Source: Planktothrix sp. PCC 11201 (lineage in GTDB: Bacteria > Cyanobacteriota > Cyanobacteriia > Cyanobacteriales > Microcoleaceae). From it: a DNA stretch of 37,200 nt. How positions within the stretch are numbered: the stretch's first letter is position 1; each line of letters opens with the position of its first letter. Below the pieces are notes generated by a model, which was not told the DNA's origin, did no database searches, and was given only the letters and a program-made list of their open reading frames with translations. The stretch spans positions 34,697 to 71,896 of the forward strand of contig NZ_LT797701.1 of assembly GCF_900009135.1 (NCBI RefSeq), read 5' to 3'. A program made the position numbers and the translations under genes. Positions 1 to 37,200 of the stretch are shown piece after piece.

Positions 1-60
1 TCCCCCTGCTCCCCCTGCTCCCCCTGCTCCCCTACCTCCCCTGCCTCCCCTGCTCCCCTA
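1..60. repeat. C-rich low-complexity tandem repeat
   Basis: Imperfect head-to-tail copies of a unit close to CTCCCCCTG fill the window edge and run up to the stop codon of the BON-like gene. The same motif in reverse complement fills the other window edge (about 37121-37200). No coding potential is seen. Confidence 0.85.
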
Positions 61-402
61 CTCAATATTCACCTGGGAACTATCAACGGTCAAAGTTCCG
101 GCTTGAAATTCGGCAATATTGATGGCTTTTTCCAGAAAACCTTGACTGGGGACTTTTCCCTTAAGAACAACAGTTGCACCTTTTTGGGACACCCACAGGG
201 AACCAATATCTGTAAGTTCGGGGTCTTCATCAAACGCTAAAGTCACCCGTTTAGCTAACCCGCTTTCATCATATTCTCCCGCAATTCCAATTCTTTCGGG
301 GGGAAGGGAAGCATTAGCCGCCGCCTGTTGTACAACATTATTATCAGGTTTACTGGGAATTTGACCCGTGACCGCACCAAAAATACGTTCAAACCATGTC
401 AT
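58..402 (-). CDS. BON-domain-like small protein
   Basis: This 114-residue protein has no signal peptide or membrane segment. Its second half (about residues 65-114: VSQKGATVVLKGKVPSQGFL, then the AxxIAEF.AGTLTV pattern) resembles a BON fold, in which a strand-turn-strand with a conserved Gly is followed by a helix. BON domains occur in bacterial envelope and osmotic-stress proteins. The first half contains a short segment of unknown role. The start is the only good ATG, and its N-terminus MTWFERIFG is amphipathic. It lies just downstream of the kinase gene on the same strand (41-bp gap), so co-transcription is possible. The BON assignment rests on pattern only; no specific function can be given. 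Confidence 0.6.
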   Translation of the reverse strand: MTWFERIFGAVTGQIPSKPDNNVVQQAAANASLPPERIGIAGEYDESGLAKRVTLAFDEDPELTDIGSLWVSQKGATVVLKGKVPSQGFLEKAINIAEFQAGTLTVDSSQVNIE

Positions 403-443
403 AAAATTACAGATCCTAAGTTGATTAATAATAATATTTTAGT

Positions 444-1904
444 TTAGGGGAGATTGGTTTGAGAAGCAAGCCATTTCTGCAATTCCTGTTTTAATCCTTT
501 TAATTCTTCTTCGGGTAATTGATGCCCAAAACGATAGGTTTTGCGACGGGATAAAAAGAAAATATTGGGTTCTTGGGTGACAATTTCTAAGCTGGGATAA
601 AAATTACCCTGATTATCGCTGGTTCTAATTAAGTTAATTTGTTGAATTTGGGATGTTTTTCCTTGTTTGCGAACGGGGAAATAAGATAGCCAAAAAATCT
701 CAAAGGTTTTATTGTTAAAATTGAGTTGGACTTTCTCAAAGGGTTTATAATCAATAATGGCTTTATAAATTAATCCCATGATTCCCGCCGGAATCCCCAA
801 GACAATTAAATAGAATAGAATAATAAACCCTAAATCAAGCTGTTGCCAGATAGCCGGATTTAAAATAGTATAAGTTTTATAGGTAATAAAAGAAGCGATC
901 GCACTTAATCCTAATCCTTTAATTATAATCGATCCCGGAATAATTTCCCAACCTTTTTTAACTAAATTGATCTGATTTAATAAAAATTTCTGGACTGGAG
1001 AAATATATTGTAGGGAAAACTGAGAGGGAATATCAACCTTTAACTGGTCAGCAGATTGGGATAATTTTAAACGAGGTTCTGAGATTGTTTTCAAAGGCTG
1101 TTTAGGTTGATAATTTAACGCAGATAAAGCCATTTGAGCGGTAGCAAACCGAGATTCTACGGCGGGTTCTATTAAGGTTTCTAACCAACTTTTAAACGCT
1201 GGATTAAGGGTATCGCCATTAAACTTTATTTTAAAGTTTTCCTGGGGTAATTCTGCCGGAGGAACGCCCGTTAATAGATGAATTAATGTGGCTCCTAACC
1301 CGTATAAATCGGAAGCGGGAACGGCCAAACCGCCAAATTGTTCAATGGGAGTATACCCAAAAGTTCCCACCACAGTAAAACTTGATCCGGGGGTTCTCGG
1401 TTGAATTTGTACCGATCCTAAATCAATTAAATAAATATGATGATCTTCTCCCCAAATTAAGTTACTGGGTTTAATATCCCGATGTAAAATAGGTGGATGA
1501 AGTTGATGTAAATAATTTAGATTTTCTAAAACTTCAAAGGTGATCCAGTAAAGTTGTTGTTGAGTAAATAGATGATGATTGTCTAATTTTTGCTTGAGGG
1601 AATCACCGTGAATATATTCGGTGACTAAAGCAAACCAAATATTGTGATCATCCAGGGAAAAATAATCTCGATATTTGACTAAACGGGGATGATTGAGTTG
1701 TTTTAAAACTTGTGCTTCTCGTTCTAATAATTTTAAATCTTCCCATTGCATTGAACCTCCCAATGCTAATAATTTGACAACCGCTTTATCTTTAAGTATT
1801 AAATCATCCGCTAACCAGGTTTGGCGAATGGGATTTTCATTCAGTTGGCATTTTAGGCGAAACCGATGGTTAAGCAAAGTTCCCGCAGTTAGCATTATTT
1901 TCAC
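444..1904 (-). CDS. Ser/Thr protein kinase with C-terminal membrane segments
   Basis: This is a eukaryotic-type (Hanks) protein kinase of 486 residues. The kinase domain spans about residues 12-270, with the Lys of AVVKLL (K44), the catalytic loop HRDIKPSNL (141-149), DLG in place of DFG (161-163) and an activation segment ending GTFGYTPIEQ. The glycine-rich loop is poorly conserved. Two hydrophobic segments (about 325-345 and 355-382) predict membrane anchoring, followed by a soluble C-terminal tail of about 100 residues of unknown function. The longest frame starts at GTG 1904; ATG 1895 (MLTAGTLL) is an equally reasonable start. Cyanobacteria carry many such kinases, and the substrate cannot be deduced here. 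Confidence 0.88.
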   Translation of the reverse strand: MKIMLTAGTLLNHRFRLKCQLNENPIRQTWLADDLILKDKAVVKLLALGGSMQWEDLKLLEREAQVLKQLNHPRLVKYRDYFSLDDHNIWFALVTEYIHGDSLKQKLDNHHLFTQQQLYWITFEVLENLNYLHQLHPPILHRDIKPSNLIWGEDHHIYLIDLGSVQIQPRTPGSSFTVVGTFGYTPIEQFGGLAVPASDLYGLGATLIHLLTGVPPAELPQENFKIKFNGDTLNPAFKSWLETLIEPAVESRFATAQMALSALNYQPKQPLKTISEPRLKLSQSADQLKVDIPSQFSLQYISPVQKFLLNQINLVKKGWEIIPGSIIIKGLGLSAIASFITYKTYTILNPAIWQQLDLGFIILFYLIVLGIPAGIMGLIYKAIIDYKPFEKVQLNFNNKTFEIFWLSYFPVRKQGKTSQIQQINLIRTSDNQGNFYPSLEIVTQEPNIFFLSRRKTYRFGHQLPEEELKGLKQELQKWLASQTNLP

Positions 1905-1992
1905 ATCATAAAATAGAGGTTAATATAATATTATAGCTAAAAATTGTTCTGTGTTTTTGGGGTTGGCGATCGCATTCTATAATCAAAGCAAT

Positions 1993-3114
1993 TCACTGTA
2001 ACTTTCCCCGTCTAATTTTTTCCCATAACTGTTGATACTGTTTCAGGGAATTAGGCGAAAGGGGTTCGAGAAAATCACTTTTTTTTAAAATAGCTTTATC
2101 GGGAAATAATAGAGGATTTTCCCTTAAAGATTGGGGTAACTCCTGTGGATTCATTTCCAAAATAATTGGGGATGTTGTCCCGGTTAATAATGAGAGTTGA
2201 GTCGCAACTTGAGGCGACCAACAAAAATCAATCCAATTATCTGCTAAAGTCGCGGTAGGAGAAGATTGAACCCCCGCAGGTTTCACCCATAAATCTGACC
2301 ATAAAGCCGTCCCCGATTGAGGAACAACGGCGGCTAAACCATTCTGATATTGAACTTCTGGCGAAATATCCGTAGACCACCCCACCGCCAACCAAGTATC
2401 CCCTAAAATTAACGGTTTGAGATAACTATTAGAATCATAAAGTTTAATATTTTGATGGAGTTTAAGCAGTTCGGATTCTAAGTTTTTGACTTTACTTAAA
2501 TCGGGTGTATTATAAGAATGACCTAATTTTTTTAAGGTTAAACCAATGACTTCCCGGGCTTGATCTGGTAAAGAAATGCGGTGACGTAATTCTGGACGCC
2601 ATAAATCACTCCAATCTTTCGGTGTCCATCCTAACCCCTTAAACTTATCAACCCGATAAATAATTACTGTACTACCCGAACGATAGGGTGCCGCCCAAAT
2701 TTGCCCCTTGGGATCGACTTTACCCTGAGCATTGCGTCGGACAATATTTTGCCAACGGGATGGAAGTTGTGACCAAGCGGGCCATAATTTCGGGTCAAGG
2801 GGTTGAATCAGCTTTTGTTGAATGGCTGAATGTAACCAAAAATCTCCAATCATCACCAAATCAGCTTGGGACGACGGCTGAGTTGGACGTTTGGATTGCC
2901 CTTTTTCCAAGCGTTCAAATAAATCTTTGAGTTGTGCTTGGGGAACAAAATTCACCGCCCCTCGGTCAGACTGTTGTCGAAATTTGTTCGCCATTTGCAC
3001 GGGAACAGAACCCTTGAGAACTTCCACTGTCAGTGCCGCAGCTTGTTTACATCCAGCTACGACCTGACTTAAAGTTAAAGCACTGATTCCCTGTAGAAAA
3101 AACCTTCGCTTCAC
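1993..3114 (-). CDS. Extracellular solute-binding lipoprotein (PotD/SBP-like)
   Basis: This 373-residue protein starts KRRFFLQGI and has a hydrophobic stretch ending in a lipobox (VVAGC, Cys22), so it should be exported and lipid-anchored; the RR pair suggests the Tat route. The body resembles family-1 periplasmic solute-binding proteins of the spermidine/putrescine type: QADLVMIGDFWL near residue 90, then WAAPYRSGSTVIIYR, and a WLAVGWSTD segment typical of a binding cleft. It starts at GTG 3114, only 5 bp after the stop of the upstream phycobilin lyase gene, so the two are probably co-transcribed. No permease or ATPase gene lies beside it, so the ligand and transporter partners are unknown. 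Confidence 0.78.
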   Translation of the reverse strand: MKRRFFLQGISALTLSQVVAGCKQAAALTVEVLKGSVPVQMANKFRQQSDRGAVNFVPQAQLKDLFERLEKGQSKRPTQPSSQADLVMIGDFWLHSAIQQKLIQPLDPKLWPAWSQLPSRWQNIVRRNAQGKVDPKGQIWAAPYRSGSTVIIYRVDKFKGLGWTPKDWSDLWRPELRHRISLPDQAREVIGLTLKKLGHSYNTPDLSKVKNLESELLKLHQNIKLYDSNSYLKPLILGDTWLAVGWSTDISPEVQYQNGLAAVVPQSGTALWSDLWVKPAGVQSSPTATLADNWIDFCWSPQVATQLSLLTGTTSPIILEMNPQELPQSLRENPLLFPDKAILKKSDFLEPLSPNSLKQYQQLWEKIRRGKLQ

Positions 3115-3119
3115 TATCG

Positions 3120-3659
3120 CTATTCAATCCGTTTCTCTAAATACTGACCGATCATGGTTTGTTCTCCGGCGCGTGAAATAATCGTTTGCCGGGTGCGGTA
3201 TCGTTGACCCACCAATTTAATTTCTTCTTCAAACACAGAACCATTGTACTCGCTTCTGAGGCATAACGTATTGGCATCGAGCAGATAATATTTGGCGACA
3301 ACAGGTTTGGGAGTCATAAACCCCTGATCTCGATAGAGTAAGGTGTCACAGACCCCAAACCGAGTTGATCCGGTGGACATTTTTTTACCGGAGATGGAAT
3401 TGGAGCTTTTCCAGGTGACTTTTGACCCACAACTGAGGAGCATCGGGTCATCTAATTGGTGTAATTGAGCAATATCGAGCAGATCAGGACAACCCGGTTC
3501 TAAAAACTCCACGGTAATGTCGCTGGCAACTTCTTGGGTGTCTCCTTCTGGAAGTGTGTAGTAGCGCCGTTCTGAATACCAATTTCCCACACTGCGGCTA
3601 AAATAGTCCGCCACTTGGGAGGCAATCTCACGGGGGTTTTGCTGGATCAGGGCTTTCAT
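3120..3659 (-). CDS. CpcS/CpeS-family phycobiliprotein lyase
   Basis: Members of this family attach phycobilin chromophores to Cys residues of phycobiliproteins in the cytoplasm. The 179-residue length is typical. The family pattern is visible: a start helix, then FSRSVGNWYSERRYYTL (equivalent of the G.W.SQR..H.L motif), DITVEFLEPG, GSTRFGVCDTLLYRD, and the late strands YYLLDANTLCLRSEYN and QRYRTRQTIISRAGEQ, consistent with a lipocalin-like beta barrel. A ribosome site AGGAGC precedes the ATG. It heads a two-gene unit with the lipoprotein gene. Whether it belongs to the CpcS, CpcU or CpeS subgroup, and so its bilin and target subunit, cannot be settled from the sequence alone. Confidence 0.8.
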   Translation of the reverse strand: MKALIQQNPREIASQVADYFSRSVGNWYSERRYYTLPEGDTQEVASDITVEFLEPGCPDLLDIAQLHQLDDPMLLSCGSKVTWKSSNSISGKKMSTGSTRFGVCDTLLYRDQGFMTPKPVVAKYYLLDANTLCLRSEYNGSVFEEEIKLVGQRYRTRQTIISRAGEQTMIGQYLEKRIE

Positions 3660-4198
3660 TGGTGGCTGCTCCTAAACACGATATGAACGGGCGGAATCCC
3701 CTCACAAAAGAGGTAAAAGTAAAACTTTTGTCACAATTCTTAATCTAATCATAACAGACTCAAACTGGCAATCATTTTCCGCCGATGGGCAGGAACAGTT
3801 TAATTGAGACCGTTCGTAGTATCTACCAGGCGGTGGAGTTAGGCTATAAGTACACTAATTGTTTCAATTTTTCAAGATCTCTGTGATCAAAAATCTAAAT
3901 TTCATGACAAAACTTTGAAATTGAGTGATTTTTCTTGCTTTGGGGAATAAGGAAAACTTAACTATTATTGAGAAATGTGGGTTTTTTTTCCAGAATAGGG
4001 AGATTTTAAATTAATTTTATAAATCGAGATTATTTAAAATAATAAAAAGACTCTCGTTTTGAGATTAATTGCTTATTCCCTATTCCTTGCCATAAAACTT
4101 AAGCAAAAGGTTAAATAATTTAGTAAATAATTGGGTCTTCGCTTCTGTGCTGTCTAGGATCAGCTTAGGAAATTTTTTACTGAAACAGGAGTATTTTT
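3660..4198. other. Divergent intergenic region
   Basis: About 540 bases without a supported gene lie between the divergent lyase and coiled-coil genes. The region is AT-rich. It holds a small palindrome next to the lyase start (AAAAGTAAAACTTTT, about 3714-3728) and a ribosome site ACAGGAG (4185-4191) just before the rightward gene. I see no RNA gene or transposon remnant. Confidence 0.5.
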
Positions 4199-4567
4199 AT
4201 GGATGGACTGACCCAAAAAGTCGTCACTTTGACCCACAAAGTAGATGCCTTATACGAGATCATCACACAGCTTACGAATCAAGTCTCTGATCATTTGTCT
4301 CCAGAAGAAACCCCGAACTCATCCGATAAAACCATAGTTTTTCCCCCGTCCCTCCCCAATGTTCCCCAGACCCGCAAAGGTCTATCCCAACAGGAACACA
4401 AAGATATTTTGATTGATGATGAATATATAGAAACCAGTTACTATAGTCAAGAACCCTCTCTGACCGCCGACATTCAAATTCAACGACTAACGGCCCAACT
4501 CACTGCCGCCTATAACCGTATTGCGGCCTTAGAAGAACAGTTATTGTCAAAAAGAATACATTTTTAA
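4199..4567 (+). CDS. Hypothetical coiled-coil protein
   Basis: This 122-residue protein is not recognised. Both ends look like short coiled coils: about residues 5-32 (KVVTLTHKVDALYEIITQLT) and about 92-117 (QIQRLTAQLTAAYNRIAALE), with heptad-like Leu/Ile spacing. A Pro/Ser-rich acidic linker with DDEYIETSYY lies in the middle. A good ribosome site (ACAGGAG) lies 7 bases before the ATG. No enzyme motif or membrane segment is present, so it could be an adaptor or oligomerising protein. It converges with the macrocyclase gene and is probably not part of the cyanobactin pathway. Confidence 0.7.
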   Translation: MDGLTQKVVTLTHKVDALYEIITQLTNQVSDHLSPEETPNSSDKTIVFPPSLPNVPQTRKGLSQQEHKDILIDDEYIETSYYSQEPSLTADIQIQRLTAQLTAAYNRIAALEEQLLSKRIHF

Positions 4568-4579
4568 GATGCGGAGAAA

Positions 4580-4636
4580 GGGTGTTAATACCTCAACAGT
4601 CAAGTGGTAAACGTCAACTGTCAACGGTCAACACCC
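4580..4636. terminator. Possible bidirectional terminator between convergent genes
   Basis: A 7-bp inverted repeat, GGGTGTT (4580-4586) and AACACCC (4630-4636), encloses tandem TCAACNGTCAAC-type repeats. It lies between two convergent genes. There is no clear U-run, so terminator function is an inference. Confidence 0.35.
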
Positions 4637-4671
4637 AGCCCGCATCGGTTAAATGTAATACTCACCTATCT

Positions 4672-6747
4672 CTATTTCGGTACAGACCAAGAACGAACTT
4701 GTCCCAATGTAACCGGAATCATATAACTTACATCAATGGTAAAAAGATAAACCTTTTTGGCTCTCAAACCCCGTTCGGGATCAAAAAACTTTAATTTCAC
4801 ATCCCAACAATCGCTATTAACCCGACAGAAGGGACTTTTTTCGATTTCAATTGTATCTAATTCCATCCCGGTAGAAACAGCTTGAGCAAAACTAGAAGCG
4901 GCTTGAAAAGCGTTAGTTGCTGCAAAATTTAATGCCCGATCTTTAGATGTTTTTCCTAAATTTTGCAAATCAAAATAAACTCGTTTCAGAAAACTACTCA
5001 GAGATCTTCGCATTTCAATTTCGTTAGCGTCGGCTAGTTCTTCAGAAAGAGTTTGTAGGGCTGCATCCACTAAACCGTTGACTTTCCAACCGTACATTCC
5101 CCTGATGTTAGTAATAGTGATAACTGGAAGTTCTTGACCTGAAAATAGGGTAATTGTTTTATCAGTAATTTGTCCAGGAATACTCACCCTTTCCACATAA
5201 TCATCGCTACTTTCAGGTTCAATTTGTCCGGCTAATATTAAGTTAAGCATTTCGTAAATATCAGCAGCAAAACCACCTTTTATTTCTAGGGCATAGATAG
5301 GATTTAATTCTTGATTAATAGTCCAAATTAAGGACTTACTTTCCGAGGGATTCTCAGCTAAATAATTGACAAGTTGAGAAGCATTATAAGGATTAGCTGG
5401 AATGGTTATTCCGTCAATTTCTACGGGTGGCATTAACTGTTTAAAACTATCTCGTCTGGCTTCACTGCCGAAGTCATAACCAATTGTTCCTAAAACATAA
5501 ACTAGTTTAGAAACTGCACTAGCGGTAATCCCGTTAGTGGGTTGACTCGTGGTAATATTAGCCACCGCTACGGCTGAAGAACTCCTAGGAGTAGCGACAT
5601 CACTTAAAGTTAGTAACTGGCTGTTAATTGTATTTTCTATTCTCTTAATAGGAGTAACAGTATTAACCGAAATAGTAATTTCTGAGGGTCTAATTTCAGA
5701 CGTTTCAACTGTTGTTAATAGTTCTCCTGTTAATAAGTTGTAAGCCCCGGGAATATTTAATTTTCCTAATAAACAGCGTTCGGGTTCTTCTACTTCTTTG
5801 GGGTCGCAAGGAATAGCACTTTTTAAAATAGCTTGTCGCACGGTTTCTGCATTCGGTTTTTCTCCTCGTTGCAGTTGCATACTCATTAATAAAGCCGAAA
5901 TTCCGGTAACAATAGGGGCGGCACAACTTGTCCCTTGTTGTTTAATAGGAATATCTGTTCCAGGTTCAGCCCCTAAGATATTTTCACCGTTAGCCATCAC
6001 CCCTTTCTGTTGATAGTCACCCCCATAATTACTAAACTTAAAAGGTTGTCCATCATCACGCATTGCTCCCACTGTTAAAACATCGGGTAAAATCGAAGGA
6101 ATACACCAACATTCGCCTTTATCGTTACCACCAGGAGCTACAATTAAAATATTACTATCTTGACATTGTTTCACCGCACGAGCAAAGATTTCTTGAGCCA
6201 TTCCTGACTGAGTGGGATGACAAGCTGCAATATGAATAATATTAACCTCAGCTTTTAAGGCTTCGTTAATCGCATGGGTGAGGTTAACAAAGGAGATAAA
6301 ATCATCTCCAGCGAAGGAAATAGGAATATTAATCGCGGTACAATTAGGCGCGATACCAGCAACAGGAGAGCCATGTTGTCCTAAAATTGTACTCGAAATA
6401 TGGGTCGCATGACTAGATAAATCAATCCGTGTCTGAATGGGTTTAGGAAAATCCTTAAAGAAGGCTTCGCGTTCTTTTTTGGCTTCTTCTTTATCGTGGT
6501 CGGGGTCTTGTTTTTTGGCTTTTTGTTGTTGATTAAATTCTGTCGCTAATTTTAAATAATGATAATACTCATCATTGAGTTCAATATCTTCTGTCCAATA
6601 GGGTTTAAATTGAGTAAAATTTGCCCCTTTAAAACAAGCCCTGTCTAAGTCTGCCGCACCATCAAGGATAGCAATTTTAATCCGAGAATCTCCTTTAGTA
6701 TGAGTCCAAAGTTCGGATATTCCACGAATAGTAATTAAATCTGGCAT
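4672..6747 (-). CDS. patG: Cyanobactin macrocyclase, PatG-type subtilisin (no oxidase domain)
   Basis: In cyanobactin pathways the G protease cuts off the precursor follower and joins the new C-terminus to the core's free N-terminus. This 691-residue protein has an S8 fold at about residues 1-340 with Asp29 (AILDG), His113 (SSHATH), Asn208 (GGND) and Ser274 (GTSCAAP). Asp and His are 84 residues apart, against 35 in the PatA-like protein of this window. The extra stretch (about 46-108) is Lys/Glu-rich and helical, in the place where PatG macrocyclases carry their capping helices; this is why I call it G rather than A. Residues about 415-691 are homologous to the PatA C-terminus here (for example FKQLMP, IPANPY, SPFCR, DCWDVKLKFFDPE). 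The N-terminal oxidase of patellamide PatG is absent. It lies divergent to precursor E1. Confidence 0.9.
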   Translation of the reverse strand: MPDLITIRGISELWTHTKGDSRIKIAILDGAADLDRACFKGANFTQFKPYWTEDIELNDEYYHYLKLATEFNQQQKAKKQDPDHDKEEAKKEREAFFKDFPKPIQTRIDLSSHATHISSTILGQHGSPVAGIAPNCTAINIPISFAGDDFISFVNLTHAINEALKAEVNIIHIAACHPTQSGMAQEIFARAVKQCQDSNILIVAPGGNDKGECWCIPSILPDVLTVGAMRDDGQPFKFSNYGGDYQQKGVMANGENILGAEPGTDIPIKQQGTSCAAPIVTGISALLMSMQLQRGEKPNAETVRQAILKSAIPCDPKEVEEPERCLLGKLNIPGAYNLLTGELLTTVETSEIRPSEITISVNTVTPIKRIENTINSQLLTLSDVATPRSSSAVAVANITTSQPTNGITASAVSKLVYVLGTIGYDFGSEARRDSFKQLMPPVEIDGITIPANPYNASQLVNYLAENPSESKSLIWTINQELNPIYALEIKGGFAADIYEMLNLILAGQIEPESSDDYVERVSIPGQITDKTITLFSGQELPVITITNIRGMYGWKVNGLVDAALQTLSEELADANEIEMRRSLSSFLKRVYFDLQNLGKTSKDRALNFAATNAFQAASSFAQAVSTGMELDTIEIEKSPFCRVNSDCWDVKLKFFDPERGLRAKKVYLFTIDVSYMIPVTLGQVRSWSVPK

Positions 6748-6934
6748 AGTTATAGTTATCGATCAAATAATTTTAGTTTACATTAGAAGCACTCTACTCT
6801 TGAGCATTGTACAGAGAAACTTTACCTATTTGCTAATAAGCATTGTTAATAATCATTACAAAGACTCAACCACCAGCATAACCTTAGATTATCATCCAGT
6901 CAGTCAAACTTCAACTAATCTGGAGACACAAACA
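6748..6934. promoter_or_regulatory. Divergent control region between macrocyclase and precursor E1
   Basis: This 187-bp stretch separates the leftward macrocyclase start from the rightward E1 start. Its right part (about 6848-6934) is recognisably related to the upstream regions of the other precursor genes (AATCATTACAAAGAC, then CTTCAACTAATCTGGAGACACAAACA). The -35 element seen in the other copies (TTGACA) is degenerate here. Confidence 0.55.
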
Positions 6935-7090
6935 ATGATCAAGAAAAATATCCGTCCCCAACAATCTGCCCCTGTACAACGTCAAGTGACAACAACTTCT
7001 TGTCAAGGTGAAAAAGCATTATTTGCTAGTACAGAGTGTGATATTTTCACCAAACAATGTACTCCCTTTGCTGGAGACAACGCGGAGTAG
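6935..7090 (+). CDS. patE: Cyanobactin precursor peptide E1 (three-Cys core)
   Basis: This 51-residue precursor has leader MIKKNIRPQQSAPVQRQ, matching the M.KKN..PQ..PV.R leader shared by cyanobactin E peptides, and follower FAGDNAE. The residue before the follower is Pro44, the expected macrocyclisation site. The variable region (about 18-44) ends in CDIFTKQCTP and contains three Cys (23, 35, 42), Phe and no Tyr or Trp. With no heterocyclase in the window, the Cys should stay unmodified or form a disulfide. The follower has Asn where E2 and E3 have Asp. The start is set by the leader match and by GGAGA at 6922-6926; an upstream in-frame ATG (6800) is not credible. Only the core's C-terminal edge can be placed with confidence. 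Confidence 0.9.
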   Translation: MIKKNIRPQQSAPVQRQVTTTSCQGEKALFASTECDIFTKQCTPFAGDNAE

Positions 7091-7118
7091 TCCCCTTAAT
7101 TCCTAACACTTACCTGAG

Positions 7119-7241
7119 TTTCTACCCCCCTAGCCCCCCTTAGTAAGGGGGGAATAAGAAGCACAGCACTTTTAATCATCTTTAGTAAGGGGGAATAATA
7201 AGCAACTTTAGCCACTATTACTAAGGGGGGAATAAGGAGCA
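7119..7241. repeat. CCCCCTTAGTAAGGGGG-type palindromic repeat cluster
   Basis: The cluster begins with a C-rich/G-rich palindrome (CCCCCCTTAGTAAGGGGGG), then two further half-copies of (A)GTAAGGGGGGAATAA(G)AGCA follow in tandem. The same element family recurs at about 13009-13222, 13747-13812 and 15806-15835, always in non-coding gaps of the cyanobactin locus. Confidence 0.8.
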
Positions 7242-7261
7242 ACATAAATTACTAATCGGTT

Positions 7262-7468
7262 TCAAGCGACCTGTAATGTCTTTGGTTCTGGCAAAAGTTT
7301 CCCTATTTGCTCATAACCATACACTAAATCTTCTAAAACTTCCTTCGCGTTTTCTAGTGCTTCTTCATAGGTTTCGCCGTGAGTCCGTGCATATTGTCCC
7401 CACTCAGGTAAACTAGCAATATAAGCTTGATCTTCTTCAGACCACTGAATCAAAATACTATATTTCAT
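7262..7468 (-). CDS. hicB: HicB-like antitoxin
   Basis: This 68-residue protein has the HicB pattern: MKYSILIQWSEEDQAYIASLPEW, followed by AxTHGETYEEALENAKEVLEDL, a short partial RNase-H-like fold. HicB proteins neutralise HicA mRNA interferases. Its start codon overlaps the HicA-like stop by 4 bp (ATGA), so the two are translationally coupled, toxin gene first as usual for hicAB. No separate DNA-binding tail is seen, and it is at the short end of the family. Confidence 0.82.
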   Translation of the reverse strand: MKYSILIQWSEEDQAYIASLPEWGQYARTHGETYEEALENAKEVLEDLVYGYEQIGKLLPEPKTLQVA

Positions 7469-7695
7469 TGTTCATCTCCTTGTTCTAATTGTTCTGGTTC
7501 TTTTATGCTTGCCATTATATCTTTTTCCTGATAGTTTTTTGCATCCTTGCTGTCTTTACCAGAGAGAACGACAGGTTTCGGTAAAAGGGGATGAATCCAG
7601 TAAGAATGACTACCTTTTCCCCGTTTAGGCAAGAGTATAAATCCTGCTTTCTGTAACATTAACATTTGTTTCAATTCTCCAACTTTTTTGGGCAT
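7465..7695 (-). CDS. hicA: HicA-like mRNA interferase toxin
   Basis: HicA toxins are small double-stranded-RNA-binding-fold proteins that cleave mRNA. From Met 7695 the protein has MPKKVGELKQML, then AGFILLPKRGKGSHSYWIHP with the key His in GSHSYW, then strand residues KPVVLSGKD and a charged tail. A longer frame (ATG 7794, 109 residues) adds an N-terminus foreign to the family and runs close to the E2 control region, so I prefer the internal start, although neither has a clear ribosome site. It is the toxin half of a module lying between precursors E1 and E2. Confidence 0.78.
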   Translation of the reverse strand: MPKKVGELKQMLMLQKAGFILLPKRGKGSHSYWIHPLLPKPVVLSGKDSKDAKNYQEKDIMASIKEPEQLEQGDEQ

Positions 7696-7804
7696 TTGTC
7701 GTATAAATTTTGTTTGATTTTTGATTTTAAAATAACGACAGAACGACGCAATCTCACGGGGAATATGGTTCGGGAATATTGGGCTAACAATCATTACAAA
7801 AACC

Positions 7805-7834
7805 TTGACAAATCCTAAAGCATTAAGTTATGAT
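7805..7834 (+). promoter_or_regulatory. Promoter of precursor E2
   Basis: A consensus-like sigma-70 pair is visible: TTGACA (7805-7810), an 18-bp spacer and TATGAT (7829-7834). The E3 copy keeps TTGACA at 10349-10354, and the dead precursor copy has TTGACA at 9269-9274 with TAGGAT at 9293-9298. Conservation between copies supports a real promoter. Confidence 0.75.
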
Positions 7835-7874
7835 TCCCTAAATTCAAAACTCATAAAATTTGGAGACACAAACC

Positions 7875-8036
7875 ATGACTAAGAAAAACCTCAAACCCCA
7901 ACAAGCAGCTCCTGTGCAACGGGAAAATACTACAGCTACCGTTGGTGCTAAAGGGATCACCGCAGTTTCGTGGTCGGTGTGGCTTACTGGGGAATCGGTG
8001 CCGGGCTTGCCTTTTGCCGGCGACGACGCGGAGTAG
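7875..8036 (+). CDS. patE: Cyanobactin precursor peptide E2 (two-Trp core)
   Basis: This 53-residue peptide reads MTKKNLKPQQAAPVQRE (leader), a variable stretch (18-46) and FAGDDAE (47-53). The likely core lies in the part ending WSVWLTGESVPGLP, closing at Pro46; its N-terminal edge is not certain. Two Trp (33, 36) make it a candidate for Trp prenylation as known from kawaguchipeptin-type cyanobactins, using the F enzyme encoded at 11392-12318. There is no Cys. The ribosome site GGAGA (7862-7866) and the promoter at 7805-7834 fix the start. It is short enough to be missed by standard gene calling. The 3' flank after the stop matches those of E1 and E3 for about 28 bases. Confidence 0.92.
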   Translation: MTKKNLKPQQAAPVQRENTTATVGAKGITAVSWSVWLTGESVPGLPFAGDDAE

Positions 8037-8080
8037 TCCCCTTAATTCTAACATTTACCTCAAAAGTAGTTGGAGTCTTA

Positions 8081-8140
8081 TTCGAGAGATGAACCCCAGC
8101 CAACAGCTTACTACCCCAGGGTGATCGGCTTGGGTTCTTC
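8081..8140. repeat. RAYT-associated hairpin repeat, copy 1
   Basis: The sequence GAGAGATGAACCCCAGCC, then CAACAGCTTACTACCCCAG, can fold with a downstream GGCTTGGGTT arm into a hairpin. It matches the 3' part of the RAYT transposase gene (10742-10805), including frame-preserved GSKLLAGVHLS on the minus strand. It begins about 45 bp after the E2 stop. It may also act as a terminator of E2. Confidence 0.8.
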
Positions 8141-8214
8141 GCTTTGAGTTTACTTTTATTGTAAAATAGCTGAAGATACGAGAAAAAATTGGGATACAAG
8201 GGAAAAAAAATTTT

Positions 8215-8445
8215 ATGAAAACTGTTGACAAAACTCAATTAAAAGCTAATTTACTAGAATTGTTGCAAATTGTGGAGTCACAAGGAGAAGATATTTTGGT
8301 GACAGAGGGGAGTAAACCAGTGGTGAGAATTTCCCCATATAAAAAAAGTTATTCAACGGCGGAATTATTTAAGAATATGCGAGGAAAAGTTCAGTATTTT
8401 GAAGATTTAACTACCCCAACAACGGAAGAATGGCAGGAAATATAA
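8215..8445 (+). CDS. Phd/YefM-type antitoxin
   Basis: This 76-residue protein has the Phd/YefM antitoxin pattern: an N-terminal DNA-binding half (KTVDKTQLKANLLELLQIVESQGEDILVTEGSKPVVRISPY) and a disordered toxin-binding tail (AELFKNMRGKVQYFEDL). Its last 16 bases overlap the start of the PIN-domain gene, the usual arrangement for such modules. It should repress its own operon and bind the toxin. Because the partner is now frameshifted, it may have only a regulatory role or be decaying. Confidence 0.83.
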   Translation: MKTVDKTQLKANLLELLQIVESQGEDILVTEGSKPVVRISPYKKSYSTAELFKNMRGKVQYFEDLTTPTTEEWQEI

Positions 8446-8842
8446 AAATCGTTCTTGATACTTGCGCTCTAATTTGGTGGAGTTTAGATCCAGACAAACT
8501 TTCTCAAAAGGCAAAGGAAGCTTGTGAACAGATGGAACAGAAAAAAAATGGTTTAGTGCCATCAATAGCAGTCTGGGAAATAGCGATTAAGATTAAAAAC
8601 CGCAAATTAGATTTAGGAGTGGATATTGATGACTATATTGCTACTCTTAAAAGGTCTGAGGTTGTGCGGATTATCCCAATAGATGAGGAAATTTGGTTAG
8701 ACAGTGTTAAGTTAGAATGTTAGAATGGGAACACCGAGATCCGGCAGATAGAGTAGTTGTAGCAATTGCCCAAAGAAACCAAGCCGATATTATTACCGCC
8801 GATCAAAAAATAGCTAGTTTTTATTCTTCAGTAATTTGGTGA
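8430..8842 (+). pseudogene. PIN-domain (VapC-type) toxin, frameshifted
   Basis: The first frame (8430-8723) encodes MAGNIKIVLDTCALIWW (acidic PIN residue in LDT), then AVWEIAIKIKNRKLDL, and stops after SVKLEC. The rest of the family pattern continues in another frame: LEWEHRDPADRVVVAIAQ, then ADIITADQKIASF, ending at TGA 8840-8842. The break is an exact 8-bp tandem duplication of TTAGAATG (8712-8719 and 8720-8727). Deleting one copy restores a continuous PIN protein of about 134 residues with the conserved HRDPADR acidic site. The toxin is therefore probably inactive, unless slippage on the repeat restores the frame. Its end overlaps the convergent gene that follows. Confidence 0.88.
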
Positions 8843-9158
8843 GATGCAGTAGTGAAGTAAGTTGACGTTCTTGAGATATTTCTCGTTTAATATCTTGGAC
8901 AAGATCAACAATTTTCTCCCTTGAATCATAACCTGCTTCGGTCAAAGATTGTTTTAATTCCAGTTGTAATTGTTCTGCTGACATTAAAGGATGTTGTTGA
9001 TATTCTTTGATTTGTTCCCAAAATTCATTAACCTCTGTTTCTGTTTCTTCCCAAAGAATAATAACTCTTACGGAACTGGGTGGAGTCCCTTTAATTGGGT
9101 AGTCTAAAGATAATTGACCTACCTTATCTATCTTTCCAGTAGATTGAATTGCTTTCAT
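8814..9158 (-). CDS. Hypothetical protein, antitoxin-like N-terminus
   Basis: This protein of about 114 residues starts from Met 9158 (MKAIQSTGKIDKVGQLSLDY); a start 21 bases upstream is possible. The N-terminal 45 residues form a short beta-rich segment (TGKIDKVGQLSLDYPIKG, then SSVRVIILWEE) that I associate with small cyanobacterial proteins found near toxin genes. The C-terminal part is Glu/Lys/Gln-rich and helical. Its 3' end overlaps the convergent PIN pseudogene by about 29 bp. The function is unknown; an antitoxin role is a guess from context. Confidence 0.55.
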   Translation of the reverse strand: MKAIQSTGKIDKVGQLSLDYPIKGTPPSSVRVIILWEETETEVNEFWEQIKEYQQHPLMSAEQLQLELKQSLTEAGYDSREKIVDLVQDIKREISQERQLTSLLHLTKLLKNKN

Positions 9159-9249
9159 AGTTATAAAGACTTTTGCCAACGACTTTTACTTACCTAGTCC
9201 ATTCTACCACTACCTCACTCAAACACAATCTCACCAGAAATATTAGGTC

Positions 9250-9342
9250 AATAATTATAACAAAAATCTTGACAAGTAGCCTATCTTTAATTTAGGATGC
9301 TCTCAAATTCAACTTCAACTAAATGTGGAGAAACAAACCATG
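9250..9342 (+). pseudogene. Dead cyanobactin precursor: promoter, ribosome site and ATG only
   Basis: The upstream part matches the E2 and E3 control regions: ACAAAAATCTTGACAA, a -10 TAGGAT (9293-9298), then CTAAATGTGGAGAAACAAACC and ATG at 9340-9342. Directly after the ATG the sequence switches to the RAYT-type hairpin repeat (TTTTGAGAGATGAACCCC). The frame stops after two codons (ATG TTT TGA). No leader, core or follower is left. This is the scar of a fourth precursor copy removed by an insertion or deletion. Confidence 0.85.
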
Positions 9343-9403
9343 TTTTGAGAGATGAACCCCAGCCAACAGCTTACTACCCCAGTGGCATTGGGTTGGGGTC
9401 TTC
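9343..9403. repeat. RAYT-associated hairpin repeat, copy 2
   Basis: The sequence TTTTGAGAGATGAACCCC through ATTGGGTTGGGGTCTTCT is almost identical to 10742-10802 in the RAYT gene, and weaker similarity continues for about 25 bases. Arms ACCCCAGCCAA and TTGGGTTGGGGT form an imperfect stem. It abuts the ATG of the dead precursor copy. Confidence 0.82.
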
Positions 9404-9480
9404 TCTTTGGCTTTATACCTTTGGCAGAATTATATGGGCTATAATCTTAGGGTAAACCCAATTAAATCTTAACAGGAAAA

Positions 9481-9873
9481 ATGACTCAAATCACGATTAA
9501 TTTACCTGAAAGTTTACTGGAATCTGCTCAACGTCTAGGAAATGCTACGGCGCGAGAGCTATCAGAGGTTTTAGTTGATACCCTAGAAATCATTTTACCT
9601 GCTTTTAATAATTTTTCAAAAAGTGGCAATCATGTTGAAGTTTCCAATCTTTTAGATGCCGAAGTTATTGAATTAGCTAATTTAAAAATGGATGCAGTCC
9701 AAAATCAACGTTTGGGAGAACTACAAGCTCAGGGAAAAAATACCGGATTGACTGAAGCTGAAGGCTATGAATTATTGGTTTTAATCTCAATTTATCAAAT
9801 GGGGCAATTAAGAAAATCAACAGCGTTAGCTGAAGCGGTTAAACGAGGATTGAGAGAGCCTTTATTACCATGA
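9481..9873 (+). CDS. Hypothetical protein paired with an HNH gene
   Basis: This 130-residue protein is not recognised at family level. The N-terminus TQITINLPESLLESAQRLG looks like a ribbon-helix-helix-type or antitoxin-like start; the remainder is helical and Glu/Leu/Ala-rich with no enzyme motif. The stop overlaps the HNH gene start by 4 bp (ATGA), so the two form one translational unit. A ribosome site is weak (AACAGGAAAA just before the ATG). The pairing resembles a two-gene accessory module in which the first protein could control the nuclease; this is an inference from arrangement only. Confidence 0.7.
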   Translation: MTQITINLPESLLESAQRLGNATARELSEVLVDTLEIILPAFNNFSKSGNHVEVSNLLDAEVIELANLKMDAVQNQRLGELQAQGKNTGLTEAEGYELLVLISIYQMGQLRKSTALAEAVKRGLREPLLP

Positions 9874-10289
9874 GTTTTCTCTCAGAAAGTTTGCGCGAAA
9901 AGGTTAGAAAACGGGCAGAAAATCGCTGTGAATATTGTCTAAGTCACCAAGATTATATTATGGGTAGATTGCAAATTGATCATATCCAGCCTTTAGCTAA
10001 AGGTGGGGCTAATACAGAAGATAATTTATGTTTAGCTTGTGAATTATGCAATCAATATAAGTGGATACAAACTGAGGCTATTGATTCTGAATCTGAGGAG
10101 TTGGTTTCTTTATTTAATCCTCGCCTTCAAAAATGGCAAGAACATTTTACTTGGAGCCCAGAGGGAACAGAAATTATGGGAATAACGGCTTGTGGTAGAG
10201 CGACAATTATGGCTTTAAGATTAAATAATAATCTGGCTGTTATTGTCCGTAAAAATCGGGTGAAAGCTGGTTGGCATCCACCTGATTAA
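9870..10289 (+). CDS. HNH endonuclease
   Basis: This 139-residue protein has a complete HNH core: CEYCLSHQDY (zinc Cys pair), LQIDHIQPLAKGGANTEDNL (catalytic His in DHI, Asn in the NTEDNL segment), and CLACELCNQYKW (second Cys pair and the final Asn). The C-terminal 60 residues (FNPRLQKWQEHFTW, then GRATIMALRLNN) follow the pattern of small cyanobacterial HNH proteins. Such nucleases cut DNA, but here the target is unknown. It is translationally coupled to the preceding gene and ends about 60 bp before the E3 promoter, so it belongs to the DNA inserted between precursor copies. Confidence 0.87.
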   Translation: MSFLSESLREKVRKRAENRCEYCLSHQDYIMGRLQIDHIQPLAKGGANTEDNLCLACELCNQYKWIQTEAIDSESEELVSLFNPRLQKWQEHFTWSPEGTEIMGITACGRATIMALRLNNNLAVIVRKNRVKAGWHPPD

Positions 10290-10348
10290 TTTCAAACAGA
10301 ATCTCACTGAGAATATTAAATATTCGATTAACATTTATTACAAAAATC

Positions 10349-10378
10349 TTGACAAATTCTAAAGCATGGTACCGTTAA
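10349..10378 (+). promoter_or_regulatory. Promoter of precursor E3
   Basis: ACAAAAATCTTGACAAATTC matches the E2 control region, with a perfect TTGACA at 10349-10354. The -10 element at the expected spacing is weak (around 10372-10378), so this copy may be less active than E2. Confidence 0.6.
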
Positions 10379-10416
10379 CCCAATACTACTCATCAATAAA
10401 TGTGGAGACACAAACC

Positions 10417-10566
10417 ATGACTAAGAAAAACCTCAAACCCCAACAAGCCGCACCCGTACAACGGGAAATAAATACCACTCCCTCTGAGTGTCAAACAGGG
10501 CTGACACCCCAGATGGGCCACTACGGACACCCAACCGCTCCTTTTGCGGGCGACGATGCGGAATAG
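10417..10566 (+). CDS. patE: Cyanobactin precursor peptide E3 (Tyr/His core)
   Basis: This 49-residue peptide has leader MTKKNLKPQQAAPVQRE, identical to E2, and follower FAGDDAE (43-49). The variable part (18-42) ends in QMGHYGHPTAP, closing at Pro42. Tyr36 is a possible site for O-prenylation as in the prenylagaramide pathway. Two His and a Met make the core unusual. One Cys (25) probably lies in the leader side. The ribosome site GGAGA (10404-10408) fixes the start; an upstream in-frame ATG at 10366 lies inside the promoter region and is rejected. The core's N-terminal cut site cannot be read from sequence. It is the precursor nearest the prenyltransferase, although a transposase gene lies between them. 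Confidence 0.92.
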   Translation: MTKKNLKPQQAAPVQREINTTPSECQTGLTPQMGHYGHPTAPFAGDDAE

Positions 10567-10599
10567 TCCCTTTGATTCTAACACTCACCTTAAAAAATG

Positions 10600-11361
10600 T
10601 CAACAGTCTTTTTCCAACTGCCATGGCGCACGGTTCGCCTCGATGAATTGACGCACAATCCTTGTTAATTCGGGGCTTTCGGATACCTGGCAGCGAACGA
10701 GACGAGACTTAGATTTTTTGGGGTGGGTGGTTGGACCCGGTTTTGAGAGATGAACCCCAGCCAACAGCTTACTACCCCAGTGGCATTGGGTTGGGGTCTT
10801 CTTCTCCTTCGGTTTGTACCTTTGACAAAAGCCTTTGTACTTTCTGGCACATTCTTCTAAACTGTTCCCTAGTTGTAGAAAAGCGGGATGCCATTGAGTC
10901 AAGCCATCATCGGTTAAACGCTCATAACTGCCGTAGTTACTGAAATCGTAGAAGAAACCAGAACGCATTTTTGCTGCTTTCGGGTTGCCATGAATGTAGC
11001 GTAAGGTATTTAATGCTCTGTCTCTATCTGAAACTGGAAAGCCATCACAGAAATAACGTTTTTCCCAAAAATGTCCTGTACGTCTGAGCATTCGATTGAA
11101 ACACATCGCCGTGTACCAATTGAGGAAGTGCATGATTTTGGGTAAATCTTCGGGTTGGGCAGGTTCAATCAGGTAATGAACATGATTAGACATAATACAG
11201 AGAGCATAGAGCTTAAACTTGTATTTGTTCAAAGCCTTCTGGATAGCATAAAGAAACACTTCCCGACACTTGCGCTTTTGCAGTTTAAACTCACGGTTAT
11301 TGCAACGGATGGTGATATGGTAAGAATATCCAGACTGTAAATTTCGAGGTTTTCTAGGCAT
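10600..11361 (-). CDS. RAYT / IS200-like Y1 transposase
   Basis: This is a REP-associated tyrosine transposase-like protein of 253 residues from Met 11361 (MPRKPRNLQSGYSYHITIRC). The HUH metal-binding motif is seen in IMSNHVHYLIEP and the catalytic Tyr probably in FLNWYTAMCFNR; HFWEKRYFCDGFPV and TLRYIHGNPKAAKM are typical of the family. Such enzymes nick and join single-stranded DNA next to hairpins. Residues after about KPKEK are encoded by the hairpin repeat and then by flanking DNA, so the C-terminal 70 residues may be read-through. The longer frame (Met 11433) overlaps the prenyltransferase start and is less likely. It begins only 30 bp from the divergent F gene. Confidence 0.85.
   Translation of the reverse strand: MPRKPRNLQSGYSYHITIRCNNREFKLQKRKCREVFLYAIQKALNKYKFKLYALCIMSNHVHYLIEPAQPEDLPKIMHFLNWYTAMCFNRMLRRTGHFWEKRYFCDGFPVSDRDRALNTLRYIHGNPKAAKMRSGFFYDFSNYGSYERLTDDGLTQWHPAFLQLGNSLEECARKYKGFCQRYKPKEKKTPTQCHWGSKLLAGVHLSKPGPTTHPKKSKSRLVRCQVSESPELTRIVRQFIEANRAPWQLEKDC
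10742..10805. repeat. RAYT-associated hairpin repeat, copy 3 (inside the RAYT gene)
   Basis: The sequence TTTTGAGAGATGAACCCC to TTGGGTTGGGGTCTTC lies within the 3' part of the transposase frame, where it encodes CHWGSKLLAGVHLSKPG on the minus strand. It is the probable source of the copies near E2 and at the dead precursor. It probably marks the transposon end that the enzyme recognises. Confidence 0.8.
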
Positions 11362-11391
11362 ACTTTTTAACAATATAAAAACTAGCCATTT

Positions 11392-12318
11392 ATGATAGCT
11401 GATGTAATCCAAAAGGACAGACTTAAAGAACAAAAACTACAGTTTATTCGCAATCATCAACAAGCCTTTGATGTTGAGCCTATTTATCCGCTCCCCTTGT
11501 TTGAAGACTTTGTAATGAGCGTTGATGGTGACTGCACGATTGAGGCTTCTTGCAAGGTCGAATTGGATAAACTAATCGCATCCAGATTTCTATTCTTCTT
11601 TAAGGATAAGGCTCAGGACTGGCCAAGCTACTTGTCTCAGGGGTTGTCCTTCTTTAAGCAGGTTGAAACCCAAGTTGGTGTTCAGCTTGACTACTCATTG
11701 CTACAGGCTTTTCTCGGTACAGACTTTGACTTTAGCCGTGTCAGAACATTCACCACAGGGATTGATCTACGGCGTGAGTCCTTAGCAGAATCTAGCGTTA
11801 AAATTCATTTCAGAATCGAGGATTATATCGAAAAAGTTCAAACTGCAATTATCTTGAGCGGTGGTGAATTTGGCTTCTTAGAGGACTTTCCTAAAAAATT
11901 TCTTGCTCGGTATATTCCCCAAATTGGCTTTGACTTTTACTTTAATGGTCGCTGTGAAATTGAGCTTTATTTTGAAGTAATAGAGTGTAATTTTGACGAT
12001 CCTAACGTTAAACAGTATCTCTGGAGTAAGATGCCTCCTATAGCCTTAGCACCCTTAAAAGATACTGCTGTGTTTCATCTTGGGCTATCTAAAGCTAATA
12101 CTAATCCAGTATTTTACTATCAACTTAAAAAATACAAAGGAAATTTATTAAACTACTTTAGACTTAATGATGATGCTATGCGAGTTGATAGTTTTTATCG
12201 AAACCAAGACACAGACTATGGTGGCTGGGTAGGGGTTGCCCTAGAGGAACTCGAAAAAACGAGAATAGAAAATATTAGACTTTATTATCACAAATATTTT
12301 AAAATGGAGTCAAATTGA
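11392..12318 (+). CDS. patF: Cyanobactin prenyltransferase (PatF/TruF/PagF/KgpF family)
   Basis: Members of this family are ABBA-fold enzymes that attach dimethylallyl (or geranyl) groups to side chains or termini of cyclic cyanobactins. The 308-residue length fits. The recognisable start is KDRLKEQKLQFIRNHQQAFDVEPIYPLPLFE, followed by DGDCTIEASCKVE, FLFFFKDKAQDWPSYLSQGL and, later, TTGIDLRRESLAESSVKIHFRI, all family hallmarks. Whether it modifies Tyr (PagF-like), Trp (KgpF-like) or another residue cannot be read from motifs. E3 offers a Tyr and E2 two Trp. The gap of 30 bp to the RAYT gene leaves little room for a native promoter (a TATAAA lies near 11375). The stop shares one base with the Uma2 start. 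Confidence 0.9.
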   Translation: MIADVIQKDRLKEQKLQFIRNHQQAFDVEPIYPLPLFEDFVMSVDGDCTIEASCKVELDKLIASRFLFFFKDKAQDWPSYLSQGLSFFKQVETQVGVQLDYSLLQAFLGTDFDFSRVRTFTTGIDLRRESLAESSVKIHFRIEDYIEKVQTAIILSGGEFGFLEDFPKKFLARYIPQIGFDFYFNGRCEIELYFEVIECNFDDPNVKQYLWSKMPPIALAPLKDTAVFHLGLSKANTNPVFYYQLKKYKGNLLNYFRLNDDAMRVDSFYRNQDTDYGGWVGVALEELEKTRIENIRLYYHKYFKMESN

Positions 12319-12896
12319 TGTTAATCACGAAACCTCGCTTTCAAACCTTTGCTGAATATCTGCAATATGACGATAATTCAGAAAAACTCTGTGAATTATT
12401 TAATGGAGAATTGGTAGAAATGCCACCAGAATCAGGGTTTAATTTTCAAATTGCTAATCGCCTTTTTTTGGTTTTTGCTTTAATACTAGGAACTGATAGA
12501 GTTAGAGGTCATGGCTTAGAATTAGAAGTCAGAGGTGAACCGAAAAACCGTTACCCTGATTTGACCATTATTCGAGAAGAACATATTCAATTACTCTCCA
12601 AGAGAAATACCATTCTTCTTTCCATGTCACCACCTTTATTGGTCATTGAAGTGGTTAGTCCTGGGGAAATTCAAAGAGAAAGAGATTACATCGCCAAAAA
12701 ATTACAATATCAAGATTGTGGCATTCCCGAATACTGGATAGTTGATCCTCAAACTCAAACCATTTTAGTCTTAGAACTAACTGGAGATACCTATAGGGAA
12801 ATCGGTAATTTTACCAACGATGATTTAGTTGTCTCTCCTGGACTTAAAGAATTAAACTTAAAAGTCTCCGAGGTATTTAATTCAACCAGTTTATAA
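12318..12896 (+). CDS. Uma2-family (DUF820) putative restriction-like endonuclease
   Basis: Uma2 proteins have a PD-(D/E)XK nuclease fold and are very abundant in cyanobacteria; their biological role is unclear. In this 192-residue protein the conserved parts are FAEYLQYDDNSEKLCELFNGELVEMPP, YPDLTIIREEHI (acidic residue), LLVIEVVSPGEIQRERDYIAKKLQYQ (Glu and Lys of the active site) and IPEYWIVDPQTQTILVLEL. The start is ATG 12318, which shares its A with the TGA of the prenyltransferase (TGATG), so it is translated with F. Despite that coupling there is no reason to think it acts in cyanobactin synthesis. Confidence 0.85.
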   Translation: MLITKPRFQTFAEYLQYDDNSEKLCELFNGELVEMPPESGFNFQIANRLFLVFALILGTDRVRGHGLELEVRGEPKNRYPDLTIIREEHIQLLSKRNTILLSMSPPLLVIEVVSPGEIQRERDYIAKKLQYQDCGIPEYWIVDPQTQTILVLELTGDTYREIGNFTNDDLVVSPGLKELNLKVSEVFNSTSL

Positions 12897-12922
12897 ATAT
12901 TAGACTTTGTTATTACAAATCC

Positions 12923-13031
12923 TTTACAAATTAAATATCACTTTTGATGATTAATAACTCAGGAAAACATCAACATGAACAAAATGACTAACATTACCAT
13001 CTGTTTCTACCCCCCTAACCCCCCTTACTAA
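12923..13031 (+). pseudogene. Stranded original 5' end of the patA-like gene
   Basis: A promoter-like pair (TTTACA 12923-12928, GATGAT 12946-12951), AGGA at 12961-12964 and ATG at 12975 lead into 21 bases (12975-12995) identical to the first 21 bases of the patA-like gene at 13829-13849 (MNKMTNI). After that the frame enters the C-rich palindromic repeat and stops at 13029-13031. The TTACAAAT context around the -35 resembles the precursor promoters. This looks like the native patA start cut off from the rest of the gene. Confidence 0.8.
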
Positions 13032-13222
13032 GGGGGGGATAAGAGGAAGCAGGAAGCATCCCTAGCTACTCTTACTAAAGGGGGAATAAGAGGAAGCATC
13101 CCTAGCTACTCTTATTAAAGGGGAGAATAAGAGGAAGCACCCCTAGCTACTCTTAGTCAGGGGAAATTAAAAGCCTTTAGCCCCCCTAAAAGCCTTTAGC
13201 CCCCCTTAGTTGGGGGGTAGCC
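13009..13222. repeat. Palindromic C/G repeat with 40-bp tandem units
   Basis: The region starts with CCCCCCTTACTAAGGGGGGG and continues with tandem units of about 40 bp (13064-13103 and 13104-13144, plus partial units on both sides) containing CTCTTACTAAAGGGGG and AATAAGAGGAAGCA. It ends with a doubled AAAAGCCTTTAGCCCCCC and TTAGTTGGGGGG. No coding sequence is seen from 12897 to 13285 apart from the patA relic. Confidence 0.85.
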
Positions 13223-13519
13223 ACCAGGGAATAAAAAGAACTATGTATTAAAGAACAAAATTATGATTAAATATGACTAAACTATATGACTGAACTTTAT
13301 AACAGAAATTCCGAAAAAGAGAAACGACAATTTTTACGCAATAACATGACGGCGGCCGAACAAAAATTGTGGTTACAACTTAAAGGAAAGCAATTAGAAA
13401 ACTGTAAATTTCGGCGACAATATAGTGTATCTCAATTTATTATTGATTTTTATAGTCCAGAAATTAAACTCGCTATTGAAGTTGATGGCGACAGTCACTT
13501 TCAAGAAGGAGCGCAAGAA

Positions 13520-13610
13520 TAAGCTGTTGAGCATTTAAACTGTATATTTTAGAGGCTGAAACCCCTTACTGGCTTGGATCGTCTCGAAAATTTAGATAAT
13601 TAACAGCTTA
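13520..13610. mobile_element. 91-bp MITE, copy 1
   Basis: Termini TAAGCTGTT and AACAGCTTA form perfect 9-bp inverted ends including the TA target duplication typical of IS630/Tc1-mariner elements. The inner sequence has no coding capacity. It is identical over its full length to 16643-16733 in the opposite orientation. Its insertion point inside the DUF559 frame gives direct evidence of transposition. Confidence 0.92.
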
Positions 13611-13746
13611 CGACCGAGAAAGACAACAGTTTATCGAGTCAGCTAGAATTACTTTTCTGAGGTTTACCAATGATGACGTATATGATAATATTTCAGCAGT
13701 TTGTGAAGTCATCACAGAAAAAATTCAATCCTTAAGAAAGCCTTCA

Positions 13747-13812
13747 GAAGCCCCCCTTAGTCAAGAAAATCTTCCAAAAGCCCCCCTTAGTAAGGGGGGT
13801 TGGGGGGGGGTA
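13747..13812. repeat. CCCCCCTTAGT repeat, two copies, ending in a long G-run
   Basis: The motif GAAGCCCCCCTTAGT occurs at about 13747-13761 and, as AAAGCCCCCCTTAGT, at about 13778-13792. The second copy continues into AAGGGGGGTTGGGGGGGGG. It lies immediately before the patA-like gene, where a ribosome site would be expected. Confidence 0.75.
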
Positions 13813-13828
13813 AAACAAATACAATCAA

Positions 13829-15805
13829 ATGAACAAAATGACTAACATTCCCGGACTGAAAAAACTATGGTCAGAAACTAGAGGTGATCCTAAAATTTGT
13901 GTCGCTATACTTGATGGTATAGTTGACCAAAATCACCCCTGTTTCATCGGTGCTGACTTAACCCGACTTCCTAGTTTAGTTTCGGGAGAAGCCAACGCCA
14001 ACGGCTCCATGTCTGCTCACGGCACTCATGTTGCTAGTATTATATTCGGTCAATATGATTCACCAGTAACAGGAATTGCTCCCAATTGTCGGGGTTTAAT
14101 TGTTCCCGTTTTTGCTGATGAAAGTCTAAAATTATCCCAATTAGACTTATCTCGTGCGATAGAGCAAGCTGTTAATAACGGAGCACAAATTATTAATGTC
14201 AGTGCCGGACAATTAACTGATGCAGGAGAAGCAGATACTTGGTTAGAAAAAGCTATCCAATTATGCCAAGAAAACAACGTATTGCTAATCGCAGCAACGG
14301 GAAATGATGGCTGTGAATGTTTGCACGTCCCCGCCTCTTTACCGACTGTTTTAGCAGTGGGAGCAATGGATGATCAAGGTAAACCCGTTGACTTTAGTAA
14401 CTGGGGCGAAGCATACCAAAAGCAAGGCATTCTTGCCCCTGGAAAAGATATTTTAGGAGCAAAACCGGGCGGTGGTACAGTCAAATTGAGTGGGACAAGT
14501 TTTGCGACTCCCATTGTGAGTGGAGTTGCAGCTTTATTACTGAGTTTACAACTCAAAAGAGGGGAAAAACCTGACCCGCAAAAAGTTAAAAATGCTCTTT
14601 TACAAAGTGCTACCCCCTGTAATCCCAAAGATACCAATGATTTAAGTCGTTGTTTAATGGGAAAATTAAACATCCTTGATGCGATAGAATACTTAACAGG
14701 AGAAACCATGTCCGAAGGATTAGAATTAGAAAGCGTAGAGGCTTCTGGTTGTGGTTGCCAAGAGACTCAAATTAACGAGTCTGAACTTGATAGTGAACTA
14801 CAACCCGCATCGGAAATAAACCCCGATGAAATAGTTGCTTCTGTGACGACCCAAACCCCGATTAATATTCCCTCATTCCCTCAACAAATTACAACCCAAC
14901 CCGTTATGTCCAATCGTACCTCAAATTTTGTGACTGCCAGTGAAGCCCCTAGCGAACTTGAAGGCAAAAACTTAGTTTATGCTTTAGGTGTTTTGGGTTA
15001 TGATTTCGGTTCAGAGGCTCGCAGAGATTCCTTTAAACAACTGATGCCAGGAGTTAGTATTGAAGGAACAATGATTCCTGCTAATCCCTACGATGCTCGG
15101 CAAATGGTAGATTATTTAGGAGAAAATTTACCCGAAGCTAAAGCGTTAATTTGGACACTTAATTTAGAGTTAACTCCTATTTATGCCATTGAACCCGTAG
15201 GCGGTTTTTCCCGAGATGTTTATGAGGTTTTACAATCACTTTTAGACGGGCAAATTCAAGAAGAAAATAATCCCGAATTTGTGCAACGAGTTAGTATTCC
15301 TGGTGTTTTAACCGGACGTAGTGTTAAGTTATTCTCAGGACAAGTTGTTCCGGTAATTGAAATTAATAATACTCGTGGTTTATACGGCTGGAAAGTTAAT
15401 ACCTTAGTCAGTGCCGCAATTGAAAGTGTGCAAGCTGAAGCTGGTGATGCTCAAGAAGATGCCATTCGCCGCACCTTAAGCAGCTTCTTAAATCGGATTT
15501 ATTATGATTTACGCAACTTAGGTACAACCTCTCAAGACAGAGCTTTAAATTTTGCTTCTACAAATGCTTTCCAAGCCGCCCAAACCTTTGCTCAAGCGGT
15601 GGGTGCAGGTTATGAATTAGATAGTATTACCGTAGAAAAAAGTCCTTTCTGTCGTTTAGATAGCGATTGTTGGGATGTGAAATTAAAATTCTTTGACCCG
15701 GAAAATAGCCGTCGCGCCAAAAAAATCTATCGCTTTACCATTGATGTTAGCGATACCATTCCTGTCACCTTGGGTGAAGTTCGTTCTTGGTCAAGCGCTT
15801 ATTAA
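13829..15805 (+). CDS. patA: Cyanobactin N-terminal protease, PatA-type subtilisin
   Basis: The A protease of cyanobactin pathways cleaves the leader from the core. This 658-residue protein has an S8 domain (about 1-290) with Asp29 (AILDG), His64 (AHGTHVAS), Asn159 (ATGND) and Ser224 (GTSFATP). The short Asp-His spacing, without the capping-helix insert, separates it from the G-type protein. A linker with SGCGCQET (near 313) leads to a C-terminal domain (about 380-658) closely related to that of the macrocyclase. No ribosome site precedes ATG 13829; the sequence there is ACAATCAA after a G-run. The same 21-base start, with an AGGA site, remains 854 bp upstream, so expression may be altered. 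It is followed by two small genes in order A-B-C. Confidence 0.92.
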   Translation: MNKMTNIPGLKKLWSETRGDPKICVAILDGIVDQNHPCFIGADLTRLPSLVSGEANANGSMSAHGTHVASIIFGQYDSPVTGIAPNCRGLIVPVFADESLKLSQLDLSRAIEQAVNNGAQIINVSAGQLTDAGEADTWLEKAIQLCQENNVLLIAATGNDGCECLHVPASLPTVLAVGAMDDQGKPVDFSNWGEAYQKQGILAPGKDILGAKPGGGTVKLSGTSFATPIVSGVAALLLSLQLKRGEKPDPQKVKNALLQSATPCNPKDTNDLSRCLMGKLNILDAIEYLTGETMSEGLELESVEASGCGCQETQINESELDSELQPASEINPDEIVASVTTQTPINIPSFPQQITTQPVMSNRTSNFVTASEAPSELEGKNLVYALGVLGYDFGSEARRDSFKQLMPGVSIEGTMIPANPYDARQMVDYLGENLPEAKALIWTLNLELTPIYAIEPVGGFSRDVYEVLQSLLDGQIQEENNPEFVQRVSIPGVLTGRSVKLFSGQVVPVIEINNTRGLYGWKVNTLVSAAIESVQAEAGDAQEDAIRRTLSSFLNRIYYDLRNLGTTSQDRALNFASTNAFQAAQTFAQAVGAGYELDSITVEKSPFCRLDSDCWDVKLKFFDPENSRRAKKIYRFTIDVSDTIPVTLGEVRSWSSAY

Positions 15806-15835
15806 CCCCCCCTACCCCCCTTATTAAGGGGGGAA
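15806..15835. repeat. CCCCCCTTATTAAGGGGGG palindrome
   Basis: One copy of the C/G palindromic repeat follows the patA-like stop codon directly. It can fold into a hairpin and may lower read-through into the downstream small genes. Confidence 0.75.
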
Positions 15836-15868
15836 TTAAAAATAAATAATCAGTAAGGATTAAATCAA

Positions 15869-16075
15869 ATGAGATTACCTAACCTTTCCCCTCCTGTTAA
15901 AAGACCTGATGTTATTTATCCCCATCATTCGGTTGATGTGGTTCATGGTACTGTTGATGAATTACTGAGTATTCGCTTAAAATTATTACACGGTGCTAAT
16001 TATAACGACCCCGCAGCTTTTGCGAACCGAAGCTATCAACAACTTAAATCTTCAGGTTGTCGATGTGGATTTTAA
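15869..16075 (+). CDS. patB: Small conserved cyanobactin-cluster protein, PatB/AcyB-like
   Basis: This 68-residue protein is without catalytic motif: MRLPNLSPPVKRPDVIYPHH, then VDELLSIRLKLLHGANYNDP, ending SSGCRCGF. The position directly after the A protease and the MRLP..PPVKRPD start match small B-type proteins of cyanobactin clusters as I remember them. Their role is unknown, and B/C genes are reported as dispensable in some systems. AAGGA at 15855-15859 precedes the ATG. The two C-terminal Cys (GCRCGF) could bind metal or form a disulfide. The B versus C label could be reversed. Confidence 0.72.
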   Translation: MRLPNLSPPVKRPDVIYPHHSVDVVHGTVDELLSIRLKLLHGANYNDPAAFANRSYQQLKSSGCRCGF

Positions 16076-16122
16076 TATAGGTTGTGGTTTTTACTTAAAT
16101 TGAACAAGGAGTTAAGGGAATT

Positions 16123-16320
16123 ATGAGCAAGGAAAAAAATCCAAAGGCAGAAAATAAAGTGACTAAATCTATTAGCAAACCCGAAAAAAAAGAAATTCAA
16201 CAAGATTGTCTCATGACTGGACTTTCGGATTATGGTTTTTGGTCACAAAAGGTTAAAGAAGAAGTTGCAGCCCGAAAAGAGCCTGATGCTCCTTTCCGTC
16301 GGGGTCGAATTTGGTGTTAG
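16123..16320 (+). CDS. patC: Small conserved cyanobactin-cluster protein, PatC/TenC-like
   Basis: This 65-residue protein has a Lys/Glu-rich first half (KEKNPKAENKVTKSISKPEK) and a more conserved-looking second half, DCLMTGLSDYGFWSQKVKEE and RRGRIWC. The last part resembles small C-type proteins found beside cyanobactin proteases. The ribosome site AAGGAG (16106-16111) is clear. It ends the A-B-C unit, after which transposon debris begins. Function unknown; assignment by position and partial motif only. Confidence 0.65.
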   Translation: MSKEKNPKAENKVTKSISKPEKKEIQQDCLMTGLSDYGFWSQKVKEEVAARKEPDAPFRRGRIWC

Positions 16321-16418
16321 TCTTGGTGCGATCGCAATTCAGGATCAAGTGCAGTTAAATTAAAGAGCGATCGCTGTTAATTATAAAAATAGCGATCACT
16401 TTGGGGTTTCTGGTGTAG

Positions 16419-16642
16419 TATAGCAACCGCCAAGGCGGTTAGGACACAAGACGCAGTACATTCTCAATTGCCTCTCGTAAGGAATCAAAGTGAGTTAATT
16501 GATGACGGATTCGACTCTTTAACCACGACCAAGAGTTCTCAATCTTGTTAAGATCAGGTGAATAGGGTGGTAAGGAATGAAAAATCAATAAATGGATTAA
16601 TGAGTGAGTTGAGGTACGGCTCGATAGTTCCATTTGGGTAAA
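16419..16642 (-). pseudogene. IS630-family transposase fragment with one element end
   Basis: The minus-strand frame 16439-16633 encodes SLPPYSPDLNKIENSW and LKSRIRHQLTHFDSLREAI, the C-terminal DDE part of IS630 transposases (final Glu in KIENSW). The N-terminal two thirds are missing, and the sequence before LPPYSPD is shortened. TATAGCAACCGCC (16419-16431) just beyond the stop is the element's terminal repeat; the same 13 bases form one end of the small element at 22969-23051. The fragment is truncated by the MITE next to it. Confidence 0.82.
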
Positions 16643-16733
16643 TAAGCTGTTAATTATCTAAATTTTCGAGACGATCCAAGCCAGTAAGGGGTTTCAGCCT
16701 CTAAAATATACAGTTTAAATGCTCAACAGCTTA
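16643..16733. mobile_element. 91-bp MITE, copy 2 (inverted)
   Basis: This is the reverse complement of 13520-13610 without a single difference, with ends TAAGCTGTT and AACAGCTTA. It sits exactly between the IS630 fragment and the ISAzo13 fragment and provides the stop codon (complement of TTA 16731-16733) of the latter. Confidence 0.92.
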
Positions 16734-17484
16734 TTCATCAAAAACAATTTTCAGAGTTTTTTTGAAATTATCAGTTACCTTTCGACCAGTTTCATAGACT
16801 TGATCAACGACATTAACAACGACAGATAGCCCTGTATTAGTGCGAGTTTTTTCCATGAGAGTTTTGACCAGAGCGAGACTGGTAAAAATTACTCCTTGAC
16901 AAGCTCTAGTTAGATGAGGAAAAAGTCGATGTTCAATGGGATTATATTTAGATGTATAGGGAGGATAATGAGCAATTCTGATCTCAATTCCAATTTCATT
17001 CACTAACTTTTGTAAATCCTGTTTAAAAATATAATGATTAGCATTATTACTGCCACCCCCATCACACTTAGCTAAAATTGAATTAGCATCAGGATAGAGG
17101 GCTTTTCCATAATAATTCCACCAATGTTTAAGAGCTTCACAAGCAAATTCACTGGTATCTTTACTATTGCCTAATGTTACATATCCTCGGTTTTTTTGAG
17201 TATCGTAAATGCCATGGGGAATAACTTTTCCATGACCTAAGCTCCAAAAATCATGATCTAAAGTAGTAACAGGCTCGGTTGTATACAGAGTACCTGGACG
17301 ATATAAATTTCCTAGAACTTCCTTCTTTTTAGTATCAAAACTAATAATAGGATTAGATGATATAACTAATTCCTCCCCAGCCCAATTTTTGAGCCTCTAT
17401 TGCTGCATATCTTCTTTTATCTTTTTCTGATAAAGAGTTATAAAACTTCTTCATTTCTTCTTGAATTAAACTAGAATAAAACAT
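16731..17484 (-). pseudogene. ISAzo13-family transposase, internally deleted and frameshifted
   Basis: The minus strand reads from ATG 17484: KFYNSLSEKDKRRYAAIEAQ, LGWGGISYII and stop. In another frame it then reads NPIISFDTKKKEVLGN, DHDFWSLGHGKVIPHGIYD, CDGGGSNNANHYIF and HYPPYTSKYNPIEHRLFPH, ending VFDE at the MITE edge. These are the N-terminal helix region and the DDE part of ISAzo13-type transposases. The part between GGISYI and NPIISF is deleted, and the C-terminus is cut by the MITE, so it is inactive. Confidence 0.85.
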
Positions 17485-17717
17485 GGGTTTTCGGGTCAAG
17501 CTGTGTAATTCAATCGAAAAATCTGTTGCCAGGTTCTCTCGATTTTTGTAAAATCTGCCATCAGTGGCTATACTTCATTATATCTAATAATTCATCAAGT
17601 TATTACTTTCCCATTCCTTAGTTTGAATTTATCTCTTTTTTAGAGAATATTTTTATTAAAATTATCTTTAAACAGTTAGATGGTGCATGGACTGGCGCTG
17701 ACATACCCTACAATTAA

Positions 17718-19265
17718 TTAGGGTTTATCATCTTGAACCTCATCGGGAGTAGTTGGCAAATCGGAATTGGGTTCGGGGTCGGTAGCAGTATCAAAATATT
17801 GATAAATAGTAGAAGAAATTTGACGAATTAGTTCATTAGCTTGGGGATCATCCGCTTCTCTTTCAACTAAAACTCCCACTAAATAACGCTTACCATTAGG
17901 CATATCAATTAAACCAATATCCCCAGAAACCGAGTCAATATTGCCCGTTTTATGAGCAATAAACGCCCCCTCTCCTAAACCACTGGGTAATAAAGAACGA
18001 TTACGAGTTTGCTGCATAATTCTTAACATAAAATCTCGGGATTTCAAAGAAACTAACTTTCCCTGATTGATGTCCGCCATTAAATTAACTAAATCCCTAG
18101 CACTGGTTTTATTTGTTCCTTCCAAATCAGGAAGAATATTTTGCATTTGAGTTTGTTTTAATTGCCAAGAAGCAAACTGTTGATTCAAGGATTCAATCCC
18201 ACCCAACCGATCAATTAACATATTTGTGGCGGTATTATCACTGTTGGTAATCATTAAATTTGCCGTTTCCAGGGCTGTAAATTTACTTCCAACTGGTTTA
18301 TCTTGCAATTCTCCAGACCCCTTAGCAACGTGTTTTGCCTCCATGGTTAAAACTTCATCTAAACGTAGCCTGCCTTCATCAACTGCTTGGAAAAATGAGA
18401 CCAAAATCGGAACTTTAATGGTACTGGCGGCTGGCAATGCCTCTTGCCCCTGAATATCCACATACTTTCCCGTATCTAAATCTACTAAAAATACCCCTGG
18501 TTTTAACTTAGGTGAATCCTTCGCCAAACCCAGAATTGCTGTTTTTAAATCCGAGGCTTCTTGAGTTAATTGTAGGGATGAAACTAAAGCATTAGAAGAC
18601 TTAGAATTTTGTTCTTCCAGGCTTAAATTTACGGTCTGATCCGCCGCAACACTAGAACGACCCAAGGCATTTAAAGCTGATAAAATTGTCCCCGAAATCA
18701 CACCAATCCCTATTCCTAAAATTAGTAACCGGGTGGCATAAACCATCGGAGACACCCGACGTTTTTTTCTCACCCGTTTTACTGATTTATCCCTAGGGGC
18801 AAGCGGAAGGGTCGGAGCCGGAGCCATAACCCCCTCCGGTCTGCGAGAACGACGGGGAGCCGGATCAGTAGGCTTACGAAAGGGCAAAACAGAAGCACCC
18901 GTAGCCCCATTAGATGGGCGTTTACCAGGGGTTGATCGGGGTTTACGAGATTTAGGCGGGACGGGTTTTTGTCGCAGTTGGGAAAGCAGGGGATCAAAAG
19001 ACTCCAAACGGCGTAAATCATTATTCTGCCCTTGTTCCGGGGATGGAGAGCGACGAGGGGCTGTTTTTACCGGAGACCGACGGGAGCGACGCTTAGGTTG
19101 TGATTGAGAAACCTTGCCATTACGGGATTTTGGCTCAGAGGACTTAGAGCCAGACTTATTAAAGGAAAAGATTGAGAATAACGACTGACGAGGAGATCGT
19201 TGAGCCACACCTAAACACCTGACTAGAATTTTACTTTTCAGTGATTCCTGGTAGAGACGTTGCAT
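17718..19265 (-). CDS. Membrane-anchored class A beta-lactamase-like serine hydrolase
   Basis: This 515-residue protein has a basic, Pro/Ser/Arg-rich cytoplasmic region (about 40-172), one membrane helix (about 176-199) and a penicillin-binding-type domain (about 235-495) outside. The active-site motifs are STIK (281-284), SDN (342-344), EGTN (382-385, equivalent of E166xxN170 in class A enzymes) and KTG (439-441). It could hydrolyse beta-lactams or act on peptidoglycan; the long N-terminal extension and anchor favour a cell-wall role. The Met start at 19265 lies inside a 30-bp palindrome shared with the trmJ stop, so the N-terminal 10-20 residues are uncertain. Confidence 0.85.
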   Translation of the reverse strand: MQRLYQESLKSKILVRCLGVAQRSPRQSLFSIFSFNKSGSKSSEPKSRNGKVSQSQPKRRSRRSPVKTAPRRSPSPEQGQNNDLRRLESFDPLLSQLRQKPVPPKSRKPRSTPGKRPSNGATGASVLPFRKPTDPAPRRSRRPEGVMAPAPTLPLAPRDKSVKRVRKKRRVSPMVYATRLLILGIGIGVISGTILSALNALGRSSVAADQTVNLSLEEQNSKSSNALVSSLQLTQEASDLKTAILGLAKDSPKLKPGVFLVDLDTGKYVDIQGQEALPAASTIKVPILVSFFQAVDEGRLRLDEVLTMEAKHVAKGSGELQDKPVGSKFTALETANLMITNSDNTATNMLIDRLGGIESLNQQFASWQLKQTQMQNILPDLEGTNKTSARDLVNLMADINQGKLVSLKSRDFMLRIMQQTRNRSLLPSGLGEGAFIAHKTGNIDSVSGDIGLIDMPNGKRYLVGVLVEREADDPQANELIRQISSTIYQYFDTATDPEPNSDLPTTPDEVQDDKP

Positions 19266-19279
19266 GCAACGTCTCTACC
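19250..19279. repeat. Perfect 30-bp palindrome spanning a gene junction
   Basis: GGTAGAGACGTTGCA is followed directly by its reverse complement. The palindrome contains the stop codon of the trmJ-like gene (19275-19277) and the start codon of the serine hydrolase gene (19263-19265). Related GTAGAGACGTTGC sequences are common interspersed repeats in cyanobacteria. Confidence 0.9.
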
Positions 19280-20033
19280 GTGATTCTGACAATGCCCATT
19301 CTACTTGACTTAGAATACCGCGTAACATGGCCACTTCTTCCGAGGTTAAATTAGCTCGATTATACAAACGCCGAAATTTTTTCATCCGACTATTGGCGGT
19401 ATGGGGATAAACATATCCAATCTTGAGTAATATCGCTTCCAACTGTTGATAATAACCCTCTAAGACCTCTAAGGGAACCGTAGAAGCCGGGGGAATTTCT
19501 GGGAAGTTTTTTGTCCTCTCTTGAGGTTCTAACACACAATATCGTAATTCATAACAACACACCCCCACCGACTGGGCTAAATTTAAAGACGGATAAACAG
19601 AAGTAGACCGAATTCGCAAAAACCGTTGAGCATAACTCAATTCATCATTATTTAATCCCCGATCTTCCGGCCCAAAAATCAAAGCCGAGGGACAATCTAA
19701 TAACCAAGGTAAAACTGTTCTGGGATCTTCTAAATCCGTAGGTAAAGCATCGGATCTAGATCTGGCCGTGGTGGCGATCGCCCGTTGACATCCCACTAAA
19801 GCCTCCGGTAAAGAAGACACCGTGATCGCCCCTTCTAAAATATCCCCAGCGTGAACCGCCATTCTTTTCGCCTCATCCCCCAGGGGATCGCACTGAGGAT
19901 TCACTAACACTAACTGCCCAAGCCCCATATTTTTCATCACCCGGGCAACAGAACCCACATTTAAAGGCCCGGCGGGTTCCACTAACACAATTCGGATCGG
20001 GGTTAAGGGGGTATACGGTAAGGTCTGTGACAT
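19275..20033 (-). CDS. trmJ: tRNA/rRNA 2'-O-methyltransferase, TrmJ-like (SPOUT)
   Basis: SPOUT enzymes of the TrmJ group methylate the ribose of residue 32 in some tRNAs using S-adenosylmethionine. The 252-residue protein shows the family order: IRIVLVEPAGPLNVGSVARVMKNMG (N of NVGSVAR), a knot region LIFGPEDRGLNNDEL and a final YPSLNLAQSVGVCCYELRY. It ends with a helical C-terminal extension (RRLYNRANLTSEEVAMLRGIL). It is divergent from the DUF2256 gene and followed after 9 bp by the serine hydrolase gene on the same strand. Confidence 0.88.
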   Translation of the reverse strand: MSQTLPYTPLTPIRIVLVEPAGPLNVGSVARVMKNMGLGQLVLVNPQCDPLGDEAKRMAVHAGDILEGAITVSSLPEALVGCQRAIATTARSRSDALPTDLEDPRTVLPWLLDCPSALIFGPEDRGLNNDELSYAQRFLRIRSTSVYPSLNLAQSVGVCCYELRYCVLEPQERTKNFPEIPPASTVPLEVLEGYYQQLEAILLKIGYVYPHTANSRMKKFRRLYNRANLTSEEVAMLRGILSQVEWALSESR

Positions 20034-20081
20034 GGAAATGATATGATCATTCCTGAATTAAAGCGACTTCAATAACTTAGC

Positions 20082-20228
20082 ATGGCACGTCAGCGCTCGA
20101 AGTCCGACTTACCGAATAAGATTTGTCCCGTTTGCGATCGCCCCTTCACCTGGCGAAAAAAATGGGCCGACTGTTGGGAGGAAGTCAAATACTGTTCCGA
20201 ACGTTGTCGTCGTCGCCGTTGCGCTTAA
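20082..20228 (+). CDS. DUF2256 small zinc-ribbon-like protein
   Basis: This 48-residue protein, too short for most gene callers, reads [20 protein letters not shown] and ends [16 protein letters not shown]. Two CxxC-type pairs (CPVC and CSERC) suggest zinc binding, and Arg/Lys richness suggests nucleic-acid contact. The whole pattern is that of DUF2256 proteins; their function is not known. It lies 26 bp before the isoaspartyl peptidase start and is probably on the same transcript. Confidence 0.88.
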
Positions 20229-20254
20229 AAATTATCCATTTTTATCATACATTC

Positions 20255-21187
20255 ATGGCCGTTCAACCTAAACTAATTATTCATGGCGGTGCTGGTAGTT
20301 CCCTGCAAGGTAAAGGCGGATTAGAAGCGGTACGCAAATCCCTCTATCAAGTGATTGACCAAGTTTATCCCCTCCTGCTCCGAGGAGCGAGTGCTAAAGA
20401 AGCGGTAGTCCGTGGTTGTCAACTCCTAGAAGACGATCCCCGATTTAATGCAGGCACAGGTTCCGTCCTGCAATCCGATGGCCAAATCCGCATGAGTGCC
20501 GCCTTAATGGATGGAACCCTCCAACGCTTCAGTGGCGTGATTAACGTTTCACGGGTGAAAAATCCCATAGATTTGGCCGTTGTTCTACAAGACGCCTCCG
20601 ATCACGTTTTATCCGATTATGGCGCCGCCGAATTAGCCCGGGAACTCCAGTTACCCCTCTATAACCCCCTCACCGACCAACGCTTACAGGAATGGCTCGA
20701 AGACCGCAAGGACAATTTTAGACGCACCATGGCTAATGTGGTTTCCGAACCCGCAGGAACCGGAACCATCGGGGTTGTGGCTTTGGATCAACGGGGTCAA
20801 TTAGCCGCCGGGACTTCCACCGGGGGTAAGGGGTTTGAGCGGATTGGTCGGGTGAGTGACTCCGCCACTCCAGCCGGAAATTATGCCACTACTCAAGCTG
20901 GGGTGAGTTGTACGGGCATTGGGGAAGATATTCTCGATGAGTGTTTAGCCGCTAAAATTGTCATCCGAGTCACCGATGGTCAGTCTTTACAGACCGCCTT
21001 TAAAAAATCCTTCGCTGAAGCCCACGAGCATCAACGGGATTTTGGGGCGATTGGGATCGACAAAACTGGGGCACTCGCCTGGGGAAAAACCTGTGATGTG
21101 ATTCTTTGCGCCTTCCACGACGGCCAAAATAAAGGAGATAGTTTAGAAGCCGATAAAGGAACTCAGGTCTTTTCCGATCGCATTTAA
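20255..21187 (+). CDS. Isoaspartyl peptidase / L-asparaginase (Ntn-hydrolase)
   Basis: Plant-type asparaginases hydrolyse asparagine and isoaspartyl dipeptides and help recycle damaged proteins or cyanophycin-derived dipeptides. The protein is 310 residues from ATG 20255 (MAVQPKLIIHGGAGS); a longer frame from 20123 overlaps the DUF2256 gene and is rejected. Typical blocks are LIIHGGAG, EDDPRFNAGTGSVLQ, MDGTLQRFSGVINV and the autocleavage site GTGTIGVVALDQRG, where the Thr before IGVVALD becomes the catalytic N-terminus of the beta chain. Later come STGGKGFERIGRVSDS and ATTQAGVSCTGIGE. It is complete and apparently functional. Confidence 0.9.
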   Translation: MAVQPKLIIHGGAGSSLQGKGGLEAVRKSLYQVIDQVYPLLLRGASAKEAVVRGCQLLEDDPRFNAGTGSVLQSDGQIRMSAALMDGTLQRFSGVINVSRVKNPIDLAVVLQDASDHVLSDYGAAELARELQLPLYNPLTDQRLQEWLEDRKDNFRRTMANVVSEPAGTGTIGVVALDQRGQLAAGTSTGGKGFERIGRVSDSATPAGNYATTQAGVSCTGIGEDILDECLAAKIVIRVTDGQSLQTAFKKSFAEAHEHQRDFGAIGIDKTGALAWGKTCDVILCAFHDGQNKGDSLEADKGTQVFSDRI

Positions 21188-21216
21188 CTCTACCAACCGT
21201 AAGGAGAAAGCTAAAA

Positions 21217-21333
21217 AGCCCGGAACTAAAGTTCGGGCTAAGAGCGATCGGCATCTAAAGATGACTCAAGACTGATCTTTCTTAACCCGTTTTAACGGGT
21301 TTAAGCTTTTAGCCCGAAATTTATTTCCGGGCT
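21217..21333. repeat. 117-bp palindromic element with 9-bp inverted ends
   Basis: The ends AGCCCGGAA (21217-21225) and TTCCGGGCT (21325-21333) are perfect inverted repeats. Inside are three local hairpins: AGCCCGGAAC/GTTCGGGCT, AACCCG/CGGGTT and AGCCCGAAA/TTTCCGGGCT. It has no coding capacity and lies between convergent genes, where it may also terminate transcription. Confidence 0.75.
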
Positions 21334-21393
21334 TTCGGTGCTCAATCTCAATACACCCAACCCCAATCTCGATAACCCGCCCTCCTTGATCAA

Positions 21394-22068
21394 CTAAATA
21401 TAAGCAATCGGATCTGTTAAGTTGAGTTCAGCAAAAGCAGCTAATCGTAAACGGCAGGAATCGCAAACACCGCAGGCTTGTTCCTCTCCTGCATAGCAAG
21501 ACCAAGTAAATTCCCAGGGAACTCCTAAGCGATTTCCCAGTTGAATGATTTCTGTTTTTGCCAAATGAATTAGTGGAGATTCAATCGTAATCGGATCACC
21601 TTCTCGACCTTGTTTTGTTCCTAATCTAAAGACTTCTTCGATCGCTTGAATATAATCGGGACGACAATCAGGATAACCCGAATAATCTAATACATTCACT
21701 CCAATATAAACTTTACGAGCGGCGATCGCTTCTGCATAGGCTAAAGCAAAACTTAAAAAGATAGTATTCCGAGCCGGAACATAAGTAATTGGAATAGTTT
21801 TAGCCATTATTTCCGGGGATCTATCCTGGGGTAAATCAAGGCGATTATCGGTTAAGGCCGATCCCCCCCATAGACTCAAATCAAAAGTGACGACTTGATG
21901 TTCAACAACTCCCGCAAATTCAGCTATTTTTCGCGCGGATTCGAGTTCTTTTCGATGTCGCTGTTGATAATCAAAAGAAAGGGCATAACACTCACAACCA
22001 TCGGCTTTTGCTTGGTATAAAGCCGTTGAAGAATCTAAGCCACCGGATAATAAAATAACGGCTTTCAC
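21394..22068 (-). CDS. queC: 7-cyano-7-deazaguanine synthase QueC
   Basis: QueC makes preQ0 from 7-carboxy-7-deazaguanine, ammonia and ATP on the way to queuosine in tRNA. The 224-residue protein has the ATP-binding PP-loop SGGLDSST (8-15), FDYQQRHRKELESA, VPARNTIFLSFALAYAEA and VNVLDYSGYPDCRPDYI. The zinc site is near the C-terminus (CYAGEEQACGVCDSC, four Cys). It is of the usual length and intact. None of its pathway partners is in the window. Confidence 0.95.
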   Translation of the reverse strand: MKAVILLSGGLDSSTALYQAKADGCECYALSFDYQQRHRKELESARKIAEFAGVVEHQVVTFDLSLWGGSALTDNRLDLPQDRSPEIMAKTIPITYVPARNTIFLSFALAYAEAIAARKVYIGVNVLDYSGYPDCRPDYIQAIEEVFRLGTKQGREGDPITIESPLIHLAKTEIIQLGNRLGVPWEFTWSCYAGEEQACGVCDSCRLRLAAFAELNLTDPIAYI

Positions 22069-22382
22069 TTGAATTATTTATCCTTTTTCTTAGTGTTGAT
22101 TATATCTGGGTTAATTTTAGCAAAAATTCATGCCATCCTACCATCTCCTCTAAAAGTAACAATTTTTACAATTAAAAAACCGTGTTTTCTCGAAAGATTG
22201 AGGCTGTCTAAAAAAATGATTTCAAAACTCAGTTTTTATCCTGTTTAAGAATCAAGAGTTAAAGATTTATATTTTTTTGTAAAGTTTTGTTATACAAAAT
22301 ACTTCACATTCTATTGTGAAAATATTCGCTATTATAAAAACTAAAGACAGCAATTATATATCTATACAAGGTAATCATTACT
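22069..22382. other. Divergent intergenic region
   Basis: This 314-bp AT-rich gap lies between queC and the membrane protein gene. A TATAAA-type -10 candidate (about 22335-22340) precedes the rightward gene. No ORF, RNA gene or repeat is recognised. Confidence 0.45.
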
Positions 22383-22904
22383 ATGGCTACTATCTCTAAA
22401 CTAGAATATCATCCCACACGCTGGCTGACACTGGTGTTAGCCACCCTCGGATTATGGATGGCGGGAAGTTTAATTCTTGACTTTGTAATTATGCCAACCA
22501 TGTATGTTTCTGGCATGATGGAAGAAACCGGATTTACTTCGGCGGGAAGTCTGATTTTTTCAGTCTTTAACCGGGTTGAATTAGTTTGTGCGGCGGTTGG
22601 TTTAACGGGTTTAATTGCTTTAGCGATGAACCTTCCTGAAAAATTCAGTAGTCGCCTACGGACAATCACCGGATTATCGCTTTTTCTGTTAGCGATCGCC
22701 ATGGTTTACACCTATATTCTGACCCCTCAAATGAGTGCATTAGGAATTAACTTAAATCTGTTTAATGGATTTAACACAATTCCCGAGGGCATGAACCAAC
22801 TACACTTAAGTTATTTTACCCTAGAAATGATTAAATTATCCGTTTTAGGGACAATTTTAGGCTGGTGTTATCGTAACCACAGTAAACTCGATCTCACATT
22901 CTAA
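22383..22904 (+). CDS. Four-helix integral membrane protein (DUF4149-like)
   Basis: This 173-residue protein has four hydrophobic helices at about 15-36, 56-78, 88-112 and 143-163. The charged or polar residues that stand out are FVIMPTMYVSGMM after helix 1, FNRVELVC at helix 2 and YILTPQMSALG after helix 3. The layout resembles small DUF4149-type membrane proteins, but the match is weak. No transport or enzyme motif is seen, so no function is proposed. It is monocistronic, followed by a terminator. Confidence 0.75.
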   Translation: MATISKLEYHPTRWLTLVLATLGLWMAGSLILDFVIMPTMYVSGMMEETGFTSAGSLIFSVFNRVELVCAAVGLTGLIALAMNLPEKFSSRLRTITGLSLFLLAIAMVYTYILTPQMSALGINLNLFNGFNTIPEGMNQLHLSYFTLEMIKLSVLGTILGWCYRNHSKLDLTF

Positions 22905-22924
22905 ATTAATCCTAAAAATTAAAG

Positions 22925-22962
22925 TAGGTTGGGTTAAGGTAACAAGACTCAACCTATTTTTT
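22925..22962 (+). terminator. Rho-independent terminator
   Basis: Stem TAGGTTGGGT (22925-22934) pairs with ACTCAACCTA (22947-22956), with one G-T pair, and is followed by TTTTTT. It sits 21 bp after the membrane protein stop. Similar AGGTTGGGTT hairpins are also a common cyanobacterial interspersed repeat. Confidence 0.75.
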
Positions 22963-22968
22963 ATATAT

Positions 22969-23051
22969 TATAGCAGTCGCAATAACGCTGAGGAAATGGA
23001 TTACCGCTTTCGCGGTAATGACAGCCGTTGACACCGGGGGCGGTTGCTATA
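22969..23051. mobile_element. Small IS630-related MITE
   Basis: The ends TATAGCAGTCGC and GCGGTTGCTATA are near-perfect inverted repeats beginning with TA. The right end read inward is TATAGCAACCGCC, identical to the terminus of the IS630 fragment at 16419-16431. Inside is a hairpin ATTACCGCTTTCGCGGTAAT. It has no coding capacity. Confidence 0.75.
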
Positions 23052-23191
23052 ATTATAGTGAACGAGGACTTTTACCCCATATTTTAGCATTTCTGGCTAA
23101 CGGTTAGAACCTAGAGTGGTGTATTATTTATGTTCCCTATTCCCTATTATTAATTTGCTATAATTAAAATTAACTGAGTCTAGGATATCTC

Positions 23192-23659
23192 ATGACAACC
23201 CAAATCCCCATCACAGAATCTAAACAAACTTCTGATTTATACGAAGAAGATTATCACTTGTGGTTAATGAATACTATTCATCAGTTACAACATGGAAAAT
23301 TAGCTGAAGTTGATAGGGTTAATTTAATTGAAGAATTGGAAGCTATGGGAAGAAGTCAAAAATCAGCAATTGAGAGTAATCTCAGAATTTTATTAATGCA
23401 CCTATTAAAATATAAGTATCAATCTGATAAACGAACGAATAGCTGGCTATTTACTATTCGAGAACATCGCAAAAGATTACGAAATGATTTTAAAAGTAGT
23501 CCGAGTTTAAAGCGATATTTTCTTGAAGTTTTTCAAGAATCTTATCAGGATGCCAGAGAATTAGCTGCGGATGAAACGGGATTATCAATTAATACTTTTC
23601 CTGTAGAATCACCGTTTTCTCAAGAGGACACCTTAAACCCTGATTATCTACCGGAGTGA
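23192..23659 (+). CDS. DUF29 family protein
   Basis: DUF29 proteins are widespread in cyanobacteria, often in several copies; their role is unknown. The 155-residue sequence shows the family pattern: LYEEDYHLWLMNTIHQLQHG, DRVNLIEELEAMGRSQK, ESNLRILLMHLLKYKYQ and SWLFTIREHRKRLRNDF. It is all helical, without signal peptide. Its last 12 bases overlap the convergent methyltransferase gene. Confidence 0.9.
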   Translation: MTTQIPITESKQTSDLYEEDYHLWLMNTIHQLQHGKLAEVDRVNLIEELEAMGRSQKSAIESNLRILLMHLLKYKYQSDKRTNSWLFTIREHRKRLRNDFKSSPSLKRYFLEVFQESYQDARELAADETGLSINTFPVESPFSQEDTLNPDYLPE

Positions 23660-24781
23660 TACTAATTGACGGTTTTCTTGATTCGCTAATTTCAATCGTT
23701 CTTTAATTGATAATTTTTGTAAATTTTCACTTAACTCATATAAATTAACCTGCTGATATTTCCCTGTAAATAAAGGAATTAACCCTTCAACTAACGCCAC
23801 AATACCATCAGGAGGAACCGCATTCCCAATTTGGCGGCGAATTTCTGTAAATGTTCCTTCAAAGATAAAATCATCAGGAAAAGATTGTAACCGAGCGCGT
23901 TCACGATTAGTTAATGCTCTGGGTTCATTGTAATGGTATCCCCAAGTTCCGCCGCCACCTCCTGCGATAATAGTGGTTGAAGGTTGGTCAGGGTGTAAAC
24001 GTCGATAAACATGACTAATCATGCCTTTAACATAATATTCACTATCTTTAGGAATATCGGTAAAATTGCCACCGGGTTTAATCCGTTTTAAAATTTCAAT
24101 GGTTCTCGGTTGGATTTTTTGATGTTCATTATTATTGGAAATATTTTCGACTCCTGCTAAGGCGTCCGATGCAGTCCGATAGGGATATTTTCGATTTAAC
24201 CCATATTTCGGTTGAGGATGAATAAAATTAAACCCCGTATCTTTTCTAATACCGACTAATAATACCCGTTCTCGAAATTGAGGAACCCCATAATCCGCAA
24301 AATTATACAGTTTGGGTTTAACTAAATATCCGGGTTCTATATTTTCAAAGTCAGAAATAATCCGTTGAATTGCTTGATAATTATTTGCACTGAGTAACCC
24401 TTTCACATTTTCAGCAATAAACGCTTTCGGTCTTTTATCTTGAACACATTTAAGAAAATAAGTATATAAATTTCCCCGTTCTCCTTCTAACCCCGGACGT
24501 TTCCAAATCATTGAAAAATCCTGACAAGGAAAACCGCCCGTGATTAAATCCGCATCAGGAAGTTCAGCAATATTAATATTTTCAATTTGATTATGAACAA
24601 TTACATCCGCAATATTCCGGCGAAATGTTTGACAAGCATCTCTATTCGCATCAATCGCCCAAACTACTTTAAATCCCGCCTTATGCAAAGGTAAATCCAT
24701 GCCGCCACATCCCGAAAATAATGACAGGGTGGAGGGAATATGCTCCCATTTAATTTTTGATAACCGTTCAGTTAATGACAT
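23648..24781 (-). CDS. DNA (cytosine-5) methyltransferase, orphan
   Basis: This is a 377-residue C5-cytosine methyltransferase. Motif I is SLFSGCGGMDL (20-30), motif IV GGFPCQDFS with catalytic Cys86, motif VI ENVKGLL, motif VIII near QFRERVLLVGIR, motif IX near ERARLQSFPDDF and motif X QIGNAVPP. The target-recognition region lies between VIII and IX (about 200-290) and cannot be translated into a recognition site. No restriction endonuclease gene is adjacent, so it is probably an orphan methylase. Cyanobacterial genomes often carry conserved solitary methylases, some matching HIP1 sites. Confidence 0.92.
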   Translation of the reverse strand: MSLTERLSKIKWEHIPSTLSLFSGCGGMDLPLHKAGFKVVWAIDANRDACQTFRRNIADVIVHNQIENINIAELPDADLITGGFPCQDFSMIWKRPGLEGERGNLYTYFLKCVQDKRPKAFIAENVKGLLSANNYQAIQRIISDFENIEPGYLVKPKLYNFADYGVPQFRERVLLVGIRKDTGFNFIHPQPKYGLNRKYPYRTASDALAGVENISNNNEHQKIQPRTIEILKRIKPGGNFTDIPKDSEYYVKGMISHVYRRLHPDQPSTTIIAGGGGGTWGYHYNEPRALTNRERARLQSFPDDFIFEGTFTEIRRQIGNAVPPDGIVALVEGLIPLFTGKYQQVNLYELSENLQKLSIKERLKLANQENRQLVSLR

Positions 24782-24877
24782 TATTTATTGGAGTTAGCTT
24801 TAATTAATTAAGGTTATTTTGTTGGGATGAGTGCCCTTGTAAAGATTGCGCTGAAGCGCAACAACGGCCAACAACAA

Positions 24878-26020
24878 TTAGGCTTTACTCATTGCAATAA
24901 TAGCATTTTGTCCGCCAAATCCAAAACTAAAACAGAGAATATTTCTAACCATACTAGAACGAACACAGGTAACAAAATCCAAATCAAATTCCGGTGTTTT
25001 TAAACCCACACAGGGGGGTAGAAGTTGCTCGTTTAATGTCATTAAACCAAAAGCCACTCCTAACGCTCCTGACGCCCCTAATGTGTGTCCCGTCGCGCCT
25101 TTTGTTGAACTTACTGGAACACCTGGGGGGAATAATTGTTTAATTAATTTAACTTCATGGTCATCATTTAATTTTGTGGCGGTTCCATGGGTATGAATAT
25201 AATCAATTTCATAACTGGATAAATGACTATTTTTTAAACAGTTTTGAATGGCGGCGATCGCACTTTTTCCCACTCGATCAGGTTTACTCCCATAACAAGC
25301 ATCGGCGGTCAATCCAAATCCTAATATTTCCCCATAAATTTCAGCCTTTCGCCGTTGGGCTAAATCCTCTGATTCTAAGATAAAAATAGCCGCACCTTCC
25401 CCTAAAACCAATCCCTCTCTATTTCGATCAAAAGGATAGCAACCTGTGTTAGCTAAGGCTCCCATTTGTTCAAATCCTGCTAAAGTTAAAGGAGTAATAG
25501 GTGCTTCCACAGCCCCGACAATCACCCGTTCGTACTGTTTGGTTTTAATCAGTTCAAATCCTTGGGCGATCGCCCAAATTCCCGTAGAACAAGCCGCCAT
25601 TGGTGATAGAATAATTCCAGTAGAACCTATTTTTTTAGCTGCATTTAAGGCAATATTAAAAGATAAATAGTCTACGAATTTGCTTAAATTAATCCCTGCA
25701 TCTTTTCTTGGTAAGGTGGGGTAAGATCCGGCTAATTGTTCTAATTTTCCCTGATATCCCCGACTCGAACCGATGACAACCCCACAGTCTAATAAAGGGG
25801 GGTTTAAATTAGCCATAATTAAGGCATCGGCTATCGCTTTTTCTAATAATTCCGTAGGATCGGAAGGAATATTATTAATTAAAGCCAGAGGTTTAGTCGG
25901 AAGTTCACCGAAAGGTTGATGGGGTGATATTCCTGACTGACCCGATAACAATTGTTTCCAGGTTGTTTCTAAATTTCCTAATGCAGAGATTAAACCAATA
26001 CCAGTAACAATAACATTCAT
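24878..26020 (-). CDS. Beta-ketoacyl-ACP synthase (KAS II-like)
   Basis: This condensing enzyme joins malonyl-ACP to a growing acyl chain. The 380-residue thiolase-fold protein has the Cys-His-His triad: Cys144 (AACSTG), His278 (HTHGTAT) and His312 (GATGHTLGASG), plus NREGLVLGEGAA. At 380 residues it is shorter than the usual FabF (about 410), and HGTGT is HGTAT. It may therefore be an accessory synthase for a special lipid or secondary product rather than the main FabF. No ACP or other fatty-acid gene lies next to it. Confidence 0.85.
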   Translation of the reverse strand: MNVIVTGIGLISALGNLETTWKQLLSGQSGISPHQPFGELPTKPLALINNIPSDPTELLEKAIADALIMANLNPPLLDCGVVIGSSRGYQGKLEQLAGSYPTLPRKDAGINLSKFVDYLSFNIALNAAKKIGSTGIILSPMAACSTGIWAIAQGFELIKTKQYERVIVGAVEAPITPLTLAGFEQMGALANTGCYPFDRNREGLVLGEGAAIFILESEDLAQRRKAEIYGEILGFGLTADACYGSKPDRVGKSAIAAIQNCLKNSHLSSYEIDYIHTHGTATKLNDDHEVKLIKQLFPPGVPVSSTKGATGHTLGASGALGVAFGLMTLNEQLLPPCVGLKTPEFDLDFVTCVRSSMVRNILCFSFGFGGQNAIIAMSKA

Positions 26021-26100
26021 TATTTGTGAGGAATTAGAAATCAGAAATTGGGATTTTAGAGTGATTCTGACTTCCTGGACTTCAGCTTACTGGCAATTTT

Positions 26101-26165
26101 TAGGGTGGGTGTCCTTGCCGCTATATGATAAGGTTTGAGCAAGTTTCACGGCTTCACCCACCCTA
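26101..26165. repeat. Inverted repeat TAGGGTGGGTG/CACCCACCCTA
   Basis: Perfect 11-bp arms at 26101-26111 and 26155-26165 enclose 43 bases without coding potential. It lies between two same-strand genes and could fold into a long hairpin or be a MITE-like repeat. Confidence 0.7.
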
Positions 26166-26198
26166 AGAAGCGTAATATTTACACTTCTTAATAGTTCA

Positions 26199-26972
26199 TT
26201 AATTTTTCAGGTTTTCCAACCCTTGTGTCACCTTCGCCGAGTCAATGCGATCGCCCTGTTTAATCTGATCAACCACATTCATCCCATCGGTAACATTCCC
26301 AAAAACCGCATAACTCCCATCCAGAAAAGGCAATTCTGCTAAGGAAAAATAGAACTGAGAAGAAGCAGAATCGGGAAATTGAGAACGGGCCATGGCTACA
26401 GCACCGCGACGGTGAGATAAAACGGGTTCTGCGGTGATCCGGGCGCTTTCTAAAGTTTGACTATAAATCGGCTGTTCCGCGCCTTTGGGCTTAATTTCCA
26501 AAGGAATCATGCGTTCTTTCGAGGTAGCCGGATCAATAAATCCCCCAGTACCTAATCTAGCGGTGGGGAACTTGGGATCTTTACTTTGAGGATCGCCCCC
26601 TTGAACCACGAAGGGATCAGGCTCACGGACAACCCGATGGAAGGCCAGACCGTCATAAACTCCCTTATTAACCAGATCAACAAAGTTTCCAGCCGTAACC
26701 GGGGCATTCGTTCCGTCCACTTCAATCGTAATCGGCGATCCTTTGACCGTCATTACCACCGTAGCTTTTCCATTTAATTGAGGTAAATTTGTTGTCATAG
26801 GTTGAGTTGGATTTTGGGAAATAGGTGTAGCAGCTTGACTACCAACAGGATTGTTATTTTGGGTTTCGGCGGAGGTTGTATTAGTGGCACAGCCCCCGAA
26901 GATTAATACACAAATCAGCAAAACTGGTAAAAACCATTGCTGTGTGTTGAGTTTTTTCATCTTAGGTTTCAA
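26199..26972 (-). CDS. Cyclophilin-type peptidyl-prolyl isomerase, lipoprotein
   Basis: This isomerase catalyses cis/trans interconversion of X-Pro bonds. The 257-residue protein begins with a signal peptide and lipobox (LIFGGC, Cys28), then a Gln/Thr/Pro-rich linker (about 30-65) and the cyclophilin domain (about 68-255). Typical residues are AFHRVVREPDPFVVQGGDP, RRGAVAMAR, DSASSQFYFSL and YAVFGNVTDGMNVVD. It should act on the outer face of the plasma membrane or the thylakoid lumen. The start lies about 20 bp from the ycf4 stop upstream, so it is probably co-transcribed with ycf4. Confidence 0.9.
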   Translation of the reverse strand: MKPKMKKLNTQQWFLPVLLICVLIFGGCATNTTSAETQNNNPVGSQAATPISQNPTQPMTTNLPQLNGKATVVMTVKGSPITIEVDGTNAPVTAGNFVDLVNKGVYDGLAFHRVVREPDPFVVQGGDPQSKDPKFPTARLGTGGFIDPATSKERMIPLEIKPKGAEQPIYSQTLESARITAEPVLSHRRGAVAMARSQFPDSASSQFYFSLAELPFLDGSYAVFGNVTDGMNVVDQIKQGDRIDSAKVTQGLENLKN

Positions 26973-26993
26973 CTTTTTTGTCAGTCGGAGGTT

Positions 26994-27560
26994 CTAAAGT
27001 CCTTCTAAGGGGACTTGTAAAAACTTAGCTAATTCTGCCCCTTGATTTTCCACATCAGACAGAGGTAGGGGTTGGCCTACACGGGTTAGGGGGATTTCCC
27101 GACGGTCTTTGAGTTTGAGATACAAAGCTCGACGGGGGTTAATTCCATCCTTGATATCAACACGAATGGATTGAATATCATTAAGGCTGCTACTGAACTC
27201 AACCCTGCGGTTTTTTCCAGGAAACCCCCATCGGAAAATATTAACTTTTCCCGTATCCCAGTTAAATTCATTGTATCCCCCGCCTAAATCCCAGAGAATC
27301 ACTAGCCATAAATACAAAGCCAGTAATAAAGCGGCAGTTCCATATAACCCCATGACAATGCCTTGGGGGATAAAGATCAGTTGAGTCGGATCGGCGAAGG
27401 GCAAAAGATTAATTTTCAAATAGCTGGAAATACCGGATAAAAGGAAACCCGTACCGCCAATAGTGATCACAATAGCCCACCAGTAGTTGCTGAAACGACG
27501 GGAACCCGTAACTTTCTGAGAAAGAATTTGATTCGTTGTAGTCTTTGTTTGGGTACTCAT
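26994..27560 (-). CDS. ycf4: Photosystem I assembly protein Ycf4
   Basis: Ycf4 is a thylakoid membrane protein that helps assemble photosystem I. The 188-residue sequence has two membrane helices (about 25-48 and 65-92) after the N-terminal RRFSNYWWAIVITIGGTGF. The conserved blocks are FIPQGIVMGLYGTAALLLAL, GGYNEFN, VNIFRWGFPGKNRR and DIQSIRV. Length and order fit the family. It is divergent from psbD, an arrangement found in many cyanobacteria, and is followed by the cyclophilin gene. Confidence 0.95.
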   Translation of the reverse strand: MSTQTKTTTNQILSQKVTGSRRFSNYWWAIVITIGGTGFLLSGISSYLKINLLPFADPTQLIFIPQGIVMGLYGTAALLLALYLWLVILWDLGGGYNEFNWDTGKVNIFRWGFPGKNRRVEFSSSLNDIQSIRVDIKDGINPRRALYLKLKDRREIPLTRVGQPLPLSDVENQGAELAKFLQVPLEGL

Positions 27561-27905
27561 GAAACCTAGGAGTGTGGATCTTGACCGTTGACACCTTTGC
27601 CAAAATTGTTAACTGTAATATATAGTTATGTTAACTTGCTTAACAGTCTACCGCTAAATGTCCCCCGGTTAAACGAGGGAAAAAGCTGGAGGCGATAAGC
27701 ATTAGACCAAATTACTGAACAGTTTATCCCGCAAGGGATAGAAACTGCTTTGTCAGACCTTCGACCGAACAGAGTTCGGCATGATTCCCACAGAAGGTCA
27801 AACCAGTAAAAGGGTCAACCCAGGCAAAAATCGCAATTCCGATTGATTGCTGGGTACTTCACGAAGGATAATGTTTTACATAAACCCAAGAGGATCGTTC
27901 ACCCA
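27561..27905 (+). promoter_or_regulatory. psbD-ycf4 divergent control region and psbD leader
   Basis: This region of about 345 bp separates ycf4 and psbD. A hairpin (GACCTTC near 27757, GAAGGTC near 27793) inside the likely psbD leader and a short GGGATAGAAAC motif (27735-27745) are visible. I cannot place the transcription start. An in-frame ATG at 27843 would extend PsbD by 21 residues foreign to the family, so the leader is taken to run to ATG 27906. Confidence 0.5.
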
Positions 27906-28964
27906 ATGACTATAGCAGTCGAACGGCCGCAAGTTGAGAGAGGCACCTTTGATGTCCTCGACGACTGGCTCAAACGCGATCGCTTCGTCTTCGTGGGTTG
28001 GTCAGGAGTTCTGCTGTTCCCCTGTGCTTATCTAGCTCTCGGTGGCTGGTTAACTGGAACAACCTTTGTGACTTCCTGGTACACCCACGGTTTAGCAAGC
28101 TCTTATTTAGAAGGCTGCAATTTCATCACCGCCGCCGTCAGTAGCCCCGCCAACAGCTTGGGACATTCCCTGCTGTTCCTCTGGGGGCCGGAAGCTCAGT
28201 GGGATTTCACTCGCTGGTGTCAACTGGGCGGTTTATGGGCTTTTATTGCCCTCCACGGTGCTTTTGCCCTGATCGGCTTTTGTCTGCGTCAGTTGGAAAT
28301 TGCCCGTTTAGTCGGTATTCGTCCCTATAACGCCATTGCCTTTACTGGGCCGATTGCGGTGTTCGTCAGTGTATTTCTGATGTACCCCTTGGGTCAGTCT
28401 AGTTGGTTCTTTGGCCCTAGCTTTGGGGTAGCTGGAATCTTCCGGTTTATTCTGTTCCTGCAAGGCTTCCATAACTGGACGCTGAACCCCTTCCACATGA
28501 TGGGAGTGGCGGGAATCTTGGGTGGTGCGCTGTTGTGCGCTATTCACGGAGCGACGGTGGAAAATACTCTGTTTGAAGATGGAGACAAAGCCAATACGTT
28601 CCGGGCTTTTGAACCGACTCAAGCGGAAGAAACCTATTCGATGGTGACCGCCAACCGTTTTTGGTCACAAATTTTCGGGATTGCTTTTTCCAACAAACGC
28701 TGGTTACACTTCTTCATGTTGTTTGTGCCAGTCACGGGCTTGTGGATGAGTTCCATCGGGATTGTGGGTTTAGCACTGAACCTACGGGCTTATGATTTCG
28801 TCTCCCAGGAATTACGGGCGGCGGAAGATCCTGAATTTGAAACGTTCTATACCAAGAACATTCTGTTAAATGAAGGTCTGCGGGCTTGGATGGCTCCTGC
28901 GGATCAACCCCACGAAAACTTTATTTTCCCTGAGGAGGTATTACCGCGTGGTAACGCTCTCTAA
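27906..28964 (+). CDS. psbD: Photosystem II reaction centre protein D2
   Basis: D2 forms the photosystem II core with D1 and binds pheophytin, QA and the non-haem iron. It has 352 residues, exactly the normal length, starting [27 protein letters not shown] from ATG 27906. Five membrane helices and the hallmark [20 protein letters not shown] and [17 protein letters not shown] (iron and QA region) are present, as is the C-terminal [27 protein letters not shown]. The last 17 bases overlap psbC, the classic psbDC operon layout. Confidence 0.98.
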
Positions 28965-30330
28965 TACTTCTTATGTCGGCGGCCGTGACCTAGAATCCAC
29001 TGGATTCGCCTGGTGGTCAGGTAATGCCCGTCTGATTAATTTGTCCGGTAAGTTGCTGGGCGCTCACGTTGCTCACGCTGGTTTGATCGTGTTCTGGGCT
29101 GGGGCGATGACCCTGTTTGAAGTGGCTCACTTCGTTCCTGAAAAGCCCATGTATGAACAGGGTTTGATCCTGATCCCCCACATGGCTACCCTCGGATGGG
29201 GTGTGGGCCCTGGTGGTGAAGTGATCGATACCTTCCCCTACTTCGTGATTGGGGTTCTGCACTTAATTTCCTCTGCGGTTTTGGGTTTAGGCGGCATTTA
29301 TCATGCTGTCCGTGGCCCGGAAGTCTTAGAAGAATATTCTTCTTTCTTTGGTTACGACTGGAAAGACAAAAACCAAATGACTAATATTATCGGGTATCAC
29401 CTGATTCTGTTAGGTCTGGGTGCTTTCCTGTTAGTCTTCAAAGCCATGTTCTTTGGCGGTGTCTATGACACTTGGGCACCTGGTGGTGGTGATGTCCGCA
29501 TCATTACCAACCCCACCCTCAACCCAGGGGCGATCTTTGGTTATCTAACTAAAGCTCCCTTTGGTGGAGAAGGCTGGATCATCGGTGTTGACAACATGGA
29601 AGACATCATCGGTGGTCATATCTGGATTGGTCTGATCTGCATTGCTGGCGGTATCTGGCACATCCTAACCAAACCCTTTGGCTGGGCACGTCGGGCTTTA
29701 ATCTGGTCTGGAGAAGCTTATCTGTCCTACAGTTTGGGCGCTCTGTCCCTGATGGGCTTTATCGCTGCTTCTTATGTTTGGTTCAATAATACTGCTTATC
29801 CCAGCGAGTTCTACGGCCCCACAAACGCTGAATCTTCTCAGGCTCAGTCCTTTGTGTTCTTAGTCCGTGACCAAAAACTGGGAGCCAATATCGGTTCTGC
29901 CCAAGGCCCGACGGGTCTGGGTAAATACCTGATGCGTTCTCCGACTGGGGAAATCATCTTTGGTGGAGAAACCATGCGCTTCTGGGATTTCCGTGGCCCC
30001 TGGTTAGAGCCTCTGCGTGGGCCGAATGGTCTTGACCTCAACAAGCTGAAAAACGATATCCAACCTTGGCAAATTCGTCGCGCTTCTGAGTACATGACCC
30101 ACGCCCCTAACGGTTCGATTAACTCCGTGGGTGGGATCATTACCGAAGCTCAAGGGTTTAACTATGTTAACCCCCGGGCTTGGTTGGCTGGTTTCCACTT
30201 TATCGTGGGCTTCTTCTTCTTGATTGGTCACCTCTGGCACGCGGGTCGCGCCCGGGCTGCGGTGGCTGGCTTTGAGAAAGGCATTGACCGGAAATCGGAA
30301 GCTGTACTTTCTATGCCTAACTTAGACTAG
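28948..30330 (+). CDS. psbC: Photosystem II antenna protein CP43
   Basis: CP43 is the chlorophyll-binding inner antenna of photosystem II and helps bind the Mn4CaO5 cluster. The start is GTG 28948 ([16 protein letters not shown]), 8 bases after a strong ribosome site GAGGAGGT (28932-28939) inside psbD; a frame extending to 28870 is not the start. It has 460 residues with six helices and a large lumenal loop. The [17 protein letters not shown] segment keeps the Glu and Arg that contact the Mn cluster. In that loop the usual GPTGPEASQAQ reads [11 protein letters not shown], a moderate divergence. Confidence 0.97.
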
Positions 30331-30374
30331 GGTTTTACCTAGACGTCTAATCACTGCTTAGATTGTTAATTAAA

Positions 30375-30406
30375 GACCCTGCCTGATTCTTCAGGTGGGG
30401 TTTTTT
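30375..30406 (+). terminator. Rho-independent terminator of psbDC
   Basis: Stem ACCCTGCCTGA pairs with TCAGGTGGGGT around loop TTCT and is followed by TTTTTT. It lies about 45 bp after psbC. Confidence 0.9.
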
Positions 30407-30485
30407 ATTGGCACAAAAACCGATATATAATAATTTGCTAAATAGCAACTCAGTCTCATCAATAATTATCAATCAATCCTCATTT

Positions 30486-32213
30486 ATGTTAAAAATACGG
30501 GTTTTTCAGAAACGGCCCTTTTATCAATTTATTTTAGGAATAGGAATTGCCTTATTTTCTTTGATCTTAACTTGGAGTATTCCACCGACACTTGCACAGA
30601 GTGATTTACCCAGTGATATTAACCCCCTAACCTCGATTGTGCGGGTGGGAAATCTAATTTCTGCACCGGTGGTTATTGATGGTTCTGAGTGGTTTAGGGT
30701 GGCAATGGAAATTCCTGCTGATGCTAATGAAAAAAATAAGGGTTTCTCGATTAAACAACGGGCAAAAATTATTCAAAATGAAATCTATGGGATTTTAGAT
30801 AATCAATTGTACGGGGGAGGATTAGCTCAGGGTTTTAATTATGATGCTCTGACAGTAACCTCCAAAACTGATAAGAAAGGAAACACTCAGATTTTTGTAA
30901 CTGACAATGGGGAATTGCAAGAAAGAGCAATTCTTACGGTTACTGTTGCCGACGCAGAATATAACGGTTATTCTCTTAAAATCTGGTCTAATAAGTTAAC
31001 AGAAATTATAAAATTTGGTTTACAGAATAGCCATAAACAGCGCCAACCTACCTATTTATATCAAGCGGGTTTATGGTCATTGGGGGTGCTTTTATTCTCC
31101 GCTTTATTCAGTTTTGGGGTCTATTTATTACAAAAACGTTTGGCTGAAAAAAAACAGACTCTTAAAGAACAAAAACCAGAATTAAATTACTATCTCGAAA
31201 GTGCCAATAATAATCCTACTGAATTGAATGATACGGCGCAATTAGCCGAAGTTGAAACCCAAGTCAGAAACTGGAGAAAGAAATATAATACAAATCAGTT
31301 TCACCGATTGGTTTTGAAAGTGATTCAAGGGTTAATTTTGTTATTGGCAGTTTGGAAAATTACTGACTTTTTCCCACAAACGCGATACTTTTCCTATTTG
31401 ATTACTCAAGGGCCTGAATATATCTTAATAGTAGCAATTATTGTGGGAATAATCATCCGCATTAGTAATCTTGCTATTGACTCTTTTTTGGCATCTATTC
31501 AAGAACATCATCAAAATGATAATTTCACTCCCATTGCTATCCATCGTCAGGAATTACGTTTTTTAACCTATAGTGTTGTTTTAAAAGGGATGGCTAAAGC
31601 TATCTGGATTGGGATTGGGTTTATTGTTGTTTTAGACTCTTTAGAAATTCCTGTAACCCCGGTAGTTGCTGGTTTAGGGATTATAGGTTTGGCTCTCTCC
31701 TTTGGTTCGCAAAACTTAATTCGAGATGTATTAAATGGAGTTTTTATGCTCCTAGAAGATCACTATGCTGTCGGAGATTTTATTACCGTTGGGGATATCT
31801 CAGGTGTTGTTGAATATATGAATTTACGGATTACTCAAATTCGGGGAAAAGAAGGACGCTTAACCACCATTCCCAATGGAAGTATTAATATTGTGCATAA
31901 TCAAACTAAAGACTGGTCAAGAATAGATTTTAAAGTGAAAGTTACCTATAATTCAGATATTAATTTGGCTTCAAATATCATGAGAAAAGTGATTGGAGAA
32001 ATGAAAAATGAACCCGATTGGCAAGACCTGATTCTTACTCCTATTGTTTGGGATGGGGTGACTGATTTAACTACTTCTGGGGTTGAATTAAATATAGCAA
32101 TTCAAACCCGTCCTGGAATGCAGTGGAATGTTGCTAATGAATTTCGTCGTCGCTTAAAACTTGCTTTTGACTATCACAAAATAGAGTTTTTATCTCTACC
32201 ATATTGGTCGTGA
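30486..32213 (+). CDS. MscS-family mechanosensitive channel
   Basis: This 575-residue protein starts from ATG 30486 (MLKIRVFQKRPFYQF); a frame from TTG 30408 overlaps the psbC terminator. A signal-like helix (about 10-35, ending PPTLAQ) precedes a soluble extracytoplasmic domain of about 180 residues. Further membrane helices follow near 195-218, 270-290, 310-325 and 365-390. The pore helix and vestibule carry the MscS pattern VTPVVAGLGIIGLALSFGSQNLIRDVLNGVFMLLEDHYAVGDFI and the RTTxxGxEGxxxxIPNGSI-like motif (TQIRGKEGRLTTIPNGSI). It should open under membrane tension to release solutes. Confidence 0.9.
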   Translation: MLKIRVFQKRPFYQFILGIGIALFSLILTWSIPPTLAQSDLPSDINPLTSIVRVGNLISAPVVIDGSEWFRVAMEIPADANEKNKGFSIKQRAKIIQNEIYGILDNQLYGGGLAQGFNYDALTVTSKTDKKGNTQIFVTDNGELQERAILTVTVADAEYNGYSLKIWSNKLTEIIKFGLQNSHKQRQPTYLYQAGLWSLGVLLFSALFSFGVYLLQKRLAEKKQTLKEQKPELNYYLESANNNPTELNDTAQLAEVETQVRNWRKKYNTNQFHRLVLKVIQGLILLLAVWKITDFFPQTRYFSYLITQGPEYILIVAIIVGIIIRISNLAIDSFLASIQEHHQNDNFTPIAIHRQELRFLTYSVVLKGMAKAIWIGIGFIVVLDSLEIPVTPVVAGLGIIGLALSFGSQNLIRDVLNGVFMLLEDHYAVGDFITVGDISGVVEYMNLRITQIRGKEGRLTTIPNGSINIVHNQTKDWSRIDFKVKVTYNSDINLASNIMRKVIGEMKNEPDWQDLILTPIVWDGVTDLTTSGVELNIAIQTRPGMQWNVANEFRRRLKLAFDYHKIEFLSLPYWS

Positions 32214-32252
32214 TCAATTAAGATTATTAATCAGAGCTTAATAACAACTATA

Positions 32253-32362
32253 GCAATCCTATTTGAGTTGTGTTCAAAATTCCTAAGTAAAAGGGAACAG
32301 GGAACAGGCTGCGCCGTGAGCCGTGAGCCAGTCGAACGGTCGAACGAGAACAAGGAACAGGG
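32253..32362. repeat. Interspersed repeat with GGGAACAGGGAACAG units
   Basis: This stretch holds TATAGCAATCC, then AAAAGGGAACAGGGAACAGG, then GTGAGCCGTGAGCC and CGAACGGTCGAACG doublets, then AACAAGGAACAGGGG. These are short direct repeats of the kind dispersed in cyanobacterial genomes. No coding potential. Confidence 0.6.
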
Positions 32363-32386
32363 GTAATATTTTTTGAAATTTAATCA

Positions 32387-32424
32387 TTGTGGTAGGGGAA
32401 ATTCATGAATTGCCCCTACCACAA
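32387..32424. terminator. 38-bp palindrome between convergent genes, likely bidirectional terminator
   Basis: TTGTGGTAGGGG and CCCCTACCACAA flank a central AATTCATGAATT that is itself palindromic. The stem is almost perfect over 38 bp and lies between the convergent MscS and amidase genes, so it probably ends both transcripts. Confidence 0.65.
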
Positions 32425-32442
32425 CCTATTGCGGTGAGTAGT

Positions 32443-34347
32443 TCAATATCGGTTATCCCTTAAATATTGCAGAATCCCTTGGGCGATCGCTTGGGCCATG
32501 CGCCCCCGTTGAGAGGGATCGCCTAACATATAGGCATCATAATTATTAGTGACAAACCCCGTTTCCACTAATATCGAAGGCATAGAAGTATTTCGCAGCA
32601 CATAAAAACGAGCGGTTTTAATACCCCGATTAGGGATTTGGGAAAAACTACTAATCACGCTGTTGTGAATATATTGGGCTAGACGATCTCCGCTGCTGTA
32701 GTAGTAGGTTTCAATCCCACTAGCCGCCGCATTCGTAGCCGCATTGGCGTGAATACTCACAAACAAGGTTGCATTCATCCGATTCGCCATGTCTACCCTG
32801 GGTTCTAACTCAACGGTGCGATCGTCCAAACGAGTCATCACCGCCTGTACTCCATTTTGCTGCAAAATCTGCGCCACCTGTTGAGAAATCGAGAATACCA
32901 CATCTTTTTCTTGCAGTCCTCCCACACCGACAGCACCAGCATCACTACCCCCATGTCCAGGATCAATAATTACCACCGCCCGACCATTGGAAATCGGATT
33001 ATTAGCGGGGGGATTAACGGTACGGGGGGGAAAGGGGAAAGGATTGGGATTCGTTCGAGGAGGATTAGTTCTAGGGGTAAAGGGTCTGGGGTTAGGAGTG
33101 GGAACCGTAGCAACGGGGGGACGAACCGAAGTTCTAGTTCCTAAGCCCTCTCCCACAAAAGCTAGGGCAAGCTGTTGAGGACTACCTTGGCTAATTTGTC
33201 CCACTTCAATGCGGGTTGCCGGTTTAATCAATAGAGTAAAAGTTTCCGGGTCTTCCCGACGTACCCTTGTCCAAATAATCGGACTTCCCACCTGTCGTTG
33301 TGGTAAGGCAACGCCTTCAGCCAAGGCTGCGGAGAAAAAGGTAATACTATAGGACTGAGTTTGATTATCCCAACCGCTACTATAGTTCAGAGGCTGATCG
33401 GCTTGGATCAGAAGTTGTTGATTGCGGATTTCAACGGAACGAATTTTAGCAAATCCCCCCGACAATTGAACGGCTGGGGGAGTGCTTCCCTGGGGCCAAA
33501 CAGCCACTCCTCCGGCCGATGACCGGGCTTGCCAGTTTTGATTCCGTTGCGGGGTACTCATGGTTACCCGAACGACTGGGGGGTTATTTGAGAGTTGGGT
33601 GACTTGAGAAACCGTCACTCCATCTCGGTTGACCTGTTTTCCAGTGCCGTTTGAACGGGCAGCTAAGGTGGCACCGAGAATATCCAAAGTCATCCAACTC
33701 CGATCTTGACTTTGTTTAAATTCAATATCGGCCATTTTGCCCGTGGTATGCAGCACAATCCCATTATCCCGCACCTCGACTTGAGCTAAGGTGGTTTGAG
33801 GCTGCTGGGAAATAGAACGATTAACGGTCTGTTGAGGTAGGGTCGCAGGCAGACGAGCAGGTGCAGGAGGTCTGAGAGGAGGAGTTTGAGGTATAGCTAG
33901 AGCAGGACGGGTTGTTGCTGTTACCTGAGTAGGAGTAGGTGTGCCGACGGCTTGAGGCGAGGGTAGTTGTACCGTCCACTGAGTCGGGGAAATCCCCCTA
34001 AATTGTACTCCTTGAGGATCGAGAGTATAACCATCAACTAATTCCACCACAATCCTTGTGGTTTGGTTATCGACCTGGCCGACTCGAATTTCCCGAATTG
34101 CTCCTCCAATTAATTGTTGACGGTTGACGCCCCCTAAACTGGTTCCGGGCAAATCAATGACTAATCGGGCGGGGTTGGAGAGCAGTTGAGCTTTGGGTTG
34201 TACCCCCCCATCGGTTGTAAAGCTGAGGCGGTTTTGAGAGCTTTCAAATTGCCAAGATTGCAGACTGGCTGCTTTGGCGGGAGAGGTCAGGATAAAAAAG
34301 CTGACGAAACCAGGCATTAACCAACGCAAAAATAGAGTTTTTCCCAT
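32443..34347 (-). CDS. N-acetylmuramoyl-L-alanine amidase (AMIN + amidase_3)
   Basis: AmiC-type zinc amidases cut the bond between MurNAc and L-Ala in peptidoglycan during cell separation. From ATG 34347 the protein is 634 residues; 24 more residues are possible upstream but precede the signal peptide MGKTLFLRWLMPGFVSFFIL ending AKA. AMIN-type beta domains occupy about 25-130 and 190-400 and should bind the wall. After a Pro-rich linker (PFTPRTNPPRTNPNPFPFPP) comes amidase_3 (about 455-634) with zinc ligands in IDPGHGG, LQEKDV and SIHANA, and the catalytic Glu in LVETGFVTN. In filamentous cyanobacteria such enzymes also drill septal nanopores. Confidence 0.92.
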   Translation of the reverse strand: MGKTLFLRWLMPGFVSFFILTSPAKAASLQSWQFESSQNRLSFTTDGGVQPKAQLLSNPARLVIDLPGTSLGGVNRQQLIGGAIREIRVGQVDNQTTRIVVELVDGYTLDPQGVQFRGISPTQWTVQLPSPQAVGTPTPTQVTATTRPALAIPQTPPLRPPAPARLPATLPQQTVNRSISQQPQTTLAQVEVRDNGIVLHTTGKMADIEFKQSQDRSWMTLDILGATLAARSNGTGKQVNRDGVTVSQVTQLSNNPPVVRVTMSTPQRNQNWQARSSAGGVAVWPQGSTPPAVQLSGGFAKIRSVEIRNQQLLIQADQPLNYSSGWDNQTQSYSITFFSAALAEGVALPQRQVGSPIIWTRVRREDPETFTLLIKPATRIEVGQISQGSPQQLALAFVGEGLGTRTSVRPPVATVPTPNPRPFTPRTNPPRTNPNPFPFPPRTVNPPANNPISNGRAVVIIDPGHGGSDAGAVGVGGLQEKDVVFSISQQVAQILQQNGVQAVMTRLDDRTVELEPRVDMANRMNATLFVSIHANAATNAAASGIETYYYSSGDRLAQYIHNSVISSFSQIPNRGIKTARFYVLRNTSMPSILVETGFVTNNYDAYMLGDPSQRGRMAQAIAQGILQYLRDNRY

Positions 34348-34748
34348 TCGTGACACGCTAAGAACCTTAATTAACAATTGAATTTGGGTCAAGGTTTGAC
34401 ACTCCCACAGCCACACCAAAAAGGGATTCTAAGATGTCGTCGGTCATTGCCGGACAATCCGAGGCTTGAATCCTAACACCATCAATAAACACGGCGATCT
34501 GTCTTTTCTGAACAGAATCAACAAAGCGAGTGCATCATATCATAGTTTAGCGATCGCCTACGACAGCAGATAACCCATCACCAGTTTGAAAGGATTTTCC
34601 TATAGCATAGTTAAGGATTAATTAATCGCTTTCACCAAGATTTAGGTCTAACTTTTGATGTGTTCCCTCTGAGGTTAATCATTTATTATCACTGTTTTTC
34701 ATCGGTTGCTGCATTAATTCAGTACGATCATGATGGATTTTCGTGATC
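34348..34748. other. Intergenic region between amidase and kinase genes
   Basis: About 400 bases between two same-strand genes. It contains TAGCGATCGCC (HIP1 core) near 34550 and is otherwise AT-rich. No ORF, RNA gene or clear hairpin is recognised. Confidence 0.45.
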
Positions 34749-37007
34749 CTATCCTTTAGCAATAGAGATCGAGGGTTCCCCCATAAAAACATCATTACTA
34801 AAAGATGAAGATGGCGTTTCTTCCTGAGATACTACTAAATCAAACCAAAAGGTTGTTCCGATGCCTAACTCACTAATTAAATGAACTTGACTTCGATGTT
34901 TTTCAATAATATTTTTCACAATAGACAATCCTAATCCCGTTCCTTCTAAGGTATGAACTCGATTTTCTACCCGGAAGAAACGAGTAAAAATAGCATCTTG
35001 GTCTTCCGGTGCAATTCCAGTTCCCGTATCGGAAACTTCAGTTCTAATATAACGAGTTTTAGGTGAATTTCCCGTTAAATGTAAATCGATAGGACGAGGG
35101 GGTGGTGGGGAAATAATCCAGCCTCCTTTTTCAATTTCTTCGACTTCTTGATTTTTCTTAAAATCATCTTCTTCTAATAGATAAACTCGAATGATTACCC
35201 GTCCCCCCGAAGTGGTAAATTTCAGAGCATTTCCGACCAAATTAGTTAAGACTTGCAACAATAAATCATAATGTCCTAACACCAAGGGTAAATCTGGTTC
35301 TATTTCTCTACTCAGTTCAATTCCTTTATCCTTGGCATTTAGTTGATAGGTTCTCAAAGTTTGTTCTACCACTTGTGCCATATCAACGGGTTCAAAATTA
35401 TAGATACGACAGGATTCTAAGCGAGACAAATCTAACACATCATTGACTAAACGAGTTAAACGGTCAGTTTCATGGTTGGCGGTAGCCAAAAACTCCTGTC
35501 GCTGTTCTTCGGTTAAATCCTCTCCATAATCATGCAGGGTTTCAATAAAGGATTTAATATTAAATAATGGTGTCCTTAATTCATGGGAGATATTACTAAT
35601 AAACTGACTCTTAGCATCATTTAACTCGACCTCACGGGTGATATCCTGAATTGTCATTGCAATCCCTTTTAAACTTTCCCGATAATTGTCTTCCCCGGGA
35701 GAATTTGACATCGGATTATAGTCATATAAAGTACATTCCTGAACATGGGGACGTTCGGATAATTCACAACTATTATCCGTATCATGAATACAGCTATGAC
35801 AAAGGGGTTCAGCACCTGGAGATTTATGTAATAAAACCGTGGTTAATAAAATCCGTAATGTCCGATTTGTTGGTTCTCCCAGGGAACAACGAAACTCTCC
35901 GCCATCTAAATTTCCACTGGCAATTTTTTGTAAAGGTTGTGATAATTCTTCTACCACCATTGGCGGTAAAAAATTGAGAACATTATTACCAATAACCGTT
36001 GTACCTTCCCAGCTAAATAGACGTCGGGCGGTGGGATTCACTAAAATTAAATTTAGTTCAGCATCAATTAAAACCGCCCCATCTGCAATGGTGGAAACCA
36101 AGGTTTCTAACTTGGCTTTTTCTGCGGTTAATTCTTCAATATTTTGTTCTTCAAAGCTTTCTAGGCGTTCTGCCATTTCATTGAAACTGGAAATTAATTC
36201 CCCCAATTCTCCCCCAAAGGGTAAATCAACCCGTTGATTAAAATTTCCTATGGCAATATTTTTAACTCCTTGGACTAATTCTTTAATCGGTTGAGTAATA
36301 GTTAAGGCATTAAATACCGCCCCTAAAATTACCATTACCCAAATTGAAACAAATACCGCTAAAGTCACATCCCGGGTTAAATTTGATGACACAACAACGG
36401 TAGGATTAGGATTAATTCCAATGGCTAAAATCCCTAAATAATTCCCATTGTGCATCATCGGCACAAAAACATCCGTCACCTCTCCGGCGGGTGTTAAATG
36501 TTGTCTCACCATTGGCAAATCGGCAAAATTTCCTGACTGTACACTAGCCAAAAAATTATCGGGTAATTGCATCCGCCGCCGCAGGGTTAAGGAATTTTGT
36601 ACCGCCGAATCAGAAAAGGGCAAACCCAGATAAATTTCCCCCTCTTGATCTGCATATAACATATAACGGACACTGGAGGTACTGGTGTAAAATTGACGGG
36701 AAAATCGTGCGACTTCATCCCGTTTTTCTTCCGCAATTAAGGGGGCGACATTGGCGGCTAATAGTAATCCTAAATCTCGACCGTAACGGGTATCGTTGAT
36801 GCGAGCATCTTCTTGAATCGTGTTGACGGCCCAAAACGTTAAACTACTCATCAACAGAGAAACTACCAGGGTCGCCCCCGCCATTAACCGAGTTTGCAGG
36901 GTAAACTCTGACCACCATCTGCCAATAATCTCACCTATTTTTTTGAGGAGTTTCAACATTTGTTGACGATTTGGGGGTTGACGGTTGAGGGGTAACTCTG
37001 TGTTCAT
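34749..37007 (-). CDS. nblS: Sensor histidine kinase NblS/DspA (Hik33)-like
   Basis: This is a 752-residue membrane histidine kinase, the essential stress sensor of cyanobacteria that controls high-light, nutrient and cold responses through RpaB. The order is: membrane helix about 40-62, extracytoplasmic sensor region (about 65-205), second helix about 208-232, HAMP (ITQPIKELVQGVKNIAIGNF), a coiled segment, PAS (about 305-430, DGAVLIDAELNLILVNPTARRLF), HisKA with phosphorylated His in ISHELRTPLFN, and HATPase with NLVGNALKFT, DTGTGIAPED and EGTGLGLSIVKNI. The PAS region carries a Cys-rich stretch (CHSCIHDTDNSCELSERPHV). The length and architecture match the NblS family. Confidence 0.9.
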   Translation of the reverse strand: MNTELPLNRQPPNRQQMLKLLKKIGEIIGRWWSEFTLQTRLMAGATLVVSLLMSSLTFWAVNTIQEDARINDTRYGRDLGLLLAANVAPLIAEEKRDEVARFSRQFYTSTSSVRYMLYADQEGEIYLGLPFSDSAVQNSLTLRRRMQLPDNFLASVQSGNFADLPMVRQHLTPAGEVTDVFVPMMHNGNYLGILAIGINPNPTVVVSSNLTRDVTLAVFVSIWVMVILGAVFNALTITQPIKELVQGVKNIAIGNFNQRVDLPFGGELGELISSFNEMAERLESFEEQNIEELTAEKAKLETLVSTIADGAVLIDAELNLILVNPTARRLFSWEGTTVIGNNVLNFLPPMVVEELSQPLQKIASGNLDGGEFRCSLGEPTNRTLRILLTTVLLHKSPGAEPLCHSCIHDTDNSCELSERPHVQECTLYDYNPMSNSPGEDNYRESLKGIAMTIQDITREVELNDAKSQFISNISHELRTPLFNIKSFIETLHDYGEDLTEEQRQEFLATANHETDRLTRLVNDVLDLSRLESCRIYNFEPVDMAQVVEQTLRTYQLNAKDKGIELSREIEPDLPLVLGHYDLLLQVLTNLVGNALKFTTSGGRVIIRVYLLEEDDFKKNQEVEEIEKGGWIISPPPPRPIDLHLTGNSPKTRYIRTEVSDTGTGIAPEDQDAIFTRFFRVENRVHTLEGTGLGLSIVKNIIEKHRSQVHLISELGIGTTFWFDLVVSQEETPSSSFSNDVFMGEPSISIAKG

Positions 37008-37120
37008 CGGCGATACGGGAATGATTTGGTGATCTGTCCATATACCATATTTGCCTATAGAGACCCAGAGTTGTGTCCCAATACAGCGTTAAGTTTTGTT
37101 AACACACACTATACATAGTA

Positions 37121-37200
37121 ACAGGAGACGGGGAAAGCGGGGGAGCAGGGGGAGTGGGGGGAGCAGGGGAGGCAAGGGGAGGTGGGGGGAGCAGGGGAGG
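37121..37200. repeat. G-rich low-complexity repeat (inverted copy of window start)
   Basis: Repeats of GGGGGAGCAGGGG and GGGGAGG run to the window end, the reverse complement of the motif at 1-60. No coding potential is seen. Confidence 0.85.

Follow-up and report, generated by a model that had tools for sequence, protein, structure and literature searches.

A Planktothrix cyanobactin cluster with a RAYT-type transposase in its precursor block, and antisense RAYT sequence beside precursor genes of other cyanobacteria

Results and discussion

A known type of cluster with a resident transposase

The locus described here lies in a window of 37,200 nucleotides (the whole stretch of DNA analysed) from Planktothrix sp. 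PCC 11201. It is very probably a cyanobactin cluster of the known anacyclamide/piricyclamide/prenylagaramide type of Planktothrix, with a RAYT-type transposase resident in its precursor block. Across many cyanobacteria, RAYT sequence in antisense orientation is associated with precursor (E) genes. The features of the locus are the following:

4672..6747, minus strand: patG-type macrocyclase, 691 aa (TIGR03895, E 2.5e-251; PatG_C, PatG_D)
6935..7090, plus strand: precursor E1, 51 aa, predicted core TECDIFTKQCTP with two Cys (TIGR04446, 1.6e-22)
7875..8036, plus strand: precursor E2, 53 aa, predicted core VSWSVWLTGESVPGLP (TIGR04446, 5.6e-19)
8074..8141, plus strand: hairpin copy just after E2, the RAYT C-terminal end missing (repeat and hairpin searches, sequence)
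9238..9345 (approximate), plus strand: relic of a fourth precursor, in which promoter block, ribosome site and ATG are joined directly to the hairpin and the coding sequence is gone (repeat families D6 and D7, sequence)
9337..9404, plus strand: hairpin copy at the precursor relic (repeat and hairpin searches)
10417..10566, plus strand: precursor E3, 49 aa, predicted core QMGHYGHPTAP following GLTP (TIGR04446, 3.2e-21)
10575..10603, minus strand: promoter-like element directed antisense toward E3, TTGACA, 17 nt, TG-extended TAGAAT (consensus scan)
10600..11361, minus strand: RAYT (Y1 HUH transposase), reading frame open to 11433 (PF01797, 2e-19; NF047646, 61.6 bits against a curated cut-off of 80; NHVH and YIHGNP motifs)
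10735..10802, plus strand: hairpin copy within the 3' part of the RAYT gene (repeat and hairpin searches)
11392..12318, plus strand: patF-type prenyltransferase (TIGR04445, 3.1e-119)
13829..15805, plus strand: patA-type leader protease (TIGR03895, 9.9e-286)
15869..16075, plus strand: patB (TIGR04220, 1.6e-35)
16123..16320, plus strand: patC (TIGR04447, 4.8e-18)

All the biosynthetic genes listed in an earlier note on this DNA (patG, E1 to E3, patF, patA, patB and patC) were recovered, each above the cut-off of its own family; for E1, E2 and E3 this is TIGR04446 (pren_cyc_PirE), with a cut-off of 35 bits. The PirE-family precursors have a leader, a single core ending in Pro and a FAGD(D/N)AE follower, and are accompanied by PatA and PatG subtilases, a LynF/TruF/PatF prenyltransferase, PatB and PatC. 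Residues 7-348 of PatG match the solved PatG macrocyclase domain 4h6x and residues 7-341 match 4aks, and PatF matches the solved prenyltransferases PagF (5tty, 5.8e-118) and PirF (6pgm, 1.8e-106). A motif scan found the motifs of the subtilase triad in both patA and patG. The lack of a heterocyclase (D), first noticed in the locus, holds for the genome (99.71% complete): a profile search for YcaO (PF02624), directed also at a D gene elsewhere that might act on these precursors, gave 0 matches, with 5 of 14 control genomes positive. In agreement with the earlier note, no oxidase domain was matched in the 691 residues of patG; the protease, which begins at residue 22, comes first among its Pfam domains. 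As described, missing D and oxidase are the norm in the pir/acy/pag class (PMC3428304, PMC4663559), so a cluster without them is unsurprising in itself. Multiple separate precursor genes are known too, with 1-4 pirE genes reported in Microcystis (PMC3428304) and 1-12 pagE genes in Planktothrix clusters (PMC9366434). Several of the intervening genes that the note called foreign (HicAB, HNH, Uma2 and DUF559) recur in the clusters of related genomes.

Published descriptions allow a comparison with three groups of clusters. The pag (prenylagaramide/planktocyclin) clusters of P. agardhii and P. rubescens, from the same genus, also lack D, carry several pagE genes and have GLTP at the core start; a single-copy transposase, ISpagF, and a transposase in the cluster of seven strains are recorded (PMC9366434, PMC4663559). 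Their cores differ from those found here. The pir clusters of Microcystis share TIGR04446 precursors, separate one-core E genes and the lack of D and oxidase, but differ in gene order as tabulated (PMC3428304). In a Microcystis MAG the RAYT gene is convergent with E. The acy and sph clusters lack D as well, with a transposase between sphE and sphF, and the published primer PreR matches the window within the RAYT end with 3 mismatches in 28 positions (PMC6162287); they differ in having, as described, one E gene per cluster (PMC4663559). The PatF of our locus shares 94% identity with a counterpart in a different family (G464) and 36% with that of G001.

Predicted pathway and products

The gene set predicts what the earlier note expected, azoline-free cyclic peptides that may be prenylated. 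In the established pathway, PatA would take the leader off ahead of the core, PatG would remove the FAGD(D/N)AE tail and join the core head to tail at its terminal Pro, and PatF may attach an isoprenoid; azolines would be lacking because the D gene and the oxidase are absent. In the alignment, PatF has His at the site of Phe222 in PagF and of a Gly in PirF, which makes prenyl donor and acceptor uncertain. The predicted core ends, Pro44, Pro46 and Pro42, agree with the sequences of E1, E2 and E3, and the leader end of E2 deviates from the usual GLTP. As for the suggestion that the cores might be undescribed, none of the three exact cores was found in the cyanobactin literature searched, but the E1 core differs little in sequence from TFCDLATKQCYP of PirE4, a disulfide piricyclamide already described (PMC3428304), and 3 further genomes from the genus have a near-identical version. 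The E1 product probably carries a disulfide. With this cluster a known natural-product class gains three core sequences.

The cleavage sites, the expression of the genes and their products are predicted here, and the cluster might instead be silent or decaying in this strain, which we consider unlikely. A 94-bp insert within DUF559, the precursor relic and a truncated second patA-B-C copy about 25 kb away would fit such decay, and broken piricyclamide clusters are on record (PMC3428304). However, all 8 biosynthetic reading frames are open, a sigma-70-like site lies upstream of E2, and the promoter block of E2 (repeat D6) is shared by E3.

The RAYT gene

The RAYT gene is convergent with E3, tail to tail at 33 bp, and divergent from patF, back to back. 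Both His and the Tyr expected of a Y1 HUH enzyme are invariant among 21 aligned relatives, and dN/dS, computable for 16 of 28 pairs, is 0.06-0.18. The genome holds one full-length copy of this subfamily, with all further matches inside the cyanobactin locus; PF01797 has 6 matches, and the 5 outside the locus are other Y1 transposases. The Y1 HUH domain with NHVH and YIHxNP motifs is shared with RAYT/TnpA-REP proteins, as may be the intragenic hairpin, a feature reported as common in subclass 2.4 (PMC6006769). In contrast to those systems, there are few hairpins, at one locus, their foot is not GT[AG]G, and the protein scores below the NF047646 cut-off. In its W motif (WE) and Y motif it agrees poorly with subclass 2.4 (WQ, YIxNNP) and looks more like subclass 2.1, for which no REP is given in the RAYT table of that source (PMC6006769). 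A sequence search for solved structural relatives gave none at E ≤ 0.01, and 20 pattern matches on viral contigs yielded 0 confirmed cases; plasmids gave 15 records, the best covered at 62% identity over 88% and another at 73% over 48%. The RAYT gene, the three hairpin copies and the precursor relic are absent from the earlier note.

RAYT sequence follows precursor genes in antisense

Searches gave 72 E matches (48 plus 24 new), of which 71, partial and relic matches included, were kept after dropping G150, for which there was no sequence stretch. RAYT-coding DNA lies within 400 bp downstream of 43 of these 71 (two weak RAYT matches, G140 and G268, are counted), always in antisense and in no case in sense orientation. 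The remaining ORFs in these loci, taken as control, show it in 7 of 347 cases, 5 in antisense. Such tailed E genes occur in 18 of the 29 genomes with E matches; 40 of the 43 matches reach the RAYT C-terminus, 24 of these at exactly +43 nt. E1 of our locus has no RAYT match within 400 bp downstream, and 11 of the 29 genomes have no adjoining RAYT, five of them (G014, G020, G025, G029 and G032) having a RAYT elsewhere. The association also appears from the transposase side. Among the best 80 of 206 RAYT loci from named genomes, surveyed with flanks of up to 6 kb (less at contig ends), the first 19 (L112-L130) include 17 with E or pat genes, whereas the remaining 61 show no pat match at E <1e-6 and an E gene in one (L134). 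RAYT and patF alignments start at most 90 bp apart, back to back, in 14 of the 15 loci with a patF match. On the RAYT tree, with low inner support, the 8 cyanobactin-locus RAYTs need 2 changes compared with 6.9 under shuffled labels, and two Trichodesmium copies are placed among them. E cassettes were thus probably copied along with the RAYT 3' end, and this would be how antisense RAYT sequence came to mark precursor genes in many cyanobacteria. In the literature searched, a transposase at this place is reported for single clusters, and we found no RAYT-precursor link stated as a general rule.

The RAYT may move or delete cassettes, or the promoter-like element may control the precursors. In our estimate there is slightly less than an even chance that the RAYT is no more than an insertion sequence that became trapped; its place in the cluster would then be an ancestral accident that froze, and the E-side remnants functionless duplication debris. 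Purifying selection is common for transposases while they are mobile; published accounts mention, as an incidental feature, a transposase that sits in the cluster or between E and F (PMC4663559, PMC6162287, PMC6256058, PMC9366434); and of the several RAYT copies in Trichodesmium (G015), some lie away from its cyanobactin locus. On the other hand, a RAYT whose reading frame has stayed open at a single position across many genera, together with a conserved noncoding spacer, exceeds what debris would lead one to expect.

A promoter-like spacer

The conserved spacer after tailed precursors could be an antisense promoter, whose RNA would act against the precursor mRNA and tune the choice of core; we regard this as tentative, a serious possibility that we lean somewhat against. 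Sites were scored out of 13, counting both hexamers, at a spacing of 16-18 nt, and the TG. A score of at least 10 toward E was reached in 27 of 43 tailed and 0 of 28 untailed precursors, and on the opposite strand in 1 of 43. Among representative spacers, which are related by descent, 17 of 21 carry the element, compared with 1 of 56 sites that follow RAYTs lacking the cyanobactin link. (The 21 omit L113, L128, L129 and L130, where the E stop was not located, and G417b, identical to G481b; the 56 are 61 sites minus L134, which has an E gene, and L141, L148, L157 and L184, at contig ends.) All aligned spacers scoring at least 9 have the 17-nt spacing, and our spacer and that of G182 are identical at 25 of 35 positions despite a RAYT synonymous difference (pS) of 0.71. 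Against a promoter, the element is a consensus match whose inter-box 17 nt equal the boxes in conservation (0.90 versus 0.81 and 0.86), so a different element is possible. Moreover, G009_u1, G113b and G383f fail, the scan of the window shows the E3 site only, and the literature searched, as far as the sources extend, gave no such RNA; among it, the study with transcription start-site data for N. spumigena CCY9414 (PMC3610870) describes no precursor gene.

Hairpins and a possible mobility of precursor cassettes

We rejected the idea of REP elements dispersed through this genome, in which three hairpin copies were found, all of them in the locus. The hairpin foot is GAAG, not the canonical GT[AG]G. 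With RNA energies on the E strand, the hairpin of our RAYT gene has z -2.4 against synonymous recoding, and hairpins are stabler than their recodings (z ≤ -1.8) in 12 of 15 cyanobactin-locus RAYTs and 2 of 12 others, 3 of these 12 unlinked rows being scored at the wrong motif in a non-homologous place. RNAalifold gave no consensus fold for 22 hairpin sequences from wide relatives. A narrower set of twelve with a preset structure showed three compensated pairs, a value reached in 1 of 500 shuffles, but sliding the partners by one column scored higher (0.150 versus 0.136). Rfam gave three weak matches in positions 4000-17700 of the window, all below gathering and taken as chance.

These hairpins bring up the reading of the RAYT as an active engine, a single-stranded-DNA HUH enzyme that would cut them, excise, copy or exchange precursor cassettes and so drive core turnover. 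The confinement of its subfamily to the locus, the purifying selection on it and the excess stability of the hairpins are consistent with such activity, as are the RAYT tails of the G009 units and one G001 unit, which end just before the hairpin, our own relic, which begins at the hairpin edge, and our E2, which is joined near it. Between genera, RAYT synonymous divergence can also lie below that of patA (dS 0.71 versus 1.75 with G481). We nonetheless consider it quite unlikely. Any tandem duplication of E would bring the adjoining RAYT end with it, core diversity is also found at E genes without a RAYT match (G383, G464), the foot is non-canonical, covariation is weak, and no movement was seen. 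With G001 the dS comparison is reversed (RAYT 0.69, patA 0.35), which points to a mixed history. More doubtful still is the combined proposal that whole cassettes (sense promoter, E, antisense promoter and RAYT end) are amplified, deleted and exchanged between clusters and genera by a selected, domesticated HUH transposase acting through its own hairpins, with antisense control of each member. For the question of how precursors multiply and swap cores, the RAYT link offers a concrete enzyme, together with a specific hairpin in the DNA and a promoter-like element that is conserved.

The hairpin model also provides a practical marker. Applied with stricter filters to 388 genomes of the cyanobacterial class, it gave 8 matches at E ≤ 1e-4, all 8 in cyanobactin loci, an outcome favoured by its training on such loci; three are our own copies and two lie in genomes without a PirE match, missed by the precursor search. 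We also considered whether tailed E genes have hypervariable cores and untailed ones conserved cores, which is suggestive but contradicted by G383, G464 and G041, and we do not claim it. In its direction, the E1 core is present in 4 genomes (that of G004 with a RAYT match at +199) and the g6 precursors in 5.

A complete cyanobactin gene set without heterocyclase or oxidase

The genes patG, E1, E2, E3, patF, patA, patB and patC (4672-16320) make up a complete cyanobactin set, and in a profile search all eight scored above the curated cut-off of their respective NCBI families. YcaO, the D heterocyclase, gave no match in the whole 5.99-Mb genome, where the window lies on contig C19 (the same search was positive in 5 of 14 control genomes). 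PatG, of 691 aa, starts with the protease domain and matched no oxidase domain. These three results therefore confirm the earlier note, which had described a cyanobactin locus with G, three E, F, A, B and C, lacking both heterocyclase and oxidase domain.

E1, E2 and E3 are all members of TIGR04446, the anacyclamide/piricyclamide family, by profile search. In the available portions of PMC3428304 and PMC4663559, this class is described as lacking D and oxidase, with rings that are plain, prenylated, geranylated or disulfide-bridged; the pag clusters of Planktothrix, of the same class, hold 1-12 pagE genes (PMC9366434, from the part accessible). The cluster in the window is a new member of the class with its own cores. 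Comparing with precursors of related genomes, we read a putative leader end GLTP followed by the core QMGHYGHPTAP in E3, GITA followed by VSWSVWLTGESVPGLP in E2, and FAS followed by TECDIFTKQCTP in E1; none of the three exact cores was found in the open-licence literature searched. The E1-type precursors of this genome (G000) and of three others (G001, G009 and G004) share TECDI(F/L)T(K/R)QCTP and are similar to the known disulfide peptide TFCDLATKQCYP. By analogy with other pir and pag clusters, the peptides would be made by the established pathway.

The PDB proteins nearest to PatF are PagF and PirF. Prenylation is uncertain because PatF carries His at the residue corresponding to PagF Phe222 and to a Gly of PirF.

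A RAYT gene adjoins cyanobactin precursors across genera

The interval from E3 to patF holds a gene for a transposase of the REP-associated tyrosine transposase (RAYT) type, which converges on E3 and is transcribed away from patF.

10600-11361, minus strand: RAYT-type Y1 HUH transposase gene, between E3 and patF
9238-9345: relic of a fourth precursor, of which only a promoter block, a ribosome site and a start codon remain, running straight into a copy of the hairpin

Searched for in its own genome, the RAYT sequence turned up once at full length and twice as a fragment, each time within the cyanobactin locus; another five hits of the Y1 domain family are located outside it and escaped this search. 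Both fragments are copies of a hairpin of about 68 nt internal to the RAYT gene, and the three hairpin copies of the genome are all in the locus (pattern search with up to 3 mismatches; a covariance model agrees). The RAYT gene evolves under constraint, since its dN/dS of 0.06-0.18 (16 of 28 pairs computable) is near the values of patA (0.09-0.11) and patG (0.09-0.16).

We pooled the TIGR04446 matches found in 148 relatives with those found in 388 genomes of the class, and tested the 71 with fetched surroundings for RAYT-coding DNA within 400 bp downstream. It was present after 43, here called tailed, spread over 18 of 29 genomes and at least six families, and no RAYT match lay in sense downstream of any of the 71. 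Of the 40 matches extending to the RAYT C-terminus, 24 had an exact +43 nt offset after the precursor. As a control, RAYT followed 7 of 347 other ORFs of the same loci, 5 of them antisense. In G009, a relative, RAYT sequence came after 11 of 13 precursor matches. Counting against the link, eleven genomes with E matches had no RAYT beside E, and five of these eleven (G014, G020, G025, G029 and G032) had RAYT matches elsewhere in the genome.

Starting from RAYT instead, among the best 80 of 206 loci in named genomes, 17 of the 19 top-ranked contained E or pat genes, in Planktothrix, Microcystis, Dolichospermum, Nodularia, Anabaenopsis, Nostoc, Limnothrix, Oscillatoria, Argonema and Arthrospira among others; the next 61 had no pat match at E < 1e-6, and one had an E gene. 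RAYT and patF alignments started back to back, at most 90 bp apart, in 14 of 15 loci with a patF match. In a tree of 26 RAYTs, the eight from cyanobactin loci form a group that also takes in two Trichodesmium copies; RAYT fragments are present in the cyanobactin locus of that Trichodesmium genome, too. The link between RAYT and precursors is thus general beyond this genome.

A transposase at this place had been noted for single clusters: arthrospiramide (PMC4663559), sphaerocyclamide (PMC6162287) and Limnothrix (PMC6256058), while the pag transposase was named ISpagF and is single-copy (PMC9366434, citing Donia and Schmidt 2011), all according to the accessible text of these papers. In the open-licence literature, as far as its accessible text goes, we found no statement calling it a RAYT, or describing remnants after each precursor or an antisense promoter.

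PatF (11392-12318) is 94% identical to that of G464, from another family, but 36% identical to that of G001, from the same genus, so that patF alleles beside RAYT seem to have been exchanged.

A promoter-like spacer and a recurrent hairpin

About 35 bases, conserved across genera, separate the E and RAYT stop codons. Our spacer and that of G182 (the Limnothrix cluster, locus L119) are identical at 25 of 35 positions, for a pair whose synonymous RAYT sites are near saturation (pS 0.71). In the direction of E it resembles a promoter, made up of TTGACA (or a close variant), a 17-nt gap and a TG-extended TAGAAT (or a close variant); transcription is predicted to begin at the E stop codon. Scores of at least 10 of 13 toward E were reached by 27 of 43 tailed and 0 of 28 untailed precursors, against 1 of 43 tailed precursors on the other strand; such a site followed 1 of 56 unlinked RAYT genes. 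Antisense control of the precursors is a fair possibility, somewhat less likely than not. The spacer could also be a different element, because conservation is as high in the stretch separating the two boxes as in the boxes themselves. In a scan of the window, E3 was the only precursor whose site appeared.

A hairpin model built from 12 copies gave 8 matches at E ≤ 1e-4 in the 388 genomes, all in cyanobactin loci and three of them our own copies, in a search biased toward such loci because its training set comes from them. G475 and G411 had no precursor match in the 388-genome search; the hairpin match pointed to the place, and pat genes were then found there. A search of 25 relatives at E ≤ 0.01 yielded 14 matches. 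Twelve of these fall within cyanobactin loci; one, in G002, adjoins a patG scrap, HicAB and Uma2 and looks like the scar of a cyanobactin cluster, and one in G012 is weak. Among RAYT genes, the hairpin was stabler than synonymous recodings (z ≤ -1.8) in 12 of the 15 from cyanobactin loci and in 2 of 12 others; three of these 12 others were scored at a non-homologous place. Covariation support was weak.

E cassettes would have been duplicated together with the end of the RAYT gene. Breaks recur at the hairpin edge: in G009 units and in one G001 unit the tail ends immediately short of it, in the window the relic begins at it, and the junction of E2 is nearby. An active role, with the RAYT enzyme causing duplications and breaks, seems unlikely; breaks made by the enzyme and a hairpin that is merely a weak spot would both fit the sequence. 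That RAYT is a passive, trapped element is a serious possibility, stopping just short of probable. Active enzyme, passive element and antisense control are not mutually exclusive.

Other features of the locus

7262-7794, 8215-8723, 9481-10289: HicAB, Phd/PIN and HNH-type genes interspersed with the precursors
7124-7238, 13009-13226, 13771-13807, 15805-15841: copies of the CCCCCCTTAGTAAGGGGGG repeat

The intervening genes look like residents rather than recent strays, because HicAB and HNH recur in the cyanobactin clusters of several relatives. The palindrome CCCCCCTTAGTAAGGGGGG is the core of a repeat with nine copies (62-100% alike) between cluster genes. In locus L195 of G475, where no precursor was matched and most of patA is gone, a deletion fuses RAYT residue 255 to the last patA codons; RAYT and hairpin remain.

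A second, truncated pat copy lies about 25 kb beyond the window (G000:C19 ~96,770-98,680; L192:10770-12677) with a patF scrap, patA residues 252-658, patB and patC; it matches window 14583-16347 over 1765 bp at 98.2% identity, the PatB protein at only 90%. The 21 bases that open patA occur twice (12975-12995 and 13829-13849), on either side of the DUF559 region. A 94-bp element occurs as 100% identical inverted copies at 13517-13610 and 16643-16736: one interrupts the DUF559 gene, the element being absent from the alignment to locus L031, and the other extends into the end of an ISAzo13-like transposase remnant.
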